From: a virus
DNA length: 64,000 nucleotides
Direction: 5' to 3' (one strand)
Virus record (IMG/VR): IMGVR_UViG_3300031576_000005
Coordinates: 95,143 to 159,142 of that record
Part shown: positions 1 through 64,000 of the stretch, in pieces
Layout of the letters: each line of letters begins with the position of its first letter
Position numbering within the stretch: position 1 is the first letter of the stretch
Notes under the pieces: generated by a model
Databases searched by the model: none
What the model was told of the DNA's origin: nothing
The model's input: the letters and a program-made list of their open reading frames with translations, nothing else
Position numbers and translations under genes: made by a program

Positions 1-74
1 TCTAAGACGGCAACCAAAGATTCTAAGATATCCTGTTCAATTAAATATCCAGAAATTGTTCTGATTAGGTTCAT
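1..74 (-). CDS. Unknown protein, N-terminal end only (runs off the left edge)
   Basis: An ATG at 74 opens a minus-strand reading frame that stays open to the window edge, giving about 24 residues that begin MNLIRTISGYLIEQD. Its ATG overlaps the TGA of the preceding HNH gene in an ATGA junction, the same coupling used by many gene pairs here. Too little is present to name a function. Confidence 0.5.
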   Translation of the reverse strand, partial: MNLIRTISGYLIEQDILESLVAVL

Positions 75-814
75 GATAGAATATCTAAGATATATTTTTC
101 GAATTGCTTGAATTGCGATGGGGTGTTATTCTTAATTCCGAAAATCATATGAAAAAGAATATGAAGGTCTTTGGAAATTGTGATTCCGTTATTCATATCA
201 AAGCGAAGCTCTGGATAATTCGCATAATTGTACAAGTGATGAGCTACAAGTTCGCCGCCTTTTCGTCCGGTGATTTGGTCAATATAGTCGTCTCGTTTAA
301 AAACTTTATTTCTCCATTCTAATGTCTTAGGATTATAATTTCTGTTTTTATTGTTTTCCCTTTCTTGTTGTGTTAAATCATCTCGCCACATAGGGTTTTT
401 ATTTCCTAAGTGAGATAATCTAATTTTTTCCAGATGCTCTTTGGTGTGGTGTTTTCCATAAAATCCGGCGTCTTTACCATATCTACCGAACATAGCATTC
501 TTTTCTCCGCTTCGTGCTTCGCTCATTTTTTTACGAGTTTCTTCAGAGGCTTTCTTCCCATAATTATTACCTTTACCTCCCTTTTGAGCTTCGCTAATTT
601 TCTTACATCTTTCCAAAGAATAATGTTTACCATAGTTATAGGATTTTTCTCCCTTCGTGCAACAAGAAGCACAAAAACTAACTCCAACCCCTCGCTTTGC
701 AGAGCCTTTTCTAATAATTCTTTCTTTTCCACAATCATCACACCGAACCAGACTTTTTATAATAGTTCTTTTTCCATCTTCATATGTATTCAAAAAGTCT
801 AAACAAACTATCAT
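71..814 (-). CDS. HNH homing endonuclease with NUMOD3 repeats
   Basis: Free-standing homing endonuclease of about 247 aa; such enzymes cut an allele lacking them and spread by repair. Counting from an upstream TTG four codons earlier, a CxxC pair sits at C29/C32 and another at C52/C55 (zinc ribbon), then NUMOD3-type Y/FGK...SxExxxKxS repeats at about 60-140, then an HNH core with the HH pair at 196-197 and a final His near 226. The ATG at 814 is chosen because its sister copies start at the same MI(I/V/L)CL point and it follows the upstream TAA by one base. The Cys usual in the YTCQITG motif of the sisters is Asp here, so activity is uncertain. Confidence 0.85.
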   Translation of the reverse strand: MIVCLDFLNTYEDGKRTIIKSLVRCDDCGKERIIRKGSAKRGVGVSFCASCCTKGEKSYNYGKHYSLERCKKISEAQKGGKGNNYGKKASEETRKKMSEARSGEKNAMFGRYGKDAGFYGKHHTKEHLEKIRLSHLGNKNPMWRDDLTQQERENNKNRNYNPKTLEWRNKVFKRDDYIDQITGRKGGELVAHHLYNYANYPELRFDMNNGITISKDLHILFHMIFGIKNNTPSQFKQFEKYILDILS

Positions 815-815
815 A

Positions 816-1739
816 TTATTTGACAATTATTTCTTTGTTATTGTTTTTTAATGATTCATCACATTTTTCAAGAATTTTAATTATATCACACGAAAGGCCA
901 ATATCAATTTGTAGTTTATCTTCTAATGCGTCTATGAACGAAGAAATTACTTTTGTTAATGGTTTTTCATTACTAACAGTAATTGTTTTGCAAGAATCAC
1001 CACGAATTTGAAATAATTCCTGGTCAAACATTGTCATTTTAAGAAAATTAGATTCGGCAGTGAATCCTCGATACTTGCTTGAGGACAAATTGTCTACATC
1101 GATTGAGGCTACTAGATGTTTGAATTTTACATCAACATGCAATTGTCCGGAATTATCGTAGTTTGGATGGCTTATTAGGTTAGCTTTAACAGATATTGGA
1201 GTTTCTTTTAAAAGTCTTATCATCATAGATAAATCGTGTCCACACCAATCCCAGAGTATACCGATGTCCTTCCTAAATGGCCCGAAACTAGCACTCTTAG
1301 AAACTATTGATTTTATTGGGTCATTTTTAAATGTTTTAACCAATTCTATAAATGCCGGATTAAATAATTGCGTGTTATCTATGAGGCAAGGAATTTGTTG
1401 TTTTTGTGCCAAATTTTTAATCTCTTGCGAGTCGTAAGAATTTAAGCATATCGGCTTTTCACAAATGAAAGGAAGAAGGTGATAAAAGCACCCACAAATA
1501 ATCTCAAAATGCGTATGTGGAGGTGTCGCAATAATACAGAAATCAAGCTTTTTATCAAGAAGCAATTCTATATAATTATCTGTGATTTTAACTTTATTTT
1601 TGAATAGCGATGAATTAGCTGGGTTTGAAGTATATAAATGGGTGATTTCTACGTTTTCCATTTGTTGGATGGTTCGAATGTAATTTTTACCGAATCTTCC
1701 GCAACCTATTAGTCCACATTTATATACTTTGTCAGACAT
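816..1739 (-). CDS. Gfo/Idh/MocA-family sugar oxidoreductase
   Basis: NAD(P)-dependent dehydrogenase expected to oxidise or reduce a nucleotide sugar or cyclitol in the cytoplasm. A Rossmann glycine motif (GLIGCGRFG) lies at residues 9-17, an ATPPHTH stretch follows around residue 71, and the family EKP signature (CEKPI) appears near residue 93. At 307 aa it is slightly shorter than the usual 330-350. It heads toward the glycan-gene block and probably supplies or edits a sugar nucleotide. Family assignment is firm; the substrate cannot be read from sequence. Confidence 0.85.
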   Translation of the reverse strand: MSDKVYKCGLIGCGRFGKNYIRTIQQMENVEITHLYTSNPANSSLFKNKVKITDNYIELLLDKKLDFCIIATPPHTHFEIICGCFYHLLPFICEKPICLNSYDSQEIKNLAQKQQIPCLIDNTQLFNPAFIELVKTFKNDPIKSIVSKSASFGPFRKDIGILWDWCGHDLSMMIRLLKETPISVKANLISHPNYDNSGQLHVDVKFKHLVASIDVDNLSSSKYRGFTAESNFLKMTMFDQELFQIRGDSCKTITVSNEKPLTKVISSFIDALEDKLQIDIGLSCDIIKILEKCDESLKNNNKEIIVK

Positions 1740-1781
1740 ATATAAATTTACACTATCATGACTTTAAATAAAAATCAAGAC

Positions 1782-2846
1782 TTAAGAATTTAAAGTTTTT
1801 GCCCATTCAAAATATCTCCTTACACCCTCTTCCAATGATACTTTTGGAGAATAGCCAATTGCTTCACGAACTTTTGAAAGGTCTGGAGCGCGTCTTTTAG
1901 GCTGTTTTTTATAAACTGATATCGGTTCCAAAAATTCTACTTTTACCTTTGGATTGCCAACTATTTTACAGACTAGATTTGCTAAATCGACCATAGATAT
2001 TTCGCCAGTATTATCGGCGCCCAAATTAAATATTTGGCCATTATATTCGCTTAGCGATAGTTTAATTAATCCGGTTAAGAAATCGGTCACATACACAAAG
2101 GTTCTAGTCTCTTGGCCAAGGCCATAAACAGGCAATAACTCACTATTTAATGCTTTACTTATAAAGGACGGCAAAACGCGGCCATCTTTAATATTCATTC
2201 CAGCCCCGAAACAATTAAATGGCCTGATTGTTTTTATCGGCACATTATATAATCGATAAAAAATATCCCCTAGAGTCTCTAACACTTTCTTGGATTGGTC
2301 ATAACACGCCCTCTCTCCCACAGAAGATACATTCCCGTTATATTCTTCTTTAGTAGGAACATTGGCTTCATCGGGGTCTCCATAAACCTCGCTTGAACTC
2401 ATTAAAACCACGGACTTTGCTTGTTTTTGATATGCTAAATTTAATATATTTTTAGTTCCAGCATATCCTATATCTAAAGTCACCAAAGGCATCTTTTTGT
2501 AAAAAATAGGCGATGCCACCGAAGCCATATTCCAAATATAATCTATCTTATCATTTGGTCCTAATTTGGTATCAAAGGGAAGGCAAATATCGTGGTTTAA
2601 AGCCGTAAAGTTTTTATCTGTATAAATTAACGGAGTGTTTCCAATAAGATAAGTATCGGAACCTACAACTTTTACGGGATTATTAGCTAAAATAGTTTCA
2701 TTTAATCTTAGAAGATAGTTTGTAAGACACTTTCCGAGAAAACCCGCGATACCCACAAGAAGTATCGTTTTTCCCGCAAATTGAAAATTATTCTCACCTA
2801 AATTATCAATAATTTCTTGGGCGTCTGATTGTTCTATAGAATGCAT
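1782..2846 (-). CDS. NAD-dependent nucleotide-sugar epimerase/decarboxylase (extended SDR)
   Basis: Extended short-chain dehydrogenase of 354 aa. The N-terminal GIAGFLG motif (about residues 32-38) binds NAD; SSSEVYG and the active-site YDQSK (YxxxK, near residue 183) follow. The GERACYDQSKKVLETL segment and the later GLGQETRTFVYVTD segment resemble UDP-glucuronate decarboxylases (UDP-xylose synthases), but dTDP-glucose 4,6-dehydratases are related and cannot be excluded. It would make a sugar nucleotide for the cluster downstream. A 42-base gap separates it from the oxidoreductase. Confidence 0.85.
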   Translation of the reverse strand: MHSIEQSDAQEIIDNLGENNFQFAGKTILLVGIAGFLGKCLTNYLLRLNETILANNPVKVVGSDTYLIGNTPLIYTDKNFTALNHDICLPFDTKLGPNDKIDYIWNMASVASPIFYKKMPLVTLDIGYAGTKNILNLAYQKQAKSVVLMSSSEVYGDPDEANVPTKEEYNGNVSSVGERACYDQSKKVLETLGDIFYRLYNVPIKTIRPFNCFGAGMNIKDGRVLPSFISKALNSELLPVYGLGQETRTFVYVTDFLTGLIKLSLSEYNGQIFNLGADNTGEISMVDLANLVCKIVGNPKVKVEFLEPISVYKKQPKRRAPDLSKVREAIGYSPKVSLEEGVRRYFEWAKTLNS

Positions 2847-2852
2847 ATTAAT

Positions 2853-3584
2853 TTATATTTTTTTATTATTGACTATTAACTGACACCAATTTAAAAATTC
2901 ATCTTCTTGAAAAGCTTGTTTCATCCTATTAACATCTTTGTGTACCCACTGAATATTGTCCGGAATATATCCTTTCCTTGAATCTATTCTATCTAATGAA
3001 GCCGTGGTTTTTGAGCATTCTTTTCTTAACTTATAAAATAATAATAAAACCCCGGATAAAGCACATTTTCTATCTTGCTGAATAAATTTATCCCAAGCTT
3101 GCTCTATACTAATACTGCATTCGAAACCCCTTTCAATCGCCCCTTTGTTTATTCTTGTCCATAATGAACCAGTTATTTCCTCATATCCATTACTTTTGAA
3201 TTTTTTAGTAATTTCCCTTCCACATAAATAACAATTAATTTTGCCGCACTTTACGTGGTTAAAAGTTCTCAAAAAAACATTTCCACACTTACATTTCCAT
3301 TGAGTTTTCTTCATTACCGAATTTTGCATTGGACCTATATATTTTATATTTTTTTCTTTGGCTATTTTATGGTAATCTTCTTCTGTTTTGGGTATATTGG
3401 TATTTGAACATATACGACATATTGCGCGATGATTTAGATTATTATATGATTTCCATGTTTTATGATTGTTTGGACAAATCCACCAAGTATTGTGATGGCT
3501 GCTTTGTGGAATAGGTCCTATAAAAATATAACCAAATTTTTGAGCCAAATCATTGTACTGCTGTTCTGTATACTTTATTGGCAT
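2853..3584 (-). CDS. HNH endonuclease, zinc-ribbon type (second family)
   Basis: A 243-aa probable homing endonuclease unlike the NUMOD3 copies. Several CxxC pairs in the first 140 residues (CRICS, CKCGN, CYLCG) suggest zinc ribbons that read DNA; the C-terminal third carries CALSG, SLDRIDSRKGY and DNIQWVHKDVNRMK, the HNH core of this family. A sister copy lies at 24658-25338. Its ATG overlaps the end of the upstream methyltransferase gene by ten bases, so it sits on a gene boundary inside the sugar cluster, as expected for a mobile gene with little cost. Confidence 0.8.
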   Translation of the reverse strand: MPIKYTEQQYNDLAQKFGYIFIGPIPQSSHHNTWWICPNNHKTWKSYNNLNHRAICRICSNTNIPKTEEDYHKIAKEKNIKYIGPMQNSVMKKTQWKCKCGNVFLRTFNHVKCGKINCYLCGREITKKFKSNGYEEITGSLWTRINKGAIERGFECSISIEQAWDKFIQQDRKCALSGVLLLFYKLRKECSKTTASLDRIDSRKGYIPDNIQWVHKDVNRMKQAFQEDEFLNWCQLIVNNKKI

Positions 3585-4816
3585 GATATAAAATCAATAT
3601 TTGGCAATATTTTAATCCAAATCCCTTTATAGTCGGGATTATTTTTAATAATGCTATCTGCAAAATTCCATGCGGTTAATATGCAATAATCTGGATTTTT
3701 ATTTAAAAGCTCTTCTTTAGGCTTAATTTCTATATGCTTGCCAGGAACGAACTTCCTCCATTTTAAAAAGGAATCATCTATTACAAAATCTATTATCGAA
3801 TTATCAATATTAAAAAAATGAAGCAATGTTACAAGTTTTGCTGGTGCTCCATATGCCGATATAGATTTCCCTTGAAGTTTTAGATTTTTTAAAATTTCTT
3901 TTATTTTAACTTTATGATTATTGAGATTATTTATAAATAATTTATATGCCTCATCCCTATATAAACCCGCTTCTTCTTCCAATATAATACATTTTTCGAC
4001 GCTAGACCAATTCGTAAAACAATGGTGAGTGTGTTTGACGAACGCGCGAAAACTTCCTCCTTGATTTGAATTTCGTTCTACCCTGACAATTTCTAAATCA
4101 AATTGTCTAAAAAATCTTTTAAGTGGTTTGATGCTATGAAAAAATAAATGTTCATGATACACTTGGTCAAAATATAAACCATTAATGGTATCGAGTAAAT
4201 ATGCATTCTCCATAATAAACACACCATCTGGGGCTAACAATAATTTTATTCCTTTAACAATTGATTCCAAATTGGGAACATGTGCCATAACATTGTTGGC
4301 GGTGATAACCTTAGCCCGTCCGACTTCATTAACCATTTTTTTTGCCAGTTCTTCATTAAAGAATTCATTATATACCTTAATACTATCGCCCTTAGTCTGT
4401 TCAACTATGTTCGTAGCCGGTTCTATCCCTACCACATTCATACCCAACAACTTAAACGGTTTGAGCAATATATTGTCATTGCTGGCCACTTCTATGACCA
4501 AATCCCCCTGTTTTAATCCCCACTGCTTAACAACACTCTCGGCATAATCTGCAAAATGTTGTCGTAATTTAGCCGAAGTACTTGATGCATATAAATAGTT
4601 TTTAAATAGAATTTCGGGATTAACTGTATGTTTTAACCCGACGCTTCCGCATTCTTTACATCGATAAACTTGAAGTGGAGCTTCAAATTCTGGTTGGTTA
4701 AGGCTTTCTTTGGAAACGAGAGAATTAGCTAGGGGGGTGTTGCCAAAGTCTAGAACCGTGGTAATATTTTGACTTTTACAAAGCCTGCATTCGTGAATTT
4801 CTTGGCATTTATCCAT
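3575..4816 (-). CDS. SAM-dependent sugar C-methyltransferase-like protein
   Basis: A 413-aa protein with the three-part layout of deoxysugar C-methyltransferases (TylCIII/NovU relatives): an N-terminal zinc region with CRLC and CKEC, a central SAM-binding Rossmann fold (VIEVASNDNILL, about residue 108), and a C-terminal domain with YGAPAKLVTLL. Family members add a methyl to C3 of a keto-deoxysugar nucleotide; the precise sugar here is unknown. A paralogue lies at 12714-13955. An AGAAG sequence seven bases before the ATG is a weak ribosome site, uncommon in this window. Confidence 0.85.
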   Translation of the reverse strand: MDKCQEIHECRLCKSQNITTVLDFGNTPLANSLVSKESLNQPEFEAPLQVYRCKECGSVGLKHTVNPEILFKNYLYASSTSAKLRQHFADYAESVVKQWGLKQGDLVIEVASNDNILLKPFKLLGMNVVGIEPATNIVEQTKGDSIKVYNEFFNEELAKKMVNEVGRAKVITANNVMAHVPNLESIVKGIKLLLAPDGVFIMENAYLLDTINGLYFDQVYHEHLFFHSIKPLKRFFRQFDLEIVRVERNSNQGGSFRAFVKHTHHCFTNWSSVEKCIILEEEAGLYRDEAYKLFINNLNNHKVKIKEILKNLKLQGKSISAYGAPAKLVTLLHFFNIDNSIIDFVIDDSFLKWRKFVPGKHIEIKPKEELLNKNPDYCILTAWNFADSIIKNNPDYKGIWIKILPNIDFISCQ

Positions 4817-4841
4817 ATAAAACTTCTAAAATTTTTCAATG

Positions 4842-5237
4842 TCAAATCTTTGATAAATAAAAGCCTAACCTAACCAAATCATGCTCATATTCATTTTGGT
4901 CTCGGCAACCAGTGGAAAGACAGATAAATGATGAGTCAACCGGAAAATACATTTCATGTTCAATCATTGAGCCGGTCCAGAATGAATCTCCGGCTTTTAA
5001 TTTATATAACGTTGGCTTTTGGGTTGAACCAACTGGGCGCTCATAGTAATGAATCTCTCCCAGTGTGACATAGCAATTATGTCCGGATTTTAAATGGTAG
5101 TGTAGGGCGCGGTGGCTTCCAGCCATGCTTCGTATAAAAATTATGTCTCCATTAAAATTTCTATCTACATTCTCAATAACCCCGCGTTTATCTTCAAACA
5201 CAGGTAGTTTGTCTTGTATTACTTTTGTTATATCCAT
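4842..5237 (-). CDS. Cupin-fold sugar epimerase/isomerase-like protein
   Basis: A 131-aa single cupin. Visible cupin features are the HRALHYH and HNCYV segments near residues 42-56, the LKAGDSFW turn and the EHEMYF histidine strand. The arrangement resembles dTDP-4-keto-6-deoxyhexose 3,5-epimerase and FdtA/WxcM ketoisomerase relatives, which act between the dehydratase and transferase steps of deoxysugar synthesis. Context inside the glycan block supports that role. The exact reaction is inference. Confidence 0.7.
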   Translation of the reverse strand: MDITKVIQDKLPVFEDKRGVIENVDRNFNGDIIFIRSMAGSHRALHYHLKSGHNCYVTLGEIHYYERPVGSTQKPTLYKLKAGDSFWTGSMIEHEMYFPVDSSFICLSTGCRDQNEYEHDLVRLGFYLSKI

Positions 5238-5249
5238 AAATTTAATATT

Positions 5250-5558
5250 TTATTGATTTTCGTATTTTTCTTCAACTATATGATTGGCAAGCAAATAAGT
5301 GAGATAAAACAGATTTTCTAAATCTCTAAATTCATTTCCTTCAGTACGCATAGCTTTGATGTTATCTACAGCTTCATTCAAAACTTCTTCTTTGTGTTCG
5401 TCGCTATTTAAAAACTTGGATTCAGGTACTTCTATAAAGATTTTTCCATCTTTTCGATATACTTTAATATCTTTTGATAATGAGGTTGGTTCAGAGACAC
5501 GAGGCTCGTCATCACAGAAACCACCGCAGTAATCGCCACAGTAATAACATTGTTGCAT
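5250..5558 (-). CDS. Hypothetical protein with Cys-rich N terminus
   Basis: A 102-aa acidic protein that starts MQQCYYCGDYCGGFC, with a CxxC and further cysteines that could hold one metal. The rest predicts as helix and has no family signature I know. An AAGGA ribosome site stands seven bases before the ATG, one of the few clear Shine-Dalgarno motifs in the window. Confidence 0.6.
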   Translation of the reverse strand: MQQCYYCGDYCGGFCDDEPRVSEPTSLSKDIKVYRKDGKIFIEVPESKFLNSDEHKEEVLNEAVDNIKAMRTEGNEFRDLENLFYLTYLLANHIVEEKYENQ

Positions 5559-5577
5559 ATTTTGTCCTTATTTAATA

Positions 5578-5829
5578 TTATTTTGGTTTAGGTATTTCGT
5601 CTTCATAACACCAATAGTCAAATACATCCGTATTAGTCCATTCATGCCCTTCATAAGCCCCAAATATGTTTACCTCTAAGTCGGTTACTCCATAATCTTG
5701 GGTAACCATTCCAAATTCTAATACATCCTCTTTACTAGAATATAATAACAAAATACTAGATTCTTTCCGAATCTTATACTCGTCCCAAGATAAGATTGGT
5801 AACATTTCTGTAAATTTATGCCAATTCAT
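5578..5829 (-). CDS. Small hypothetical protein, possibly DUF551-like
   Basis: An 83-aa protein with W...FTEMLP at the start, a short strand-rich middle (ILLLYSS, EFGMVTQ) and a YWCYEDEIPKP end. This spacing resembles the small DUF551 phage family (start W..LP, end W.PLP.PP), but the match is loose. It overlaps the upstream gene by four bases (ATGA). Confidence 0.6.
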   Translation of the reverse strand: MNWHKFTEMLPILSWDEYKIRKESSILLLYSSKEDVLEFGMVTQDYGVTDLEVNIFGAYEGHEWTNTDVFDYWCYEDEIPKPK

Positions 5830-6140
5830 ATTTCCGAATCACTTTCTCCTAATTCAAAAACTAAATAAAATTCCTTGTTTTTGTAAGTCGCTACAAATCC
5901 TCCGCTCGAAGCAGAGAAAAATCCTCCGCTCAGAGTAGATTGACTTTTAGCGGTGTCTTTTAAAAGTCTATACGCCGTATTATATAAATCATCAACAGTT
6001 GGAATGCTAGTACAGTCTCCATCCGGATTCCCCGTTGAGTATTTCCACCCCACGGCTTCCATTGCTTTTTGTACTTTGTCAAAATCAAAGCGAGATAAAG
6101 TTAAAGCGATTTTTAATTCTTGTTCTTTTGAGAGTTTCAT
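5826..6140 (-). CDS. Hypothetical protein
   Basis: A 104-aa protein with a helical first half and a glycine/serine-rich stretch (residues 70-82, SGGFFSASSGGF) before a strand-rich tail. No family is recognised. ATGA-type four-base overlaps on both sides tie it translationally to the glycosyltransferase upstream and the small protein downstream. Confidence 0.6.
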   Translation of the reverse strand: MKLSKEQELKIALTLSRFDFDKVQKAMEAVGWKYSTGNPDGDCTSIPTVDDLYNTAYRLLKDTAKSQSTLSGGFFSASSGGFVATYKNKEFYLVFELGESDSEI

Positions 6141-7048
6141 ATATTTCTTGTAAAATTTTCAGTTTTCCATACTGGGCTTCCAACGAAAGTTTGTCCCTCA
6201 ACCATTCCTGGAACATTTCCATTCACCCCACCTATGCAGAGATGTTGTCCGATTGACGCATCACAAATATCTAGCCACGGAAAATTTTTAGTTAAATCTA
6301 AACTATTTTTCTTTGCCCATTCATACCAATACCATGTTAGGGCGCATGTCATAATAGCGTCGTTAGCCATTTTTTTATTGTTAATTTCATCTTTGGTAAA
6401 TGCAATCTTCATCCATTGCCAATATTCTGACACGACATCTCTTGTTTGGTCGTTTAAATCTTCTAAAATTTTGTTAAATCTATGGTAAGCCAAAAAACAC
6501 GAGCCACAAGAATTGCTTCCACCCTGCACTAATATTTTGCCTCGTTTTGTATCAATTTCAAATGGTTTATACATATATTCTCGGTTAATAATATCTTTAC
6601 GAAATTGTTGTATCATTAATTTTGGAAAGAAATTATCAGTTTTTTCTTTATTATAAAAATCTGGATGGGAGGTGAGTGGAATTGCCACAACATTCGGATT
6701 TGATTCGATAACAGCCATACAATCTTCCATGTATTCCCGTCTGAAAACGTAATCAGATTCTACCATGAATATAAATTCTGGATTCAAAACCCTCATTAAA
6801 TTATACGCAGACTCAAATTGGCGACCAATACCTAAATTACAACCATTTAATATCAAATGAATAGGCATCTCTATTGAGCTATTTTCTTTTGCAAATTTAA
6901 ACAAAGAAGATTGAATATTTAAATCCGAACAATCATCTAATATATATATTTCGTTTGGAAAAATTTTAGTATTAGATAAAGTTGTCCTTAGACAATCTGC
7001 AAGTACTTTTGGACGGTTATAAGTAAAATATATATATAATAATTTCAT
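6137..7048 (-). CDS. Glycosyltransferase, GT2/GT-A-like (tandem copy 1)
   Basis: A 303-aa GT-A fold transferase. It opens LLYIYFTYNRPKVL, has ILDDCSD (nucleotide-sugar binding) near residue 36, NLGIGRQFESAY around residue 70, and MVESDYVF near residue 95 in place of the metal-binding DxD. It would move a sugar from a nucleotide donor to a glycan acceptor. The neighbour at 7045-7917 is a clear duplicate: both end in G(V/I)NGN(V/I)PG..EGQTFVGSP. A (TA)-rich run falls in codons 3-7. Donor and acceptor are unknown. Confidence 0.85.
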   Translation of the reverse strand: MKLLYIYFTYNRPKVLADCLRTTLSNTKIFPNEIYILDDCSDLNIQSSLFKFAKENSSIEMPIHLILNGCNLGIGRQFESAYNLMRVLNPEFIFMVESDYVFRREYMEDCMAVIESNPNVVAIPLTSHPDFYNKEKTDNFFPKLMIQQFRKDIINREYMYKPFEIDTKRGKILVQGGSNSCGSCFLAYHRFNKILEDLNDQTRDVVSEYWQWMKIAFTKDEINNKKMANDAIMTCALTWYWYEWAKKNSLDLTKNFPWLDICDASIGQHLCIGGVNGNVPGMVEGQTFVGSPVWKTENFTRNI

Positions 7049-7917
7049 TGTGAGAACGAAGGCGAGCCAACAAAAGTTTGCCCTTCTTGAATACCAGGAA
7101 TATTACCATTAATTCCTAGGGCATTAATATGGTTAGAAACTGACGGAACAATATTTAGTAAAGGAAAATATTTGCTGGTATCCCATCCTTGCTCCTTTGC
7201 GTAAAGCGACCAATAATAACTTAATCCGTGTGATAATGGACCGTCTGCTAAAAGTTTTCTATTACCCCCTGGTTGTTTATTAGCCAAACGTTCCCACCAC
7301 GTTGTTTTCATTTCTGGATATTTTTTCATTAATTCCATTGTAAAACGCCATTTTAAATAAATTGTTCCACAAGAATTAGAGATTCCACTCAATTTTAGAG
7401 TTTTGTTTCCCAATGTACAATCGAATAGTTTAAACATATTGGTTCTATTGACTGGGTCAGAACCGTAATCTTCTTTTATAATATTTCTATACATTTTATC
7501 ATATCTTTCAGGCGTATAAAAATCTGGGTGGTCATATCCCGATATGCCAATTGATTTTTTCCCGATTTCACTTTCAAATACCTCTAAAATATCTTCTGCC
7601 CAATTTTTTCTAAATATGTAATCACTTTCAACAAAAAAAACATATTCTGGATTATATACTCGTGCTACAGACAATCCAAATTCAAAATTCGTGCCATATC
7701 CTATATTTTCATTAAATGAAAGCATATCAATCGGCATTTCTTTCGTAGAATTTTCCAAACAAAATTGCCATAACCCGACTTTTGTTGATTTTTCACTTGC
7801 ATCATCTAAAATCACAACTCTATGTGGTTTAACGTTTGTATTGGAGAATAATGTGGCCAAACACTCTTTTAGAATTATTGGACGATTATGAGTGTATATA
7901 ATATATAGAAGTTTCAT
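7045..7917 (-). CDS. Glycosyltransferase, GT2/GT-A-like (tandem copy 2)
   Basis: A 290-aa paralogue of the preceding-numbered gene, with LLYIIYTHNRPIIL, VILDDASEKST, NENIGYGTNFE and FVESDYIF in the same order and the same GINGNIPG..EGQTFVGSP ending. The two probably add consecutive or alternative sugars. It shares ATGA overlaps with both neighbours. It and copy 1 have diverged well beyond recent duplication, so both are likely retained by selection. Confidence 0.85.
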   Translation of the reverse strand: MKLLYIIYTHNRPIILKECLATLFSNTNVKPHRVVILDDASEKSTKVGLWQFCLENSTKEMPIDMLSFNENIGYGTNFEFGLSVARVYNPEYVFFVESDYIFRKNWAEDILEVFESEIGKKSIGISGYDHPDFYTPERYDKMYRNIIKEDYGSDPVNRTNMFKLFDCTLGNKTLKLSGISNSCGTIYLKWRFTMELMKKYPEMKTTWWERLANKQPGGNRKLLADGPLSHGLSYYWSLYAKEQGWDTSKYFPLLNIVPSVSNHINALGINGNIPGIQEGQTFVGSPSFSQ

Positions 7918-8114
7918 ATTTTAAATTTTGCTATAAAATCACTACAAATTCCTGAGATTTTAACTTTTGGTAATCCATAAATTTTAAAATGTTCATCTTT
8001 AGCTATAGAGTATTTAGAGCCTACTTCAGAAATAGCTTCGTTTAATGAAAAAAAATGAATTTCTTTAGTGCTTGCTAGAACCCCGTCTAAATCAAAAATT
8101 ATCAATTTAATCAT
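7914..8114 (-). CDS. Truncated HAD-family phosphatase fragment
   Basis: Only 66 aa. The first residues (IKLIIFDLDGVLAST) are HAD motif I with the nucleophile Asp and acid/base Asp (DLDG), followed by cap-domain-like helices ending near YGLPKVKISG. Full HAD phosphatases of the phosphoglucomutase/gph type are 200 aa or more, so motifs II-IV are missing. The end is an ATGA overlap with the downstream glycosyltransferase, so the truncation is not a simple frameshift. It is either a decayed sugar-phosphatase or a short non-catalytic protein. Confidence 0.65.
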   Translation of the reverse strand: MIKLIIFDLDGVLASTKEIHFFSLNEAISEVGSKYSIAKDEHFKIYGLPKVKISGICSDFIAKFKI

Positions 8115-8136
8115 ACCAATCTTTAAGAGTATAAAT

Positions 8137-9120
8137 TTATTCTCTATAAATATCGTTTAATGCCGAAAGTACGCTTTCCACCATTTTATCTTCAGAAAAT
8201 TGTAAAGCTTCATTATAACAGTTAATCTGCTTTATGTCATCAAGTTTATTCCAGGAATTACAAAAATCCATATCGCTAAAAATAAAGAAGCCATTAACGC
8301 CATCTTTAATAAAATTTTTATATCCACCCATTTTAGTTGCGAAGATTGTACAACCATAACTAGCCGCTTCTTTAGCGGCCAAAGTTACCGAAATATTATA
8401 ATCCTGAAACTGAGTATTTACCTTTGCTCGCTTCATGAAATCTTCTTTTGTTTTCTGGTCGATAACGCCCAAATAATAAGTAATTTTATTATTAATAAAG
8501 TTTAATAGAGGATAATCTTTATCAATTGGTCCCGCAAAAACCGTCGTAATTTCATGTTTTAATGCATAATAAGCAACCTCTATAGAGTGATATGCTCTAC
8601 AATGTCTGGAACATTGAAAAATCATGTCTTCCTTTGGATATTCCTGAAATACTGGAAATTTCGGGCCAATAACAATATTATAAACTTTATGATTGCTAGT
8701 TAGTTGTGGTTCTTGGTTTTTAATATCAAATAATAATACATGTTTGTGATATGGATGAACAATTTCGCGCCAACCAACCGGCCAAACGACTTGTTTTTGG
8801 CTACGGCATCCTTGTAAATTAAGATATGTGGCCGCGAAATGATGAAAGAAAATATCGTATTCGTCGGAGTTTGGAATATAATTTTTAAGGGGTGCTCCGT
8901 TTTTAATAGCCTGCCTTTCACGTTCGCATAAAAAATGGCCTTGTTTTCTTTTTTCTATAGGAATACCATCAAAACATTTTTCATCGCCATAAATATGAAA
9001 ATCATCTAATTGATTTAATAAAGCTGCGGCAATTATTCGGCCTCCCCCATATTTTTTGGGAGCAACATGATAGTCCTCTATACAATCCGATTCATTAACA
9101 TCTATATATGCTATTTTCAT
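8137..9120 (-). CDS. Glycosyltransferase, GT4/GT-B-like
   Basis: A 327-aa GT-B type transferase. The N terminus carries a GGGR loop (residues 25-28) typical of donor-site entry, and the C-terminal half has VFAGPI, YYLGVID and AAKEAASYGC...KDGVNGFF, which correspond to the GT4 E-x7-E and gVNG(f/l)l signatures. Donor sugar is unknown. The last strands are intact and the length is near the lower end for GT4 enzymes. Confidence 0.75.
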   Translation of the reverse strand: MKIAYIDVNESDCIEDYHVAPKKYGGGRIIAAALLNQLDDFHIYGDEKCFDGIPIEKRKQGHFLCERERQAIKNGAPLKNYIPNSDEYDIFFHHFAATYLNLQGCRSQKQVVWPVGWREIVHPYHKHVLLFDIKNQEPQLTSNHKVYNIVIGPKFPVFQEYPKEDMIFQCSRHCRAYHSIEVAYYALKHEITTVFAGPIDKDYPLLNFINNKITYYLGVIDQKTKEDFMKRAKVNTQFQDYNISVTLAAKEAASYGCTIFATKMGGYKNFIKDGVNGFFIFSDMDFCNSWNKLDDIKQINCYNEALQFSEDKMVESVLSALNDIYRE

Positions 9121-9770
9121 TTGGGTTTCGCAATATAATCGGGATGATTTTCTTTAACGAGGCTCATTGTATACCCCATATCTTCAAATAGTTTACAAAA
9201 ATCTTCAACGCTTTTGGGGCTAAAATTTTCGTATTCAAATATAACTATAGGTCGACATCGCATAATTGTTTCTCTCGCCCCCTCTATAACATAGTAATCT
9301 GTTCCTTGGGCGTCTATTTTTATAAGATTTACATCTAAATTTAAACTATCCAAGGCCAACATTTTAATTTGTGTGGGTTGTGTTGACTCCCCACATCTAG
9401 TATCCCCAAGGTTGCTTCCCGTTGGGGTATTAATAGTAGCATATCCATTGTATTTCCAACAGGTATAATTATATGAAGTAACATTATCACATTCGTTTAT
9501 ACAAAAATTACCGCACATTTGATTAAAACGCCTAATTTGTGGTTCAAAAGCATGGATATGTTTTACTTTTTTAGCTAAATGAATTATCTGTTCCCCAATA
9601 TAAGAACCAACATCAATAATTACTGATTGATTATTTATATATTTTTCAATTTCTTGTATAACTTCTTCGTCCCATAATTTGTTCTCAAATTTAACGTAAT
9701 TCTCAATAAGGTCTCCGCCATCAGATAGCAATAATTTGCCATAGGGCTTTTTATAAATTGAATATTCCAT
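9117..9770 (-). CDS. FkbM-family methyltransferase
   Basis: A 217-aa class I methyltransferase. VIDVGSYIGE (about residues 51-60) is SAM motif I, HAFEPQ is the acidic motif II, and LIKIDAQGTDYYVIEGA near 155 is the FkbM signature. Family members O-methylate sugars or polyketides, so a glycan methyl ether is the likely product. It is one of three FkbM genes between 9.1 and 12.7 kb and overlaps the upstream gene's end by no more than a few bases. Confidence 0.85.
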   Translation of the reverse strand: MEYSIYKKPYGKLLLSDGGDLIENYVKFENKLWDEEVIQEIEKYINNQSVIIDVGSYIGEQIIHLAKKVKHIHAFEPQIRRFNQMCGNFCINECDNVTSYNYTCWKYNGYATINTPTGSNLGDTRCGESTQPTQIKMLALDSLNLDVNLIKIDAQGTDYYVIEGARETIMRCRPIVIFEYENFSPKSVEDFCKLFEDMGYTMSLVKENHPDYIAKPK

Positions 9771-9771
9771 A

Positions 9772-10404
9772 TTATTTGACTCTTTTAGCTAAGTCTATAA
9801 TAATATCATTTGGATTCATTTCTTTATAATAAAGATTTTCTATATCTTTGATTTTAAATTCATTATAATATTTGGGATTAATAAACCAATCTTCTAAATA
9901 TTTTTTGCCAGCGAATGAAAGTCCAACATTTTCAACAATCATTTTATATGGTTTATCTTTCATAAAAGAACTTAATTTTTCTTTTTGAAATTGTCCATGC
10001 GGGTTATATAAATCGTGCTCTATTGTTAATATTTTAAAATCATATTCTTCAAATGGAAATTTTGATAAAACATTAACGCACGGGTCTTCAATGTATCCGT
10101 TTGGGTCTATATCAATTGTAAGATAATCGATAGCTTTTGGAACTTTAAAATGGTCAAATAATTTTTTGTAATCCAGGTGAAATGCGTCGGCCTGAATAAC
10201 TGTAGATTTTGGCCTGAATTTAGCCGCTTCTTCACAATATCTAGGAAGATATTCTATGAGCAAACCAGTCCAACCGAGTTCCTCTAACCAAGCTGTATTT
10301 GATGCACATGGCTCGCCTTCTCCATTGCCAGCGCCAATATCAACATAATATCCTGAATTTCCCAATAGTAATTGAACAAACAAATCTTGTTGTGATAAAC
10401 TCAT
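9772..10404 (-). CDS. FkbM-like methyltransferase
   Basis: A 210-aa protein with YYVDIGAGNGEGEPCASN (SAM motif I, residues 19-36), LLIEYLPRYCE (motif II region) and YLTIDIDPNGYIED around 113. These place it in the FkbM/class I methyltransferase group, though it is shorter and more divergent than the copies on either side. A glycan O-methyltransferase is the likely role. Confidence 0.75.
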   Translation of the reverse strand: MSLSQQDLFVQLLLGNSGYYVDIGAGNGEGEPCASNTAWLEELGWTGLLIEYLPRYCEEAAKFRPKSTVIQADAFHLDYKKLFDHFKVPKAIDYLTIDIDPNGYIEDPCVNVLSKFPFEEYDFKILTIEHDLYNPHGQFQKEKLSSFMKDKPYKMIVENVGLSFAGKKYLEDWFINPKYYNEFKIKDIENLYYKEMNPNDIIIDLAKRVK

Positions 10405-10424
10405 ATAGTTATATATTTAATTTT

Positions 10425-11054
10425 TTATTTTTCGTAAATTTTTCCATTTATTACCATAATATCAACCGGCGTATTTTTAAAGAAATTATTTGCGTCTTCT
10501 TGAGTTTCTAGTATTGGCTCACCATTTCCATTTAAACTCGTGTTTATTATCATAGGTATATTGGTTTGGCTATAAAAAGATTCAATAAGTTTATAATAAT
10601 TAGGATTTGTTTCCTTGGTAACAGTCTGCATTCTAGCAGAACCATCAATATGTGTGATTGAGGGAATTTCTTTTGGATTTTTCACTTGAGCCGTAAATAA
10701 CATAAAAGGACTTTTTGTAGGAAAATCAAACCATTCTTGGGTTTTTTCTTCTAAAACTGATGGTGCAAACGGCCTGAACCATTCCCTCTTTTTAATTAAA
10801 AAATTTAATAACTCTCTATTATGGAAATTACGTGGGTCTGCTAAAATAGAGCGATGTCCAAGCGCTCTTGGTCCGTGTTCCGATTTTCCATCAAACCATC
10901 CAATAATTTTTCCTTTCGATATTTGTTTTGCTAAAAAATCATATTCAAGCTCTCTCTCTCTCTTCGCCTCCACCCAGATAGCAAATCTCATTATCTGTAT
11001 ATTTGTAACGTGGTTCATTAAACAAATTATGAGTAACGTAAAGTGCCGAACCAA
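10425..11054 (-). CDS. Carbamoyltransferase, C-terminal part (frame after the AG repeat)
   Basis: Open frame holding the C-terminal domain of a NodU/CmcH-type O-carbamoyltransferase. The homologous part starts just after the AG tract at about 10949 and includes GKSEHGPRALGHRSILADPR, the C-domain signature, then FRPFAPSVL and NTSLNGNGEPI. The first ~35 codons (to about 10950) overlap the N-terminal ORF and are only an out-of-frame shadow. No separate start is convincing, so this half is probably made only when the repeat length restores the frame or the ribosome slips. Together the halves make roughly 530 residues, near normal for the family. Confidence 0.8.
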   Translation of the reverse strand: MVRHFTLLIICLMNHVTNIQIMRFAIWVEAKRERELEYDFLAKQISKGKIIGWFDGKSEHGPRALGHRSILADPRNFHNRELLNFLIKKREWFRPFAPSVLEEKTQEWFDFPTKSPFMLFTAQVKNPKEIPSITHIDGSARMQTVTKETNPNYYKLIESFYSQTNIPMIINTSLNGNGEPILETQEDANNFFKNTPVDIMVINGKIYEK

Positions 11055-12021
11055 CCGCTATTCCATCATCACCACAACCAGGAAATAAGTGAACATTTTT
11101 AAATTTAGATTCTTTCAAAATTCTGGTATTAACATTGCAATTGAGCATTGAACCACCACTTAAACATATATTTTTATTTCCTTGATTATCAATATTTTGT
11201 ATACATTTTAAAATCGCTTCCTCGAATATATATTGAAGAGATGCGGCGATATTCATCGCTGTTTTACTATCTTTAAAAGAAGAATCAAAAGCTTTATCTG
11301 TCCTAGAAATTTCTTTCCAAAATTTACAAAATTCCTCCTCAAATACTAACTCTTTGTTAAAAAAGCATCTCTCAACATATGAATTAATATTTTTAATTAT
11401 AAAATCTAACGGCATCCCATAAGATGCTAGACCCATCGTTGAACCAGCTTTATGTAAAGGGTCTCCTAGCCCCAAATTATATGTAAATTTTGTATAAAGA
11501 TTCCCAACCATTAAACCCGGGCAATTAATAGCCAGTATCTTATTATTTTCTCCATAGGCAACTAAAGAATTCCACGCCATCATTCCGGTACTAGAATCCA
11601 AACTGAAACAAAAAGAAGATTGAAATGGACTAGTATAAAAAGATGACGCACAATGCGCCATATGGTGTGGAATTGCTATTGCCGGAATTCTTTTGCCTCT
11701 TATTTCAAAAAATATATTATCTTTTATTATTTGATTACCCACCACACCCTGCGTAAATATTCCGCATTCTTGATTATTTATAAAAAGTTTACATGTTCCG
11801 TTCGCATATTCAGGAAAATAATCGGTAAATGAAATAACGTCAACTTCATTTAATGAAATATTAGATAGTTTTAATCCGTAATCTAATACCTCATTTGTTA
11901 TTCCGTAAGATTTTTTAATTCTAGTAACTCTTTCCGATGAAATTGCCGAAATTAATTTGTTACCTTTTACTACAGCCATTCCCCCGTCGTGTCCTAAATG
12001 AAGCCCTAATATATTAGCCAT
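10945..12021 (-). CDS. Carbamoyltransferase, N-terminal part (ends at AG repeat)
   Basis: N-terminal 358 aa of a NodU/CmcH/TobZ-type enzyme that transfers carbamoyl from carbamoyl phosphate via carbamoyl-adenylate onto a hydroxyl of a sugar. NILGLHLGHDGG opens the ASKHA-like fold, IPHHMAHCASSFY (His119, 120, 123) is the metal/active-site region, and LSGGSMLNCNVN near 295 is the nucleotide loop. The frame dies in ...EERERA-stop because the (AG)7 tract at 10950-10963 is out of register with the C-terminal part. Eight or five AG units would join them. Confidence 0.85.
   Translation of the reverse strand: MANILGLHLGHDGGMAVVKGNKLISAISSERVTRIKKSYGITNEVLDYGLKLSNISLNEVDVISFTDYFPEYANGTCKLFINNQECGIFTQGVVGNQIIKDNIFFEIRGKRIPAIAIPHHMAHCASSFYTSPFQSSFCFSLDSSTGMMAWNSLVAYGENNKILAINCPGLMVGNLYTKFTYNLGLGDPLHKAGSTMGLASYGMPLDFIIKNINSYVERCFFNKELVFEEEFCKFWKEISRTDKAFDSSFKDSKTAMNIAASLQYIFEEAILKCIQNIDNQGNKNICLSGGSMLNCNVNTRILKESKFKNVHLFPGCGDDGIAVGSALYVTHNLFNEPRYKYTDNEICYLGGGEERERA
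10950..10963 (-). repeat. (AG)7 dinucleotide tract inside the carbamoyltransferase gene
   Basis: On the coding strand seven AG units lie between the N-terminal frame (codons GAA GAG AGA GAG AGA GCT TGA) and the C-terminal frame (GAG CTT GAA). One extra unit or two fewer would restore a single open reading frame. It is the longest dinucleotide tract I saw outside plain TA runs. Confidence 0.9.
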
Positions 12022-12024
12022 ATT

Positions 12025-12717
12025 TTATTTTTTTATAGGTTGAAGTAATAAGTCATGTACGTGTTTAGTATCAAAATCTTCTCTACAAACTTTTTCCATA
12101 GTATCTGGATTTAATGGATTATAGCCTATAAAATCAATTGCGTCAAACAAATTATCATTTTTACTTTTATGAAACCACCACTCGGTATAGATTAGTGGTT
12201 TATACATGTCAAGAATTGGTTTAATATTTTTTAATACAACCGGCTCCCAACCTTCTATATCCATTTTTATAAATTTAAGATTGTTCAAATCATGTTTTAA
12301 CAAAAATTGAGCGGTATTAATACAAGGTAATTCCACTAACTGGCAATGCCCACGTTCTTCTTCGATTGAAAATCCATCCATAATACCTCCGTTAGACCTC
12401 CCGCCACCAAAAGTTTTATATTCATCCCTATCCGAACAACCAGTATTATAAGCTGTACAATTTTTTATTTGATTTAATTCTAAATTTTTAATCAAAAAAC
12501 TATATACCTCTGGGTTAATTTCGAAACTCATTACCCCCCCCACAGTCGCCCCCGCTAATATTGACATAGCAATACTAGAAGTTCCTAAATTAGCCCCAAT
12601 ATCCAAACATAAACAGCCCTTTTCTATAAAAGGGGGCAACACCTTCATAAACATATCAAATTCGGCGGGTAAACTCACACCTCTTGGAACATCGATTTGT
12701 GGATATTCAAAAATCAT
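12025..12717 (-). CDS. FkbM-family methyltransferase with a G8 tract
   Basis: A 230-aa methyltransferase with CLDIGANLGTSS (SAM motif I, residues 37-48), SFEINPEVYSF (motif II) and FIKMDIEGWEPVVL near residue 150, the FkbM signature. It is expected to O-methylate a sugar of the glycan. Codons 59-62 (GTG GGG GGG GTA) form a run of eight G, unusual in DNA this AT-rich, and a length change would frameshift the protein after about 60 residues. The frame is intact here, so the gene reads ON. It ends four bases before the carbamoyltransferase. Confidence 0.85.
   Translation of the reverse strand: MIFEYPQIDVPRGVSLPAEFDMFMKVLPPFIEKGCLCLDIGANLGTSSIAMSILAGATVGGVMSFEINPEVYSFLIKNLELNQIKNCTAYNTGCSDRDEYKTFGGGRSNGGIMDGFSIEEERGHCQLVELPCINTAQFLLKHDLNNLKFIKMDIEGWEPVVLKNIKPILDMYKPLIYTEWWFHKSKNDNLFDAIDFIGYNPLNPDTMEKVCREDFDTKHVHDLLLQPIKK
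12534..12541 (-). repeat. G8 homopolymer in the FkbM methyltransferase gene
   Basis: Eight consecutive C on the plus strand (G on the coding strand). Other G/C runs noticed in the window reach only six. It lies in the loop between SAM motif I and the acidic SFE strand. Confidence 0.9.
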
Positions 12718-13955
12718 ACTATTTCTATTTTTGGTAAAGGGAAAATAAATTTTCCACCATTTTTTCTAAATTCAGTTTCTCTTTCCAGAATTTCTGCCTT
12801 AAAATGATAGGGGCCAATAAAATAATAATCTGGTTTCATGTTGCGGCTTTCTTCCTCAGAAATCAACTTAATTCCACTAATTGTAGTAGCTCCAACTTTT
12901 TCTGGGCTGCGTTCTGCTGCGTATTGAATTAAATCTGTTCCAATTTCGCAATATCCAAGAATAGTGTTTAATTTTGTAGACGAACCATAAATATGAATGG
13001 TTTTACCTTCTAACCTAATCTGTTTTAGCAATTTATTCAATTCGGTTTTATGGGCGAGAACTCGACTCCTAAAAATCTCATATGTTGATTCATCATCAAG
13101 AGCGGCATTGAATTCTCCTAAGCGAATTTCCGATAGTCTTTTTCTAGAATTTTCACTATCATAATTGTGACAGTCATCATGTGTTATATAGCACATAATA
13201 CTACCACCATTAGTATCGGTTAATTCTGCGTCAAAAACTTTTAATCCACAGGCTTTCATCATAATTTCAATTGGAGCTAAGTGATAATGAATTATATGCT
13301 CGTTTACGCAAGAATCATAAGATAGATTTTTTAGCATAGAAGGCCAATATGCAACTTCAAAAATCCAAATACCTTTTTTATGTAAAATTTTTTTAATTTC
13401 TTGTGCAAATTCACAAGGATTTTCAACATCATAATAACACGCAATTGAAGTAATAATATTAATGTCTTTTTCTTCGAGGAGTTTGGTCGGGAATAAATCA
13501 TTTATAATTTTAATATCTTTATCTTTCTGACGGGAAGTAATATCACATGGGTCAATCCCAATTTTTTTAAAATTTTCACTATAATTTCTCAAAAGCGTTC
13601 CGTCGTTCATAGCAATATCTAGTACTGTTCCATCATATAAATTGGTAATCCCAGTGGTTTTCCAAACAATTCTTTGCAAATGTTCTCTCATCGTGTTACT
13701 AATACCAGACTGATACCAGTAATTTGTATATAAAATCCTTGGTGGAATTGTATGGCGGGTTTGAACCAAACCACAAGCATTCTCCCATTTTGAAGTATCG
13801 CAACGAACTATTTGGTTTGGGGTTTTGCGAGTGGGGGGATTTGGCACTCCTTCTTTAATAAAAGAACCCTGAAAATATTGATACCCCAAATCCAATACAT
13901 CGGTCAAATGAGGATTACCACAAATTCGGCAGGTTTGACGATACTTAATATTCAT
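12714..13955 (-). CDS. SAM-dependent sugar C-methyltransferase-like protein (paralogue)
   Basis: A 413-aa relative of the gene at 3575-4816 with the same three parts: CRICG zinc region at residues 10-14, SAM fold with VLDIAMNDGTLL near 110, and a C-terminal domain with IYGSSTKLNTILGY and a PDYYFIGPYHF strand. The second zinc pair is altered (RCDTSKWENACG), so metal binding may differ. Probably methylates a keto-sugar nucleotide. It overlaps the FkbM gene by four bases. Confidence 0.8.
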   Translation of the reverse strand: MNIKYRQTCRICGNPHLTDVLDLGYQYFQGSFIKEGVPNPPTRKTPNQIVRCDTSKWENACGLVQTRHTIPPRILYTNYWYQSGISNTMREHLQRIVWKTTGITNLYDGTVLDIAMNDGTLLRNYSENFKKIGIDPCDITSRQKDKDIKIINDLFPTKLLEEKDINIITSIACYYDVENPCEFAQEIKKILHKKGIWIFEVAYWPSMLKNLSYDSCVNEHIIHYHLAPIEIMMKACGLKVFDAELTDTNGGSIMCYITHDDCHNYDSENSRKRLSEIRLGEFNAALDDESTYEIFRSRVLAHKTELNKLLKQIRLEGKTIHIYGSSTKLNTILGYCEIGTDLIQYAAERSPEKVGATTISGIKLISEEESRNMKPDYYFIGPYHFKAEILERETEFRKNGGKFIFPLPKIEIV

Positions 13956-14143
13956 TATTTTAAAAGATGCTCGAAACTCATATCGTCTGGCAAATTTTTT
14001 GGTTCAGAAAATTCAAGTTTGACAATATGTTTTTCACCTTCATCTCTTGGTTTTGCTAAAACCGGGCCTGTAAATGCCCCGGTAGAACCATCAGATAATG
14101 TTATATAAACTATCTGATATTGTTGTTTATTTTTCTTTTTCAT
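13955..14143 (-). CDS. Small hypothetical protein
   Basis: A 62-aa basic-then-acidic protein with two strand-like segments (YQIVYITLSDG, HIVKLEFSEP). No family recognised. Its TAA overlaps the next ATG by one base (TAATG), supporting a real, coupled gene. Confidence 0.55.
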   Translation of the reverse strand: MKKKNKQQYQIVYITLSDGSTGAFTGPVLAKPRDEGEKHIVKLEFSEPKNLPDDMSFEHLLK

Positions 14144-14270
14144 TTTTCCTCTTCTTTAATATCATATCATCAAACTTGACGACTTTCAAGTTCTTTTTGT
14201 ATTTTGTCTTAATTTTATATCCACAAGCCTCAAATAATGTCTTAACCATCCAATATTGATTATTTGTCAT
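14127..14270 (-). CDS. Very small basic protein (47 aa)
   Basis: ATG at 14270, one base after the TAA of the upstream gene, running 47 codons (starts MTNNQYWMVKTLFEACGY, ends in a Lys-rich tail). It fills an otherwise empty gap exactly and overlaps the following start by 17 bases. The opening resembles a short amphipathic helix; function unknown. Confidence 0.5.
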   Translation of the reverse strand: MTNNQYWMVKTLFEACGYKIKTKYKKNLKVVKFDDMILKKRKNEKEK

Positions 14271-14271
14271 A

Positions 14272-14598
14272 TTATTCTACCACAACTTTAGCCGCATATT
14301 CTTGTTCAAACATTTCAAGCCAAAGTTCTGGTTTTAATCCTTTTTGAGAACCATGAACCCAATAGGGAGAAATAACTCTAACGCTAAAGTCTAAATCAAT
14401 CACCCCTTCGTATTTTACCATTTTATCCTTGCTCCAAGCTGTCAATTTATCTCCACTTTTTAAGACATATAAACCCTCATAACCATGCTGCTTTGGGCAG
14501 GTCTTTGATTTTGTTTCATATATACACCAAATAATACCTTCGGTACCAGTTTCAAAAAATGCTTCTAAAAATCCCTTAATATTTTTTTGTTTTTTCAT
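14272..14598 (-). CDS. Hypothetical protein
   Basis: A 108-aa protein, probably beta-rich, with GTEGIIWCIYE, YEGLYVLKSGDKLTAW and PYWVHGSQ. The layout looks like a small phage SH3- or OB-like domain, but I cannot place it. Overlaps the upstream glycosyltransferase by four bases. Confidence 0.6.
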   Translation of the reverse strand: MKKQKNIKGFLEAFFETGTEGIIWCIYETKSKTCPKQHGYEGLYVLKSGDKLTAWSKDKMVKYEGVIDLDFSVRVISPYWVHGSQKGLKPELWLEMFEQEYAAKVVVE

Positions 14599-15383
14599 GA
14601 ATCTTTATATACCATAGGTATCATTTGTCCCATCATTTGATAGTAATGTTCGCTGAAGTATAATTTCTTTGTTTCTTCGTCCCATTTATAAGAGCAAGCT
14701 CCATAATGTTTATTTTGAAAGTCACATTTTCTCTTTAGATATCCATCTATATTCGAAACCCAACTATAATGTTTTGGCGAACTAATCTCAAATGGAATTG
14801 TCTTTCCAAGACATTCTTTATATTTGAGGCCATTTTTAAAAGTTAATTCATCATCAAAATGAAATCCCAAAATACCTTCGTTTTTATCATTTCTCCACCA
14901 CCTTGGAACAATAAAAGTTTTTACATAAGAATTAAAATCAAAGACATAATTCTTAAAATGTGTATTAAACCAACTTATATCTGGATTTTCCGAAATAAAA
15001 TTTAAAGACCGTTCTATTTCTTCTAGCTCCCATACTTCGTCCATATTGAGCATAAATAATAAGTCAATATTTTTAGAGAATAGAAAATCCAAATTGGAAT
15101 TCCAAAACTGATATTCAAATTTGTTGTGGTCAAAAACATTCAGATAATCTATAACTCCTTCTTTATGAAGCTTTTGGAATTTTTCAATCGTACCATCGGT
15201 TGAGTAAAGAGGGAATCCAATTGCCGCCGTTTCATTAAAACAACCATGGGCTGTTCCAATATGAACTTCCTCAATAACATTGCTCAACGCCCCTTGTTTA
15301 ACTTTTCGCCACGGGGCAAAAACTTTATCTAAATGTTCAATACATTGATAGCCTAGCGAGGTAATTCCAATTTTATATTTCAT
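14595..15383 (-). CDS. Glycosyltransferase-like protein (GT-A fold)
   Basis: A 262-aa protein opening YKIGITSLGYQCIEHL, with LLFMLNMDEVWE near residue 110, where NMDE is the likely metal-binding DxD equivalent, and a W-rich second half (PRWWRND, HYSWVSNIDGYLKRK). The order fits GT2-like transferases that act on surface sugars. The family match is weaker than for the tandem pair. It is coupled to the epimerase gene upstream by a four-base overlap. Confidence 0.65.
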   Translation of the reverse strand: MKYKIGITSLGYQCIEHLDKVFAPWRKVKQGALSNVIEEVHIGTAHGCFNETAAIGFPLYSTDGTIEKFQKLHKEGVIDYLNVFDHNKFEYQFWNSNLDFLFSKNIDLLFMLNMDEVWELEEIERSLNFISENPDISWFNTHFKNYVFDFNSYVKTFIVPRWWRNDKNEGILGFHFDDELTFKNGLKYKECLGKTIPFEISSPKHYSWVSNIDGYLKRKCDFQNKHYGACSYKWDEETKKLYFSEHYYQMMGQMIPMVYKDS

Positions 15384-16285
15384 AGGTAAGAAATTGGTAC
15401 ATCGCGTTTTCCAACGTGTATTTCATGAAAGTACAACATTATTCCTTCTACAATAGTTTCTATATTGTCACAAAATTCAAAATTGAAATTAGTAGAAAAT
15501 TTATTGGAATTAATAGTAAAATCATAATTACTCCGTCCTTCTCCTACGGTTAATTTTACGTCTAGTATTTGACTTACCTTTTCCCCAATATCTTTAACAG
15601 TTGCATTGAATGATGCAAGATTATAGATGCCTCGTAATTTTCTATCATTGGTTTCAATAATTCTAGTTACAGCACTACATAAATCTAAGATTCCGAGGAT
15701 TGGCCTAGAAATTTCTGGCGAACTAACAAAAATCTCTTTTTGTCTAAGTCCATTGGTGGCCATTGAGTTTATCATAATATCGGAGCGGAAATTTGGGGCT
15801 TGGCCATTTACAGTCCCAAATCTCAATCCATAAAAGTGTAAACCACAAAGCTTGGCGTGGTTATCAATTTCTGATTTACTTAAATCGTAAGAGTTCTCTG
15901 GTATAAAGATATCGCATCTTTCGGTAGCTTGGTTAACCCTGACATTTCCATAAACGCTAGAACTACTAGCATAAATGAAGATTGTGTCTTTATTCAATTT
16001 GGGCAAAAGATTTACGAAATTCCTTACGTTGTTGTTGAAACAAGAAACATTGTTTCCTTCTGACATTTGAACCGAGGAATGCCCTGCTAACAAAATGATT
16101 GCTTGATATTTATTATAAAACTCTGGCGTCAGATAAGCAAAGTCTAGGTTAATATTATTGGGGTTAGTATAATTACCAAACCATTCTAAATCGACGGTAT
16201 CTACTTGATAATCCGGGCGGTTATTGAGGAATTGATATAAAGCCCCGCCAATATAGCCCGTTCCACCTAGTATTAAAATTTTCAT
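15380..16285 (-). CDS. NAD-dependent sugar epimerase/dehydratase (SDR)
   Basis: A 301-aa extended SDR. ILGGTGYIGGAL (residues 4-15) is the NAD-binding motif, YASSSSVYGN near 105 gives the catalytic Ser, and YDLSK near 133 the YxxxK pair. LRFGTVNGQAP follows as in nucleotide-sugar epimerases. Epimerase, dehydratase or reductase activity on a sugar nucleotide is likely; which one is not clear. Confidence 0.85.
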   Translation of the reverse strand: MKILILGGTGYIGGALYQFLNNRPDYQVDTVDLEWFGNYTNPNNINLDFAYLTPEFYNKYQAIILLAGHSSVQMSEGNNVSCFNNNVRNFVNLLPKLNKDTIFIYASSSSVYGNVRVNQATERCDIFIPENSYDLSKSEIDNHAKLCGLHFYGLRFGTVNGQAPNFRSDIMINSMATNGLRQKEIFVSSPEISRPILGILDLCSAVTRIIETNDRKLRGIYNLASFNATVKDIGEKVSQILDVKLTVGEGRSNYDFTINSNKFSTNFNFEFCDNIETIVEGIMLYFHEIHVGKRDVPISYL

Positions 16286-16287
16286 TT

Positions 16288-16923
16288 TTATTGTAGAGAA
16301 ACTAAGGGAATATGGGGCGTCATAATAGGTTCAAAAGCTCTATAAAGCATGTTAAAAAATACAGGAAAATCTACGTCTTTCTTGCTTGGAAAAGCGTTTG
16401 TAAATCCTTCTTGTACTAACCTGAAAGCTAATGTATTCTTCATGCCCTGGCGTAATAAATCCAAATTAAGAGTAAAGGGTGGCAATAATATAAATGCAGA
16501 CCTTAATATTTTTCCTTGAAATTCAGTAGTTCTTGAAAAATCATATACTTCGTTGCTAGATTTAGAATTGCCAATAGCCAAACATGGTTTTGTGGCCAAA
16601 TAATCTAAATTAAATTCAAAATCTACAAATTCGTTTCCTTCTTGGTAGCAAATTGCATCAACATTTTCATTATTCATAGCCGCAGTAAGTGATTCTAGCA
16701 AAACTTTGCCAGATGGAACAGCATTATTATATTCAAAAAGCTGATAATTATGACGCCCAATCCTACTACTGTCCATTATATTTCTAATTATTTTAGTCAT
16801 TCCTTTATCGAGACCATTATTAATTAAATAAATTAAGCCCCCCTCTTCTAGCTTGATATATTTGGGAGAATCGATATCCCCATTTTTTAAATTATAAATG
16901 TATAGAGTTTTCATTTTATTCAT
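16288..16923 (-). CDS. Hypothetical protein in the glycan cluster
   Basis: A 211-aa protein (ATG at 16923; a second ATG at 16914 would drop three residues). It contains MKTLYIYNLKNGD, a DAICYQEGNEFVDF stretch and a hydrophobic proline-rich segment (FILLPPFTLNLDLL) near 145. No family recognised. Its position two bases upstream of the epimerase suggests a shared transcript and perhaps a role in sugar handling. Confidence 0.55.
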   Translation of the reverse strand: MNKMKTLYIYNLKNGDIDSPKYIKLEEGGLIYLINNGLDKGMTKIIRNIMDSSRIGRHNYQLFEYNNAVPSGKVLLESLTAAMNNENVDAICYQEGNEFVDFEFNLDYLATKPCLAIGNSKSSNEVYDFSRTTEFQGKILRSAFILLPPFTLNLDLLRQGMKNTLAFRLVQEGFTNAFPSKKDVDFPVFFNMLYRAFEPIMTPHIPLVSLQ

Positions 16924-17077
16924 ATTTAATATAACCTAGTAAATGTTTAGAGGTTAGTAGACAAAGTAGGGCTAATACAATTTTCCAGCCGCCAAGCCAA
17001 ATGATTAACCCATAAGCACAGACAACAAAGATTAATGAGAGGACTGCTAATAGTTGGTTTTTAGTTTCTTTATTCAT
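16916..17077 (-). CDS. Small membrane protein (53 aa)
   Basis: ATG at 17077, ATGA-overlapped with the TGA of the upstream gene, and TAA overlapping the next start. Two hydrophobic segments (about residues 9-28 and 32-42, around a GGWK turn) predict a two-pass inner-membrane hairpin. No homology recognised; overlap at both ends argues that it is real. Confidence 0.6.
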   Translation of the reverse strand: MNKETKNQLLAVLSLIFVVCAYGLIIWLGGWKIVLALLCLLTSKHLLGYIKYE

Positions 17078-17445
17078 ATTTCCTTCATATCGTTTCCATA
17101 TTCTAAATATATCATTTTAAGAAAAATCTTAAATATTCCTTCTGGATTACCATTTCTTATAGCCGTCATGCCATTAATATTTATTATATATTTATTTTGT
17201 TGTATGGCCGCAAGATGAGTTTTAATTTCTATAATTTTATTATCTTGCGTATTTTTAAGAATGATACTCCCACATTCTTTATAAATTTCTATGTAATTTG
17301 GTAGTTTGTAGATTGCTTGAAATGAGTTAAATAATTCTAATATTGGCCTAAATTCTATTTTGCAAGCCAATGAAATAGCGTCTTTAGCCTTTTGTTCGCT
17401 CTCTATCTCAATTCTAACATTCGCAACCATTTCTTGAATGTTCAC
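17074..17445 (-). CDS. Hypothetical protein
   Basis: A 123-aa, probably helix-strand protein (IQEMVANVRIEIESEQKAKDAI helix, then short strands). Overlaps the neighbours by four bases on both sides. No known domain. Confidence 0.6.
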   Translation of the reverse strand: MNIQEMVANVRIEIESEQKAKDAISLACKIEFRPILELFNSFQAIYKLPNYIEIYKECGSIILKNTQDNKIIEIKTHLAAIQQNKYIININGMTAIRNGNPEGIFKIFLKMIYLEYGNDMKEI

Positions 17446-17708
17446 AAATCCTTCGTAAAATTGAATTTAGTTTGGGCTTTTTCTAGTTCTTCTTTGTTTT
17501 TTGTTTTTAAATATAAAGCAATGAATTGCTGATTTGCTAAAATCCATTGTTCGACCATATAGTCAAAATTTGTTTGGTCGTCTTCAATATGTTTGCCAGT
17601 TTCTGAATCTATAGTATAATTTGGACTAAATTCTTTATAATATTGATTAGGCGTCAATGATGCTCGATTCCAACACCTTATGAATAATCCTGAAGGTTTC
17701 TTACTCAT
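17442..17708 (-). CDS. Hypothetical protein
   Basis: An 88-aa protein with several aromatic residues early (FIRCWNRASL, YYKEFSPNYTI) and a helical C-terminal half. It starts after a 31-base gap behind the GT9-like gene. Function unknown. Confidence 0.6.
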   Translation of the reverse strand: MSKKPSGLFIRCWNRASLTPNQYYKEFSPNYTIDSETGKHIEDDQTNFDYMVEQWILANQQFIALYLKTKNKEELEKAQTKFNFTKDL

Positions 17709-17739
17709 TAGTAAAATATAGCAGTTTCGTTAAGAATAA

Positions 17740-18651
17740 TCAAGTAAAATCTTTCTTGATTAGCAGATTTCTCATATCGGCCTGATAGGGGATTTGTACG
17801 TAGGCCGGAATAGCAGATGTGAGAGGTTCGGTCAAATTGAGCATTACTCTGTTGAAAATCGACTCAAGAGGCGATTCTAGGGGCATGTCGTCCTCACATG
17901 TCTCGTGGTAACGAATTATATGGTATGGCGTCTGGTAGCGTTGCTGGAGCACTATACGCGGGATTTGGAGATGAAATGAAATATGTGCGTATGCGGAATC
18001 TATTCCGATGAAATAATCACACTTATTTAATATATTTATCGTCTCCTCTAATGGGCGGTCTACTAAATCTATATAATTACCTTGGCAGAAAAAGGGTAGC
18101 GGACTTCCTTTCCATTGTGAGGTTCTTGCAATAATTATATTATAACCTACTTTATTAAATAAATTTACTAATGCTTGCAGTTTTGGCAACGGATAATTCT
18201 TTTCCATTGTTATCGACGTAACATGTATAAAAATATTCTTAGTATTTGGCTTGATTGCCTCATGTTTGAAGTTTTCATTTGCTTTTAATGAGACTTTCGT
18301 TTGCATGAAGGCTTTATACGTTCGCACATAATCTTTCCATGGAAAGGCGTGCCATGCTAGGGTAAGACTGTCTGGCCAGCATGAATAAACCGCATCATAT
18401 TCATTAATTAAATTATCTAGGAACGTCTTTGGCAAATTAAGGGGGTTTTCTGGGTCTTTATACTCATTCGTTCTTGACGGACACTGAAAAACATTGAAGT
18501 AGGTGCATTTCTTTATGAAATCCAATATTTCTATATGGGAATTTACATATATGTCTGCCTTTCGATTATGTTCGGCTTCAAATAATGTGGCCGCCGAAAG
18601 CGCCTGGCAAACATCCCCAATACCGCCACATGTTATAATTGCACAGCTCAT
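17740..18651 (-). CDS. Glycosyltransferase, GT9 heptosyltransferase-like
   Basis: A 303-aa GT-B protein. CGGIGDVCQAL (residues 8-18) matches the N-terminal glycine/Asp loop of GT9 heptosyltransferases, and DYFIGIDSAYAHISFHL near 212 matches the conserved C-terminal D/S-x2-H motif. It could add heptose or a related sugar to a lipopolysaccharide-type core. The DNA is visibly richer in G+C than its neighbours, which suggests later acquisition. Its ATGA overlaps the reconstructed end of the broken HNH gene. Confidence 0.75.
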   Translation of the reverse strand: MSCAIITCGGIGDVCQALSAATLFEAEHNRKADIYVNSHIEILDFIKKCTYFNVFQCPSRTNEYKDPENPLNLPKTFLDNLINEYDAVYSCWPDSLTLAWHAFPWKDYVRTYKAFMQTKVSLKANENFKHEAIKPNTKNIFIHVTSITMEKNYPLPKLQALVNLFNKVGYNIIIARTSQWKGSPLPFFCQGNYIDLVDRPLEETINILNKCDYFIGIDSAYAHISFHLQIPRIVLQQRYQTPYHIIRYHETCEDDMPLESPLESIFNRVMLNLTEPLTSAIPAYVQIPYQADMRNLLIKKDFT

Positions 18652-19446
18652 TTGTTTATATTTAAGGCTTCTTTCATGTATTTTGTGAATTGTTTAAATT
18701 GTTGTGGTGTATTATAGCGATTTCCGAAAATTTTATGAAATAGAATATGAAATTCTTTTAAAATTGTGACGCCATTTACAACATCAAATCGTTTTCTGGA
18801 TAATCAGCCCAATTATAGAGATGGTGAGCGGCGAGCTTTCCCCCTGTAATTTTAAGGATTTCATCTGTATAATCATCCTTCTCAAACACTTTTTTCGCCA
18901 TTCTCGAAGCTCTGGATTAAGACTTCTATTTTTACTATTTTCTCTTTCTTCTTGGGTTAAATCATGTCTCCAATTAAAGCTTTTTTCACCCCTTTTAGAT
19001 AAACCTATTTTTAAACGAGATTCATCGGAGTGATGTTTACCAAAGTGAGATAAACTCATTTTTGTTAGGGTTTCATTCGAAGGACAATAATCAAACTTTG
19101 GATGTTCTTTTCCGCATTTTCCAAATAAATAACTTTTTTCTCCTTTATGAGATAAACTCAACTTTTGCTTCGTTTCTTCAGAATGATGCTTTCCATAAAA
19201 AGGATTTTTCTTTCCCTTTAAAGCCAAACTCATTTTTTTAATAGATTCTCTATTATGCTTTTTCCCATACATTGGGTGTCTGTCTCCCTTTTGACGACAG
19301 GATTTACAATATTTTACCCCCTTAGATTTAAGTGCATTATTTTTATTAATTATTCTTTCTTTTCCACAATCATCGCAGCGAACCAAACTTTTAATTCGAC
19401 TTTTCTTTCCATTATAAGTGTTACAAAAATCTAAACAAATTATCAT
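18650..19446 (-). pseudogene. NUMOD3-HNH homing endonuclease, two frameshifts
   Basis: Reads normally from MIICLDFCNTY through the CxxC pairs and NUMOD3 repeats to RNSLNPELREWRKK-type sequence at about 18900. One A is missing from the run around 18894, which turns the expected VFEKDDYTDE into CLRRMIIQ; the frame then continues KITGGKLAAHHLYNW. A second missing A near 18796 shifts again to RFDVVNGVTILKEFHILFHKIFG, which runs to a TGA at 18650 joined to the next ATG. Restored, it would match the sister copies end to end. Confidence 0.8.
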
Positions 19447-19447
19447 A

Positions 19448-20665
19448 TCATTTATTAAACCATTCTCCAAATATTCTTATTATATAATTTAAATCTTCTT
19501 TTGTTAAAAAAGAATGACATCCTATATAAAATCCTCGTTCAAGAATTTCCCACGACATTGGAAAGTTAGTCCTAAAATTTATTTTAGTACCAAAATATTT
19601 TTCAGTTATGGGGGTATAAAGCGGCAAAATTTCTCTCGTCTCTATGCCATTCTTTTCTAAAAAATGTATTAATTCCCATTTTTCTCCATGCGGCGAACGA
19701 ATTGGAAGCATCATATGCCTAGCCTCTTCTTCTCTGGAAAATTTAGGCAAAATTAATGGAAATTGGCTTAGTTCTTTGATTAAATATTCTGAATTTTCTT
19801 TCCTCTTTTGTAATTGTCCTAAAAAGTCATCTTCCAGCATTGATAATGCAAATGCCGATTCGGTTTCCCCCAGTCTAAAATTCAGTCCCGGTTGGACGAA
19901 TTTGAATCTCTTACTTGTTATATCTCTTAAAATAGCTCCTTCTACATCGTCATCGTCTATACAGGTATATTCAGGGCTTCTACCATGATTAACGTAGCTC
20001 CTTGCATGGATTATCAAACGTTCGTCATTTGTTCCGATAAAACCACCGCACCCACCAGCAACAAGTAGATGGGAAATATATGTACTCCATGCGGTAAAAT
20101 GAGCAAAGCTTTCTGGATACTGAGAATTGAACCTACTACAAATGTTCTCGCATGAATCCAAAATAAAGAAAATATCTTTATCGTATAAATCAATTATCTC
20201 TTTAATCCTTAGTCCATCAACCGGTCTCCCCATTAATGAAGATGGCATAACCGCGAATATATCTCTAGAATGCTCTTTTAATTTACTCTCTAAATCTGTA
20301 TAACAAATATTATAATTTGCACCGACATCGACAAATAATGGTTCAAATCCGTTGGAAGTAATTACATTGCAGTCACTTATAAAAGTTGTTGCCGGTAAAA
20401 CAATATATTTACGTTTGGCCGCTGCTTCTGGATACAAATTTTTTAAAACTCCAATAGAAGCGTAGAGCGCCGCCGTTCCGCTAGAACAGAAAACAGCATA
20501 TTTCACCCCATTCATCTCAGCAAATAATTTCTCAAGTTTTTGGGAAATCGGACCATATGTTAATCGTCTGGACTTAATAATCTGCTTTAGGTATTTATCA
20601 AGCCCCTTAGCTGGATACCAATCGCCGAATCCTATAGATTTAACAGGCTTTTTTACTTCACTCAT
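19448..20665 (-). CDS. DegT-fold sugar 3-dehydratase (ColD/RfbH-like), His at PLP lysine site
   Basis: A 405-aa DegT/DnrJ/EryC1-fold protein. SSGTAALYASIGVL (residues 61-74) is the PLP phosphate loop and ILDSCEN (170 region) gives the ring-binding Asp. At the place where aminotransferases have S-x4-K, this protein has STYIS-His199-LLVAGGCGG. A histidine here is the hallmark of the 3-dehydratases ColD and E1/RfbH, which remove the C3 hydroxyl of a 4-keto-6-deoxysugar nucleotide. So the product is likely a 3,6-dideoxy sugar precursor rather than an amino sugar. This is inference from residue choice; length is normal. Confidence 0.85.
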   Translation of the reverse strand: MSEVKKPVKSIGFGDWYPAKGLDKYLKQIIKSRRLTYGPISQKLEKLFAEMNGVKYAVFCSSGTAALYASIGVLKNLYPEAAAKRKYIVLPATTFISDCNVITSNGFEPLFVDVGANYNICYTDLESKLKEHSRDIFAVMPSSLMGRPVDGLRIKEIIDLYDKDIFFILDSCENICSRFNSQYPESFAHFTAWSTYISHLLVAGGCGGFIGTNDERLIIHARSYVNHGRSPEYTCIDDDDVEGAILRDITSKRFKFVQPGLNFRLGETESAFALSMLEDDFLGQLQKRKENSEYLIKELSQFPLILPKFSREEEARHMMLPIRSPHGEKWELIHFLEKNGIETREILPLYTPITEKYFGTKINFRTNFPMSWEILERGFYIGCHSFLTKEDLNYIIRIFGEWFNK

Positions 20666-21270
20666 AAATAATATTTTTCTTTCATTTTATTAAATATATG
20701 AAATGTCATGGTAGTATCTTCTATCGCTCCGTGAATTCCACTATCTCGTAAATTTTCAACATTATAAGTTTTAACTAAAAAATTCAAATTAAACTTTATG
20801 CCCCGCGCCATAATATTCTTTATCCTAGTAGAATATTTAAAATACATTTCCTCTTGATTATAAAGATTCCCCAAGGCTAGTCCCTTATGCAAGGTTCCAA
20901 CATCAAGCCAATTTTCTATCTTTGGTCGAGGCAAGCCATATCGATTACATTCTTTTTCTAGCAGAGGAAAATCATACGCGACATTATTGAGACCGGCAAC
21001 TATATCATCTCCCAGAAAATTAATTACTTGTTCGCACGCCAGCTTTGGGTCTATTCCTTCCTTCTCGCACATTTCTGTGGTGATTCCGTTAATTTCGCTA
21101 GCCCCATATGGAACTTCCATTTTTTGATTTACCAAAGTCCTATAACTATCTACAATTTTATTGTCTCGAATTCTTAAACAACCATGTTCGACAATTCTAG
21201 CCTCGGTCAAATCAAGCCCCGTCGTCTCGCTATCATACAGGGTGTATGAGGTTACTTCTTTAATTTTCAT
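20662..21270 (-). CDS. DEDDh 3'-5' exonuclease (DnaQ-like)
   Basis: A 202-aa RNase T/DnaQ-family exonuclease. YDSETTGLD near residue 12 has the first acidic pair (DxE), AGLNNVAYDFPLLEKE near 92 the Exo II Asp, and GAIEDTTMT near 181 the Exo III D preceded by His. Likely acts on 3' ends of DNA or RNA. It lies directly upstream of the dehydratase gene with a four-base overlap, marking the border between glycan and DNA modules. A second, more distant copy is at 48177. Confidence 0.85.
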   Translation of the reverse strand: MKIKEVTSYTLYDSETTGLDLTEARIVEHGCLRIRDNKIVDSYRTLVNQKMEVPYGASEINGITTEMCEKEGIDPKLACEQVINFLGDDIVAGLNNVAYDFPLLEKECNRYGLPRPKIENWLDVGTLHKGLALGNLYNQEEMYFKYSTRIKNIMARGIKFNLNFLVKTYNVENLRDSGIHGAIEDTTMTFHIFNKMKEKYYL

Positions 21271-21461
21271 GATTTTTCCTTAGCTTTATATAAATTACAT
21301 TCCCAACAAATGGGTTGATTTAAAAAAATTCCCTTGGCCTCACACCAAAATTCCGTCATCTTTTGGCTCCTTCCACAGCAAATTGGAATATCTTTTGTGA
21401 CCTGTTCAACGCTTCTAAATATACAGGTCGAATGTTTTCTATTTTGTTCTTCTATATCCAT
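21267..21461 (-). CDS. Small Cys-rich protein
   Basis: A 64-aa protein with cysteines at CIF, ICCG, WCEA and CWEC, enough for one zinc site. Coupled by a four-base overlap to the exonuclease. Unknown function. Confidence 0.55.
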   Translation of the reverse strand: MDIEEQNRKHSTCIFRSVEQVTKDIPICCGRSQKMTEFWCEAKGIFLNQPICWECNLYKAKEKS

Positions 21462-21468
21462 AATGCTC

Positions 21469-21816
21469 CTATGTTGAAACTAAAATATCATCGAGGCTAA
21501 ATAAAGTTCTTGGAATCAATATTTCAGTGCCTTTTCTTAGAGTTTTTTCTATTACTTTATATTTTTTCTGAGATAGACTTAAAATAATATCACCCACTTT
21601 AACATCTTTTATAGAAATATTCAATGCTTTTTTATCTTTTTGCCCAATAAATAAATGATATCGCTTAGATAAAGAGATTTTTTTATCGTTATTTAGACAA
21701 ATCTCATATATGTCGCTATCTTTACCAACCGAAATTACCATCCTATCAACTTCAGCGTTTATAAGGCCACCAAGTACATAATTATGCTGATTAAGTATGA
21801 ATATATTATTGTTCAT
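21469..21816 (-). CDS. Hypothetical protein
   Basis: A 115-aa beta-rich protein; ISIKDVKVGDIILSL and YKVIEKTL resemble strands of a Hint-like fold, but no splicing residues are present. Function unknown. Confidence 0.6.
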   Translation of the reverse strand: MNNNIFILNQHNYVLGGLINAEVDRMVISVGKDSDIYEICLNNDKKISLSKRYHLFIGQKDKKALNISIKDVKVGDIILSLSQKKYKVIEKTLRKGTEILIPRTLFSLDDILVST

Positions 21817-22082
21817 TGATTGTTATCTAGACAAACCGTTATTCCAAGGCTTCTAACAGTATAATAAACTTTATTTTTCCCCTTCGTAACTATTAATTTA
21901 GAGCCTGTATCTTGTGCTAAATCTAATAATTCGGCATAAATTTTTTCATTTCTTGCCCTAAGTTTATACAATCCTTTATCTGATTGTTTAAGTTGGGCGG
22001 AGGTTTGCATGAAAACAGGGGGTATTTCAAATAGGTCTAACTTTGTTGTCTTCCAATTTCTGGTAATTTTTTTAGAGTACAT
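21813..22082 (-). CDS. Hypothetical protein
   Basis: An 89-aa protein that ends in strand-rich sequence (LIVTKGKNKVYYTVRSLGI). Directly after recA by one base, so likely co-transcribed with it. Role unknown. Confidence 0.6.
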   Translation of the reverse strand: MYSKKITRNWKTTKLDLFEIPPVFMQTSAQLKQSDKGLYKLRARNEKIYAELLDLAQDTGSKLIVTKGKNKVYYTVRSLGITVCLDNNQ

Positions 22083-22083
22083 A

Positions 22084-23166
22084 TTAAATTCCTACCATTT
22101 TTTTTATTTCTTTTTCTAATCTTTCGGCAATATCCTTGTTAGATTTAAGATACTCTATTAGCTTATTATAGCCCTGTGCTATATTTTTATCATCAAGAGC
22201 ATACCAAGCGCCTTTTTTCTGAATTAAACCATAACCATCGGCTAATGTTGCTATTTCTCTTTCGTGGTCAATACCATGGTCATAAATGAACGGAACGGAC
22301 GCTTTACTATGAACATTTCCCGAATTACTTACTTTTTCAAGCTTCATACTCATTATATGTCCAATTACTTTTGAATGATTGTCGCTTGGATTTTCTCGAA
22401 TATATAAATCTGTCCAAAGTTTTTCTAAACCAAGTCTAAGATTACTATAATGGTCAATGGCGTGTCCTCCAGCTTTTTGTTTTCCAACTCCACTTACATG
22501 GCTCATGCCACCCTGATTAATTTTATCACGTACTTGATGAGTAAAAGCAACAATATGGCCATAGTGATTGGCATATGCTGATGCTTCTTTTAAAAATCTT
22601 GTTAATAATGTTGCAGTAGATGCTGTTTTTTCGGCATCAGAAAATGTTTTATTATCATTAACCTCGCTTTGAATTCCATCAATTGAATCTATAATATGAA
22701 AAAATTTTACCTTGTCTTGTTTTAATGTTTTTAAAATCCCGTTAAATAATTTTTCTCCACTTTTTGGTCTACTCATACGAAAGATTGGAGCTGGAATAAT
22801 TTTACCTTTTTCATCTTGAGTCAAATCCTCTTCGCTTTCTGTAACCATTTTTAAATTTGGAGCCATTTTTTCTAACTTTCGATTAATTCTTCCTTCGGTT
22901 GCATGTAAATAAACCCTAACAAATTTATAATTATAGAATTTTTGAAATTCACCGCCCATTATTAGAAGCAATGTAGTTTTCCCAATTCCATCTGGCCCCC
23001 AAAGTTGAACAACTCCACTACCTATTCCGCCGGTTAAAATATCTAACCCCAACGAACCAGTTGATATAGTTTTATTTTCTATTGGGTCCGTCCCATCAAT
23101 AACATACATTCCCTCACTATCGAATTCTAACTCTTTAATTTCTAGATTTTCTTTTGATTTTGCCAT
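22084..23166 (-). CDS. recA: RecA-family recombinase
   Basis: A 360-aa strand-exchange ATPase. TGSLGLDILTGGIGSG leads into the Walker A loop GPDGIGKTT at residues 57-65; FHIIDSIDG is Walker B; VAFTHQVRDKI and GGHAIDHYSNLRL match loop 2 and later RecA motifs. It would promote homologous recombination, replication restart and the repair step that homing endonucleases depend on. Length is close to bacterial RecA (about 350). It sits in a block of nucleotide and nuclease genes. Confidence 0.9.
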   Translation of the reverse strand: MAKSKENLEIKELEFDSEGMYVIDGTDPIENKTISTGSLGLDILTGGIGSGVVQLWGPDGIGKTTLLLIMGGEFQKFYNYKFVRVYLHATEGRINRKLEKMAPNLKMVTESEEDLTQDEKGKIIPAPIFRMSRPKSGEKLFNGILKTLKQDKVKFFHIIDSIDGIQSEVNDNKTFSDAEKTASTATLLTRFLKEASAYANHYGHIVAFTHQVRDKINQGGMSHVSGVGKQKAGGHAIDHYSNLRLGLEKLWTDLYIRENPSDNHSKVIGHIMSMKLEKVSNSGNVHSKASVPFIYDHGIDHEREIATLADGYGLIQKKGAWYALDDKNIAQGYNKLIEYLKSNKDIAERLEKEIKKMVGI

Positions 23167-23175
23167 ATATTTGAA

Positions 23176-23478
23176 TTATTTTGGGTTTATAAAAATTGCT
23201 GTAACATTTGCTTTGATAGCTTCCTCTAATAAAATTACTTCGTTTATATTTATATAATTAGTAAAACAAATTATTGTAATTAACTCCTCCTCTTTACCAA
23301 TATTTCCAAGTAATTTAAAAGGAATATTTAATAATTTTATCATCTTATTAAATTCGTCGCTATAACTTTCTTTCGGTATGTATAAAATTAAATCTTCGGG
23401 GTCTGTAAATTTCGATATGGCATCAGTATATTGCTCAGCGGTAGCGCGACCAATAATTCCTACATTGTTCTTGTTCAT
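23176..23478 (-). CDS. Hypothetical protein
   Basis: A 100-aa protein from the ATG at 23478, chosen because that ATG overlaps the upstream TGA in ATGA form and longer starts would run inside the kinase gene. It opens NNVGIIGRATAEQYTDAI, a Rossmann-like alternation, and later has IICFTNYININEVI. Function unknown. Confidence 0.55.
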   Translation of the reverse strand: MNKNNVGIIGRATAEQYTDAISKFTDPEDLILYIPKESYSDEFNKMIKLLNIPFKLLGNIGKEEELITIICFTNYININEVILLEEAIKANVTAIFINPK

Positions 23479-24035
23479 TTTTTTACTAGTGGAAGCACTT
23501 TTTCTACAATTTGCTCTTCTAATTCTTGTAAATTGCTGGCTACGATACATACATCAGCACGGGCTTTTATAATGGGATAGTTTTTGGCTTCGGATTCATT
23601 CGCGGGTTGGACTAGGGAACCGTCGGGGAGAATACGGTCAATATTTATTAAAATTCCCTCTAATTCATTCTGAATATAATCGGCTTCGTCGTTCCCATTA
23701 TTAATAGCAAACCTTACATCGGTGATAACTGGAATGTACTTTGCATCTATGGCTTCCTTTACCCGTGGTGTTATTTTATCAATCCAAATTCTATGATTTT
23801 GATTTCTAGCGGCATTTCCAAATGCCACTAAGATAGGTCGAATAATTTCTTTTTCTTTGGGATTATTAGTAGTTGCTTCGATATTTAAATATTGTTTAGT
23901 CAATGGGCTTACTGCTTGTTTGAGAGAATCTGCAAAAGCCATTCTTTTAACAGAAAGATATTTTGTTAATATATTAAAAAAACTGTCTTTGCCTACTAAA
24001 GCTATGCAACCCAGTCCAATAACTTTATTTTTCAT
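23475..24035 (-). CDS. Deoxynucleoside monophosphate kinase-like protein
   Basis: About 186 aa from the ATG at 24035. Near the start GLGCIALVGKDSF is a P-loop related to the phage dNMP kinase GxxxxGKD motif; RMAFADSLK, ITDVRFAINNGNDEADYI and ESEAKNYPI follow in the order seen in T4 gene 1-type kinases. It would phosphorylate dNMPs for phage DNA synthesis, acting with the deaminase at 29590 and the reductase at 43 kb. The first part of the P-loop is unusual, so substrate range is uncertain. Confidence 0.75.
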   Translation of the reverse strand: MKNKVIGLGCIALVGKDSFFNILTKYLSVKRMAFADSLKQAVSPLTKQYLNIEATTNNPKEKEIIRPILVAFGNAARNQNHRIWIDKITPRVKEAIDAKYIPVITDVRFAINNGNDEADYIQNELEGILINIDRILPDGSLVQPANESEAKNYPIIKARADVCIVASNLQELEEQIVEKVLPLVKK

Positions 24036-24043
24036 ATAAAAAT

Positions 24044-24580
24044 TTATCTTAAATCTTCGGTAAAAAGTTTCCATCGATTAGAATCTAATTCTACTTTGCC
24101 AGAATCTATATCTTTTATCATTCCAACAAGTTTATCCCACGTCCGATATACATAAGAAGCTTTTAACATACCTAAAACCCAATAACATGGTTTGTCAGAG
24201 TCCCATAAAACAAAACAGGGGGCTTTTCGCCTGTTCATTGTAGTTAGTTCTTCAATTGTTCCGACTGTATAAATTTCTGGATTTAGATAAAAAATGCCGA
24301 ATGTTGCTCTATCACATACGGCTAGGTCGCTATTTCTAACCCTATGCATTTTTTCGGCTATTAAATCTAATTTTCCCTCTTTTGCCCAATTATCCATTTG
24401 TATTTGGTCTTCTTTTCCTTCTAAATATTTTGGGTCGAGAAAAGGTTTGCATAAAGGGTTGAAAATTTTAATTCCGAGAGGATGAAGTTCTTGTGTCACC
24501 ATATCCCTCCAACTTTCGCTATCTTTTGTAAATTGGATTGGTCCAGCCAAATAAACCGATGTCTTATTTAATATTCCCAT
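24044..24580 (-). CDS. Nucleoside 2-deoxyribosyltransferase-like protein
   Basis: A 178-aa protein with SVYLAGPIQF at residues 8-17 and a VGTIEEL motif near 106-112, which carries the family's catalytic Glu. These enzymes swap bases on deoxyribose or hydrolyse deoxynucleosides, helping to reuse host nucleotides. Next to the dNMP kinase it fits a nucleotide-salvage pair. Confidence 0.75.
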   Translation of the reverse strand: MGILNKTSVYLAGPIQFTKDSESWRDMVTQELHPLGIKIFNPLCKPFLDPKYLEGKEDQIQMDNWAKEGKLDLIAEKMHRVRNSDLAVCDRATFGIFYLNPEIYTVGTIEELTTMNRRKAPCFVLWDSDKPCYWVLGMLKASYVYRTWDKLVGMIKDIDSGKVELDSNRWKLFTEDLR

Positions 24581-24657
24581 ATTTGTTTTTATTTATTATT
24601 TTTTTGAAAATTGGTAATTACTTCACACATTATGATAAAATCTCCCTGTTTATAGTC

Positions 24658-25338
24658 TTATTTCATATAATTCGCGTCTCTGTGAACCCATTGAACATTG
24701 TCGGCTAAATACCCCTTAGAAGAATCTATTCTATCTAAAGAGGCGGTTTGTTTTTCGGAATAACAAGAAAAATTGATATCAAGACCAGATAAAGCGCATT
24801 TTCTTTTCTGTTGTATATATAGATTCCATAAAAATTCATTAGTAATATTAAATTCTCGCCCTCTCTTTAAAGCACTAGATTTTATGGTAGTTATATATGT
24901 TTGGCCAATTTCTCCACATCCTTTCCAATTTGTGGGGCGTTTCCCGTTTTTCTTTAATTCTCTCATGTATTTCGATAATCTTCCGGTGGCTAGGGAATTT
25001 CTAAAACATCCACAACTGACAATTTTACCCATTTTCAAATCATTAGACCTAGCAAAATGAGTTTTACCACATTCACAAACACATTTCCACATAGTTTTTC
25101 TATTAGAAATATCGTCGTTAGCAAGTTGCACAACTTTTAACATTCCAAAGACTTGCCCCAATAAATTTTTCCTCGCATGCCTTATTTCTATTTCATTTTG
25201 TAATAGAATTTTCCTAACGGTTTTTATGTTTATTTTTACTTTTTTTGCAATATTTCTAATTGTCTGGCCGTTTTGATAAGAAGATATAACGATTGGAATA
25301 ATTTTAGAAATTTTATCAGAAAACCAGGTTCTTTTCAT
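24658..25338 (-). CDS. HNH endonuclease, second family, with a premature stop
   Basis: A 226-aa sister of the gene at 2853. A helix-turn-helix-like region (TIRNIAKKVKINIKTV, residues 26-41) and zinc pairs (CVCECG, CGC) precede the HNH core (CALSG, SLDRIDSSKGY, DNVQWVHRDANYMK). The frame stops at 24658, but 22 more in-frame codons after this TAA still align with the sister's tail (QGDFIIMCEVI against QEDEFLNWCQLI), up to a TAA at 24589. So the last ~22 residues were cut off by a point mutation. HNH core intact; activity uncertain. Confidence 0.75.
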   Translation of the reverse strand: MKRTWFSDKISKIIPIVISSYQNGQTIRNIAKKVKINIKTVRKILLQNEIEIRHARKNLLGQVFGMLKVVQLANDDISNRKTMWKCVCECGKTHFARSNDLKMGKIVSCGCFRNSLATGRLSKYMRELKKNGKRPTNWKGCGEIGQTYITTIKSSALKRGREFNITNEFLWNLYIQQKRKCALSGLDINFSCYSEKQTASLDRIDSSKGYLADNVQWVHRDANYMK

Positions 25339-25339
25339 A

Positions 25340-25732
25340 TTATTTTTCCATTTCTAGCAAATATCTATTTAATTCTTCTGCGGTCTGAACTTCTATAAAT
25401 TGAAAACTATTGGTTTCGGCGAATTTTTTCTTTTTTTCATCTCTAGCTTTACTTGCGACAAAGTTAAATATATTTTTATTATGAAAATGTTTGTTAAATT
25501 TGTAATGTTGCCCGCCGTTACATTCTACCACTATTTTCTTAGAAAAATTAACAAAATCAAAATGCATTTTAGATGATGGCACGTTCTGTTCTTCTGCTAC
25601 TATATCATTTCCCCAGAAATTTGCAAGCACAGATTTACAATCTTTTTGGAGCTTAGATAGAGACTTACCATTCCAATCAATGCCTTTCGGCTTCCAAAAA
25701 TAAGTCTTACCGTTAAATCCTATCACTTTCAT
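25340..25732 (-). CDS. PD-(D/E)XK nuclease-like protein
   Basis: A 130-aa protein with MHFDFVNFSKKIVVECNGGQHY (residues 57-78), in which D-x(n)-E-x-N and the following QHY fit the PD-(D/E)XK/DUF559 nuclease layout, and ETNSFQFIEVQT as the closing strand. It may be a phage resolvase or repair nuclease; assignment is by motif only. It sits between the broken HNH gene and small genes. Confidence 0.6.
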   Translation of the reverse strand: MKVIGFNGKTYFWKPKGIDWNGKSLSKLQKDCKSVLANFWGNDIVAEEQNVPSSKMHFDFVNFSKKIVVECNGGQHYKFNKHFHNKNIFNFVASKARDEKKKKFAETNSFQFIEVQTAEELNRYLLEMEK

Positions 25733-25865
25733 TCTTTTTATTCTTTTTGTTTTTTCTACGATATTCTTCTTGTTCTTCTATGCAGAACTTACAATCTATA
25801 TCACACTCCCCCTTAACATGCAAGCTATAATCGTCGTCTTCTATATTAAGATTCTTTATGTTCAT
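25713..25865 (-). CDS. Small CxxC protein (50 aa)
   Basis: ATG at 25865 to TAA at 25713, 50 codons, overlapping both neighbours by about 20 bases. A CDIDCKFC motif (Cys 21, 25, 28) and a Lys/Arg-rich tail could form a small zinc protein. It occupies a stretch otherwise empty of genes. Moderate support only. Confidence 0.45.
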   Translation of the reverse strand: MNIKNLNIEDDDYSLHVKGECDIDCKFCIEEQEEYRRKNKKNKKNESDRI

Positions 25866-26298
25866 CGTCGCGCTTTAGAAAATCCATAACTGTTTGCCTC
25901 GGAGGGGAAAAAATTTTATTGGGTCTGAAATCTTTACCATAAAATATTTCGTCTAATGGCTTTTCCTTCATTTCCAGGAGTGGTAGAATATCTCTAATTA
26001 GTTTACATTTTTCCCATAGTAATATGGCGAAACTATTATATTTTCTACCCTGCGTCTTGTAATATATCCAAGCTCCATATATTTGTTCTTGCGTATATCC
26101 TAATTCCATTATCTTTCTTATGATAAATGATTCTTTTTTAAAAAGTTGATTATTATTTTTTTCGTCAATTAAGGATATTAATCCAGAAAATTTTGTTCTA
26201 AACTTTATTATTACTTTTTCAGGTTCGTCGAATTTCAACGTCAATTGATTGGGATTGTTTTGTATCTTTGTATTTCTTCCCTTTGCGTTTTTTTGCAT
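25846..26298 (-). CDS. Hypothetical protein
   Basis: A 150-aa mostly helical protein (IIRKIMELGYTQEQIYGAWIYY). The ATG at 26298 lies 80 bases inside the upstream gene, so a later TTG start is possible. No known domain. Confidence 0.55.
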   Translation of the reverse strand: MQKNAKGRNTKIQNNPNQLTLKFDEPEKVIIKFRTKFSGLISLIDEKNNNQLFKKESFIIRKIMELGYTQEQIYGAWIYYKTQGRKYNSFAILLWEKCKLIRDILPLLEMKEKPLDEIFYGKDFRPNKIFSPPRQTVMDFLKRDDEHKES

Positions 26299-26605
26299 AA
26301 TCTTCTAATGCTTTTTTCTTGATTGGGTCTTCTTTGCCTAAAATTTGTTCGCGTTGTTGAGAGGCTTCCGCCGCCATATCCCACAGCGAACCTATAGTGC
26401 CACCTTTCATTTGTCCAGTTTTCTTAGTCATCGCATCTAAATCAAATGGGCTAATTTTAGCGTCGATTGACATAGTTGGAACCGTCCAAACTCTTTTGCC
26501 TCGGCCTTGACAGTTTGGGCATGGAGAGGTTTTATCGGCGTCCATATGGAAATACATATCCCATTGGTTACAGCAGTCTTGACATTCTAAGCTATATACT
26601 GGCAT
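26219..26605 (-). CDS. Zinc-ribbon protein, FmdB-like N terminus
   Basis: A 128-aa protein. The first 45 residues (MPVYSLECQDC, then CPNCQGRGKRVWT) are a CxxC/CxxC zinc ribbon of the FmdB type; the rest is charged helix with a Lys-rich end. Such small ribbons are common in phage replication regions, but the partner is unknown. Confidence 0.65.
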   Translation of the reverse strand: MPVYSLECQDCCNQWDMYFHMDADKTSPCPNCQGRGKRVWTVPTMSIDAKISPFDLDAMTKKTGQMKGGTIGSLWDMAAEASQQREQILGKEDPIKKKALEDYAKKRKGKKYKDTKQSQSIDVEIRRT

Positions 26606-26606
26606 A

Positions 26607-27092
26607 CTATTTATTGAGGTTCAATAGAAAGTTATTAATTTCTTCCCCGCCTCGAACCATAACTAAATCCGGTGGACATTCTTGAAAAATCTTTTCTTCT
26701 GGAATAATCCACGCGGTTGTCGCATGTTTATCGCCAACCATCCTCGTATAACCACACCCACAGTTTAATAAATATCTTTTTAATTTCTCCATTTTCCAAA
26801 GTAAATATCTCTCGGTTCTAAAATGAATCCAAATATTAGCTTTCGTTCTAAGAACGCCGGTGCTTTTTGCCCCCGGCCCCAAATATTCAAAAGCTAAGTT
26901 TTTACTTGGATATAAGTCAACTTTTACTTCCATTCTTATTTCTTTTTGTTTTTTAAACTTAGGAATGACAAGGTCGAAGAAATCTTGTTCAGATTCTTCC
27001 ACTTTTTTTGCATGAGGAAATGATTTTTGAAGCGTGGCCAATATTTCATTTTCATAAACTTCGCTAATTTCTAAATCTTCTTTAAAGCTCAT
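26607..27092 (-). CDS. PD-(D/E)XK nuclease-like protein
   Basis: A 161-aa protein with DFFDLVIPKF, then EVKVDLYPSKN (E-x-K after the Asp) and LAFEYL near 65-75, a typical PD-(D/E)XK core, followed by TKANIWIHF. This family has been seen in phages and prophages as putative nucleases. Function beyond DNA cleavage is not clear. Confidence 0.6.
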   Translation of the reverse strand: MSFKEDLEISEVYENEILATLQKSFPHAKKVEESEQDFFDLVIPKFKKQKEIRMEVKVDLYPSKNLAFEYLGPGAKSTGVLRTKANIWIHFRTERYLLWKMEKLKRYLLNCGCGYTRMVGDKHATTAWIIPEEKIFQECPPDLVMVRGGEEINNFLLNLNK

Positions 27093-27093
27093 A

Positions 27094-28200
27094 TTATTTA
27101 TATTTATTCCAAATATCGATTATATTGTTTGCTGTATTTTCCCAAGTGTATTTCTTAGCGGTTTCGATACCATTAGTATTTACACTTCGGCCACGTTTGT
27201 AAGTTTCAATTAATGCAATTGCAATAGCGTTTCCATTAATATTTGACCATTGTCCCGTATTAGTAATTCCATCATTTCTAAAAAATGTGTTGTCTTGGGC
27301 TACGACAGTTCCTTCACTTTTTACTTCAATGCTATTGCTAGAACTTGCATAATCTCTATGTGCGTGGTCAAAATTTGTAATAACATTAATCCCGCAACTC
27401 ATTGCCTGCAACAAAGGCAAATTAAAACTTTCTCCTCTCGATGGAGCGACCAAACAATCGGCGTGAGACAAGAAGTCTGCATAATGCGATTCGGTAGGAA
27501 GCCAGTCAATAAATTCTACATTATTTACTTTTTGCCCACGGAATATTTGCTGGGTTATTAGTTCGTGAACACTTCGCATATCTACAAACTTATTAGTAAT
27601 ACAACACCGCAGCTTTACGTCTGGATTATTTCCAAAAACATTAAGAAATGCTTGTAGAATTTCTATATGTAATTTTCTGACCTCGAATTTTCCAGCCATA
27701 ATGAAAATAAATGGTCCGGATTTTTTCTTATATTTTTCTAGCGGATAAAATATATTTCTATCTACCCCCAATGGAACAACATGCACTGGTGGCTTTACCC
27801 CATTTGATTGGAAGACTTCCTTATTATAATTACATGGCACTATAATAGATTCTTGTTGGTTGAGACAGTTAGTTTCAATTTTCGTTAATCTATCTACTTC
27901 GTGAAAAGTATAAAGCACCTGTTTTTTACTTATTCTTTCCATCGACGCAAAATGATGCCATAGCCTTACAGAAGTATTATTTATATCGTGAGAGGCTAAT
28001 CCAGAAAGAGTCGCCTTCTGGATTTTCTCTTTTAATTCATTAGAACATGGCTCAAATCCATTAACATCCACGCCACCCCCAATGGGGAATAGACTATATT
28101 CTTCTTTGATATTCCGAAGAATATGAAAGGCCGACGCCCCAAGGGATGTGGAATTTATAGGGAAGTTTAATGGAATCATATCAGAATGGAATCTCGACAT
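27094..28200 (-). CDS. Glycosyltransferase, GT4 family
   Basis: A 368-aa GT-B enzyme with a clear GT4 C-terminal domain: VVPLGVDRNIFYP, FIFMAGKFEVRK, and ADCLVAPSRGESFNLPLLQAMSCG (the E-x7-E region). It transfers a hexose to an acceptor. It lies away from the main glycan block, between the ssb gene and a nuclease, and its start overlaps ssb by 20 bases, so it looks inserted into the replication operon. Confidence 0.85.
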   Translation of the reverse strand: MSRFHSDMIPLNFPINSTSLGASAFHILRNIKEEYSLFPIGGGVDVNGFEPCSNELKEKIQKATLSGLASHDINNTSVRLWHHFASMERISKKQVLYTFHEVDRLTKIETNCLNQQESIIVPCNYNKEVFQSNGVKPPVHVVPLGVDRNIFYPLEKYKKKSGPFIFIMAGKFEVRKLHIEILQAFLNVFGNNPDVKLRCCITNKFVDMRSVHELITQQIFRGQKVNNVEFIDWLPTESHYADFLSHADCLVAPSRGESFNLPLLQAMSCGINVITNFDHAHRDYASSSNSIEVKSEGTVVAQDNTFFRNDGITNTGQWSNINGNAIAIALIETYKRGRSVNTNGIETAKKYTWENTANNIIDIWNKYK

Positions 28201-28582
28201 CTTCTTCTTCGGAATGAGCTGGCGTTGCTTTTACAGCCACGTCTTTAACAGCATCACCTTCTGCTACTACTTTCGGGGAATAAATGTCAAACCTATTTAC
28301 AACTAGTTCAATCGTAGTAATAGTCTTCCCATCTTTTTCATAACTATTAGGGGTTAATTGTCCTTGAACGCCAACGTTTGTTCCCTTCTTAAGTCCTGTT
28401 AGTAATCCCCATACTTTTTCACTATGCTGCTTTGAGAAGCATACACAATTTAAGAATAGAGACTTCTTATTCTCTCCCCACCCCGTATTAAGTGCTAAGG
28501 TAAATTTAGCCACCGTATTTTTAAAAACCTGGACATCTTTTGTTAAGTTGCCAGCCAATGCTACTATTTGATAATTAACCAT
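28181..28582 (-). CDS. ssb: Single-stranded DNA-binding protein
   Basis: A 133-aa SSB with an OB-fold (IVALAGNLTKDVQVFKNTVAKF start, NCVCFSKQ, GTNVGVQGQL) and an acidic tail ending EEEDVEIPF, the tip that binds partner proteins. It would coat single-stranded DNA for replication and RecA loading. Upstream of it, with three bases between, is the sigma-like gene. Confidence 0.9.
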   Translation of the reverse strand: MVNYQIVALAGNLTKDVQVFKNTVAKFTLALNTGWGENKKSLFLNCVCFSKQHSEKVWGLLTGLKKGTNVGVQGQLTPNSYEKDGKTITTIELVVNRFDIYSPKVVAEGDAVKDVAVKATPAHSEEEDVEIPF

Positions 28583-28584
28583 TT

Positions 28585-29238
28585 TTATTTTCTATTTAGT
28601 TTGTTAAGTAATATCTTTTTTATCTTTATAAAAGAACTATTACATTTTAATCTAACCCATTCATGCGAAACATTATATTTTTTGCCCACATTCTTTAAAG
28701 TTGTCTGAGTGAATCCATACTTATAATATATAGCATCTTTCTCTAATTCCGTCAACTCATTTATGCATTCCATCATAATTTTTTTTAGATGTGTATCTTC
28801 TATCTTATCATATACAATTAATTCTGGAATAGACAGTTCTATAATTTTCTTTCCATCTGGGTCTGTTTGCGTATACCATTTACACTTATCATAAGCCTCA
28901 GAAATGCTCATTAATTGATATGGAGATTGTTTTTTAGCTAGAGCTTTAGATATATGCTCAACGGGATGTCTTATCAACCAATCTTTACTCATTTCTCTCT
29001 TTGCTCGCTGTAAGGCACATTTATAAGCAAATCTCTTAAAAGCTCCTTTTGTCTTATCAAAATGCTGAATAGCGGATAATATGCCCAATATAGCCCCATA
29101 TCTTTTTGCACCATCGTCCATATTATTATTTCCAAGTTTATTAACTACTCTATCAATTATATAATTATAATTAAGTAATACTTCATTTCTAGCTTTTGTA
29201 TTACCTTTTTGTGCTTTTGTTATAGTATCAATTATCAT
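28585..29238 (-). CDS. Sigma-70-like transcription factor
   Basis: A 217-aa small sigma-like protein. The N-terminal half (NEVLLNYNYIIDRVVNKLG, KGAFKRFAYKCALQRAKREM) resembles sigma region 2, and the C-terminal LTELEKDAIYYKYGFTQTTLKNVGKKYNVSHEWVR is region 4 with an HTH. It probably directs host RNA polymerase to a phage promoter set, possibly the -35/-10 sites listed below, though this link is untested. Confidence 0.7.
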   Translation of the reverse strand: MIIDTITKAQKGNTKARNEVLLNYNYIIDRVVNKLGNNNMDDGAKRYGAILGILSAIQHFDKTKGAFKRFAYKCALQRAKREMSKDWLIRHPVEHISKALAKKQSPYQLMSISEAYDKCKWYTQTDPDGKKIIELSIPELIVYDKIEDTHLKKIMMECINELTELEKDAIYYKYGFTQTTLKNVGKKYNVSHEWVRLKCNSSFIKIKKILLNKLNRK

Positions 29239-29593
29239 ATTTTTTCTTGAAATCTTTCATAAAATCTTGATTTGATAGGCACAGATATACAAACATACAT
29301 GCATATATTAAATGAGTATCTTTGGTTCCAGAGGATATTAATGTTGCTTTATCTCTTTCTATATATATAGATATAAAATCAGTGAGTGTTGACAAAAAAT
29401 AAGTATTAATATAAAGCTTATTGTCTTTTTCTATGAATATAATGCTTTCGTCTTGATTTCGAAATGCAGTAAATCTTTCATCTAATAAAATATTTTTACA
29501 AGCTGATACTAAAATTCCTTGTGATAAATAGGTTAAATAATTAAAATATATTTCATAGGCTAACTTTTCGTTTATAGAAACATCCTTATTCAT
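29228..29593 (-). CDS. Hypothetical protein
   Basis: A 121-aa protein with a helical, weakly hydrophobic profile (LAYEIYFNYLTYLSQGILVSACKNILL) and YACMFVYLCLSN near the end. Overlaps neighbours on both sides. Function unknown. Confidence 0.55.
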   Translation of the reverse strand: MNKDVSINEKLAYEIYFNYLTYLSQGILVSACKNILLDERFTAFRNQDESIIFIEKDNKLYINTYFLSTLTDFISIYIERDKATLISSGTKDTHLIYACMFVYLCLSNQDFMKDFKKKYDN

Positions 29594-30090
29594 TTGATGC
29601 CCATGTGATTATGTGAAAATAATAGTGGGGCACCATCATACTTTTCTATTTCAAAAGCCGGCTCTCCAGATAAGCCGCCGCGATTTCTAATCTTTTCTAA
29701 CAAATTTTCATCATTCACAGTGGATTTGTATTCGCTATAATAAATTACTTTTTTTACGTTAAAATGAACTAAGAATAAGGCGCATGAAGGACATGGTTTA
29801 AAAGTTATGTATAAAGTCAGCTTTTCTTGGGCGCGACATTTTTCTAATCCAGCAAATAATAGTGCGTTCATTTCGGCGTGAATTATATAGGGTTGTTTTT
29901 TGTCTCCGTCCAATAATTCGTCATTAAAATTTGCTGGAGCGCCATTATATCCCGAATATAATTCGTTCGAATCTGTTTTTAAGACAGCCCCGACTTTAGT
30001 ATTTTTATCCTTTGACCTTACAGATATTAGGAATGCCAATGACATGCAATAACAATCCCATGTGGTGTTAATTGGAAGAATATTATTCAT
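29590..30090 (-). CDS. dCMP deaminase
   Basis: A 166-aa zinc-dependent cytidylate deaminase. HAE at residues 71-73 and PCPSC at 99-103 (Cys100 and Cys103) are the zinc ligands and catalytic Glu. It turns dCMP into dUMP, feeding dTMP synthesis. It belongs with the dNMP kinase and reductase genes here. Confidence 0.9.
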   Translation of the reverse strand: MNNILPINTTWDCYCMSLAFLISVRSKDKNTKVGAVLKTDSNELYSGYNGAPANFNDELLDGDKKQPYIIHAEMNALLFAGLEKCRAQEKLTLYITFKPCPSCALFLVHFNVKKVIYYSEYKSTVNDENLLEKIRNRGGLSGEPAFEIEKYDGAPLLFSHNHMGIK

Positions 30091-30903
30091 ATAATCTTAT
30101 AAATTCTGCAAATTTCTCTCTTTTCCTTTGAAGAAATATCTTTTCACGACTATATAAAAAAGTCAAGAAAATCTTAACTTGCCTATTTCCGCAGATTCTT
30201 AAATTAAAATTATTTTTATTATCCTTAAATCTTTTATCGATAATGCAGTTAATATTTAGTTTTTCTGTAATAAATTTTTTGAAATATAAACAAATATTTG
30301 AGGTTCCAACAATTACAATTTGACTTCGTATGGTCTTTCTCGGAAAAGACCATGTTAAGCATCCATCTCCATCAAAATAACCTAAGATAAAACTTTTAAT
30401 AAAACTATCTCTATTTAATTTTGGCATTTTTAAAATAAATGTTTTATTCTGCATTATTCCTAATTTTATTAGAGATTTTGCAATATTGATATTATTTATA
30501 TTTAATCTATATTCATTCCTAAGCTTATAATTGCCATTTCTCCCTCTATATTTTACGAAAAGTAATGGTCTGGATGATTGTAAGCATTGATTTATTTTAT
30601 ATAAAATTTCCACATCTTTATCTTGCAAAGATAAGGCAACCGCGTGTTGGTCTTTATTAACATATCCATCTGCCGCTAAAAATCCTAGAATGTATGCCTT
30701 TTCTTTTTATCGATTTTATCAAAATAATGTTCATTGATTTTATACTTCCTATGAGATAGAGTTGGTGGTCTTAGCATTATTTGGTTTTTTATTAAAATAT
30801 CTCTGATGCATGTTTTTGATACGCCAAACATTTTTCCAATCTGTGGACAAGAATATCCATCTTTGTACAAGCTAGTAATTTTTGTCTTAGGAATTAGATT
30901 CAT
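30083..30903 (-). pseudogene. LAGLIDADG homing endonuclease, one frameshift
   Basis: Two adjacent reading frames belong to one gene. The first (from 30903) has an N-terminal HTH (CPQIGKMFGVSKTCIRDIL) and stops after DKKKRHTF at about 30685. One A is missing in the A-rich codons near 30694; with it, the sequence continues KAYILGFLAADGYVNK (first LAGLIDADG motif) into the second frame, which carries FILGYFDGDGCL (second motif). Restored length is about 273 aa. It lies next to the dCMP deaminase gene. Confidence 0.75.
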
Positions 30904-31057
30904 TTATAGCCTCTACAAGTGCTTTAAGTATAGATTTAACTTGGTCTGAATGGATTTCAAAGCCCCAATCATCAGCAATAAGAAGTTTTTGTTGTTTGGC
31001 CTCATTATATAAAAAGTTGGCTCGATTTGTTATTTTTTGTAGGTCTAGTTTTTTCAT
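30887..31057 (-). CDS. Small hypothetical protein (56 aa)
   Basis: ATG at 31057 to TAA at 30887, 56 codons, mostly helical (KITNRANFLYNEAKQQKLLIADDWGF). It overlaps the start of the LAGLIDADG gene by 17 bases and fills an empty gap, so it is likely real. Function unknown. Confidence 0.55.
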   Translation of the reverse strand: MKKLDLQKITNRANFLYNEAKQQKLLIADDWGFEIHSDQVKSILKALVEAINESNS

Positions 31058-31061
31058 ATTA

Positions 31062-31286
31062 TTAATCTAATAAATATAAATATTCTTCGCCGCAATGGTC
31101 TAAAATATATTTTTCACATTCTTTTTTATTTTTACGTTCCATAATATAATGAGATTGGGTATACCATCCAGAATCATATAATCTATCTGATAATTTTTTA
31201 AGATATTTCTCAAGAAAAATATCGTCGTAATTATCTTTAAATTCCTTACTAAAACAGGAACGTGGCTTCGAACCTTTGCCGTTCAT
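31062..31286 (-). CDS. Small hypothetical protein
   Basis: A 74-aa protein opening MNGKGSKPRSCFSKEF, a start often seen in small phage proteins of unknown role, then charged helix. Its ATG overlaps an upstream TGA (ATGA). Confidence 0.55.
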   Translation of the reverse strand: MNGKGSKPRSCFSKEFKDNYDDIFLEKYLKKLSDRLYDSGWYTQSHYIMERKNKKECEKYILDHCGEEYLYLLD

Positions 31287-31415
31287 AAATATCCTTTTGA
31301 TAATTTTCCGCTCTTGGTTAAAACGCCGGCTTTAATTAAAGAATTTACCTTTTGTTTGAGCGTCATATTTTGGAGGTCTTTCAAAGACTAACTTATTAAG
31401 TTGTTTTTGATTCAT
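31283..31415 (-). CDS. Two tiny overlapping ORFs (possibly one broken gene)
   Basis: Two 27-codon frames overlap here: one starts ATG 31415 (MNQKQLNKLVFERPPKYD), the other ATG 31366 (MTLKQKVNSLIKAGVLTK) and ends in ATGA with the next gene. Each could be a minute gene; a single frameshifted gene is also possible. Weak support. Confidence 0.3.
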
Positions 31416-31584
31416 TTCTTTCATTCTCTATAAATTTTATATAATTTTGGCCATATTTACAATCTTGATGAATACATTCTTTACAAAATCCTTGAAGCCG
31501 ACAAGAGACTCTAACCCCACATTCATCACAGAAAAAACCACTGCTCTTAGGATTTTCGGGATTATGTTTAATGTATTTTATCAT
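31396..31584 (-). CDS. Small zinc-ribbon protein
   Basis: About 62 aa from ATG 31584. FFCDECGVR and FCKECIHQDC give two CxxC pairs, so a single zinc ribbon is likely. Overlaps the upstream gene by 17 bases. Partner unknown. Confidence 0.55.
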   Translation of the reverse strand: MIKYIKHNPENPKSSGFFCDECGVRVSCRLQGFCKECIHQDCKYGQNYIKFIENERNESKTT

Positions 31585-31831
31585 AATTTTTACTTTTCTT
31601 AGCATGATGTATATTATAAAGACTTAAATCAACTATAACATAATTAAATATCTCTAAATATAAATCAAATCTTGGATTGTGGTCACGATTCTTATTAAAA
31701 TGTAAGTCGGTAGTTAATGTTATTAAATTAATTTCACCTTTGTATTCTCTCCATTGGTGGAACATTGAAAGTTCAAAATGATAATTTTTTCCAATTGGAA
31801 AATTTATACTGCGTCGTCTTAGGGATAACAT
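31568..31831 (-). CDS. Hypothetical protein
   Basis: An 87-aa protein with an Arg-rich start (LSLRRRSINFPIG) and FELSMFHQWREYKGEINL followed by strands. Not recognised. Sixteen bases beyond the end of the broken HNH gene. Confidence 0.5.
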   Translation of the reverse strand: MLSLRRRSINFPIGKNYHFELSMFHQWREYKGEINLITLTTDLHFNKNRDHNPRFDLYLEIFNYVIVDLSLYNIHHAKKSKNYDKIH

Positions 31832-31846
31832 ATCATTAATATAATT

Positions 31847-32510
31847 CTATAAAATTCCTAAAATCTGCTTCATATATTTTCTAAATATTCGAAATTCTTT
31901 TGGTGTGGTATGTGAACCAAAAATTTTATGAAACAGATAATGATATTCATAACGGATTGTTATAACATTGTCTATATTGTATCTATATTTTGGATAATTA
32001 GCAACATTAAATTTGTGATGAACAGATAAAAGACCGCCCCTAATTCCATCTATCTGACATATCCAATCATCTCTCTTTAAAGCTTTTTTATAATATTTTT
32101 ATCTCTCAAAGTCATTCGTTTGTATAAACGATATTTATTCGTTAGATGCGGATTATAGGCAGGATTTTTATTACCCCTTTTAGATTTTTATATTTTTCTT
32201 TTTGCTTCTTCTGACATATGTTTACCAAAATGCGGATGTTCTTTCCCAAATTTTCCAAAATTTGGTTTTTTTTCTCCTTTATGCGATTCTGATAATTTTA
32301 ATCGAGTTTCCAAAGATAAATTTTCTCTTTTTCTAGAACATGTCAAACAATGCTTTGTTCCACGTCCTTTAATAGCATCTACTCTAAGTATTGCCCTATT
32401 CTTCTTTCCTTTATGTGTATTATATTCGCAACCCACTAAAGAAAACCATTTTAGCTCTCTGTTTTTCCCCTACCAACAAAAAATTTTTTATAATTTAAAT
32501 AAACAATCAT
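31847..32510 (-). pseudogene. Decayed NUMOD3-HNH homing endonuclease
   Basis: A remnant of the same family as 71-814. It starts MIVYLNYKKFFVGRGK at 32510, shifts frame into the CEYNTHKGKKNRAIL zinc part, carries NUMOD3 repeats (KPNFGKFGKEHPHFGKH), hits a stop at 32188, and resumes in other frames with ALKRDDWICQIDGIRGGLL, VHHKFNVANYP and YHYLFHKIFG down to a TAG near 31847. Several indels separate the pieces, so it no longer encodes a full enzyme. It starts one base after the upstream gene's stop, like its sisters. Confidence 0.75.
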
Positions 32511-32511
32511 A

Positions 32512-32742
32512 TCAATACAATTCTACCAAATATCTAATGGCCATAGCCGCCACCTGGATTGCTTCTAACTTACCGTGCTTATGCTGATTATGTTTTACAG
32601 TATCCCAAAGCTCGCTGACTTCTTCGGCGAGAATGCAGTATCCCTCATGATGACTGTGAAAGGGACGATGTTTATCGCTAGCCCTCTGGTATTCTTCTAA
32701 AACCTTTTTTAGAACCTTATTTAGTTTTTTATTCTTTTTCAT
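32512..32742 (-). CDS. MazG-like/DUF550-like small protein
   Basis: A 76-aa protein with LAEEVSELWDTV (Glu 40, 41, 44) and EAIQVAAMAIRYL, close to the EExxE and ExxQ pattern of small MazG-related NTP pyrophosphohydrolases in phages. It may remove odd nucleotides or have a housekeeping role. Its ATG is 11 bases after a good -10 box. Confidence 0.6.
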   Translation of the reverse strand: MKKNKKLNKVLKKVLEEYQRASDKHRPFHSHHEGYCILAEEVSELWDTVKHNQHKHGKLEAIQVAAMAIRYLVELY

Positions 32743-32753
32743 GACTATTAAAT

Positions 32754-32782
32754 ATCTTACGCTATATTTAAGTTATTGTCAA
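32754..32782 (-). promoter_or_regulatory. Sigma70-like promoter, TTGACA-N17-TAAGAT
   Basis: -35 TTGACA at 32782-32777, 17-base spacer, -10 TAAGAT at 32759-32754, then 11 bases to the ATG of the MazG-like gene. It fills the 40-base gap downstream of the RNA ligase gene. Predicted leader is only about four bases. Confidence 0.7.
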
Positions 32783-33901
32783 CTATTCATTGTGTTTTAA
32801 TAAGAAAATCGGATTTATTGCTTTAAACGATAACCTTCCTAATTCTGCGTCTCTCTCTTCGACCAAGGGTCTAAAAACAAAACCCTCATTTGGAACATCG
32901 GCAAGTTTTGAGCGACTATCGGCCAAATCTATTAAAGTATCTACATTAGCAACATTCTCTGCAAGACAAAATGATTCATTAACGATGGGAACTGTTTTAG
33001 CCCCAATTGCTTCAGCGACCCGAATAAAATCTTTAAAATCTAGATATTTTTGATTATCAATATCGAATATATTAAATAGGTAAATATCTTGTCCTTTTAG
33101 TTTATATTTATTTCCTTGCACGCCCTCCCCAATACATTCTCCCTGAACGGCAAAATTTTTACTAGAACTAATATCGGCAATAACATCGGCAATTTTAGTG
33201 AGTTTTTCGTCCCACTTATGGTGTCTAAATACTTTCCATAATGTATTATCTTCTGTTTCTTTTAATTCTAGATTTCGGCTACAAACACCAAATTGTCCAT
33301 CTTTAATGAAAAAGGTGGTTGAGCAGCCATCACATTTTTCTGAAACATAGAAGTATTTATCAATATGTCGTTTTAATACATCTGGAACTGATTGAATTCT
33401 GCATTCGTCGGTACGAGGAATAAAAGACGGAAAACGCCCCTTAGCAACTCCAGACAGACAAGCTGGAACCGGAGGTTCGTATTTTGTAATCCCTAACCAT
33501 TCCGTCACGTCATCCCCTTCTTGCGGGGGGTTGATTTTCCAATTATATCCATCAGATTCTAATATAGTTAGCTTAATACCGACAATGCTGCCGTCATCAT
33601 TATGATGTTCTTTTGTTAATATCGATAAAGGAAAGCAGATGCCCTGACTAATTTGAGACCTAAGACGAATAGTACGAATCCTAATTGGCTTATCTGGATT
33701 ATTCTTGTTTCTTAAAAATTCAGACCATTGAGCAAATGGCAATATAGAATCTACCTCACAATATACAACCATATCTCCGGATTTAAATTGCTCCTTAGGT
33801 ACAACGACCTTCCATCCTAATATCTCAGCAACGGATATTTTATCCGCCCCGTCAATCGGAGAAATATTTTTGATAATTTGTAGACTAGAAAGCTTTCTCA
33901 T
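32783..33901 (-). CDS. RNA ligase, DRB0094/Rnl5-type
   Basis: A 372-aa ATP-dependent RNA ligase. An N-terminal OB-like domain (GADKISVAEILGWKVVV, SGDMVVYCEVDSILP) is followed by the nucleotidyl-transfer site EKCDG at residues 188-192, where Lys189 takes the AMP, and later motifs (FGVCSRNLEL, YLFNIFDI, EGFVFRP). This order, OB domain first, is that of the DRB0094 group that seals 3'-OH/5'-P nicks in RNA. It is one of two RNA ligases in the window. Confidence 0.85.
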   Translation of the reverse strand: MRKLSSLQIIKNISPIDGADKISVAEILGWKVVVPKEQFKSGDMVVYCEVDSILPFAQWSEFLRNKNNPDKPIRIRTIRLRSQISQGICFPLSILTKEHHNDDGSIVGIKLTILESDGYNWKINPPQEGDDVTEWLGITKYEPPVPACLSGVAKGRFPSFIPRTDECRIQSVPDVLKRHIDKYFYVSEKCDGCSTTFFIKDGQFGVCSRNLELKETEDNTLWKVFRHHKWDEKLTKIADVIADISSSKNFAVQGECIGEGVQGNKYKLKGQDIYLFNIFDIDNQKYLDFKDFIRVAEAIGAKTVPIVNESFCLAENVANVDTLIDLADSRSKLADVPNEGFVFRPLVEERDAELGRLSFKAINPIFLLKHNE

Positions 33902-33921
33902 ATTATGTTAAATTTAATTAT

Positions 33922-34596
33922 CTATGTCCAAAGAAAATTTCTATATTTAATCAATCGCTGAAGCATTTCTTCTTGTTCTTTCTCATATTGGGCTTCTAGA
34001 GAAATTAAAACTTTGTATTTCTCGTCGTAAGACAAATCTTTTGGCATATTATGCGCTATATCCTGCGCTTTTTCTATTTGTTTTTCTCTGTATTCTCTCA
34101 ACATCCACCATTGCCTCGCTTCATTAATTTCTTTCCAAAAAGTTTTCTGAGGCTCTTCGTCAAAAGAAACTATTTCCTCTGGTGCTTCGTTAAAATATCT
34201 TTCCAAAACTGCAAATATAGCATGAACCATAACTTCAGAGTTATCTGTCCATGTATTAGGAAGTGTTTTTATTTTAATAACATTATAGGGTCGAAGCCAA
34301 CATTTGAACTTATACCATTTATCTTTAATTCTATGAGCTGGGATGGAGAATAAGTATGGAAATTCCTCTCGAATATAATATTGTAGAGGGCATAATTTCT
34401 TTATTTTTCGCTCCCATTCATCGCTGGTAGGTGTATATGGGTCATATTTTTCCCAAGCGAAATACATTGCCGAGCGATAAAGATGAAAAGGTCCAAATTT
34501 AAATCTCTTCGTTCTCCAGGGTTTACAACAACGAGCGGCTTGGTCTTCTTCTTTTTCGTGTTTATCCATCATTTTTTGAAATTTTTTATTTTTCAT
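33922..34596 (-). CDS. Conserved phage hypothetical protein
   Basis: About 224 aa from ATG 34596 (start shown by ATGA overlap with the tiny membrane-protein gene). It is rich in Trp and charged residues, with YREEFPYLFSIPAHR-like and KTLPNTWTDNSEVMVHA sequence of the kind seen in phages of unknown role. Coiled-coil-like end (YEKEQEEMLQRLIKY). Confidence 0.6.
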   Translation of the reverse strand: MKNKKFQKMMDKHEKEEDQAARCCKPWRTKRFKFGPFHLYRSAMYFAWEKYDPYTPTSDEWERKIKKLCPLQYYIREEFPYLFSIPAHRIKDKWYKFKCWLRPYNVIKIKTLPNTWTDNSEVMVHAIFAVLERYFNEAPEEIVSFDEEPQKTFWKEINEARQWWMLREYREKQIEKAQDIAHNMPKDLSYDEKYKVLISLEAQYEKEQEEMLQRLIKYRNFLWT

Positions 34597-34754
34597 ATAT
34601 TTAACATTCCCCCTAACAAAAGAGTGCAAAATAGCCAAAAAAACCAAAATACCCACCAAAGTAGCGAATATCGCTTGATTTTATTTTTGTCCGCCATTAC
34701 AGCAAAGACAATACCAGAACAAACTCCGATTAAAAAATTTAGAAAAAAACTCAT
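34593..34754 (-). CDS. Tiny membrane protein (53 aa)
   Basis: ATG 34754 to the TGA overlapping the next ATG, 53 codons. Hydrophobic segment 1 spans residues 3-20 and segment 2, very Trp/Phe-rich (LLWWVFWFFWLF), spans 31-48, a two-pass membrane hairpin. Unknown role. Confidence 0.6.
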   Translation of the reverse strand: MSFFLNFLIGVCSGIVFAVMADKNKIKRYSLLWWVFWFFWLFCTLLLGGMLNI

Positions 34755-34755
34755 A

Positions 34756-34929
34756 TTATTCAAAAAATGTACTAACTTTTTGCGGCCTTTTCTTGTGTTC
34801 TACATGGGCATTATCTACTCTTTTCCTATGGGTATGAAAATAAACCGCCATACAAGACCTACAACTAAAATTTGGCAACAACAACCCGCTATATTCTGGG
34901 TGCTTTTTGCATTTCGTGGCAAATTTCAT
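34756..34929 (-). CDS. Tiny Cys/His protein (57 aa)
   Basis: ATG 34929 to TAA 34756. CKKH (residues 7-10), CRSC (23-26) and HTH could hold a zinc ion; the tail is basic. It fills the gap between two genes with one to three bases to spare. Function unknown. Confidence 0.55.
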   Translation of the reverse strand: MKFATKCKKHPEYSGLLLPNFSCRSCMAVYFHTHRKRVDNAHVEHKKRPQKVSTFFE

Positions 34930-34932
34930 AAT

Positions 34933-35421
34933 TTATAGCTTCATTTCTTTAATAGCTCTTACGTATGCTGCTTCAAAAATTTTATCGTACCGAAATCTTT
35001 TGGCATTTGTTTCGATAGAGTATCGAATATTACCATTTTTATGTCTACGTGAAGCGCTTTTCCAATCGCAAAGTAATTCTATTTGGTCGAGGGGACTCAT
35101 GTCTCTCATCCCGTTTTTCCAATATTGTGGATGATGAGCATTATGTTTGTAATGATGAACAAGGGCTGGCTTGATTCCATCTAAAATTTTTTGATATTCG
35201 GGCGTTCCATATTTTACGTTTTTAAGCTTAAAGATATCCCTGGCAAAATAGGGGGCTTCATATTTAGAATATTTGCTCATATCGTGAATTATAGCACGCC
35301 AAAGCAAGCATTTGCAAGCTTTTAATATATAAAACGCAACCCAAAATTTATGGATTGTGGTTTGTAGAAAATTATAGATATAATTAATTTTATTCACAAT
35401 ATATACATTTACAAAGTCCAT
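34933..35421 (-). CDS. DUF5662-like protein
   Basis: A 162-aa protein with HDMSKYSKYEAPYFAR, HHYKHNAHHPQYW and IELLCDWKSASRRH, the order of histidines and Asp in the DUF5662 family, whose biochemistry is unknown. The ATG at 35421 overlaps the previous gene by 32 bases; a GTG at 35397 would lessen this. Length supports a complete domain either way. Confidence 0.65.
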   Translation of the reverse strand: MDFVNVYIVNKINYIYNFLQTTIHKFWVAFYILKACKCLLWRAIIHDMSKYSKYEAPYFARDIFKLKNVKYGTPEYQKILDGIKPALVHHYKHNAHHPQYWKNGMRDMSPLDQIELLCDWKSASRRHKNGNIRYSIETNAKRFRYDKIFEAAYVRAIKEMKL

Positions 35422-35950
35422 CTTCAGTCAATTTCATATATCCTATTGTTTTAATTTTATGACAAAAATCACATTCTTGACTAATTGAACCTATTTCTAA
35501 AATTGGATTTTTAATAGTTTCTCTCACTATCTCTAAAGCCCTATTCGTAAAATGTTGAGCGTATTCTTCTTTAGTTATTTTCACAATGTTTTTGTAATTT
35601 TCTAAATATTTATTAATATTTTCAACACCCAATGGATTCAGAGAATGAGTTTTCCACTCTGGGAGTTTAAGATTATTTTTTTGGCAGTATCCTACCAACC
35701 ATTTAGCCGCATCGTAGCCGGTTTTTTCACTATATGTTTTATAAGGGATTGGTTCATCTGGATGATGTTTGGCGGCATAATGAAAAACAGAAAGGTCGTG
35801 GTCAAACGCGATAAATTCTGGTAGCCCATGTTCCTCGATATATTGAGTAAAAGCATTATAATTGCGAACTATAATCCAGGAAGCTTTCGGTAATTGTATC
35901 CAAGTCACTTGTTCGGGCGTTCGTTCATCATCTAAAAAGAGATAATACAT
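35390..35950 (-). CDS. Cyclic-phosphate processing receiver (cREC) domain protein
   Basis: A 186-aa protein. YLFLDDERTP (Asp-Asp-Glu at 7-9) starts a receiver-like fold, FIAFDHDLS follows near 50, THSLNPLGVENI near 104, matching the cREC domain linked to processing RNA 2',3'-cyclic phosphates. A C-terminal CDFC/CIYC zinc ribbon is added. With the ligases and kinase it suggests an RNA-repair set. Confidence 0.7.
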   Translation of the reverse strand: MYYLFLDDERTPEQVTWIQLPKASWIIVRNYNAFTQYIEEHGLPEFIAFDHDLSVFHYAAKHHPDEPIPYKTYSEKTGYDAAKWLVGYCQKNNLKLPEWKTHSLNPLGVENINKYLENYKNIVKITKEEYAQHFTNRALEIVRETIKNPILEIGSISQECDFCHKIKTIGYMKLTEDGLCKCIYCE

Positions 35951-35951
35951 A

Positions 35952-36182
35952 TTATATGGTTATATCATTGCTTAAAAAAGTATCAACCTGTTCTTGCGTT
36001 GCTTCTATCATCAGCTCTGTAATAATCCAAGAGTTATATATTGTTTTTTCAATTTTCTTAGAATAAGTGTTATAATATATTTTAGTTTTTGCTATCCATT
36101 GCATATCATTGTTTTGAGAACAATCTATGGCATATACAAGTCCCATATACCATTCTTCACCCCCTATAAAATGTCTTTTCAT
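35952..36182 (-). CDS. Hypothetical protein
   Basis: A 76-aa beta-rich protein (YMGLVYAIDCS, KTKIYYNTY). Overlaps the upstream gene by four bases. Not recognised. Confidence 0.5.
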   Translation of the reverse strand: MKRHFIGGEEWYMGLVYAIDCSQNNDMQWIAKTKIYYNTYSKKIEKTIYNSWIITELMIEATQEQVDTFLSNDITI

Positions 36183-36397
36183 AGTTTTAAAGAAAATCCA
36201 TTCTTTTCTTCAACGCTATCTTTCAATAATTTCAAAACATATTTAGAAAGCCCCCTTTCGGTAACTGTCTTTTTCCCAGTTTGTTGTTTATAGAACTCTA
36301 CAAATGAGTCGTCTACTTCAAAATCCATAGTGGCCGAGCCATCTGGATTGTCTGTTACTTTTAATACGTTAATAATTGGTAGTTTTTTATTTTTCAT
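36179..36397 (-). CDS. Small conserved phage protein
   Basis: A 72-aa protein with DNPDGSATMDFEVDDSFVEFY, a stretch common in small phage proteins, and a helical C-terminal half. Function unknown. Coupled to its neighbour by a four-base overlap. Confidence 0.55.
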   Translation of the reverse strand: MKNKKLPIINVLKVTDNPDGSATMDFEVDDSFVEFYKQQTGKKTVTERGLSKYVLKLLKDSVEEKNGFSLKL

Positions 36398-36402
36398 TTT
36401 TT

Positions 36403-36690
36403 TTAAGAAATATCATAGCCTTCTATACTCACATCGTCTTTGTCTGATGGTGGGGGTGTAAAATTAACTTTCGCTCTACATCTACGGACGGCCTCGACCA
36501 ATATATCTATAAAGCTCATAACATTGCCATCTTCTCCCTTTTCTTTTACAACGTCTAGAAGGTGGCAAACAAAATCAACCTCTTTCTTTTTCCTTTTAGT
36601 GACATCCAAGGCCACTTGTATTAGATTGCCATATTTTAAATAGCTTACCTTTTTATTTTCATTTAAGAAATCATCTAAATCATTATCCAT
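36403..36690 (-). CDS. Hypothetical protein, likely leaderless
   Basis: A 95-aa acidic-ended protein (DLDDFLNENKKVSYL start). Six bases separate its ATG from a TATTAT -10 box, so the mRNA probably begins at the start codon. No ribosome site is visible. Function unknown. Confidence 0.6.
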   Translation of the reverse strand: MDNDLDDFLNENKKVSYLKYGNLIQVALDVTKRKKKEVDFVCHLLDVVKEKGEDGNVMSFIDILVEAVRRCRAKVNFTPPPSDKDDVSIEGYDIS

Positions 36691-36696
36691 TGTTGT

Positions 36697-36725
36697 ATAA
36701 TATTACAATATTTAAGAATTGTCAA
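36697..36725 (-). promoter_or_regulatory. Promoter, TTGACA-N17-TATTAT, 6 bases before ATG
   Basis: -35 TTGACA at 36725-36720, exact 17-base spacer, -10 TATTAT at 36702-36697, then ACAACA and the ATG at 36690. +1 should fall on or next to the ATG. The -35 box overlaps the end of the preceding gene. Confidence 0.75.
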
Positions 36726-36898
36726 TTCTTTTTATTAAATAATTTAATTTGCTCTAGGGCTTGTTTTAGGGTTACTTTTTTCGGAGAACTACGAACTGCT
36801 TCCATGACTTTCTTTCGAACAGGGGCAAAATGTTTCATCATCTCCGTAATAACTAGACACATTTTCTCCCATTTGGTTAACCTATCTCTTTTTTTCAT
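36722..36898 (-). CDS. Small basic protein
   Basis: 58 aa from ATG 36898, basic and helical (KWEKMCLVITEMMKHFAPVR). It could bind nucleic acid, though no motif is known. It has a 165-base upstream region with a promoter and a palindrome. Confidence 0.5.
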   Translation of the reverse strand: MKKRDRLTKWEKMCLVITEMMKHFAPVRKKVMEAVRSSPKKVTLKQALEQIKLFNKKN

Positions 36899-36989
36899 AT
36901 AAATTAATTCTATCACCACACTCGAATCTTGTCGAGAACATATCCTCTATTATACGTCGAGGAAAACATCACAATTTATTCAGCCTTAG

Positions 36990-37001
36990 CTTACTAGTAA
37001 G
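36990..37001. repeat. 12-bp perfect palindrome in a leader
   Basis: CTTACTAGTAAG at 36990-37001, a perfect palindrome between a likely promoter at 37028-37056 and the gene at 36722-36898. May be an operator site. Confidence 0.4.
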
Positions 37002-37027
37002 TTTGTGAATAGCTAATAGTAATAGCG

Positions 37028-37056
37028 TATTTAGTTTTGATGATAGAAATTGTTAA
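37028..37056 (-). promoter_or_regulatory. Candidate promoter, TTAACA-N17-TAAATA
   Basis: -35 TTAACA at 37056-37051, 17-base spacer, -10 TAAATA at 37033-37028. Leader to the gene at 36898 is about 125 bases, holding the palindrome. Weaker boxes than the others. Confidence 0.5.
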
Positions 37057-37063
37057 ATTTTTA

Positions 37064-37291
37064 TTAAAATTTTAAATAATCTTTTAAATAGTTTTGAATA
37101 TCTTCAATGCCAATGACGCCATCCAGTTCGTTTCCAATATAAGCTGTAAATTTTTGCTTCCCATTAATTTTTAAAGATAGACTTCCCCATCTATATCGTA
37201 TATAAATATCTTTGCCACATTCTGTTGTTCCCTCCCATTGGGATGGACAGGCCGAACAAGTTTGCTCTAATTGTTTTACGGTATATTTCAT
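37064..37291 (-). CDS. Small hypothetical protein
   Basis: A 75-aa protein with CSACPSQWEGTT and YIRYRWGSLSL, seen in small proteins across bacteria and phages. Function unknown. A palindrome-like AAACTTAAGAAGTTT lies three bases before its ATG. Confidence 0.6.
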   Translation of the reverse strand: MKYTVKQLEQTCSACPSQWEGTTECGKDIYIRYRWGSLSLKINGKQKFTAYIGNELDGVIGIEDIQNYLKDYLKF

Positions 37292-37294
37292 ATT

Positions 37295-37309
37295 AAACTT
37301 AAGAAGTTT
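37295..37309. repeat. AAACTTAAGAAGTTT motif, copy 1
   Basis: A 15-base inverted repeat (AAACTT-AAG-AAGTTT) right upstream of the gene at 37064. The same 15 bases occur at 42318-42332, also upstream of a gene. Confidence 0.5.
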
Positions 37310-37312
37310 ATA

Positions 37313-37438
37313 TTAAAAATTGCCAATCTGTTTACGTTCGAGATTGATTGGCGGGAATCCCAATGTATGAAGCATCACAAGCAAAATCATAAACATGTGA
37401 TGCAAGGCACGTAAACTCACCCAATAGAAAAAGCCCAA
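37313..37438 (-). CDS. Possible tiny membrane protein (41 aa)
   Basis: A TTG at 37438 could start a 41-codon frame with a hydrophobic run (FYWVSLRALHHMFMILLVM). There is no ribosome site and start and function are doubtful. The ~150-base gap otherwise shows no gene. Confidence 0.25.
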   Translation of the reverse strand: MGFFYWVSLRALHHMFMILLVMLHTLGFPPINLERKQIGNF

Positions 37439-37444
37439 AAAAAA

Positions 37445-37624
37445 TCAAATTTTCTCTATATTCCTTACTTTCTTCCTTAATTGTTTGATATTATGCCTAA
37501 TTACATTGGTATCTCTTTTAATATCTATGTCAAAATTTGGAGAATGAGACATTCTCAGAACCCGCCAAAACATTTTCCTTTGTTCGGCTATTTGTTTATA
37601 TAGATTATTGGTGTCTTTTGTCAT
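37445..37624 (-). CDS. Small basic protein (59 aa)
   Basis: ATG 37624 overlaps the TGA of the upstream gene (ATGA) and runs 59 codons to TGA 37445. It is basic and helical (IRHNIKQLRKKVRNI). Function unknown. Confidence 0.55.
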   Translation of the reverse strand: MTKDTNNLYKQIAEQRKMFWRVLRMSHSPNFDIDIKRDTNVIRHNIKQLRKKVRNIEKI

Positions 37625-37818
37625 AAAAATTCTAAAAATTTTGCTTTAACAGAAAATACTCCTTCATATCCATTATCTAACTCTATTCGATACCAACATC
37701 TTTTACTATCTTGCCACAATATTTGTTTAATTATTCCTTCTTTGTTATGATAATAATCTAAAATGTCGGAAGATTTTAATATTTTTACTCTTTTATTTAT
37801 ATTTGTTTCTGGCTTCAT
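37621..37818 (-). CDS. Small KOW/SH3-like protein
   Basis: A 65-aa protein with a strand-turn pattern (KRVKILKSSDILDYYHNKEGIIK, WYRIELDNGYEGVF), like a KOW or SH3-type barrel. Function unknown. Confidence 0.5.
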   Translation of the reverse strand: MKPETNINKRVKILKSSDILDYYHNKEGIIKQILWQDSKRCWYRIELDNGYEGVFSVKAKFLEFL

Positions 37819-38272
37819 CTATATCTATTTTCTTGGTGTTTTTAATATTTTTAACCCTTTTACTTAAATCATCTAACTTTTCTTTAATTTGCCTCTGGTC
37901 GAAGCCAAAAAATGTTATTTCCCATAAAATATAAGCAACCGTATTATCAATATCATACATGCTTTCTACATTCATGGCAAGTATTTTCTTCCATGGTGTG
38001 AATTCCATGGCATAATTTTCTTTGTCGCCTTTCTTCTTGCCTGTTACTTGCCCCTCCCATCCATCATGTTTATCTTCGAATTTTGTGACATGAAGCGTAA
38101 ATTGGCTTCGTTTGCTTGGCGTTAAAGCGTTTAGTTGCTCAATCACTTTATAATATCCTTCTCGCTCACTATCCTCGTCAAATTTATCATACGGATATCG
38201 TTTATGGATACCGATAATACAATCCAAGACTCTATCAAGGTTACTTTTGTCAATATATTCTTTGAAGTTCAT
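37793..38272 (-). CDS. Hypothetical protein
   Basis: A 159-aa protein beginning NFKEYIDKSNLDRVLDCI, then mixed strands (HVTKFEDKHDGWEGQVTGKK) and a helical end. No family assigned. Overlaps the next gene by 26 bases. Confidence 0.6.
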   Translation of the reverse strand: MNFKEYIDKSNLDRVLDCIIGIHKRYPYDKFDEDSEREGYYKVIEQLNALTPSKRSQFTLHVTKFEDKHDGWEGQVTGKKKGDKENYAMEFTPWKKILAMNVESMYDIDNTVAYILWEITFFGFDQRQIKEKLDDLSKRVKNIKNTKKIDIDEARNKYK

Positions 38273-38523
38273 TGGTATTTATAGTAGAGTACAATAACCC
38301 AAGCACATAATATTAAACCAATCGCCTGATTTAAAAACCAATACAAGGGACAAACAGTAAGATAAGAATAAGCAAAGGAAGCTACATATCCCAAGATACT
38401 TAGCCAATATTGGCCAACAGAAATGTCTTTGGCCGATTTTAATTTATATAGTTTAATGATTTGTGGAACATAGCAAAGACAAAAGCCAAAAACCATTAGA
38501 AAACCGAATATATGAATTAACAT
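38269..38523 (-). CDS. SemiSWEET/PQ-loop-like membrane protein
   Basis: An 84-aa, three-helix membrane protein (about residues 2-22, 38-57, 61-80). CYVPQIIKLYKLKSAKD holds the PQ motif at 20-21, and the size and three-helix layout match bacterial SemiSWEET half-transporters, which dimerise to move sugars. Such a transporter is unexpected in a phage. It overlaps the HNH gene's end by seven bases. Confidence 0.7.
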   Translation of the reverse strand: MLIHIFGFLMVFGFCLCYVPQIIKLYKLKSAKDISVGQYWLSILGYVASFAYSYLTVCPLYWFLNQAIGLILCAWVIVLYYKYQ

Positions 38524-39212
38524 AGGATTTCTTTCATGTATTGTTTGAATTCTTCGAATTGGGTGGGGGTGTTATGTTTTGTTCCATAAATGTTATGAAA
38601 AAGAGTATGGATATCTTTTCTAAGAGTAATGCCATTGGCTATATCGAATCTTTTATCAGGATGAGACCACCAGTTAAAGATATGATGAGCAACTAGATTC
38701 CCACCGCTTAAATCTCCTGTAATTTGACATGTATAATTGTCTCGCTCAAAAATTAATTTTCTCCATTCTCGAAGCTCTGGATTAAGATTTCTATTTTGAT
38801 TATTTTCTCTCTCTTCTTGTGTCAAGTCGTGACGCCAGCGAGGATGTTTTTCTCCTCTTTCAGATTCTGATAATTTTCTTTTAAATTCTTCTGTATGGTG
38901 CGTACCAAACATTGGGTTCTTTTCCCCTAGCTTTGTTAAACTTAATTTCTCCAATGTTTCTTGCGAAAAAATTTTTCCTTTTGCAGATAAACTCATCTTG
39001 CTACGAGTTTTTTTAGAATGATGTCTACCGAAAAGGTATTGTTTTTCCCCTTTTCTACAACAAGAACGACAGAATTTCGACCCAACATTTCTAATGGCAT
39101 TGCCTTTCAAAATAAGTCTTTTCGTTCCGCAATCATCACATTCGACCAAGCTTTTTGTTTTAGTTGGTTTTCCATCTCCATACGTATTTAGAAAATTCAA
39201 ACAAAGTATCAT
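38517..39212 (-). CDS. HNH homing endonuclease with NUMOD3 repeats (intact)
   Basis: A 231-aa family member: MILCLNF start, CxxC pairs near 25-52, NUMOD3 repeats (YLFGRHHSKKTRSKMSLSAKG and others) to about 130, and an intact HNH core (RDNYTCQITG, VAHHIFNW, LFHNIYG). Ends just past the SemiSWEET start. A good reference for the broken copies. Confidence 0.9.
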   Translation of the reverse strand: MILCLNFLNTYGDGKPTKTKSLVECDDCGTKRLILKGNAIRNVGSKFCRSCCRKGEKQYLFGRHHSKKTRSKMSLSAKGKIFSQETLEKLSLTKLGEKNPMFGTHHTEEFKRKLSESERGEKHPRWRHDLTQEERENNQNRNLNPELREWRKLIFERDNYTCQITGDLSGGNLVAHHIFNWWSHPDKRFDIANGITLRKDIHTLFHNIYGTKHNTPTQFEEFKQYMKEILC

Positions 39213-39217
39213 GTTAA

Positions 39218-40171
39218 TTAAAACCCCATTTTACCTTCGAATTCATCGCTTGAATGTTTGTCAGTCATTAAGCTGCGTAAATCTTTAATGGATTGTTCAA
39301 ACGTATTACCAAAACATTTCACTAAAACCACAAGTTCCGCCATAGCTGCGAACGAAAAATTATGCGTTTCTTTAACCCATTGTTCAACTTCTTTTTCGTC
39401 AATTTTAAGCTTTTTAATAAAATAGGCTTTTCTTACGGGGGCTGATGGCATACCTATTTTTATTACACGGTCGAAACGTCTGGGTCGGGCGACAATTCTT
39501 TTGTCTAGATTTTCGGGATAATTTGTCGTTGCGATATTAAGACAGTAATTTATTTGTGCTTCGCCATCTAGAACACTCAAAAGAGTTTCATCACCATAAT
39601 TTCGGATTATCGCATCAATATCTTCGTATACGCAAACAACTTGTCGCTCAGGTTCAATTTCTCGAAAAACTGATAATCCCAACGCCGCAACACCAGGATA
39701 TTGGACAAGAAATACTATTCCCTTTCTATCAATAATCTTTTTAATTATTTGCTGTACTAGCGTTGTCTTTCCGGACCCCGCTGGACCATATAATAAAACT
39801 CCACGACGATGAAGGAATCCATATTCTTTAAATATTTCTTTTCTTTTCCAAAATTGTTCAATTTCTTTTAAAATTTTATCACTCTTACTATCGGGGAACT
39901 CCATTAAATCATCTACATTGACCTGTTTTTCAACAAAAATTGGTTCACCGCGACTTTCTCCGATTGAATAAACTCCAGATTTTAATGACGGCTTTGTATC
40001 CCCGGTGGCAATGTGAGTGCCAGTACCAACCAATGCCCATTGTGTCCTAGCCGACTTTTCCTTCTTCTTATCGTCATCTTTTTCATCATTAGAGAATCCT
40101 GGTATTCCCTTCTTATTATCTCTTGGTGGTGGTGGTATTAAATCATCTCCAAAATCATCAATTTCGTTCAT
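39218..40171 (-). CDS. AAA+ ATPase
   Basis: A 317-aa AAA+ protein. Acidic/basic N terminus to about residue 45; Walker A GPAGSGKT at 129-136; Walker B VVCVYEDIDA at 179-188; ATTNYPENLDKRIVARPRRFD as sensor 1/arginine-finger region. It resembles the BCS1/FtsH ATPase core without protease or transmembrane parts. Likely a remodelling ATPase; target unknown. Confidence 0.85.
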   Translation of the reverse strand: MNEIDDFGDDLIPPPPRDNKKGIPGFSNDEKDDDKKKEKSARTQWALVGTGTHIATGDTKPSLKSGVYSIGESRGEPIFVEKQVNVDDLMEFPDSKSDKILKEIEQFWKRKEIFKEYGFLHRRGVLLYGPAGSGKTTLVQQIIKKIIDRKGIVFLVQYPGVAALGLSVFREIEPERQVVCVYEDIDAIIRNYGDETLLSVLDGEAQINYCLNIATTNYPENLDKRIVARPRRFDRVIKIGMPSAPVRKAYFIKKLKIDEKEVEQWVKETHNFSFAAMAELVVLVKCFGNTFEQSIKDLRSLMTDKHSSDEFEGKMGF

Positions 40172-40182
40172 ATTTTATTTAT

Positions 40183-40464
40183 TTAATTGTTTTCTTTGAC
40201 CAATGGAGTGGACCAATCCACCATGACATTCATTTGAAGTTTATTATATTTGTACTTCCCCAAATCGATAATGGCGTGAAATCCAGCTTCGTTTAGCTGT
40301 TTGGCCACTACTTTAACAGCTTCTGGATTATATGGAACCTCGTAAATTTCAGTCGTTTGATATTTGCACTTCTTAATAATATCTTTTTCAATCATTTGCA
40401 ATGTTTCGTCTACATTCAATGGTTGGATTAAATTTTGTTCTCGTGCTTGATTGGCTGTTATCAT
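40183..40464 (-). CDS. Hypothetical protein
   Basis: A 93-aa helical/strand protein (ITANQAREQNLIQPLNVDE) between the AAA ATPase and a P-loop gene. Unknown. Confidence 0.55.
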   Translation of the reverse strand: MITANQAREQNLIQPLNVDETLQMIEKDIIKKCKYQTTEIYEVPYNPEAVKVVAKQLNEAGFHAIIDLGKYKYNKLQMNVMVDWSTPLVKENN

Positions 40465-40482
40465 AACTTAATTATTTTAGAT

Positions 40483-40743
40483 TTATGTTCGGCGTACATT
40501 ATGTACAACGATATTAATTGAAGTTTTTTTAGCGCGTTCAAATCTCTTATCGAGAGTTGATAAGACATCATAAGGACGTTCGTCTGGTTTTTCTCGACCG
40601 CAATAATCATCAATATTAATCCTTAATCCGTTTTGTTCTAAAAATTTTCCAATTTTAAACGCTAAACCGGTTTTTCCAGTTTTGGCATAGCCAGAAATTG
40701 TAATATTAATGTCTGATTTTATATTTGGTTTAAATGTAGCCAT
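40483..40743 (-). CDS. Small P-loop protein, likely leaderless
   Basis: 86 aa from ATG 40743, chosen since a promoter sits six bases upstream. GYAKTGKTGLAFKI (residues 17-30) is a P-loop. The rest of a kinase is missing, so it may bind nucleotide without full catalysis. Confidence 0.6.
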   Translation of the reverse strand: MATFKPNIKSDINITISGYAKTGKTGLAFKIGKFLEQNGLRINIDDYCGREKPDERPYDVLSTLDKRFERAKKTSINIVVHNVRRT

Positions 40744-40749
40744 ATTTTC

Positions 40750-40778
40750 AATATAACAAATGATTATTTTAAAATCAA
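40750..40778 (-). promoter_or_regulatory. Promoter, TTGATT-N17-TATATT, 6 bases before ATG
   Basis: -35 TTGATT at 40778-40773, 17-base spacer, -10 TATATT at 40755-40750, six bases (GAAAAT) to the ATG at 40743. Leaderless start expected. Confidence 0.7.
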
Positions 40779-40781
40779 GCA

Positions 40782-41039
40782 TTATTTTATTTTTTCAAAT
40801 TTAACTCTCGCGCAATCAAACATATGTCCAAATTTCATATGAAAGAATGTACGTCCTAAAATATATCCCATTTGACAACTGGTAGATTCTTCTAATCTAT
40901 TTAAAATATCAATAATATACAGATAGTCTTTTTTAGATAATTCTTTTTGAAGCTCATATCATCTTGCTAATGTTTCTACGACAGTATCTACAATATCTGT
41001 GTGCGAAACGGCTGATTTATATTTTTTAGATTTTCTCAT
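40782..41039 (-). pseudogene. Small gene interrupted by an in-frame TGA
   Basis: An 85-codon frame from ATG 41039 to TAA 40782 fills the gap, but codon 27 is TGA (40961-40959) in ...VETLAR-stop-YELQKELSKKDYLY.... The part after it stays open and protein-like (LGRTFFHMKFGHMFD). Trp would suit this position. A nonsense mutation is the simplest reading. Function unknown. Confidence 0.6.
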
Positions 41040-41042
41040 CTA

Positions 41043-41384
41043 TTAATCGCCCTTAATAATACGGTAGGAATCACTATCCTCATGGTGGGTGGAAAATTCA
41101 AACATTACAGTATCTAATAGACCGGTCATACGATGTCGAAGACCAATAGGAACATGGAATCTATCACCGGGTTTTAATATTATTTTTTCGGCTTTTGTTA
41201 TATCGTCATCATATCCATATTCAACTAAAAGCTCTCCACTCTCCAACCAAAAAGTTTCAGTCTTTAGTAAATGATAATGGAATGAGAGTTTTTTTTCTTT
41301 TAAAAAGAATAGTTTTTTTCCACAATATTTCTCGTTATTTTCTATCCATAATTCCCATCCCCATCCCTTTGGAACAAATTTCAT
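41043..41384 (-). CDS. Cupin-domain protein
   Basis: 113 aa from ATG 41384. VPKGWGWELWI start, LSFHYHLLKTETFWLESGE (first cupin motif, His pair and Glu) and PGDRFHVPIGLRHRMTGL (second motif) make a complete cupin. It resembles sugar isomerase or phosphomannose isomerase C-domains. Role unknown. Confidence 0.7.
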   Translation of the reverse strand: MKFVPKGWGWELWIENNEKYCGKKLFFLKEKKLSFHYHLLKTETFWLESGELLVEYGYDDDITKAEKIILKPGDRFHVPIGLRHRMTGLLDTVMFEFSTHHEDSDSYRIIKGD

Positions 41385-41388
41385 TCGG

Positions 41389-42309
41389 TTAGAATGGCAA
41401 TCGTTGAGGTTCTTTTTCAGATGGTTGCTCTGGAGTATTGGGCAAAGGTTTTCCGTTTGATGAAGAACCATCCCTAGAAGTTACGTTAACATCAGGAGAA
41501 TCATCTAGTTCTTCAATTAATCCGGTTGGCTTAACTGATAGAGTTGGGTCTAAAGCCCATTGTAGCCCAATTTTCTCTGTCCATTCCCTCATTCTACGAA
41601 TTGGGACAATTAAATTCATATTTTGGCCAGCGGCTCTAACTAGCATTCCTACATATCGACCGTCACGAAGGAATGTTCCGCCACCCGAGCTACCGGGAAA
41701 TGCGCTGCAACTTGTCTGGTCGAATGGTATTCCGTTAAACATTCTTCCATATTGACTAATTAAACCAGTAGATAAACTATTTGCCCCCATTTGCCCTAAA
41801 AAGCTACCAACATGATATAATTCAGTTCCAATTGGTACGATATTATTTTCTAAATAAAATACTGTATTTACAGCTTTCATGGTTGTTTGATGTACTTTTA
41901 AAAGAGCTAAGTCGTTTCCTCTGTTGGCATCGCTATATTTAACTACTTCGGCTGTATAAATCGTAACCCCAACTGTTTTTCCACCTTCTTTATTTTCTCT
42001 AACCAAAGCTACTGGTTCAAACCAAACGATAGACCTATTTTGTCCTGTTGTGCTATCTAAAACCGTAGAAACATGGCGAATACTAGCAACAACATGGGCG
42101 GCTGTCCAGCAAAAAACATTCCCGTTTCTAACAATAACAACGCCAGAACCTTGGGATTGGCCAGCGCGAATTGTATAGCTCACATCCTGCATATATTGAA
42201 CGACTGGAGTGGGCTGAAGCGGGCCGAACGATGGTGATTGAACCACTAATGTTTGTTGGCCTGGTGTAAATCCGAAAAATAAGAGAAGCGATAATAATAG
42301 ACTTTTCAT
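41389..42309 (-). CDS. Secreted trypsin-like serine protease
   Basis: A 306-aa protein. Residues 1-17 (MKSLLLSLLLFFGFTPG) look like a signal peptide; WTAAHVV gives His72, GNDLALLKV gives Asp133 and FPGSSGG gives Ser208, the full chymotrypsin-fold triad. After ~250 the tail is low-complexity (Ser/Pro/Glu). Expected to act outside the cytoplasm, perhaps in the envelope. Uncommon in phages. Promoter TTGCAA-N17-TATTAT lies upstream with a ~50-base leader. Confidence 0.85.
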   Translation of the reverse strand: MKSLLLSLLLFFGFTPGQQTLVVQSPSFGPLQPTPVVQYMQDVSYTIRAGQSQGSGVVIVRNGNVFCWTAAHVVASIRHVSTVLDSTTGQNRSIVWFEPVALVRENKEGGKTVGVTIYTAEVVKYSDANRGNDLALLKVHQTTMKAVNTVFYLENNIVPIGTELYHVGSFLGQMGANSLSTGLISQYGRMFNGIPFDQTSCSAFPGSSGGGTFLRDGRYVGMLVRAAGQNMNLIVPIRRMREWTEKIGLQWALDPTLSVKPTGLIEELDDSPDVNVTSRDGSSSNGKPLPNTPEQPSEKEPQRLPF

Positions 42310-42317
42310 TTTTGATA

Positions 42318-42332
42318 AAACTTAAGAAGTTT
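42318..42332. repeat. AAACTTAAGAAGTTT motif, copy 2
   Basis: Identical to the 15 bases at 37295-37309. It lies in the leader of the protease gene, eight bases from the ATG. Confidence 0.5.
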
Positions 42333-42364
42333 TTGGTTTATTGTTAATTCTTACTGTATAAATA

Positions 42365-42393
42365 ATAATAGCATTATTCTTTATTGATTGCAA
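42365..42393 (-). promoter_or_regulatory. Promoter, TTGCAA-N17-TATTAT with TGC extended -10
   Basis: -35 TTGCAA at 42393-42388, 17-base spacer ending TGC, -10 TATTAT at 42370-42365. Leader of about 48 bases to the protease ATG. Confidence 0.65.
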
Positions 42394-42402
42394 GAAATAT
42401 TT

Positions 42403-43461
42403 TCATAGTTTGAAATCTTTAAAATCAGCTTCATTTAAATCGTTGGTCTGAGCGGCTATTTTATAGGAAGTTATTTCTTTTTCCTGTGGGGCAACTTGTA
42501 GCTTAGTTTCGTCTAGGTAAGAATCCAACCATCCGCCCATCGGATTGGTTTTTACATTAAATAATTTTTTATATCCTAAAGATTGTAGGCGGTTGTCTGC
42601 TAGCCATTTTATATAAAGAATTAAAATTTCGGGATTTAAACCAATCAATGAGCCTTTACTAAAGAGATAATGTATCCATTCTTCTTCATGTTTTACAGCC
42701 AATCTGTATGATTCATAAATAGCTCCCTCATTATGTTTCAAAATTTCTTGAAAACCTTCGTCCGAATTCTGTTTCCAATATTTAAATATATTTTGTGTTA
42801 TAGCAACATGTAAAGATTCATCCTTTTGAATTAATTTTACTATATCCGCATTCCCAACCATAGTTCCCCTATACCCGAACCAAAAGGCACAAGCGAACGA
42901 AGCATAAAAAGACAACCCCTCAGTAATTTGGGTTGATAAAATAGCGTGAAAAATTTTTTCACGTATATCTGACGGATTTCCTAAAAGTTTGTCGTATGCT
43001 GAAGAAATTTCAGTTGCCCTTTTTACAATTTCTTTATCTTCTAGAATAGAATCAAAAAATTGAGAGGGATTCTTCGTAATATTCTGTAAAATATGAGTGT
43101 AAGATAGTGAATGAATATTTTCAAATCTCGCCCAAGTTGCTAAACAAATTTCTAATTCTGGTAATGAAACATATTCGGAAATTTTATGTATACTTCTTTG
43201 TAGCATGGAGTCCGTCATTGTCTGCCATTTTAAGTTACTCTCAAAAATAAATTTTTCTACATTTCCCAAGCTTTCATAATCCCCCCTGTCTTTAGCGAGC
43301 GATATCTCAAAAGGCATCCACATTTGTTCTTCTTGTTTTAAAAATAATTCGTAAAATTTATTATATTTAAATTTGTCATATCTTTGTATTCCTAAATCCT
43401 TACCCAAAAACATGGGTTGTTTAAGAAAATCATAGTTTTGTTTGTTTAATACGGTTCTCAT
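42403..43461 (-). CDS. nrdB: Ribonucleotide reductase class I, beta subunit
   Basis: A 352-aa di-metal subunit. Iron ligands can be read in order: Asp in TMTDSM (~residue 85), FENIH (Glu-x2-His), TEGLSFYAS (Glu), and KDESLHVAI (Glu-x2-His). Makes the radical needed to reduce ribonucleotides. It is four bases overlapped with nrdA and ends KDFKL. Confidence 0.9.
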   Translation of the reverse strand: MRTVLNKQNYDFLKQPMFLGKDLGIQRYDKFKYNKFYELFLKQEEQMWMPFEISLAKDRGDYESLGNVEKFIFESNLKWQTMTDSMLQRSIHKISEYVSLPELEICLATWARFENIHSLSYTHILQNITKNPSQFFDSILEDKEIVKRATEISSAYDKLLGNPSDIREKIFHAILSTQITEGLSFYASFACAFWFGYRGTMVGNADIVKLIQKDESLHVAITQNIFKYWKQNSDEGFQEILKHNEGAIYESYRLAVKHEEEWIHYLFSKGSLIGLNPEILILYIKWLADNRLQSLGYKKLFNVKTNPMGGWLDSYLDETKLQVAPQEKEITSYKIAAQTNDLNEADFKDFKL

Positions 43462-45710
43462 AATTTACAACTTCCCCCAGAGCAATCGTTAATTTGTCCG
43501 TCCTGTTCTGATGAGGCGTCTTTTTCCCCCTTCGTATTAGTATAATAAATAGCTTTTATTCCATATTTATAACACAAAAGTTGGTCTTTCATTAATTCGG
43601 AAATAAGTATTCGTCCTTCGGGATATTTTGATAAGTCATAATATAAATTAAAACTTTGGCTCATATCTGTATATTTTTGCATGACGGCAGCTAGTTTAAT
43701 AAAATCTTCATTAGAAAAAGAAAATGCTAAGGAATAATTATCCTTTTTATTTATCAGTGGAACTAGAACGGGAACGGTTCTTGCTTTTGAACGCTTGAAA
43801 GTAATATAGCTCCTTGGAGGTTCAATCCCGTTGGTCGAATTTTGGATAAGAGAAGAGCTTTCGCAGGGCATTTGGGAGGAAACCGTGGAATGTCTTAGCC
43901 CGGTTTTCTTAATGCGTTCTCGTAATTCTTCCCAATCCATGAATAATTTACGCGAACAAATATTATCTACTTCTTTTTTATAACTATCAATGGGTAAAAC
44001 ACCCTTAAAATATTTTGTTTTATCAAATTTTTCACAAACGCCTTTTTCTTGAGCCAATTTATTTGATGAATCTAGCAAATACCACTGAAATTTTTCCATT
44101 AATTCATCGGTTGCTTTAATACTTTTTTTATCAGAATAGTTTAAATCATGTTTGACAAGCCACGCTGCATAATTAGTTAATCCAATCGCAAGACTTCGGC
44201 GTTTTGTGGCAAAATTCTTAGCCGCTGGAGAAAAATATTCTTGAATATCAATTATTTCATCTAAAAATCTTACTGTTAAATCACAGGTTTTTTGAAGTTC
44301 TGTGTCCGTATTTATTTCCAGCATGTTAATAGCTGATAAGATGCAAATTCCAATCTCGCCATTTTCATCATCTAGAGATTTTAAAGGAATCAATGGCTGG
44401 CTGACCTCTAAACACAAATTTAAGGTTTTAACACTTTCTTGCCAACTTCCATGCTCATTAACATGGTCAATATGTTGAATATAAATCCTTCCGGTCTCTA
44501 ATCTTTCTTTACATATCAAAGCAAACAATTCTCTAGCATTTATAGTCTTTTTATATTTAATATTTTTATCTTTTTCATATTTTAAATATAATTTGTCAAA
44601 TTCTTCATGACCATATGCTTCATATAAATCTTGTACCTCGTGGGGGCTAAAAAGAATAATTTCTTTGTTTGCCAAAAACCTATCATAAAAAATCTTAGAA
44701 ATAGAAATGCAATAATCTAGCTTCCTTACCCTATTATCTTCCGTGCCGGTATTATTTTTTAGTTGTACAATGTCCTCAATTTCATAGTGCCAAATTGGAA
44801 AATTTACAGTTCCGCCTCCACCCCTCAATCCACCTTGCTGACAGCTTTTTGCTGTTGCTTCAAACACTTTAAGAAAGGGAATAACCCCGGTGTGAGAAAC
44901 TTCTCCATTTCTAATGGGGGTATTGATGGCTCTCATTCTTCCAAGATTTATTCCAATACCATAACGTTTTGATGTAGCGTGACCGATGCAACTGACGGTT
45001 GCAAAAATCGAGTCCATTGTATCATCACAATCTATCAACATGCATGAGGCAAAACTCCTTGTATTAGTACGTAAGCCAGCCATAATTGGTGTTGGCAAAC
45101 TAATTTTATGTTTGGAAAAATAATTATAAGCCTTCTTTACATAATATAGTCGATTTTTATTTTCATATCTATGAAATCCAAACATCGCAATAAGAATATA
45201 GGCAAACTGAGGAGTTTCGAAAATTTGTTTTGTTATTCTATTTTTAATTAAATATTTGTCACATAATTGAATAATACCAGCATAGGTGAATATAAAATCT
45301 CTATCATGGTCAATCCATTCTCCTATTTTATTGATTTCTTCGTCAGTATAATATTTTATAATTTCGGGGTCGTATAAACCTTGATTAATTCCATTTTTAA
45401 TAAAATCAATAAGTCTGGGTGGTGTTTTCCCGCCCCACACATCTTTTCTAAGTTTATAGCTTGCTAAACGAGCTGCAACAAATTGATAGTCTGGGACTTC
45501 AACAGAAATTAGATTAACGGCCGATTCGATTAATACCTCTTGGATATCTGAGGTTGAGACACCATCTTTTATGTTCAAATTGGCGTTCATTTCAATATCT
45601 GAAACTGAAACTCCTTGCAGTCCTTGAGTAGCCCAATTTAAAACTCTATTAATCTTTTCTACATCAAATTTTTCCTTATCACCATTACGTTTGAGAACAA
45701 AAATAGCCAT
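43458..45710 (-). CDS. nrdA: Ribonucleotide reductase class I, alpha subunit
   Basis: About 750 aa from ATG 45710 (the longer M-start upstream is in the leader). ATP-cone in the first ~90 residues; first redox Cys in FASCML at residue 223; catalytic N431-x-C433-x-E435 in NLCLEVS; VSSQMPCESSSLIQNSTNGIEP later on; a C-terminal CSGGSCKL provides the exchanging cysteines. Reduces NDPs or NTPs to deoxy forms for phage DNA. Complete. Confidence 0.92.
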   Translation of the reverse strand: MAIFVLKRNGDKEKFDVEKINRVLNWATQGLQGVSVSDIEMNANLNIKDGVSTSDIQEVLIESAVNLISVEVPDYQFVAARLASYKLRKDVWGGKTPPRLIDFIKNGINQGLYDPEIIKYYTDEEINKIGEWIDHDRDFIFTYAGIIQLCDKYLIKNRITKQIFETPQFAYILIAMFGFHRYENKNRLYYVKKAYNYFSKHKISLPTPIMAGLRTNTRSFASCMLIDCDDTMDSIFATVSCIGHATSKRYGIGINLGRMRAINTPIRNGEVSHTGVIPFLKVFEATAKSCQQGGLRGGGGTVNFPIWHYEIEDIVQLKNNTGTEDNRVRKLDYCISISKIFYDRFLANKEIILFSPHEVQDLYEAYGHEEFDKLYLKYEKDKNIKYKKTINARELFALICKERLETGRIYIQHIDHVNEHGSWQESVKTLNLCLEVSQPLIPLKSLDDENGEIGICILSAINMLEINTDTELQKTCDLTVRFLDEIIDIQEYFSPAAKNFATKRRSLAIGLTNYAAWLVKHDLNYSDKKSIKATDELMEKFQWYLLDSSNKLAQEKGVCEKFDKTKYFKGVLPIDSYKKEVDNICSRKLFMDWEELRERIKKTGLRHSTVSSQMPCESSSLIQNSTNGIEPPRSYITFKRSKARTVPVLVPLINKKDNYSLAFSFSNEDFIKLAAVMQKYTDMSQSFNLYYDLSKYPEGRILISELMKDQLLCYKYGIKAIYYTNTKGEKDASSEQDGQINDCSGGSCKL

Positions 45711-45771
45711 AAATTCTTTTAAGATAATCAACCAGACAAAACTTTACACTAAAATCAACCTAATTTAAAAC

Positions 45772-46059
45772 CTAAATAGAAAAATCCAAATACGGCTTTA
45801 TATCCCCATTCGTAGCCACCTTAGAATTTTCATAACTTTCCACGACGCGCCTATAAAATTCAAGTTTTATACCTTCTAACGCTCCGACAATATCATTAAT
45901 TGTCTGATAAGATGGATTATTATTAAAACATTCCCCTACTATATTACTGATAACATAATTCATATCCCCGGCTTTAAATTCTAAAAATTTTAACTTGTCA
46001 ATTAATTTATCTAATTGAAGGTCAAGTACTTCGCGTCTATTTTGTAAAATGTAAGGCAT
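45772..46059 (-). CDS. Small phage protein, DUF6899-like
   Basis: A 95-aa helical protein starting MPYILQNRREVLDLQLDKL and ending in a Tyr-Glu..Lys..NGDI pattern (FYRRVVESYENSKVATNGDI), a set I associate with DUF6899-like proteins. Function unknown. Confidence 0.55.
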   Translation of the reverse strand: MPYILQNRREVLDLQLDKLIDKLKFLEFKAGDMNYVISNIVGECFNNNPSYQTINDIVGALEGIKLEFYRRVVESYENSKVATNGDIKPYLDFSI

Positions 46060-46060
46060 C

Positions 46061-46234
46061 TTAAAATCCTCTAGTATATTTTCGTTTAAGTTCCTTGTAA
46101 GCTCTAAAAAATTTATTTTGAGCTATGAATTGGTCTTGAGCGGTTACAATAATGCTGTATTCTTTCGTTGTTCCTCCTCTACCAACCTTCCAACCTACTT
46201 GTTTTCTAAGTTCTCTAGCTTTTTTATTTCTCAT
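46061..46234 (-). CDS. Small basic protein (57 aa)
   Basis: ATG 46234 to TAA 46061. Lys/Arg-rich (MRNKKARELRKQVGWKVGRG), could bind nucleic acid. Fills the gap between the NUMOD3-HNH gene and the DUF6899-like gene. Confidence 0.55.
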   Translation of the reverse strand: MRNKKARELRKQVGWKVGRGGTTKEYSIIVTAQDQFIAQNKFFRAYKELKRKYTRGF

Positions 46235-46243
46235 ATTTTTTAT

Positions 46244-46990
46244 TTAATTTAATATATTTTGTTTAAATTCTTCAAATTGAGCTTTCGTATTATTTCCTTT
46301 GCCATAAATCTTATGAAATAATTTATGATATGCCTGTGAAATAGTAATTCCATTATTTATATCAAAACGCTGCTTGGGGAATTTATTCCAACCATTAAGA
46401 TGATGGACAACTAAACTTCCACCTTTAATTCCGGTTATTTTACAAGTATGATTATCGCGTTTAAATATTAATTCACGCCATTCGTGCATTTGTGGATTAT
46501 ACATTCTATTTTGGCTATTTTCCCTTTCTTCTATAGTTAAAGCATCGTTCCATCGTGGATGTTTATCTCTGCGTTTACCAAACATACCACTTTTTTCTCC
46601 TTTGTTACCAGCGCCTATTTTTTCGCGAGTTTCTTTTGTGGTCGGATGACCGTTTTGTGCCAAACTCATCTTTTTACGAGTTTCTTGAGAAACAATTTTA
46701 CCTATCTGTCCCAAACTTATTTTCTGCTTGTGTTCTTCTCCTAATTTCTTTCCAAGATGAGCCAGTCTCATTTTTTCACGAATTTCTTTAGATATATGTT
46801 TGCCAAAAAGAGGATGGTTCTTTCCTTTTTTAGCACACGAATTACAATATTTTATACCCTTCCCGATGTCGGCATTGTCTTTCCGTATAACTCTTTTTCC
46901 TTTACAATTATCGCATTCAACTAATGACCCCAAGCGTTGCTTATTTGATTTCCCGAAGGTTATTTTAATAAAATTTAAACAAATAATCAT
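46244..46990 (-). CDS. HNH homing endonuclease with NUMOD3 repeats (intact)
   Basis: A 248-aa member with CxxC pairs, four to five NUMOD3 repeats (FGKHISKEIREKMRLAHLG and following) and an intact HNH core (RDNHTCKITG, VVHHLNGW, LFHKIYG). Unlike its sisters it has its own promoter 14 bases ahead. Confidence 0.9.
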   Translation of the reverse strand: MIICLNFIKITFGKSNKQRLGSLVECDNCKGKRVIRKDNADIGKGIKYCNSCAKKGKNHPLFGKHISKEIREKMRLAHLGKKLGEEHKQKISLGQIGKIVSQETRKKMSLAQNGHPTTKETREKIGAGNKGEKSGMFGKRRDKHPRWNDALTIEERENSQNRMYNPQMHEWRELIFKRDNHTCKITGIKGGSLVVHHLNGWNKFPKQRFDINNGITISQAYHKLFHKIYGKGNNTKAQFEEFKQNILN

Positions 46991-47004
46991 ATTTTTCTAT
47001 TAAG

Positions 47005-47033
47005 ACTATATCATTTAATGTTAGAGATTGCAA
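47005..47033 (-). promoter_or_regulatory. Promoter, TTGCAA-N17-TATAGT
   Basis: -35 TTGCAA at 47033-47028, exact 17-base spacer, -10 TATAGT at 47010-47005, 14 bases to the HNH ATG. Drives an endonuclease gene, and the leader is about seven bases. Confidence 0.7.
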
Positions 47034-47696
47034 CTAAAAACTTGATGAAGTTTCTTTATTATGATGGTCGTGTTGAATAATTTGTTTTTTATTCATGATT
47101 TCCATAACTTCGGAAAATGAGATTGGTCGTCCAAAATTATCAATTCCAACATCAAGCCTCTTCCCGTTTATACAATTAGGATTACTTTCTTCATCGGTTC
47201 CGTGCGAATGTCCAGAAAGCAAGATTGCTCCATGTTGCATATAATCCCAAATGCGGTGCGAGAAATGAGAGGCCACGAATGGGGTTTTGTCCACCCACCC
47301 CCACATATATCTTCCACAGAAAGTTAGTTTGTCATTCCATATCCAAGGATAAACCTCAATCCAGTCTTGACTAAAAACTTTAGCTATTGATTCCCTATAT
47401 AGTTGTTTTATACCACTATTGTGATTACCCCAAAGAAAGTAGATATGACCATTCAAAAGGTTTAGATAGTCAGCTACTTGTTCTTTAGTTGAATTGAGGG
47501 CAAAATCTCCGAGATGTAATACATCAGAATCGGGGGTGACTACTTTATTCCACCGAAAAATTAGTTCGGCATCATGCTCTTGAATGGACTTGAAACCACG
47601 TTTTTCATAAACGAACGCCCGATTATGCCCAAAATGTGTGTCCGCCGTAACAAATAATGGCCGTTTATTTGTATTAAATTTAAATTGTTTTAGCAT
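47034..47696 (-). CDS. Calcineurin-like metallophosphoesterase
   Basis: About 220 aa from ATG 47696. VTADTHFGHNRAF (Asp19, His21), VLHLGDFAL, LWGNHNSG and LSGHSHG are the five metallophosphoesterase motifs in order. Could remove 2'- or 3'-phosphates from nucleic acid ends or hydrolyse cyclic nucleotides. It overlaps the kinase gene, so a two-gene RNA/DNA end-processing unit is plausible. Confidence 0.85.
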   Translation of the reverse strand: MLKQFKFNTNKRPLFVTADTHFGHNRAFVYEKRGFKSIQEHDAELIFRWNKVVTPDSDVLHLGDFALNSTKEQVADYLNLLNGHIYFLWGNHNSGIKQLYRESIAKVFSQDWIEVYPWIWNDKLTFCGRYMWGWVDKTPFVASHFSHRIWDYMQHGAILLSGHSHGTDEESNPNCINGKRLDVGIDNFGRPISFSEVMEIMNKKQIIQHDHHNKETSSSF

Positions 47697-48163
47697 GTAC
47701 ATTCCCCTACTATTTCAAGTCTCCAATTTTCATACCCATTCATTTCCTCTTTTCGTGGCATCGTAAAATTTTTATACATTTTTTCTATTACATCTTCGGG
47801 CACTACCTTATCTCGTTTTAAATTTCTTTCTTTCAAAGTTTCTAGCTTCGCCTTAAATATACGGAATCTAATTTCTGCTTCTTCTTCTACAGCAATCTGT
47901 ATAAATTCTCGACGATTAGATTCTCTAACATTTGTAGCGTCTATAATAGCTGATTTTCCATTTCTAAGAAAATATCTTTCCATTATAAACATTGTCAAAA
48001 ATACCTCTCGACTAACACTTTGGTCGGATTCGCTTAATCCGATGGTTCCCCTTAATCCGTCGCTGGAAATATAAACAAATTCAGGGTGTTCTTGGCAAAA
48101 TTGTTGGCTCCAAGTAGTTTTCCCCGACGCTGGAGCGCCCACACATATATAAAGAATAGACAT
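47690..48163 (-). CDS. Polynucleotide kinase-like ATPase
   Basis: A 157-aa AAA_33-type kinase: VGAPASGKTTWSQ (P-loop, residues 8-20), SSDGLRG, IIDATNV (75-79) and LERN-like lid (KLETLKERNLKRD). The family includes T4 Pnk 5'-kinase halves; the 3'-phosphatase half is absent. Works with the phosphoesterase and RNA ligases by inference. Confidence 0.75.
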   Translation of the reverse strand: MSILYICVGAPASGKTTWSQQFCQEHPEFVYISSDGLRGTIGLSESDQSVSREVFLTMFIMERYFLRNGKSAIIDATNVRESNRREFIQIAVEEEAEIRFRIFKAKLETLKERNLKRDKVVPEDVIEKMYKNFTMPRKEEMNGYENWRLEIVGECTC

Positions 48164-48176
48164 TGTTTATTTCTTT

Positions 48177-48767
48177 CTAATCTCTACTATATCCACCCTG
48201 ACAAATTGATATCAACCGTTTTAATACTTCAATACTCATTAAAACATCGGTTTTAGCCTCATGTAATTCTCCGACTCTTGGAATTTGGAAATATTCTACC
48301 AGACTCCCCAAACTACCGCTCAATTCTGGTAGCTTCCCACAAACCATAAGAAAACGCGCCACGGAGGATGTACAAAGTGACCTATAGCTAACATACTTAT
48401 CCCAACTTCCTTCAGAAATAACTGTTTTCTTTAAAAACCGACAATCAAAAGCAACTCCATGGCCAGCGGGGATGAATTTCTCTCGCTTTGGATTTAAGAT
48501 ATCGTTGTTGAAGTTGGAATTCAAGAAGTTATATATCTTCGTTCCAGCTTCTTTATAGGTTATGGCCGTCTTATCATGCTCTACAATATCTATTTTATTC
48601 ACCTCAAGTCCTTGGGCTGTAACATGATAGACACCATCGTCCGGCTTCACCCTAATATGAAGTTCGTCTACAATATTAAAGTCTTTACTTAATGCCGCCA
48701 TGAAGACTTCCAAAAGTGTCTTGTCTTCTCCAATTCCGCCCGATTCTACGTCTAGTGCGAGCATCAT
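48177..48767 (-). CDS. DEDDh exonuclease
   Basis: A 196-aa 3'-5' exonuclease: LALDVESGG (Asp-x-Glu near 5-7), GHGVAFDCRFL (Asp), and HEAKTDV (His-x4-Asp). Larger insertions than the 20662 copy, so substrate may differ. Likely DNA or RNA end trimming. Confidence 0.8.
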   Translation of the reverse strand: MMLALDVESGGIGEDKTLLEVFMAALSKDFNIVDELHIRVKPDDGVYHVTAQGLEVNKIDIVEHDKTAITYKEAGTKIYNFLNSNFNNDILNPKREKFIPAGHGVAFDCRFLKKTVISEGSWDKYVSYRSLCTSSVARFLMVCGKLPELSGSLGSLVEYFQIPRVGELHEAKTDVLMSIEVLKRLISICQGGYSRD

Positions 48768-49444
48768 ACATTAAATGTCTCGCTAGCCTCAACATCCAAA
48801 TCATCCAATTCTCGTTGAGCGTTTTTAATTGTTTTCTTCAAGTCGATTGTCTTTTTATTTAAGAATCTTTCTTTAGCCATTTTCGACAATTCTTTAAACG
48901 AATGTTTAACATCAGCCCATTTTCCAATTAGATATTTCGACCGTTCGTAAAAGGTTGCGTGTTTGCCATGATTATCTAGAACTTCTTGCCTAGAATTAAA
49001 TTCTTTACCTTTCAAATCTTGATTTGAATCGGTATACCAAGTAGCCTCCGCCCAATATCCGGTTAGTCCCATACAAACAGGGTCTGGCTTCACATCATCA
49101 TACCAAATTTGGATTTCATTAAAATAGTTTTCTTTTCGAGATAAACCAATTAATTTTAAAATTTCTAATGGAATTGGAGTAACACTATAATCTTCAACCC
49201 CGACCTTGAGAGGACACAATTCCGAAAGGATATTTTCTAGACTTCGCTTTAAATGCATAAAAGGAATGGGGCTTTTATCTTTTGAAACAATCGTGTTTTG
49301 ACCTTTGAGTCCAAGTTCTTGAACTTTTTGCTTCCATTCGTCTAGTTTGTCGCCGTCATGAATCAATTCTATAGTTTCCTCGATTAAAAATGTTTCAATG
49401 GTAGTTTTCATTTCTTCGTGGTTATTTTCTGTTAATGTGTTCAT
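48764..49444 (-). CDS. Hypothetical protein, likely leaderless
   Basis: A 226-aa, partly coiled-coil protein (ends KTIKNAQRELDDLDVEASE). The ATG at 49444 lies six bases after a TATAGT box. Unknown role. Confidence 0.6.
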   Translation of the reverse strand: MNTLTENNHEEMKTTIETFLIEETIELIHDGDKLDEWKQKVQELGLKGQNTIVSKDKSPIPFMHLKRSLENILSELCPLKVGVEDYSVTPIPLEILKLIGLSRKENYFNEIQIWYDDVKPDPVCMGLTGYWAEATWYTDSNQDLKGKEFNSRQEVLDNHGKHATFYERSKYLIGKWADVKHSFKELSKMAKERFLNKKTIDLKKTIKNAQRELDDLDVEASETFNV

Positions 49445-49450
49445 ATTTTT

Positions 49451-49479
49451 ACTATATCTATATATTCAATTATTGTCAA
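49451..49479 (-). promoter_or_regulatory. Promoter, TTGACA-N17-TATAGT, 6 bases before ATG
   Basis: -35 TTGACA at 49479-49474, 17-base spacer, -10 TATAGT at 49456-49451, AAAAAT then ATG at 49444. The -35 overlaps the end of the ATP-grasp gene. Confidence 0.75.
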
Positions 49480-50260
49480 GGCATTTTCTTAAATTCCCGT
49501 ACATTTCATCACAATGTTCTTCACCAAGACCAGAGCTAGTACCACAATTCGCTTCAATCATAATCCAGCCACCATCAGCTTTTTCGGCAATATCTATAAC
49601 AAAAAAATTAGTATTCTCTGCTATTTTATCGGCAATCATATCGGCAAAATCTAATCCTTCTTGATTAATCGTTCCTCCATGTTCCGCAATCTTCCAGTAA
49701 TAAAAATATGTTAGCCTCGTTTTCTTATAGTAAAAAAATCTCCATTCATTACTAAAGGGTAAATCGTTTATCCCAACTTCTAAAACTTTTAGAGGCACAA
49801 ATTCTCTAATAATAACCCCCTGATTATGAATTAATCCATCTTTAAATAATTCACAAGCAATATCAGCGGCCTTAGAATAGCCTTTTGCAAACATTTTCGT
49901 ATTCCAATCCTCTTTTTTTGATTTAGTCCGACCCTTAACAACAAAACTCATGTTTTCGTCCTTTGGAACATCTTCCAATCGAAACCAAGTCTTTGGGGTA
50001 TGGTCTTTAACGTCTAGATAATACATGAAATCGGCAATATAAGTATATTGTATAAGACTATTGATTAATTTAGAGTTCTGAATTTCTATATCCCATTCTA
50101 ATTCTTTATAAAATGGCCACGCACTGTATCGAGGAATGACGAGTCTATTCGTCAATCCAACTCTAGATTCGACGACATCGAAATATTTCTTTATAATAGA
50201 CAATTCAGGTGGCTGGTATACATTTCTATCAAGACGACGAAATAAGACTATAGAACTCAT
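49466..50260 (-). CDS. ATP-grasp (R2K-clade-like) protein
   Basis: A 264-aa ATP-grasp ligase-like protein. FVVKGRTKSKKEDW, VIIREFVPL, PFSNEWRFFYYK and DIAEKADGGWIMIEANCG, GTSSGLG follow the order of the R2K/DUF4343 clade, linked to peptide or protein modification in phages and toxins. Target unknown. Confidence 0.75.
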   Translation of the reverse strand: MSSIVLFRRLDRNVYQPPELSIIKKYFDVVESRVGLTNRLVIPRYSAWPFYKELEWDIEIQNSKLINSLIQYTYIADFMYYLDVKDHTPKTWFRLEDVPKDENMSFVVKGRTKSKKEDWNTKMFAKGYSKAADIACELFKDGLIHNQGVIIREFVPLKVLEVGINDLPFSNEWRFFYYKKTRLTYFYYWKIAEHGGTINQEGLDFADMIADKIAENTNFFVIDIAEKADGGWIMIEANCGTSSGLGEEHCDEMYGNLRKCLDNN

Positions 50261-50428
50261 TTAATTATCAATAAATTCTTTTAATGTAACAACGGCTTCC
50301 GCTAAAGTCAATCCAAGTTCTCTCGCTTCTTCTTTGTCTAACATTCCTAAGTCAATTTTAGTACATCCTTATTCTATTTCTATGCTAATAGAGTTTCCAG
50401 TGCAATATTTTTCTATATTAATTTTCAT
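50261..50428 (-). pseudogene. Small gene interrupted by an in-frame TAA
   Basis: Fills the gap exactly: ATG at 50428 directly follows the ligase TAA, and the last TAA at 50261 directly precedes the ATP-grasp ATG. Codon 20 is TAA (50371-50369), splitting MKINIEKYCTGNSIS... from KIDLGMLDKEEARELGL. A 55-codon gene disabled by one stop is the simplest reading. Confidence 0.6.
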
Positions 50429-51550
50429 TTATTCTTCTTCTAAAGTATGGTTTTTAAATATTCCTAATTCCATTTGTCGCGTGTTCTGTAGTAATATATG
50501 CTTAAGAACCTCGGTTTTGGTCTCTTGATTAGAGAAAAAATTCATCATTATGGTAAATTTCTTAGTTGAACCGTAATTTTTTAACATTTCTATAGCATAT
50601 TCTTTGCGGGATAGGTGTTTATTCGCATGGTATTTGGCCTGTAGAGCGTTTATAATATCTTTATAGACTCCAACGCCATCAAATAGCTTAGAAATGGCTG
50701 CGGAGGCAAATTGAAGGCATTCAAAATCAAAGGTAGACACAAACTTATCACAATATTCTTTATAATTGGGTTGATTCCATAAAAACCACATATCAGCTAG
50801 CTTATCTGTAGTTAAATTAGACTTTAAAGAATGTAATGAAAGATACCAAGCGGATTTCACCTTACGTATTTGTTGGTCATTATTAAAGTACAAGCATAAT
50901 CCCTCTTGTCCTTGAAGTTTTTCAATTGCTTCTAACATTTCTGGAATTGAGCCAAAATTAAATCTTTTTGGCCGTTTTACCCCAAAATATATAGCAAACT
51001 CATCTAATGCTTTCTGAGGATAAAGAGAATAGTTGGAATGACGTATCGCCCCAATTAAATATAAATCTGGTTTGTCTCCATAATTAATTACTATCTTATT
51101 AACTGGAGACACCCACTCAAAAATCCAAGAAACATCACTGTTTTGTTCATCAAAAAGTCTAGAAATACAGGGGTGCTCATTCAAAAGATAGTTAATTTCG
51201 TGGCCATTATCTAATTTTTTAGCATCAAATGTCCCACGGGCGCGAATAATCAGCTCTCCTTTATATTTGGACACGACTAAGGTTGAACCATCAATTTTTT
51301 CAATTAATTCACAGTTTCTTATATCTTTTGGGGTGGGTGACAAATCTGGTCGTTCGCCCCAATTAAAGAATTTCGGAAAAGAAAGACTAACCGGCTCTCC
51401 TTTACTATTCCAAATAGAACTTCTAAATATTAGATTTTCCCGCGTCCACTTTGTACCCGCAAACTGAGGATTTATTAAAAAACAAATTTCTCCAGCTATT
51501 TTGCCTGGTTTAATGATAAAATTCTCAGAATCTGGAAATTCTACCTTCAT
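50429..51550 (-). CDS. RNA ligase, T4 Rnl1-like
   Basis: A 373-aa ligase with FPKFFNWGE (residues 58-66) and EKIDG (Lys85 as AMP acceptor), then RARGTFDAK and GQEGLCLYF. These match T4 RNA ligase 1, which reseals tRNA cut by host defence nucleases. With the kinase and cREC protein it supports an anti-defence repair set. Confidence 0.85.
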   Translation of the reverse strand: MKVEFPDSENFIIKPGKIAGEICFLINPQFAGTKWTRENLIFRSSIWNSKGEPVSLSFPKFFNWGERPDLSPTPKDIRNCELIEKIDGSTLVVSKYKGELIIRARGTFDAKKLDNGHEINYLLNEHPCISRLFDEQNSDVSWIFEWVSPVNKIVINYGDKPDLYLIGAIRHSNYSLYPQKALDEFAIYFGVKRPKRFNFGSIPEMLEAIEKLQGQEGLCLYFNNDQQIRKVKSAWYLSLHSLKSNLTTDKLADMWFLWNQPNYKEYCDKFVSTFDFECLQFASAAISKLFDGVGVYKDIINALQAKYHANKHLSRKEYAIEMLKNYGSTKKFTIMMNFFSNQETKTEVLKHILLQNTRQMELGIFKNHTLEEE

Positions 51551-51940
51551 TTATTGTTGTTTAAATCCTTCTTTGTATACAGCATCATAACACAATTTCT
51601 TTGTAAATACATAATTCTGTTGAAGCTTTCTAATTAATTGTTGTATGGAATCTCCATATTCATATCCTTGAAGAATAATTTCCGAAGAAGCTTCTTTGAT
51701 ATTAGCATAAATTCTTGAATTAAGTTGTGGAAGAGCTAATACAAAATGGTTTTTTCCGTTGCTTTCGAATGATAAAACAAAATAGATAGAATTATCTCTC
51801 TTATTTTGATAAGAATATTGGTTTTTCCAATTAACAGGAATTTGATTAATTATAAATCCCTGTAAAATACTCTCTTTCCAACTCGTCATGTCCTTTACTA
51901 AATATTTTTTACCGACAATCCATTTTATATTAGTTTTCAT
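51551..51940 (-). CDS. Hypothetical protein
   Basis: About 129 aa from ATG 51940. Strand-rich (WIVGKKYLVKDM, YFVLSFESNGKNHFVLALPQ). Longer starts lie inside the previous gene. No family. Confidence 0.55.
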   Translation of the reverse strand: MKTNIKWIVGKKYLVKDMTSWKESILQGFIINQIPVNWKNQYSYQNKRDNSIYFVLSFESNGKNHFVLALPQLNSRIYANIKEASSEIILQGYEYGDSIQQLIRKLQQNYVFTKKLCYDAVYKEGFKQQ

Positions 51941-52124
51941 AAGTATTTGATTTAGCCCCTTCTTCATATGCATTATTTAAAAGAGTGGCTATATCTAAAG
52001 CCAATCTCATGTTTTGGTCTAAATTCATTAGGGTCGCAACCTTCTCACCATCTATTTTGTCAACACACCAATAATAATGATGACGACCAGAATGTTTAAC
52101 GGCTTTATAAATTATTTGATTCAT
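51930..52124 (-). CDS. Small hypothetical protein
   Basis: A 64-aa protein with KAVKHSGRHHYYWCVD near the start. Overlaps both sides. Unknown. Confidence 0.5.
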   Translation of the reverse strand: MNQIIYKAVKHSGRHHYYWCVDKIDGEKVATLMNLDQNMRLALDIATLLNNAYEEGAKSNTYEN

Positions 52125-52579
52125 TATTTTTGATGTCCATTTTCATCAAAATCATCTGGGAATAAATAAACTTGATAGTCATGGACTCGAACCATAAATT
52201 TTTCCATGAATGTATCCCAAGCATCTCTGGCATCCATGTCTCTTGGTTCGTCAAGAAAATGTTCAAAAACTAAATGTGCAAAGGCACACTCGAAATGGTC
52301 ATTTTTACTCAACTCGGCCTGTGTTGGAAAGCCGCTTTCATCGGCTTCCATTAGTTCTAAAATAGAATGTTCAGTCCAGCACCCCACAGAACCATCGCCA
52401 TTAGGGAGAAATGGAAAGAGATAAAACAATACTTTATTTTTAATTAAAATTTGCCTAGCCTCTTCTACAGCATCAACCTTCTTCTTATCTTCATCTGACA
52501 AAGTATTGTAAAATGATTTGGCGCGTTTATCGGCCTCGGCTTGAGCGGCCTCTAGGTGTTCTTTGTTTTTGGGATACAT
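52124..52579 (-). CDS. Hypothetical protein
   Basis: About 151 aa from ATG 52579, six bases after the upstream stop. Acidic and helical (DEPRDMDARDAWDTFMEKF). Unknown. Confidence 0.55.
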   Translation of the reverse strand: MYPKNKEHLEAAQAEADKRAKSFYNTLSDEDKKKVDAVEEARQILIKNKVLFYLFPFLPNGDGSVGCWTEHSILELMEADESGFPTQAELSKNDHFECAFAHLVFEHFLDEPRDMDARDAWDTFMEKFMVRVHDYQVYLFPDDFDENGHQK

Positions 52580-52584
52580 ATATT

Positions 52585-53394
52585 TTATTTGGTTTTTACA
52601 GGAACGCCAGCACAAATTTTACAAGTGCAAAATTCTGTTCCAGAACTTTTCTCAAATCCATCCTTTCCAGCTTCTTGATAAGTTTTTCCACACTTATGAA
52701 CCCACATTCCCCCACTAACATATGCCCGGCCACCCATACCTCCATTATATGCTTTCCATAACTCCGAAATTTCTCCCGCTTTCCTTTTTCTTTCTTTTGG
52801 AACATAAGTTGATAGCCAAAATTTTAACTCTTCGATATGGTCTTTTAATTCTCTAATTGTGCTTAAAATACATTCGTCTTCAGTTTTAAAGAGATAATTA
52901 TCTTCTATCGTAAATTCCATATAAGGACAACTAAAATCACGTACATGAAATAAATCTTTTTGGGAAAGAAATGAAAGTTCATTGTCTCTTTTTTCAATTT
53001 TTTCGATAATTACTTCTCTCACAGAGGGGCTTCGAAAGCTTTTGCTATACATAACTGATGCGAAAACAATGTTTCCCACAACAAATCCCCTTTTCTTTGT
53101 GTGAAACGGAACTCCTTCGTATCTATTTTCAAGCACAAAGCTAAACGGTTTAACTTCTTTACCCTTATTGAAATCATTTAAAAAATGTAATATTTCATAA
53201 TTTTTTAATGTATAAAAATATGGGGAATTGGTGAATATTTGTAATAATTTTTTCTTAGGATGCAATAAGAATTTATCTTTAATTTTCGAACAAAGAGCTA
53301 AAACAATTGGATTGTCAGTTTTTGATTGTTTTTTTCCAGCTTTAATGTATTCTTCGGTTACTTCAATCATTATATTATTTTTAATTATATTCAT
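52585..53394 (-). CDS. Hypothetical protein with Cys-rich C terminus
   Basis: A 269-aa protein. VTEEYIKAGKKQSKTDNPIVLAL resembles the first motif of small phage proteins; charged helices follow, and the end holds HKCG, CTCKIC, a possible zinc site. Function unknown. Confidence 0.6.
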   Translation of the reverse strand: MNIIKNNIMIEVTEEYIKAGKKQSKTDNPIVLALCSKIKDKFLLHPKKKLLQIFTNSPYFYTLKNYEILHFLNDFNKGKEVKPFSFVLENRYEGVPFHTKKRGFVVGNIVFASVMYSKSFRSPSVREVIIEKIEKRDNELSFLSQKDLFHVRDFSCPYMEFTIEDNYLFKTEDECILSTIRELKDHIEELKFWLSTYVPKERKRKAGEISELWKAYNGGMGGRAYVSGGMWVHKCGKTYQEAGKDGFEKSSGTEFCTCKICAGVPVKTK

Positions 53395-53401
53395 ATTTTT
53401 A

Positions 53402-53566
53402 TTATTTTATCCTTTCAATCCAAAATCTATATTGATTCGCAACCAATCCTTTAATAATTCTCTGAGCATACCATTTAACAAGCCGGGCTAATAAATGAGA
53501 ACGATAATTGCCTATTGTAATTTTCTTTTTATTTCTTCTATCGTAATAGCGTACTCTATATTTCAT
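53402..53566 (-). CDS. Small basic protein (54 aa)
   Basis: ATG 53566 overlaps the TGA of the methylase (ATGA); 54 codons to TAA 53402. Strongly basic (YRVRYYDRRNKKKITIG). Likely nucleic-acid binding; unknown. Confidence 0.55.
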   Translation of the reverse strand: MKYRVRYYDRRNKKKITIGNYRSHLLARLVKWYAQRIIKGLVANQYRFWIERIK

Positions 53567-54390
53567 GTCAATATTTTTGATATTCTATTATTAAAATAAA
53601 GACATTCTGTTCTTATACCTTTCCTAGCGAATCCACTCACATCATGAGAACAGGTAGCCCTAACCTCTTTTGTAATTTTCTTCCATTTATTTTTTAACAA
53701 ATCATCATAAATTGAATGTCCATATCCAGAAAGAATAATCATTGCTTTAGAATCCACTATTTTGTCTACAAGCTCTTCATGATTTTCGGGTGACATTTCG
53801 TTTGGATAAAATCCGTCTATCCTTGTTGCCGGAATGTATGGCGGGTCTAAATATATTAAAAAATCTTTCGAATTACACAAATTAAAACATTTCTTCCAGT
53901 CTCTATTTAAAATTTGAACATTACGAATTCTATTATATAATAATTCCAAATTATCGATTGAAGACAAATACATCTGAATTGTGGCGGGGACGCTAGATGC
54001 TTGAGATTCTAAAGCAAAGCGTGGTCCTTTGCTCCAAATACCACTAAACGAAAGTTGGGCAACATAATACCATTGAAAAGCTTTCTCAACATCATTTTGT
54101 TGATTCTTCCACCCGTCTTTAAATAAATGAAAGTCTCTTTCGTTATAAGGGGTTAGTAATAATTTCTTTTTCAATATCTTTGTTTTAGTATTATCTCGAA
54201 CAACACTAAAGAAATTTGTTATTCCGTTATTAATGTCATTGAATATTTCAATTTTTGAAGGTGGCTTCCTCAACAAAACCGAGCCAGTCCCGCCAAATAG
54301 TTCTGCGTACCCCTCGTGATTGGGCATTAGATTAATTATCCATTTTGAAAGTCGGGCTTTACTTCCGAACCATGGGAAGGGATTATTCAT
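53563..54390 (-). CDS. DNA N6-adenine methyltransferase (Dam-like, D12 class)
   Basis: A 275-aa class alpha methylase. PFPWFGSKARL at the start, AELFGGTGSVL near 29-40 (SAM site) and LIYLDPPY at 178-185 (catalytic DPPY) are in the D12/Dam order. It methylates adenine, perhaps against host restriction. Specificity unknown. Confidence 0.88.
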   Translation of the reverse strand: MNNPFPWFGSKARLSKWIINLMPNHEGYAELFGGTGSVLLRKPPSKIEIFNDINNGITNFFSVVRDNTKTKILKKKLLLTPYNERDFHLFKDGWKNQQNDVEKAFQWYYVAQLSFSGIWSKGPRFALESQASSVPATIQMYLSSIDNLELLYNRIRNVQILNRDWKKCFNLCNSKDFLIYLDPPYIPATRIDGFYPNEMSPENHEELVDKIVDSKAMIILSGYGHSIYDDLLKNKWKKITKEVRATCSHDVSGFARKGIRTECLYFNNRISKILT

Positions 54391-54662
54391 ATAGATTTTT
54401 TAACCAATATCATTTCAATTAAATGTAAAAAATAAGACATTATTGCGACAATAAGTGCAATCATAAATCCATAAATTCCATGCCCACGTAATAACAAAAC
54501 CATCCAAGCAATATGAAAAGATAAACAATAACTACATTTATACAATTCTGATGTAATTTTATTTTTATCTAACAAATCTCGTAACCCCTTTGTCAGAGTG
54601 GGGTAATTCATGACCCAATAAATCGAGTAACAGAAAAACGAGAGTAAAATTATGTCGTGCAT
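54387..54662 (-). CDS. Membrane protein with CxxC
   Basis: 91 aa from ATG 54662. Three hydrophobic segments; KCSYCLSFH (CxxC-SFH) sits before the second, like DUF1360-type small membrane proteins. Unknown. Confidence 0.6.
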   Translation of the reverse strand: MHDIILLSFFCYSIYWVMNYPTLTKGLRDLLDKNKITSELYKCSYCLSFHIAWMVLLLRGHGIYGFMIALIVAIMSYFLHLIEMILVKKSI

Positions 54663-54663
54663 A

Positions 54664-54945
54664 TTATAAAAATACAACTTTATTGTGCTTAACAAAAGAA
54701 CTATAATCTAATGGTTCGTTGTTTGAAGTTTTACTTTTTTTTAAGAAATGATTGGTATATATAGCGACGTTTTTAATACTAGAATATTTGGTATAAAAAT
54801 TCTTGTAATAATGTAGTTCAGCGGTGCAGCTATATTCCCAATATTCTTTAGAATTAAAATTTGGCCGATTCCACCAAAGTTTTATTTTTTCAAATAACGT
54901 ATATTTCTGGCTTTTCACATTTTCATCATTAATATTTTTGTTCAC
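54664..54945 (-). CDS. Hypothetical protein
   Basis: A 93-aa protein, aromatic-rich in the middle (WWNRPNFNSKEYWEYS). No family. Confidence 0.5.
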   Translation of the reverse strand: MNKNINDENVKSQKYTLFEKIKLWWNRPNFNSKEYWEYSCTAELHYYKNFYTKYSSIKNVAIYTNHFLKKSKTSNNEPLDYSSFVKHNKVVFL

Positions 54946-54946
54946 A

Positions 54947-55312
54947 TTAATCTTTCTTTACTAAATTTAAAACTTCCTTAGCCTCTTCTTCGGCGGCTAG
55001 TCGGGCTTTTTCGGTATCTTTTTCCGCTAGTGATACAGCTTCTTCAAATATTTCCTTCACATGATTATTTAAAGCTTTAACAAAATAGTCTGCTGTAATC
55101 ACGTCCATCGCGGTATAGGCACTTGAACTTCCATAAAATCCATAGCGAGCATGTAGATAAAGTTCAATATCACTATCCCAAATACGACCCATTCTAATCT
55201 CAGCATGATGCTTATCATTATTCGGGCTATCTAATCCAAACGCATATTTATAATTACTTTTAACGCGATTTGCCGTTTCTTTTACTTTTTTATATTCTTC
55301 GATTTTGTTCAT
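54947..55312 (-). CDS. Hypothetical protein
   Basis: A 121-aa helical protein with a charged C-terminal coiled-coil (SLAEKDTEKARLAAEEEAKE). Unknown. Confidence 0.55.
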   Translation of the reverse strand: MNKIEEYKKVKETANRVKSNYKYAFGLDSPNNDKHHAEIRMGRIWDSDIELYLHARYGFYGSSSAYTAMDVITADYFVKALNNHVKEIFEEAVSLAEKDTEKARLAAEEEAKEVLNLVKKD

Positions 55313-55326
55313 AATTATAATATAGT

Positions 55327-55641
55327 TTATGGAATGTATCTACCTTCTCCGTGGCATTGCCAGCATTCACTATCACTTGAACGAGTACCACCATACGTTA
55401 TAATCCGTCCTTTACCATTACATTTTTCGCAATGCACTTTTTCTCGCTCTTTCTTAAGTGCCAAAGAGAGTTTGTTGTTTTCTTCTTGGAGCGGATTTGG
55501 GATGCAATCATATCCGTGAGCCATCCCATAATTGTCGTGAGCACCCTCAACCCAATTAGTCACGGTTAAAATCTGCTCAGGAGTAGCTGATATCCCAGCG
55601 TCTTCAAACGCTTCAGATATACATTCTTTCCAGTAATTCAT
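55327..55641 (-). CDS. Zinc-finger protein, DnaJ-type repeats
   Basis: A 104-aa protein; CEKCNGKGRI and CWQCHGEGRY are CxxCxGxG repeats as in the DnaJ zinc domain, enough for one zinc centre. Upstream helix binds an unknown partner. Confidence 0.6.
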   Translation of the reverse strand: MNYWKECISEAFEDAGISATPEQILTVTNWVEGAHDNYGMAHGYDCIPNPLQEENNKLSLALKKEREKVHCEKCNGKGRIITYGGTRSSDSECWQCHGEGRYIP

Positions 55642-55901
55642 ACTATTTTTAAATATTTATTAATCAATTTAATAGGATGATACCATAGTGCTATCATCAA
55701 AGTCAAGTCTAGAATCCAATCACACGGATAAGTTCTAACAATACTAAATATTGTTCCTCTTAAAATAAACGCTGGAGAAACAAACATATACATAGTCATA
55801 TAAAAAGAATAATATATATTACGGCTATCAATATAAAAGTCTAGCCATTGGTTAAAAACAGCAAAAACTACACATAAAAGAGTGATTTTAAATATTTTCA
55901 T
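55638..55901 (-). CDS. Small membrane protein
   Basis: 87 aa from ATG 55901, with three hydrophobic segments (residues 3-20, 30-48, 60-75). Unknown. Confidence 0.55.
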   Translation of the reverse strand: MKIFKITLLCVVFAVFNQWLDFYIDSRNIYYSFYMTMYMFVSPAFILRGTIFSIVRTYPCDWILDLTLMIALWYHPIKLINKYLKIV

Positions 55902-55902
55902 A

Positions 55903-56352
55903 TTATTTTTCAAAAGACCATGTAACCTCTCCCTTCCAAGGGTATTGCAAACCAAGTTCTTCGGCTAGTGCTAAAGAAATATCAATACCTGATTTATTCG
56001 TAACTTTTTTATGTTTGTTAGAGATTCCTGATTCGGATTTTGGCCTGGTTCCGTGATTCCAATAATCATCGTTTGTGCTCCAGCTTCCCACGTCTTTAAT
56101 CGGAATATTATTTATAGTTTTATTGGTCTGTGGGCAAAAAACAGTTATACGTCTACCCAAAGCCTTTCTGGAAGGAAGGGCTGCAAATACCTCGGTATTA
56201 GCATAATTTTTTTCTCCATTAGCCAACATTTTACCAGAAGCATTTGTCATAATAGTAGCTTCAACAGTAAATTTGGTGATGTGATTCGTAGAATTATTGA
56301 CGGTTGTGCAACCAAGCAACATCCAGGCGAAAGATATTAATATTATTCTCAT
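55903..56352 (-). CDS. Lipoprotein with RlpA-like double-psi barrel
   Basis: A 149-aa protein: SFAWMLLGCTT is a lipobox signal (Cys15), then ALGRRITVFC, IKDVGSW, DDYWNHGTRP and GIDISLALAEELG match double-psi beta-barrel proteins of the RlpA type, which act on peptidoglycan. It would sit in the envelope. A weak TTGATA...TATATT site lies upstream. Confidence 0.7.
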   Translation of the reverse strand: MRIILISFAWMLLGCTTVNNSTNHITKFTVEATIMTNASGKMLANGEKNYANTEVFAALPSRKALGRRITVFCPQTNKTINNIPIKDVGSWSTNDDYWNHGTRPKSESGISNKHKKVTNKSGIDISLALAEELGLQYPWKGEVTWSFEK

Positions 56353-56384
56353 TCCCTTAAGAATATAATAAATCTAGAAATATA

Positions 56385-57476
56385 TCAAGGAAAATTTAAT
56401 TTATTTTTATCAATACCTAATTCTTTAGCCTTTTTATCAGCGGTGATTGCCGCGTCTTTTTCTGTTAAAAAAATACCAAGATAATAACTTTTCTTTTGAA
56501 AATAGACCTTAGCAGTCCAATTATTATTCTCTCTATGCACCCATCTATATTTTGATGCCTGATTTTCCCAATAGTCAGTCCATCCATTTAATAATTTTGT
56601 AGCCCCGTCGTCTATTTCTTGTTTTGATAAAGATTGAATATAGTCTGGAAAATTTAATTCATTCGAATCTTTATATAAAAAATAATATACTAAATCTCTA
56701 ATTTTTGCGGCTTCTTCTTCAGAAGAATAATCTCCTAAGCAAATCCTTTTATTTTTAATGTTTATTTGTGCTCTATATTTTTGGTTTTCTTTTCTTATTT
56801 TGATACCCCTATATTTTGATGATGCTTCTTTCTTTTTCGTAAACCAACTAAAATAATCTTGTAAATCATATTTTAAATAAATATCTTTTTTGTCTGGAAA
56901 ATTTATAATCGCATCGTTTTTATAAAGAAATAGCGCTAGCTTATCATAAGCTTCGGCGGCCATTACTTCAGAACCAAATCTCTTTTTGTATGATTTACCT
57001 AAGAAATTTATGTGACAATACCAGGTTTTCCCTATTCCACAGCGCGGAATAGAAATAGCTACACCACGATATTGATTAATTTTCCTTTTAATATTTCTTT
57101 GGTGTCGATTTATTGCTTTTTCAATTTTTGTTCGAGCTATAGCTTTTTCTTTAGAACAATCAACATAAAGAAGATTATATCCTATCTTATTATCGAGAGA
57201 ATTTAATGTTTTTATCCAAAAATTTTCTCTTATTTTTAATTCTCTTTTAGAAAAACATTCTTCTATTATTTCTATTTTAAAATTTTCTTTCCCATATTTA
57301 TAAATTGCTCTATTAATTGGAAATTTTCTACTATTTTTATCATATGCTGTTTCACAATGGTCACACCAACGAATTTGTATAGTTCTTGTGGTTTTTCCGA
57401 CATAAATTTTACCACTAATTAAATTAGTTATTTTATAAACTAAATATTTTCTAATATTATGATATTCTTCAAACAT
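56385..57476 (-). CDS. GIY-YIG homing endonuclease with three AP2 domains
   Basis: About 363 aa from ATG 57476. GIY-YIG core at the start (YLVYKIT, KIYVGKT, RENFWIKTL), then three AP2/ERF-like DNA-binding repeats (YRGVAISIP..., YRGIKIRKE..., YRWVHREN...), each ending near NFP. Such fusions target DNA with the AP2 repeats. Likely mobile. Confidence 0.85.
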   Translation of the reverse strand: MFEEYHNIRKYLVYKITNLISGKIYVGKTTRTIQIRWCDHCETAYDKNSRKFPINRAIYKYGKENFKIEIIEECFSKRELKIRENFWIKTLNSLDNKIGYNLLYVDCSKEKAIARTKIEKAINRHQRNIKRKINQYRGVAISIPRCGIGKTWYCHINFLGKSYKKRFGSEVMAAEAYDKLALFLYKNDAIINFPDKKDIYLKYDLQDYFSWFTKKKEASSKYRGIKIRKENQKYRAQINIKNKRICLGDYSSEEEAAKIRDLVYYFLYKDSNELNFPDYIQSLSKQEIDDGATKLLNGWTDYWENQASKYRWVHRENNNWTAKVYFQKKSYYLGIFLTEKDAAITADKKAKELGIDKNKLNFP

Positions 57477-57486
57477 TCTAATATAT

Positions 57487-58275
57487 TTACTTTTTATCAG
57501 ACTTTGACGATGGCGACCAATCAATCCCCTTGCTTTGTTCCAAAAGCCGCAGTTTAGTCATAATAAAACGAACAAATGAAGAGCGTAAAACATCTTCGAG
57601 TTCTTTAAACTCAAAGGTAAATATACCGTTATCTTTAGAGTCTTGGTCACTAAAGATATTAAAAATCTCTTTAAAGCCACTCTTCTCGCCAATTGTATTC
57701 TGAAAAAAAGTATCACCTATGACAAACATTTTAGAATGCTCCCCCATTCTTGATAGAACCATTAAAATTTCCTCTTTGGTCATTGACACGGCTTCGTCTA
57801 CTATAATAGCGGTAGCATTGAATGTATAGCCTTGAACGTATCCAATTGGCAAACACTCAATCTTTCCTTCATTAATCAGATAATCTATTTGTGGTTTTGT
57901 TAGGAATTCGTAGAGTTTCGCGGTGAACGGTTGCATATATGGCCCTAATTTTTCATTGATATCGCCTTTAATAAAACCCATTTTGCCACTTTTAGTAAAT
58001 TCGCAAGGATTTCTAATATAAAGGATTTTAGAAACTTTCTTTTCCTTTAAAAGCATTAAAGAACAATAAACGGATAAAAAAGTTTTACTACTACCCCAAA
58101 TTCCATCTAACAAGCACATTTTTGTGTCTTTGTTAAGGGCTATCTTAATAAAATCCTGTTGTTTGGGTTTAAAGACATAATCTCTAATATTCAACTCTAT
58201 TTTAATTTTTGGTGCTTGTTCGACGTGTATACTTTTATCCTCTTTGTGCTCTTTATGCTCTTTATGTTTTGCCAT
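57487..58275 (-). CDS. phoH: PhoH-like ATPase
   Basis: A 262-aa P-loop ATPase with DGIWGSSKTFLS (Walker A variant), PFTAKLYEFL, GYVQGYTFNATAIIVDEAVSM (Walker B, DEAV) and FVIGDTFF. Family common in phages, function unsettled (possible RNA helicase). Confidence 0.85.
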   Translation of the reverse strand: MAKHKEHKEHKEDKSIHVEQAPKIKIELNIRDYVFKPKQQDFIKIALNKDTKMCLLDGIWGSSKTFLSVYCSLMLLKEKKVSKILYIRNPCEFTKSGKMGFIKGDINEKLGPYMQPFTAKLYEFLTKPQIDYLINEGKIECLPIGYVQGYTFNATAIIVDEAVSMTKEEILMVLSRMGEHSKMFVIGDTFFQNTIGEKSGFKEIFNIFSDQDSKDNGIFTFEFKELEDVLRSSFVRFIMTKLRLLEQSKGIDWSPSSKSDKK

Positions 58276-58325
58276 ATTAAATATAATAATAAGGTTGAAT
58301 ATCTCTAATATATTTACACTTAATG

Positions 58326-58775
58326 CTATCTTTTCCCACGCCTTACAGACTTATCTGGATAGCATATCCACATTAATTCTATTGGATAATTTAAGAAAAT
58401 CTCAGATGGATTCATATCTTCAAAAGGGCTTCCGCCATGATAAACCTTTCCTTTATAGGCACAACTCCATGTAGACATTTTTTTGTCTATAGCCATGACT
58501 AATATAAGAAGATGGTTTGGAGAAAATACGTGGTTAAAACCCCTTCTCCTAAGATAGAAATCATTGGGTATTAGTTTTAAATTATAACCAGACAATTTTA
58601 AAAAACTCTCCATAAATTCATGTCTCCAGTCGTCGTTCTTTGGGTGAATATTATGAATGTGTTTTAATGAAATCCCTGTCACCAGGGATAGAATATGCCC
58701 GCCACAACTACAAATCGGGCTATTTATCTCCTTGAGATATGGTTTAAACCTTGAAAAAGTATATTTCTTAAACAT
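58326..58775 (-). CDS. Hypothetical protein, possible papain-like fold
   Basis: About 149 aa from ATG 58775. CSCGGHILSLVTG near 25-37 and a later SCAYKGKVYHGG could be a Cys...His pair as in papain-like folds; only a suggestion. Promoter TTGATT-N17-TATTCT is 11 bases upstream. Confidence 0.5.
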   Translation of the reverse strand: MFKKYTFSRFKPYLKEINSPICSCGGHILSLVTGISLKHIHNIHPKNDDWRHEFMESFLKLSGYNLKLIPNDFYLRRRGFNHVFSPNHLLILVMAIDKKMSTWSCAYKGKVYHGGSPFEDMNPSEIFLNYPIELMWICYPDKSVRRGKR

Positions 58776-58786
58776 CTCTATATAAT

Positions 58787-58815
58787 AGAATAGCATTATT
58801 TATTATAAAAATCAA
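58787..58815 (-). promoter_or_regulatory. Promoter, TTGATT-N17-TATTCT with TGC extended -10
   Basis: -35 TTGATT at 58815-58810, 17-base spacer ending TGC, -10 TATTCT at 58792-58787, 11 bases to the ATG at 58775. Spacer ends AATAATGC like the one at 42365. Confidence 0.6.
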
Positions 58816-58849
58816 TAAAAAAATCAAAAATTAGTGTAAAATCTAATTA

Positions 58850-59335
58850 GTGAAAGAAACTTCTCTTGTTCAGCAGCTTTTTGATGGAAAACAAGCCTCT
58901 GCTATAAAAAATCTTTGGAAAGATGAGGATAATCATTTTTTGATTCAGAAAGAGATAGGAAAAGAACTAATTAGTCAAGAGAAAATTATAGTAAATAATA
59001 GTTTAAATCAATTTTGCTGTATTACGGCTTTGGCGTCGTTTTCTGAAAGCGAAGAAGAAAGTATTTCGGTCGCGGTCATGTTAATGTATTGTTTAAAAAA
59101 TCAAGATATTTTGCCATCACTTGAAAATCATAGGGGAAAAGCGTTTGCGAGTAGGGCGCTCGTGTGTTTGGGGCTTTTTCCGCAAGCCCTACAGAAACGT
59201 TATGAGAGGCTTGGAGCACCGAAGCCAGGATATTATAGAAACGTGGCCAAGACATGGTTTGAAATAGAAAATATGAAGAGTATTTCGTCCCACTTTATCC
59301 AATGGGAATGTTTTCTGAATGAAATGTTTCCCTAA
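58850..59335 (+). CDS. Hypothetical protein (plus strand)
   Basis: A 161-aa helical protein starting with GTG at 58850. A TAAAAT box ends eight bases upstream. It faces the minus-strand gene at 59332 and overlaps it by four bases (convergent). No family recognised. Confidence 0.6.
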   Translation: MKETSLVQQLFDGKQASAIKNLWKDEDNHFLIQKEIGKELISQEKIIVNNSLNQFCCITALASFSESEEESISVAVMLMYCLKNQDILPSLENHRGKAFASRALVCLGLFPQALQKRYERLGAPKPGYYRNVAKTWFEIENMKSISSHFIQWECFLNEMFP

Positions 59336-59880
59336 TTTTCCTTGTCTGATTTTTCTTTTGCCAACCATTCATCGATTTTCTTTTTATTTTCTTCGTCTAT
59401 TGCGCCAGGAACAACATAATTTAATACATACAAATCAAGCTCATCAGATGGCACACTAATTCTTTTCTCAATAGCATCTAAAATTTGAACCCGTCTTTTT
59501 TCTAATTCCAGATGTTCAAACGTAAGTTTTTTTAGTCCCTCTATAAGTTCAATCATATTTTTATGTATTTTTTGGAAGATTGTCTTCCTAATTATATAAT
59601 TCTCAACATTGATGTCTGGAAATTCAAGAATATTATTCTTTAAAACTGCTAATAATTCGTCTCTTTCTAGCTGTCTTAGCTTTTCTTTTGCAAAATTTTC
59701 TATTTCTTGAGATGACGGTGTTGTGACACTCCCATATTGGGTTGGAAGTAAAAGCAAAGAATATCTTTCTACTAGTTCTAGAATAGCTAACTTTCTTTCT
59801 TTGGAAAGTCCCGCCCAAACTTGGGTGGTTAAAAAATTCTCTAGGGCTTTACATAGAGATTTTTCTATCAAATAGTTCAC
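59332..59880 (-). CDS. Hypothetical helical protein
   Basis: A 182-aa protein of long helices (KLRQLERDELLAVLKN, FEHLELEKRRVQILDAI) and an acidic/basic tail. Unknown. Confidence 0.6.
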   Translation of the reverse strand: MNYLIEKSLCKALENFLTTQVWAGLSKERKLAILELVERYSLLLLPTQYGSVTTPSSQEIENFAKEKLRQLERDELLAVLKNNILEFPDINVENYIIRKTIFQKIHKNMIELIEGLKKLTFEHLELEKRRVQILDAIEKRISVPSDELDLYVLNYVVPGAIDEENKKKIDEWLAKEKSDKEN

Positions 59881-59881
59881 A

Positions 59882-60148
59882 TTATTGCATATTCTCTAAA
59901 TCTTCTAGAGAACCGTAACTAAGTAATCTCATTATTTGTTGACCGAATTGAATTTCATAGGTATAAACTATAAAAATATCATCTTTGTCCATGTTTTCCC
60001 TAATATAATCAGCTACTTCTTTTAGTTCGGAAAATCCAAACTTCTCGTGAGAAATCTTATGTCCTTTAGAAACTTTTTTAGTAGGGTCGGCCTCGGCTTT
60101 ATCAGACGTAATATAAACTCCAATGTTATCGCTTTTGATATCAGTCAT
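59882..60148 (-). CDS. Hypothetical protein
   Basis: An 88-aa protein (SDNIGVYITSDKAEADPT start). A 69-base gap upstream holds no clear gene; a TAAAAT box is visible there. Unknown. Confidence 0.55.
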   Translation of the reverse strand: MTDIKSDNIGVYITSDKAEADPTKKVSKGHKISHEKFGFSELKEVADYIRENMDKDDIFIVYTYEIQFGQQIMRLLSYGSLEDLENMQ

Positions 60149-60217
60149 ATAATGCCTTTCTTTATCTATATTTCCATAAGATTCATACTCTATTTTACAC
60201 TGTATTGTCCTTTCAAA

Positions 60218-60448
60218 TTATTTTATCATTCTATAATAAAAAGCAATTTCTTCGGCAGCCCAACGGAATAATCTAGCATCACAAAGATGATGAGTATATG
60301 GATAATATGCCAAGGGAAAATGGTCATAAACTAATGTCCATAAACCTCCAATAGAAGTTAATCCTTCGTTAACATTGTGAATAAGAACAAAGCCCCGCTT
60401 ATGTTCATACCCATTTTCGGTTTTTGTCCAATATTTTGTTTTTACCAT
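60218..60448 (-). CDS. Hypothetical protein
   Basis: A 76-aa protein with KTENGYEHKRGFVLI and a Trp/His-rich middle. Overlaps the next gene by seven bases. Unknown. Confidence 0.55.
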   Translation of the reverse strand: MVKTKYWTKTENGYEHKRGFVLIHNVNEGLTSIGGLWTLVYDHFPLAYYPYTHHLCDARLFRWAAEEIAFYYRMIK

Positions 60449-60624
60449 TTTTTCTTTTTATTTAATAATTCAATTTCACACCCTGGATTAAAGATAGCAA
60501 ATCCCACGCCATCTTCCATTTCTGCTTTAAAAATTCCAACTTTTTTCCATGTTCTTTTTTCATATAAAAAAAATTGATTAATTTTTACTTCACCAAATGT
60601 TAAACATTTACATTTTCGGGACAT
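60442..60624 (-). CDS. Small hypothetical protein, likely leaderless
   Basis: A 60-aa protein with MSRKCKCLTFGEVK start (CxC). ATG six bases after a TATACA box. Unknown. Confidence 0.55.
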   Translation of the reverse strand: MSRKCKCLTFGEVKINQFFLYEKRTWKKVGIFKAEMEDGVGFAIFNPGCEIELLNKKKKW

Positions 60625-60630
60625 ATTATA

Positions 60631-60682
60631 TGTATATCATTAATTTGCTTATTTTGCAACAGATATTTTAGTGTAATATAAA
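60631..60682. promoter_or_regulatory. Bidirectional promoter sharing one palindromic TTGCAA -35
   Basis: TTGCAA at 60654-60659 is its own reverse complement. To the right a 17-base spacer leads to TATAAA (60677-60682), two bases before the ATG of the plus-strand HNH. To the left a 17-base spacer leads to TATACA (60636-60631 on the minus strand), six bases before the ATG at 60624. Both spacers are exact. Confidence 0.7.
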
Positions 60683-60684
60683 AT

Positions 60685-61639
60685 ATGACGGGGAGTGAAA
60701 ATTATTATTCTAGGCGTGGGTATAAACCCATTGGAAAAAAAATATGTGAATGTTGTGGTATTGAAATGATTATTTATTTACAAAGAGATTTATTACGTAA
60801 GAGATTTTGTTCTAGGAAGTGTTTCGGAATAGTTAATTGTAAAGAAAATAATTTAAGACCACCAATACCAAAAAGTACAAAAGTAAAAGAAATTAAAATA
60901 ATTTGTAAAAAAATAAAGAAAAATATTATTAAAAAGCCCCCCTCGCATAATCGAGAAATATTTTTGTAAATTATGTGGTAAACAAATATGTAAAAATGGT
61001 AAAACCGGTTTATGTCTTATATGTTTCGATAAGGGAAGAACTAAGAATATTGATTTTAAATGTGAGTTTTGTAATAAGGATGCAAAATTAAAACCAAGCT
61101 ATTTTAAAGATAGAAAATATCGTTTTTGTTCTAAGCCGTGTTATCTTAAGATTCTAGAATTATCAAGTAAGTCTCGAATAAAATTTAATTGTGAATTTTG
61201 TAATAAGGAAATTATTCGATATAAAAGTCTGCTAAATGGGAAAAGAAAATTTTGTTCATATAAATGTTGTTGTGAATTTTATAAAAAAACGGGTAAAGAA
61301 AGTCAATTTTATATAGATGGAAGAACTCCATTGAGAAAATTAATTAAAAATTGTGAAAAATATAAACAATGGCAACGTTCTTGTTTCACAAGAGATAATT
61401 GGATGTGTGTTAAATGTAAAAATAAAAATAAATTACATGTACATCATCTTAGAAGATTCTCAATAATATATAATGATTTTTTATTAAAATATTCTCATCT
61501 TTCTCCAGAAAAAGACAAAGAAGAGCTTAATATGTTATCCAGAGAATATAATGATTTTTGGGATATTTCTAATGGTCAAACCTTATGTTATTTATGCCAT
61601 CAGAAAGAACATCCGGAAATAAATTTAACTTTAAAATAA
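60685..61639 (+). pseudogene. Zinc-ribbon HNH endonuclease, one frameshift (plus strand)
   Basis: First part, from ATG 60685, has CECCG...FCSRKC and stops after ...HNREIFL. A C6 run at 60937-60942 has one C too many; with five the frame reads on through further CxxC zinc fingers (CKLCG, CEFCN, CSKPC) to the HNH core (RDNWMCVKCKNKNKLHVHHLRRF, then CYLCH) at 61331-61639. About 318 aa when joined. The only plus-strand endonuclease here. Confidence 0.7.
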
Positions 61640-61661
61640 AACTATAAAAATAAGGAATAAT

Positions 61662-61865
61662 ATGCCGTTAGTAAAACCAACGGAAGGCGAAAAAGAGCAG
61701 GAATTCATCTCTAGATGTATGGAAAATAAAGAATCTAATAAAAAATTTCCAAACCAAAAGCAGCGAGCCGGAGTCTGTTTTTCACTTTGGAAGAAATCTA
61801 AAAAGAAAAAATCAAAAGCTTCCGAGGATTCCATAGAAGATATTGATATAATTATTTTAGATTAA
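61662..61865 (+). CDS. Small phage protein
   Basis: A 67-aa protein: MPLVKPTEGEKEQEFISRCM, FPNQKQRAGVCFSLW then a Lys-rich and acidic tail. This motif set is known from small proteins near phage head genes. The gene converges on the tRNA-like element. Confidence 0.7.
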   Translation: MPLVKPTEGEKEQEFISRCMENKESNKKFPNQKQRAGVCFSLWKKSKKKKSKASEDSIEDIDIIILD

Positions 61866-61934
61866 TAGCCACCCTGGTTTGCCAGGTTCTCAGCCCCCAG
61901 AGGACTGCGTCTTAATACATTAAACTAGTGGCTA
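61866..61934 (-). tRNA. tRNA-like cloverleaf, anticodon-position CUG, short T loop
   Basis: On the minus strand 69 bases fold as a tRNA: 7-bp acceptor (TAGCCAC/GTGGCTA), T8-A9, 4-bp D stem (GTTT/AGAC) with 9-base loop, G26, 5-bp anticodon stem (CAGTC/GGCTG) with loop CTCTGGG (U33, anticodon CUG, Gln), 4-base variable region, 5-bp T stem (CCTGG/CCAGG). The T loop has only CAAA (4 bases) and the D loop lacks GG, so it is degenerate or highly divergent. It fills the convergent gap exactly. Confidence 0.45.
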
Positions 61935-61938
61935 AACA

Positions 61939-62202
61939 TTAATCTGTAGTTACCGTGGTAGTCGGTACGACTACAGCGGGTGTAACTACGACACTCCTTC
62001 GTCCGAGGCGATTTGGGGGGACTCCCAAGCGTTTGCGAAGATGTAATATAGTCAATGGAGAAACTTTTAATTCTTTACCATTAACTAAAATTCGTTTTTC
62101 TGTGATTGAGGTGGCAATAGCCTTATTTGATTGTGTCCAATCAACAACAACTCCTTCTGGCACTACGAATGCCTTACGACCGCGTTTTGTATTAGTACTC
62201 AT
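61939..62202 (-). CDS. Hypothetical protein
   Basis: An 87-aa basic protein (RGRKAFVVPEG, HLRKRLGVPPNRLGRR), richer in G+C than its surroundings, with a Val/Thr-rich end. May bind DNA. AGAAG-like bases lie before the ATG. Confidence 0.6.
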   Translation of the reverse strand: MSTNTKRGRKAFVVPEGVVVDWTQSNKAIATSITEKRILVNGKELKVSPLTILHLRKRLGVPPNRLGRRSVVVTPAVVVPTTTVTTD

Positions 62203-62222
62203 TTTCTTCTTTCTTTTTTTGG

Positions 62223-62555
62223 TTAAAATTCTTCGGCTTGTTTCCTATATTTAGAAATTAAAAGCCTTTCATATGTGTTATAACAATTTATAGCATTGTT
62301 TAGCTTCTTTGACAAGATATATTTGTTTAATATGTCAAAAATTATTAAAGATAAATGAAAAGTTAGTCCCAAAGATACAATTAAAAAATTTCCAGATATT
62401 ACCGCCATAATTAGTCCAAGCAGAGTTAATATATATAAAGTATTTATTCCTAGCCTATTAGGTACTCTATCAGTTTCTAAATCACGTATTGTCCTTAAAT
62501 GATACAGTCTGCTTTTTTCATCGAACGATAAGAGTCTTTGGATGTTTGGTGGCAT
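62223..62555 (-). CDS. Two-pass membrane protein
   Basis: A 110-aa protein with two hydrophobic helices (about residues 40-57 and 60-80) between charged ends. Unknown. Confidence 0.6.
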   Translation of the reverse strand: MPPNIQRLLSFDEKSRLYHLRTIRDLETDRVPNRLGINTLYILTLLGLIMAVISGNFLIVSLGLTFHLSLIIFDILNKYILSKKLNNAINCYNTYERLLISKYRKQAEEF

Positions 62556-62556
62556 A

Positions 62557-63048
62557 TTATTCCATTAATTTAACTTCATATCTTCTTTGTATTTCTTCTG
62601 GAATCCAAACTTGTTTGGGGACTAATTCAACCCATTGTGTATCAAGCTCATATGTTCTAATAGTAAATTGTCGTTGTTCTTTATGGAGAGAAACTACACT
62701 TTTATCAGCCACGTTACAGAAGAATCGATATTCTTCGGTTTTGGTTTGGCCGCCAAAAAACTCATTATATTCTTCAATGGCTTGATTTAATTCATCTAAA
62801 AAATTCTTTTCTATCATAAACCATTGATTGTCTTTAGTTTTGTCTGCTCCACGAACATAAATATTATATCTGTCTTCAAATTCTGGTACTGTATCACTGA
62901 CTAGGCATATATCACAAGATGAACTAAAAATTTCCCCGGTTTTTCCAAATTGTTTGCCACGATGTGTCTGCTTTATAATCCTAACAGCATATTGTTCTCC
63001 TCCATCGAGAACAACTGATTGTATTTCTAATTGTTTAAATTCATTCAT
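62557..63048 (-). CDS. Hypothetical protein
   Basis: A 163-aa protein (FKQLEIQSVVLDGGEQYAV start), mostly strands early then helix. Unknown. Confidence 0.55.
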   Translation of the reverse strand: MNEFKQLEIQSVVLDGGEQYAVRIIKQTHRGKQFGKTGEIFSSSCDICLVSDTVPEFEDRYNIYVRGADKTKDNQWFMIEKNFLDELNQAIEEYNEFFGGQTKTEEYRFFCNVADKSVVSLHKEQRQFTIRTYELDTQWVELVPKQVWIPEEIQRRYEVKLME

Positions 63049-63053
63049 AATTT

Positions 63054-63293
63054 TTATAAAATTTTTACCCTATATTCAAGGAGAACGGCGGTTTTTGGAC
63101 ATTCTGGAGTTGTAGGAAATTCTGAATATTCTATTTCTAATGTTATTTTTTTATTTTCTTTACAAATATTATGGGCGTTAGAACGATTTATTGCACCTGC
63201 TAAAGTTCTAGAAAGTATTAAATCTTTAATTTCTTCATCTAAAACGTGGAAGTTATCTTCATAAAGAGACGCGGAATATATTGTGTTATACAT
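63054..63293 (-). CDS. Hypothetical protein
   Basis: A 79-aa protein (NTIYSASLYEDNFHVLDEEI) with a strand-rich tail. Unknown. Confidence 0.55.
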   Translation of the reverse strand: MYNTIYSASLYEDNFHVLDEEIKDLILSRTLAGAINRSNAHNICKENKKITLEIEYSEFPTTPECPKTAVLLEYRVKIL

Positions 63294-63299
63294 AATGAT

Positions 63300-63680
63300 T
63301 CATTGTTGTTCGCTGTATATTTTATCGAGATACATGGCCATTGTCACGAAGGGAATTACTTGTTTAGCCACCAAAAGAGGATTATAAACCGTTTCTTTTT
63401 TTATATCAAAAGAGCCACGTTTATCATAGGCGTAGAAATTGCCGTTATTGTCGTTATAAATTACCATCACATGGCAAACTAATTTATTATTTTTATAATA
63501 TTCGGCTATAAGCAATCTACTCCAACGTTTTGGATTTTTACTTAATTCATTATCTGCAATTATCGCATCTTGAAAGGCTACAGCTTCCACCATACACCCT
63601 CCAACAATTTTAGTTCTTGATGCTCTTGTTATTTCGCAAGAGGTCAAAAATAATGTCAGGATTATAAAATATTTTTTCAT
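63300..63680 (-). CDS. Putative small lipoprotein
   Basis: About 126 aa from ATG 63680. YFIILTLFLTSCEI is a signal with lipobox Cys. The rest is strand-rich. Envelope location likely; function unknown. Confidence 0.55.
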   Translation of the reverse strand: MKKYFIILTLFLTSCEITRASRTKIVGGCMVEAVAFQDAIIADNELSKNPKRWSRLLIAEYYKNNKLVCHVMVIYNDNNGNFYAYDKRGSFDIKKETVYNPLLVAKQVIPFVTMAMYLDKIYSEQQ

Positions 63681-63682
63681 AA

Positions 63683-63820
63683 TCAAATTATCTCTATTTC
63701 ATCTCCATGTTTTGTGATACATTCTCCTCCGTCGTCTGGAACAATAATACAATTTGCCCCGACAATTAAAATAATAGTACCAGTTCTTTCAATTTCATTT
63801 TCTGTCCATTTGGCATTCAT
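63683..63820 (-). CDS. Tiny hypothetical protein (45 aa)
   Basis: ATG 63820 to TGA 63683. Acidic (NAKWTENEIERTGTII, DDGGECITKHGDEIEII). Fills the gap before the lipoprotein gene. Confidence 0.5.
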   Translation of the reverse strand: MNAKWTENEIERTGTIILIVGANCIIVPDDGGECITKHGDEIEII

Positions 63821-63835
63821 CTTTTAGGGAAAATT

Positions 63836-64000
63836 TTACCTACCAATTTTTTTTATTAACATTATACATTGCGTATATTCTTCAATTTCTTCTTTAGAAT
63901 ATTCATTTTCTTTTGCGAATGCCTCACCCGTTGGGCTGAGCCATTCGTCAACCGTCATGATTTTACAACCAATTGCGACCTCACCATAAGCACAGTTAGT
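63836..64000 (-). CDS. Unknown protein, C-terminal end (runs off the right edge)
   Basis: A frame open from the window edge for 54 codons to TAA 63836, with VDEWLSPTGEAFAKENEYSKE and a basic end. Its start is outside. Unknown. Confidence 0.5.
   Translation of the reverse strand, partial: TNCAYGEVAIGCKIMTVDEWLSPTGEAFAKENEYSKEEIEEYTQCIMLIKKIGR

What the first reader, a model, noticed from the sequence alone, without database searches (positions are those of the whole stretch)
10945..11000. (AG)7 tract splits a carbamoyltransferase: a likely phase-variable glycan gene in a phage
The two halves of one carbamoyltransferase meet precisely at a 14-base AG repeat. The current length ends translation after the repeat; eight units (or five) would join both halves in frame. 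Such tandem repeats are classic slip-strand ON/OFF switches for surface-sugar genes in bacteria; finding one in a phage-like glycan cluster is unusual.
Basis: partly seen in the sequence, partly recalled or inferred. Interest (0 to 1): 0.8.

Follow-up and report, generated by a model that had tools for sequence, protein, structure and literature searches.

The report
Slippage switch in phage sugar genes
A large uncultured phage carries two genes, probably for decorating sugars, each interrupted by a run of AG repeats whose length decides whether a whole protein is made, so the phage can probably flip them on and off by copying slips, a trick well known in bacteria but little described in phages.

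Summary
Confirmed and extended. The minus strand carries (AG)7 at 10950-10963. It joins Carbam_trans_N (358 aa) and Carbam_trans_C in different frames; 5, 8, 11 or 14 units would give one frame (8 units: 532 aa). In the 159,142-base record, scanned in pieces, only two dinucleotide runs reach 12 bases, both AG: this one and (AG)9 at record 14372-14389, outside the window, which splits an FkbM-like methyltransferase the same way. About 0.0007 AG/CT runs of 14 or more bases are expected by chance. The tract lies in the linker between the two domains; 0 of 80 viral and 0 of 80 bacterial homologs examined have a run above 8 bases there, and the nearest (65% in the C half) is one unbroken ORF. In a capped IMG/VR survey, 29 of 120 (AG)>=9 loci have the tract between open halves; 15 of the 29 match C5-methyltransferase, PAPS-reductase or Mom families. 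Two contigs identical over 5.8 kb except for two AG units, 15 (split) against 17 (joined), lie in a C5-methyltransferase. Best reading: slipped-strand ON/OFF genes, both now OFF. Variation at this locus could not be tested. Repeat switching in phages has a precedent (Campylobacter phage poly-G), so this is a new variant of a known kind.

The parts
10950..10963 (-). (AG)7 tract, the proposed slippage switch
   Evidence: direct reading; one of two dinucleotide runs of 12 or more bases found in 159,142 scanned in pieces; expectation 0.0007
10945..12021 (-). N half of the carbamoyltransferase (Carbam_trans_N), 358 aa, ends in TGA just after the tract
   Evidence: PF02543 E 8.1e-47; PHROG 1601 Nol-like carbamoyltransferase E 4e-41
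10425..11054 (-). C half (Carbam_trans_C) in the next frame; an ATG in this frame lies about 30 bases before the tract, without an evident ribosome-binding site
   Evidence: PF16861 E 1.1e-65; PHROG 1601 E 4.5e-74; start sites judged by eye on the sequence printed
12025..12717 (-). FkbM-family methyltransferase, next gene upstream
   Evidence: PF05050 E 6.7e-9; TIGR01444 E 2.8e-20
12714..13955 (-). C-methyltransferase (Methyltransf_13/14)
   Evidence: PF08484 E 1.4e-37
9117..9770 (-). FkbM-family methyltransferase, downstream
   Evidence: PF05050 E 3.9e-16; TIGR01444 E 1e-22
9772..10404 (-). weakly FkbM-like protein, directly downstream
   Evidence: PF05050 E 0.0051, below the curated cut-off; no NCBIfam hit
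816..20665 (-). surrounding glycan cluster: Gfo/Idh/MocA oxidoreductase, two epimerases, two C-methyltransferases, two GT2, a weak GT1 and a GT9 match, DegT aminotransferase, with HNH-like ORFs in between
   Evidence: Pfam scans; HNH-like ORFs by eye

Best explanation
The (AG)7 tract is a slipped-strand contingency switch in a phage-encoded O-carbamoyltransferase of a glycan cluster. Gain or loss of AG units during replication moves the frame: at 7 units (the assembled state, OFF) translation stops just after the tract and gives a 358-aa protein without the C-terminal domain; at 8 units (or 5, 11, 14) a full enzyme is made (ON). The tract lies in the linker between the two domains, where extra Glu-Arg pairs should be tolerated. 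A second tract, (AG)9, makes an FkbM-like methyltransferase of the same phage switchable in the same way, so the population could hold up to four combinations of carbamoylation and methylation. Shown: the anatomy, the non-chance, the two loci, the linker position by sequence comparison, and a unit-number difference between two assemblies of another phage. Inferred: slippage at this locus, that the full-length enzyme is active, and that the sugar modified is on the virion or on the infected host's surface.
For: Tract and frames. Both domains complete at family level. Only two dinucleotide runs of 12 or more found in the record, both AG, both at a frame break; far beyond chance. The second gene, joined by X, matches TIGR01444 fkbM_fam at residues 3-139 across the junction, E 1.2e-7, 32.3 bits against 25.2 for the N half alone. 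Nearest homolog L218 is one ORF of 470 codons with ICYTGRDYPSQTPDYNHIARQ where ours reads ICYLGGGEERER | LEYDFLAKQ in two frames, so the frame break lies within about ten codons that hold the tract. Same architecture in other phages: 29 of 120 fetched (AG)>=9 loci have the tract between open halves, against 13 of 120 for (AC)>=9; L057 and L103 differ only by 15 against 17 units over 5.8 kb and are split and joined. Seven and nine units pass the cut-off of six dinucleotide units used for Campylobacter phase variation (PMC6321876, passages).
Against: No reads and no second isolate of this phage, so no variation is shown here. I saw no report of slippage at (AG)7 in a phage in my paper searches; PMC6321876 itself warns that tracts within its cut-offs may mutate below 1e-5. 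0 of 80 viral and 0 of 80 bacterial homologs have a linker run above 8 bases. Some viral homologs carry the two domains on separate ORFs without a repeat (L243, L250, second copies in L227 and L296, and by eye L244), so a split need not mean OFF. The FkbM assignment of the second gene is below the curated cut-off (32.3 against 37.7 bits), with no Pfam or PHROGs hit. The record has other overlapping-ORF pairs without repeats that I did not resolve, so unrelated frame breaks or assembly errors may exist.
Confidence: 0.72

Rival explanations
1. Plain loss of function: a chance repeat expansion broke the gene, which is now decaying.
For: Single sequence; homologs lack the tract; the present state is OFF at both tracts.
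Against: Both halves are free of other stops and match their families over nearly the whole profiles; two genes carry the same rare kind of tract at the break.
Confidence: 0.13
2. Recoding: a +1 ribosomal frameshift or RNA-polymerase slippage on the AG run makes some full-length enzyme from the 7-unit gene.
For: Both loci need the same frame change (+2 or -1 bases mod 3), which a common recoding event would explain; in both genes AGA codons lie within two codons of the stop.
Against: Two OFF loci agree in phase by chance half the time. In the survey, tract lengths differ and both joined and split alleles occur, as DNA slippage predicts. No slippery-site or structure test was run.
Confidence: 0.07
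3. Two-chain enzyme: the halves are translated separately and work together, so the tract only decides between one chain and two.
For: Viral homologs with the domains on separate adjacent or overlapping ORFs exist (L243, L250, second copies in L227 and L296; L244 by eye).
Against: In 65 of 80 viral homologs both halves hit one ORF. Here the N frame keeps linker homology up to the tract, and the C half has no start with an evident ribosome-binding site (by eye).
Confidence: 0.06
4. Sequencing or assembly error in unit number; the real gene is intact and not variable.
For: Metagenomic assembly; reads were not available.
Against: Tracts of 14 and 18 bases are short against usual read lengths, and errors do not create the tract itself; two loci.
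Confidence: 0.05

Closest known systems
Campylobacter phages with hypermutable poly-G tracts (Sorensen et al. 2021, Cell Rep 35:109214; not read, seen only as cited and described in passages of the review PMC11868660)
   Same: simple-sequence-repeat switching encoded in a phage genome
   Different: there a poly-G tract and a receptor-binding protein with a plaque phenotype; here AG dinucleotides in glycan-modifying enzymes of an uncultured phage, not tested by experiment
Dinucleotide-repeat phase-variable genes of bacteria (Campylobacter dinucleotide tracts, passages of PMC6321876; H. pylori sabA with CT repeats, recalled)
   Same: intragenic dinucleotide run, frame-switch logic, surface-structure genes
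   Different: phage genome; tract in an inter-domain linker in mid-gene (placement in the bacterial cases is recalled)
NodU/CmcH/TobZ O-carbamoyltransferases; Nol-like carbamoyltransferases of cyanophages and pelagiphages (PHROG 1601)
   Same: both domains; closest solved relatives by sequence NovN, GdmN, TobZ
   Different: split in two frames by an AG run; none of the 160 homologs examined has a run above 8 bases in the linker
L057/L103 C5-cytosine methyltransferase contigs of IMG/VR
   Same: AG run inside a phage gene; unit number decides joined or split
   Different: another phage and another enzyme class; here a difference between two assemblies is seen

Membership tests
Slipped-strand (SSR) phase-variable gene | non-triplet repeat inside an ORF at or above an accepted unit number (six for dinucleotides in PMC6321876) | tested here: met
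   7 units at 10950-10963 and 9 at record 14372-14389; cut-off
Slipped-strand (SSR) phase-variable gene | tract longer than chance gives | tested here: met
   expectation 0.0007 for 14 or more bases; longest in 20 simulations 11
Slipped-strand (SSR) phase-variable gene | one unit gained or lost changes full-length to truncated product | tested here: met
   6, 7, 8 units give 362, 358, 532 aa; second gene 8, 9, 10 give 120, 122, 211 aa
Slipped-strand (SSR) phase-variable gene | unit number varies in the population at this locus | not testable with these tools
   no reads; no near record found, and the tools say that near records may be left out; seen only for another phage, L057/L103
Slipped-strand (SSR) phase-variable gene | reversible phenotype switch | not testable with these tools
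   needs culture or expression
NodU/CmcH/TobZ O-carbamoyltransferase | Carbam_trans_N and Carbam_trans_C domains | tested here: met
   PDB relatives NovN, GdmN, TobZ for both halves
NodU/CmcH/TobZ O-carbamoyltransferase | both domains in one chain | tested here: not met
   halves in different frames at 7 units; in 65 of 80 viral homologs both halves hit one ORF, 13 had no N-half hit, 2 had it only in another ORF
NodU/CmcH/TobZ O-carbamoyltransferase | catalytic residues and activity | not tested
   no residue-by-residue check against a solved structure was made
FkbM methyltransferase (second gene, outside the window) | match to TIGR01444 or PF05050 above cut-off | tested here: inconclusive
   TIGR01444 E 1.2e-7 but 32.3 bits against cut-off 37.7; no Pfam hit
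Programmed ribosomal frameshift | slippery site and stimulatory element with the right shift | not tested
   a +1 (or -2) shift would be needed; no structure test run

The most novel reading that the evidence does not exclude
AG-dinucleotide contingency loci are a recurrent phage strategy. Diverse uncultured phages put AG runs into the genes that change how the phage looks to its host, surface-glycan enzymes here and C5-cytosine methyltransferases, PAPS-reductase-like proteins and Mom elsewhere, so that each burst carries a mix of modified and unmodified particles as bet-hedging against restriction and receptor change.
Probability: 0.5. Interest if true: 0.78.

Novelty: new variant of a known kind. 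Interest (0 to 1): 0.62.

Why it matters
Phase variation is textbook for bacterial surface sugars and restriction systems, where it is often read as defence against phages. If phages use the same hypermutable repeats on their own glycan and DNA-modification genes, the arms race has a matching stochastic switch on the phage side, and annotation that calls such phage genes broken is wrong. It is directly testable from existing metagenome reads by counting AG units.

Tried and rejected
Near relatives of this phage: none found with the N half or the terminase in IMG/VR; the tools say that very near records may be left out. In the phage collection the terminase has 36 matching records, the 15 listed at 21-28% identity. 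So no allele comparison at the locus itself was possible.

Pattern scans of IMG/VR for an AG run at the right distance before the carbamoyltransferase motif gave 0 stretches, and before the FkbM motif one (L012), which by eye is a chance match outside any FkbM gene.

Opal suppression was considered, because ARAGORN calls a TCA-anticodon tRNA in the record; reading through the TGA would stay in the wrong frame, so it cannot join the halves. Rejected.

The second gene found no match in phages or IMG/VR, nor in PDB sequences.

Paper searches: among the titles and abstract starts listed I saw none on AG-repeat phase variation in phage glycan or methyltransferase genes. Two listings were cut (25 of 34, 12 of 46), and the library holds open-licence PMC text only. 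The one precedent came from a review; the original is not held.

Script errors: searches gave empty results because a gapped copy of P0002 was read; they were discarded and redone. One search counted 59 of 80 viral homologs with both halves in one ORF from best hits only, which uses every hit and asks for N before C, gives 65 of 80, and this number is used. One search translated a wrong frame and was not used.

Full report
WHAT IS THERE. On the minus strand the window holds (AG)7 at 10950-10963, read as (CT)7 on the + strand. An ORF of 358 aa (10945-12021) runs into it and stops at a TGA just behind it; a second open frame (10425-11054) takes over. The first is Carbam_trans_N (E 8.1e-47), the second the complete Carbam_trans_C (E 1.1e-65, 1-170 of 170). 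PHROGs puts both in family 1601, Nol-like carbamoyltransferase, positions 2-331 and 339-528 of 528, so the two halves are consecutive pieces of one protein. Among solved structures both halves match NovN, GdmN and TobZ by sequence; in 7xb6 the N half reaches residue 391 and the C half starts at 429, so the junction falls between the domains. That the C-terminal domain of TobZ makes the carbamoyl-adenylate is recalled, not tested.

FRAME LOGIC. From the ATG to the second stop there is one frame at 5, 8, 11 or 14 units. Products are 362 aa at 6, 358 at 7 and 532 at 8. The assembled state is therefore OFF.

CHANCE. I scanned the whole 159,142-base record, in six pieces, for perfect repeats with units of 1-8 bases. 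Only two dinucleotide runs reach 12 bases: this one (14) and an 18-base AG run at record 14372-14389; the next longest is 11 (AT). A first-order Markov model expects 0.0007 AG/CT runs of 14 or more and 2.5e-6 of 18 or more; 20 simulated records had none above 11.

THE SECOND LOCUS. At record 14372-14389 (+ strand, outside the window) (AG)9 splits another gene: an ORF of 122 aa runs through it, and the remainder lies in the next frame. Ten units (or 4, 7, 13) would give one frame, 211 aa at 10. Joined by X, the protein matches TIGR01444, the FkbM methyltransferase family, at residues 3-139 across the junction with E 1.2e-7, but at 32.3 bits, below the cut-off of 37.7; the N half alone scores 25.2 and the C half has no hit. 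Pfam and PHROGs give nothing. So the family is likely, not certain. Both genes need the same frame change, which two OFF loci would show by chance half the time.

CONTEXT. The tract gene lies in a minus-strand glycan cluster: FkbM methyltransferases, two C-methyltransferases, two GT2, a weak GT1 and a GT9 match, two epimerases, an oxidoreductase and a DegT aminotransferase. The record is a tailed phage: terminase, portal and tape-measure matches. No close relative was found in the collections searched, with the caveat that very near records may be left out by the tools.

HOMOLOGS AT THE SAME SITE. Of 80 viral loci kept as the best of 598 relatives in a capped scan, 0 have a dinucleotide run above 8 bases in the 260 bases around the C-half match start (2 of 80 have 8). 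In 65 of 80 both halves hit one ORF, N before C; 13 had no N-half hit, 2 (L243, L250) had it only in another ORF (the cruder best-hit count was 59). Of 80 bacterial loci kept as the best of 578, 0 have a run above 8 there (6 of 80 have 8), and 72 run at least 300 codons upstream in frame; of the other 8 some begin at a contig end and some stop short without a repeat. The closest viral homolog, L218 (64.7% in the C half, 43.4% in the N half), is one ORF of 470 codons and reads ICYTGRDYPSQTPDYNHIARQIADGKIIGWF where ours has ICYLGGGEERER | LEYDFLAKQISKGKIIGWF in two frames. The frame break is thus confined to about ten codons that hold the tract, and the tract is a gain in this lineage. Against my reading: L243, L250 and second copies in L227 and L296, and by eye L244, carry the two domains on separate ORFs without a repeat, so a split gene of this family need not be dead.

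OTHER PHAGES. I scanned one half of each of the 29 with Pfam, and the second half of six: 7 DNA_methylase (L055, L057, L068, L081, L100, L103, L106), 7 PAPS_reduct (L032, L037, L042, L099, L109, L122, L125), 1 Mom (L017), 1 Laminin_G_3 (L067), 13 without a hit. L057 and L103 are one virus. Several of the 13 are GC-rich, where long open frames arise by chance. Of the 15 methylase, PAPS or Mom loci, 6 are joined and 9 split, judged by the longest open frames and not by homology of both sides. For AC, 13 loci: 2 DNA_methylase, 1 Prim-Pol, 1 DUF1376 (just under its cut-off), 9 none. None of the 29 matched a carbamoyltransferase or FkbM family, so the present case adds glycan enzymes to the list. 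That PAPS-reductase-like genes act in DNA modification in these phages is a guess.

THE NATURAL PAIR. L057 (IMGVR_UViG_3300022661_000184) and L103 (IMGVR_UViG_3300024272_000819) align over 5.8 kb with no difference but two AG units, 15 against 17, inside a C5-cytosine methyltransferase; 15 is split, 17 joined. PCR or assembly stutter at a 30-base run cannot be ruled out, and I do not know how the two samples are related. L062 and L064 (93.9% identical) have 9 and 10 units; L051 and L123 (99.9% identical) both have 10.

KNOWN OR NEW. PhasomeIt (passages of PMC6321876) uses six or more dinucleotide units as its cut-off for Campylobacter; both tracts pass, though the paper warns that some tracts within its cut-offs may be too stable for switching. 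The review PMC11868660 (passages) says that phase variation in phages was demonstrated by Sorensen et al. 2021, whose title names poly-G tracts in Campylobacter phages; that paper is not held. So repeat switching in a phage is known in kind. I saw no paper on dinucleotide switches in phage glycan enzymes among the listings of my ten searches, two of which were cut, in open-licence PMC text only.

VERDICT. What is missing is unit-number variation at this very locus; reads would settle it.

Noticed in passing
record G000:C1:14372-14389 (L001:1501-1518), outside the window: (AG)9 splits an FkbM-like methyltransferase in the same way as the finding.
   Followed up: yes
L057:4145-4174 and L103 (minus strand): Two near-identical phage contigs differ, over 5.8 kb, only by 15 against 17 AG units in a C5-cytosine methyltransferase, split against joined.
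   Followed up: yes
L032, L037, L042, L099, L109, L122, L125; L017: AG runs inside phage PAPS-reductase-like genes and one Mom-family gene, some joined and some split; L032 and L042 share the site at 81% DNA identity.
   Followed up: partly
L367, L384: AC runs inside phage C5-cytosine methyltransferases, so the habit is not limited to AG.
   Followed up: partly
L227, L243, L244, L250, L296: Phage carbamoyltransferases, or second copies of them, whose two domains lie on separate adjacent or overlapping ORFs without a repeat.
   Followed up: partly
record G000:C1:375-445, minus strand (L007): ARAGORN calls a 71-base tRNA with a TCA anticodon: opal suppressor or false call.
   Followed up: no
window 71-826, 18784-19470 and further copies along the record: Many similar HNH-like ORFs (by eye) beginning with variants of 'MIICLNFLNTY...KSLVRCDDCG', scattered between other genes.
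   Followed up: no
record 63814-66098, 85471-86122, 120988-121747: Same-strand ORF pairs overlapping by 80 bases or more without a repeat; possible frame breaks or recoding.
   Followed up: no

Follow-up and report, generated by a model that had tools for sequence, protein, structure and literature searches.

The window analysed here is a stretch of 64,000 nucleotides that corresponds to positions 95143-159142 in a virus record 159,142 bases long (GC 33.7%). Its genes include those for terminase, portal protein, a DnaB-like helicase, UvsX/RecA, ribonucleotide reductase and PhoH. The virus is a tailed phage distant from the phage collection, with a terminase showing ~24% identity to those of Bacillus and Microcystis phages. 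About 20 kb of the window (816-20665) are rich in sugar genes, which encode NDP-sugar epimerases, C-methyltransferases (Methyltransf_13/14), a DegT aminotransferase and a glycosyltransferase of family 9. Paralogues resembling homing endonucleases are scattered over the window (71-826, 38517-39212 and 46244-46990), and at least three others lie outside it; they start with MI(I/V/L)CL(N/D)F, and NUMOD3 was recognised in both of the two tested and HNH_2 in one. The locus examined here is a spacer of 73 nt between two converging open reading frames, and the features in and around it are as follows.

60685-61639, plus strand: HNH endonuclease gene with its frame broken near 60940, in the pieces 60685-60969 and 61331-61639 (ORF and domain searches)
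61662-61865, plus strand: 67-aa ORF, numerous relatives among viral contigs (ORF list, relative search)
61859-61945, no strand assigned: 14-bp inverted repeat, AGATTAATAGCCAC / GTGGCTA(aaca)TTAATCT, enclosing the cloverleaf (repeat scan; pairing in a 121-nt fold)
61866-61934, minus strand: tRNA-like cloverleaf of 69 nt with 21 of 21 pairs (sequence, cloverleaf scans, tRNA covariance models at 21.2 and 19.0 bits)
61939-62202, minus strand: 87-aa ORF upstream of the cloverleaf on its own strand, with no relatives found (ORF list, searches)

The cloverleaf occupies 69 of the 73 spacer positions. The initial annotation had described it as fitting between two converging genes, and it does lie flush against the plus-strand gene at 61866, with four nucleotides (61935-61938) left on the other side. 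A minus-strand operon adjoins it on one side and an island of plus-strand genes, formed by the broken HNH gene and the 67-aa gene, on the other. The minus-strand 87-aa ORF is less certain than its plus-strand counterpart, as it has no relatives and is overlapped by a competing plus-strand ORF (61955-62254). The HNH gene contains zinc-ribbon repeats, and its frame is interrupted close to six consecutive C at ~60936-60942, which reflects either genuine decay or a sequencing error. The 67-aa protein carries the motif MPxxKPxxxExxQEFISRCM...QRxAVCxxxW and has more than 80 relatives, spread over diverse viral contigs; elsewhere the motif forms the N-terminus of longer proteins. PHROG and Pfam searches with this protein gave no match, and the motif is apparently one that is widespread in phages and still without a name.

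Read on the minus strand from 61934 to 61866, the sequence of the cloverleaf is TAGCCAC TA GTTT AATGTATTA AGAC G CAGTC CTCTGGG GGCTG AGAA CCTGG CAAA CCAGG GTGGCTA. Its parts, all on the minus strand, are listed below.

61928-61934, minus strand: 5' strand of the acceptor stem, TAGCCAC (sequence; pair probability 0.67-1.0)
61909-61925, minus strand: D arm, GTTT-AATGTATTA-AGAC, weak (pair probability 0.3-0.5), its loop without GG
61891-61907, minus strand: anticodon arm, CAGTC-CTCTGGG-GGCTG (sequence, predicted fold)
61898-61900, minus strand: CUG triplet at the anticodon position (34-36)
61873-61886, minus strand: T arm, CCTGG-CAAA-CCAGG, with a loop of 4 nt (sequence; the covariance alignment fills 4 of 7 loop positions)
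61866-61872, minus strand: 3' strand of the acceptor stem, GTGGCTA, CCA not encoded, next base U

The stems of 7, 4, 5 and 5 pairs are paired throughout, two of the pairs being G-U, and follow one another at canonical tRNA spacings; G10-C25, G53-C61 and U1-A72 are present. The initial annotation had read the stem lengths and spacings, U8-A9, U33, the CUG triplet, the four-base T loop and the GG-less D loop correctly in every case. A standard T loop has 7 nt, for example TTCAAAT. The bases that build the elbow of a tRNA, G18G19 in the D loop and the 7-nt T loop UUCNANN, are absent from the loops AATGTATTA and CAAA, and both elbow loops are changed in a matching way, one being without G18G19 and the other without U54U55C56. 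Position 73 is a U situated inside the stop codon of the plus-strand gene, and the identity base G73 is missing. In the predicted fold, the anticodon loop is narrowed to a CUG triloop by the additional pairs C32-G38 (probability 1.0) and U33-G37 (0.81), and the D arm forms in only 30-50%. Both strands fold, with predicted energies of -25.7 for the minus strand and -20.3 for the plus strand; the minus strand makes the better RNA because two of its stem pairs are G-U, which become mismatches on the other strand.

Thermodynamic stability alone is unremarkable for the composition of the element: the MFE z-score is -2.2, and 6 of 200 shuffles are equally stable. It is therefore the cloverleaf geometry, and not mere stability, that stands out. 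Geometry taken by itself is not rare genome-wide, as a permissive cloverleaf grammar finds 1.18 perfect cloverleaves per dinucleotide-shuffled genome. This rate of about one per genome, together with the fact that the initial annotation had picked the cloverleaf out of a long sequence, speaks for its random origin in an unconstrained spacer. We regard such an origin as extremely improbable, as the matches in shuffled genomes are nowhere near as stable (none of 473 in 400 shuffled genomes reaches -15 kcal/mol or below, against -21.2 for the cloverleaf at 61866-61934), and shuffles of the spacer itself, which retain its high GC content, yielded only five perfect cloverleaves in 1.3 million trials (5 in 1,297,781). 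Real DNA served as a further control, with 831 kb drawn from T4, T5, KVP40, E. coli, phage contigs and the rest of this genome. This sample contains 11 perfect cloverleaves at or below -15, all of them at -19.2 or below and all 11 annotated as tRNAs, and the remaining six perfect cloverleaves have energies of -11.5 or weaker. Within the 831-kb sample, geometry and stability together are a tRNA signature. Perfect cloverleaves are found in only 11 of the ~31 real tRNAs of the control, and the element at 61866-61934 is thus more regular than most.

The tRNA-likeness of the element was assessed with three models: a covariance model from 29 tRNAs of T4, T5, E. coli and the phage itself (R1), a second covariance model built from 44 aligned matches (R2) and a sequence-only tRNA model (R3). 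In the covariance search with R1 and R2, a check proposed in the initial annotation, the cloverleaf ranks first in the window at 19-21 bits, followed by matches at 12-14 bits. The unfiltered R1 search of the 64-kb window assigns it 21.2 bits (E 2.6e-4; runner-up 11.8), and R2 assigns it 19.0 bits (E 0.002; runner-up 14.3); the filtered R1 search is without it, the match apparently being lost at the first filter. Over the remaining 95 kb of the genome, the cloverleaf is surpassed by one match only, a true tRNA (51.8 bits), and the rest score 10.4 or less. A covariance search of 556 kb of control DNA with filters on returned nothing above 17.6 outside the T5 RNA genes. The cloverleaf scores as high as the annotated tRNA-like RNA2 of T5, which receives 16.9 bits from R1 and 20.9 from R2; T5 RNA1 receives 25.3.

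The gene-finder check also proposed in the initial annotation did not detect the cloverleaf, as ARAGORN reports 0 genes in the window; the Rfam search produced no RF00005 report for it, and R3 finds no match to it at E<=10, against 14-37 bits for most T5 tRNAs. The covariance score is therefore carried by the base pairs. The loop bases match the tRNA consensus at 9 of 11 positions, compared with a mean of 4.7 on permuting the loop letters (P 0.008, with positions picked post hoc). Common tRNA letters minus G, UU and U might be recognised in the D arm (TAGTTTAATG-TA) and in the T loop (CAAA), a likeness that is suggestive only. The tRNAscan-SE rule labels as pseudogenes those tRNAs that score below 55 bits overall and below 10 bits for the primary sequence (PMC8450103). 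Under this rule, the cloverleaf would be labelled a pseudogene, with the proviso that the models used here differ from those of tRNAscan-SE; its covariance score lies above background and below those of true tRNAs, and its primary score is low.

The true tRNA mentioned above is the sole recognised tRNA of the genome and lies outside the window, at genome positions 376-444, on the minus strand like the cloverleaf. It would be situated ~2.4 kb from the cloverleaf if the ends of the record join, a junction that is hypothetical. Its anticodon is UCA, reading UGA, and it has an A in place of U33; TGA is the stop codon of 36 of the 150 ORFs over 100 aa. It is possibly an opal-suppressor or a misread tRNA. 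The sequence of the cloverleaf is different, and it is not a copy of this tRNA.

Several other identities were considered and rejected. A ribozyme, riboswitch or member of another Rfam family finds no match at gathering score, the matches at E<=10 being chance-level ones to snoR11, CRISPR-DR30 and JPX_1. The cloverleaf has a single copy in the genome and is not a repeat or mobile element. A circularly permuted tRNA-His lacks a T arm where one is required, though GTGGCTA...TAGCCAC is also the acceptor of the T5 tRNA-His.

Relatives with the same spacer were not found in viral contigs, phages, plasmids, or bacterial and archaeal genomes. DNA patterns searched against viral contigs gave nothing or chance matches to coding-like DNA, and no close relative was found there for PhoH, the terminase, the portal protein or the 87-aa protein. 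Spacers downstream of the relatives of the 67-aa protein contain no similar element. Two exact patterns for a progenitor tRNA, searched against 84,980 species genomes, had no match.

On the strength of the covariance score, the loop consensus and the control scan, we infer that the cloverleaf is a tRNA-derived, non-decoding RNA element, either a relic or a tRNA-like RNA, located at the 3' terminus of a transcript from the minus strand, and we hold this explanation with about even confidence. A former phage tRNA gene would have kept all four stems and lost the parts needed for translation in bacteria, namely the D-loop GG, the 7-nt TPsiC loop and with it the elbow, the discriminator base, the encoded CCA and the open anticodon loop. 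If the cloverleaf is transcribed at all, it would form the 3' tail of the operon on the minus strand (62202-61939 and upstream) and would be seated on a 14-bp stem formed by leader and trailer. Such a stem should disfavour tRNA end processing and would leave the RNA as a stable structure at the 3' end, placed between the two converging transcripts. The suggestion in the initial annotation that the element could be a decaying tRNA agrees with the covariance scores, the real-DNA controls and the loop-consensus matches. The silence of ARAGORN and Rfam and the lack of an R3 match fit a tRNA that no longer works. The neighbourhood offers a parallel: a broken HNH endonuclease gene lies close to the cloverleaf, and T5 has a comparable arrangement, in which its tRNAQ2 (CUG) pseudogene and an HNH gene overlap. 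Against tRNA derivation stand the 21 of 21 intact pairs, though decay normally breaks stems, as well as the lack of a match to R3, the weak D arm, the silent Rfam tRNA model and the failure to find a progenitor or relative.

The outer inverted repeat also counts against tRNA derivation. This 14-bp repeat, whose inner half is the acceptor stem, covers the last codons and the stop codons of both flanking genes, and no other of its kind occurs in the 159-kb genome under the criteria used. Predicted folds of the longer RNA contain the repeat, with the leader pairing to the trailer. Such pairing is not a feature of tRNAs and would be likely to hinder the processing of their ends; an extension of the acceptor stem to 14 bp is unneeded by tRNA genes and needed by convergent 3'-end structures, for which a stem of this kind is expected. 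Together with the unbroken stems and the absent sequence similarity, the outer repeat speaks for a structured 3'-end element shared by the two genes: a stem working in both directions, which would protect mRNA ends or separate transcripts, and whose tRNA spacing would be due to convergence and luck. A 3'-end element of this sort, not derived from a tRNA, is a serious possibility, to which we give roughly one chance in three. The filling of 69 of the 73 spacer bases, the genome-unique repeat reaching into both stop codons, the concentration of most of the stability in two strong inner hairpins beside a weak D arm, the folding of both strands and the absent sequence-only tRNA signal are all consistent with it. 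Neither strand, however, has a U-tract or a terminator-like site at 61866-61934, and the element is therefore not a classical terminator: the combination of a GC-rich hairpin and a U-run that defines an intrinsic (bidirectional) terminator is lacking, whereas what look like ordinary U-tract terminators are present elsewhere in the genome, for example near 43471. The G-U pairs point to the minus strand rather than to a symmetric element, and a structure unrelated to tRNA would not be expected to show tRNA spacings, to agree with the loop consensus at 9 of 11 bases and to score 19-21 bits.

If the element is derived from a tRNA, the question arises whether it still acts as one. A working, unusual tRNA-Gln(CUG) reading CAG, its T loop shortened like those of certain animal mitochondrial tRNAs, would account for the intact stems, U8, U33, G10-C25, G53-C61 and U1-A72. 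We consider it barely credible, given the negative ARAGORN and Rfam results, the missing elbow, G73 and CCA, and the status of CAG as the minor Gln codon of this phage (296 against 1130 CAA). On established knowledge of tRNA structure, it is very unlikely that a phage tRNA with such defects would be charged or used by bacterial ribosomes, and the elongation machinery of bacteria is not known to accept tRNAs of this kind. The assignment to the Gln type in the initial annotation is matched by the loop letters CUG and by U1-A72 only; G73 is absent, and no progenitor tRNA was found.

A role that dispenses with decoding could be served by a functional tRNA mimic, an uncharged and stable cloverleaf serving as a decoy that draws off proteins which bind or cut tRNAs, among them anticodon nucleases. 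In a phage tRNA of this elbow-less kind, the stems would be under selection, and the elbow and 3' end would have been stripped to leave a decoy or binding platform for host proteins that target tRNA. Perfect stems combined with the loss of translation-essential loops would suit such a role; there is precedent for phage tRNAs that counteract tRNA-cutting defences (PMC10264068, PMC11555353), and T5 possesses stable tRNA-like RNAs of unknown function. We nevertheless judge both the decoy function and the selective stripping it implies to be rather unlikely. The analysis revealed no partner, defence context or relative for such a mimic, and it is mildly disfavoured by the predicted CUG triloop, which would hide the anticodon from an anticodon nuclease, and by the leader-trailer pairing, which speaks against release as a small RNA.

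The combination of perfect stems with a missing elbow, passed over by standard tRNA finders, suggests that similar RNAs may be overlooked in phage genomes. The cloverleaf at 61866-61934 is a concrete test object for phage tRNA-like RNAs, and if it is a mere relic, it clearly exemplifies a phage tRNA whose loops were lost ahead of the stems.

Among known systems, the metazoan mitochondrial tRNAs with short or absent T or D arms (PMC2797822) share with the cloverleaf a shrunken T loop and the lack of the GG/TPsiC elbow. The element described here differs in belonging to a bacterial phage, with no matching translation machinery, and CCA is not encoded. The bidirectional rho-independent terminators found between convergent phage genes, one of which is annotated in T5, likewise consist of an inverted repeat between convergent genes; the cloverleaf differs from them in its lack of U-tracts, multi-branched interior and larger loop. 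RNA1, RNA2 and RNA3 of T5, annotated as 'tRNA-like stable RNA with unknown functions', are similar in their tRNA-like parts and low covariance scores (16.9-20.9 for RNA2, 25.3 for RNA1). These RNAs lie inside a tRNA cluster and are longer, at 144 nt for RNA1 and 125 nt for RNA2, whereas the present element is a lone, compact cloverleaf of 69 nt known from sequence alone. The tRNAQ2 (CUG) pseudogene of T5, which overlaps the HNH gene hegD, retains a normal T loop and CCA and scores 59 bits with R1, in contrast to 21 bits for the cloverleaf, which is without these parts. The two are alike in being degenerate phage tRNAs, if the tRNA derivation of the cloverleaf holds, with CUG at the anticodon position and an HNH gene adjoining, and in the T5 annotation HNH genes sit among the tRNA genes.
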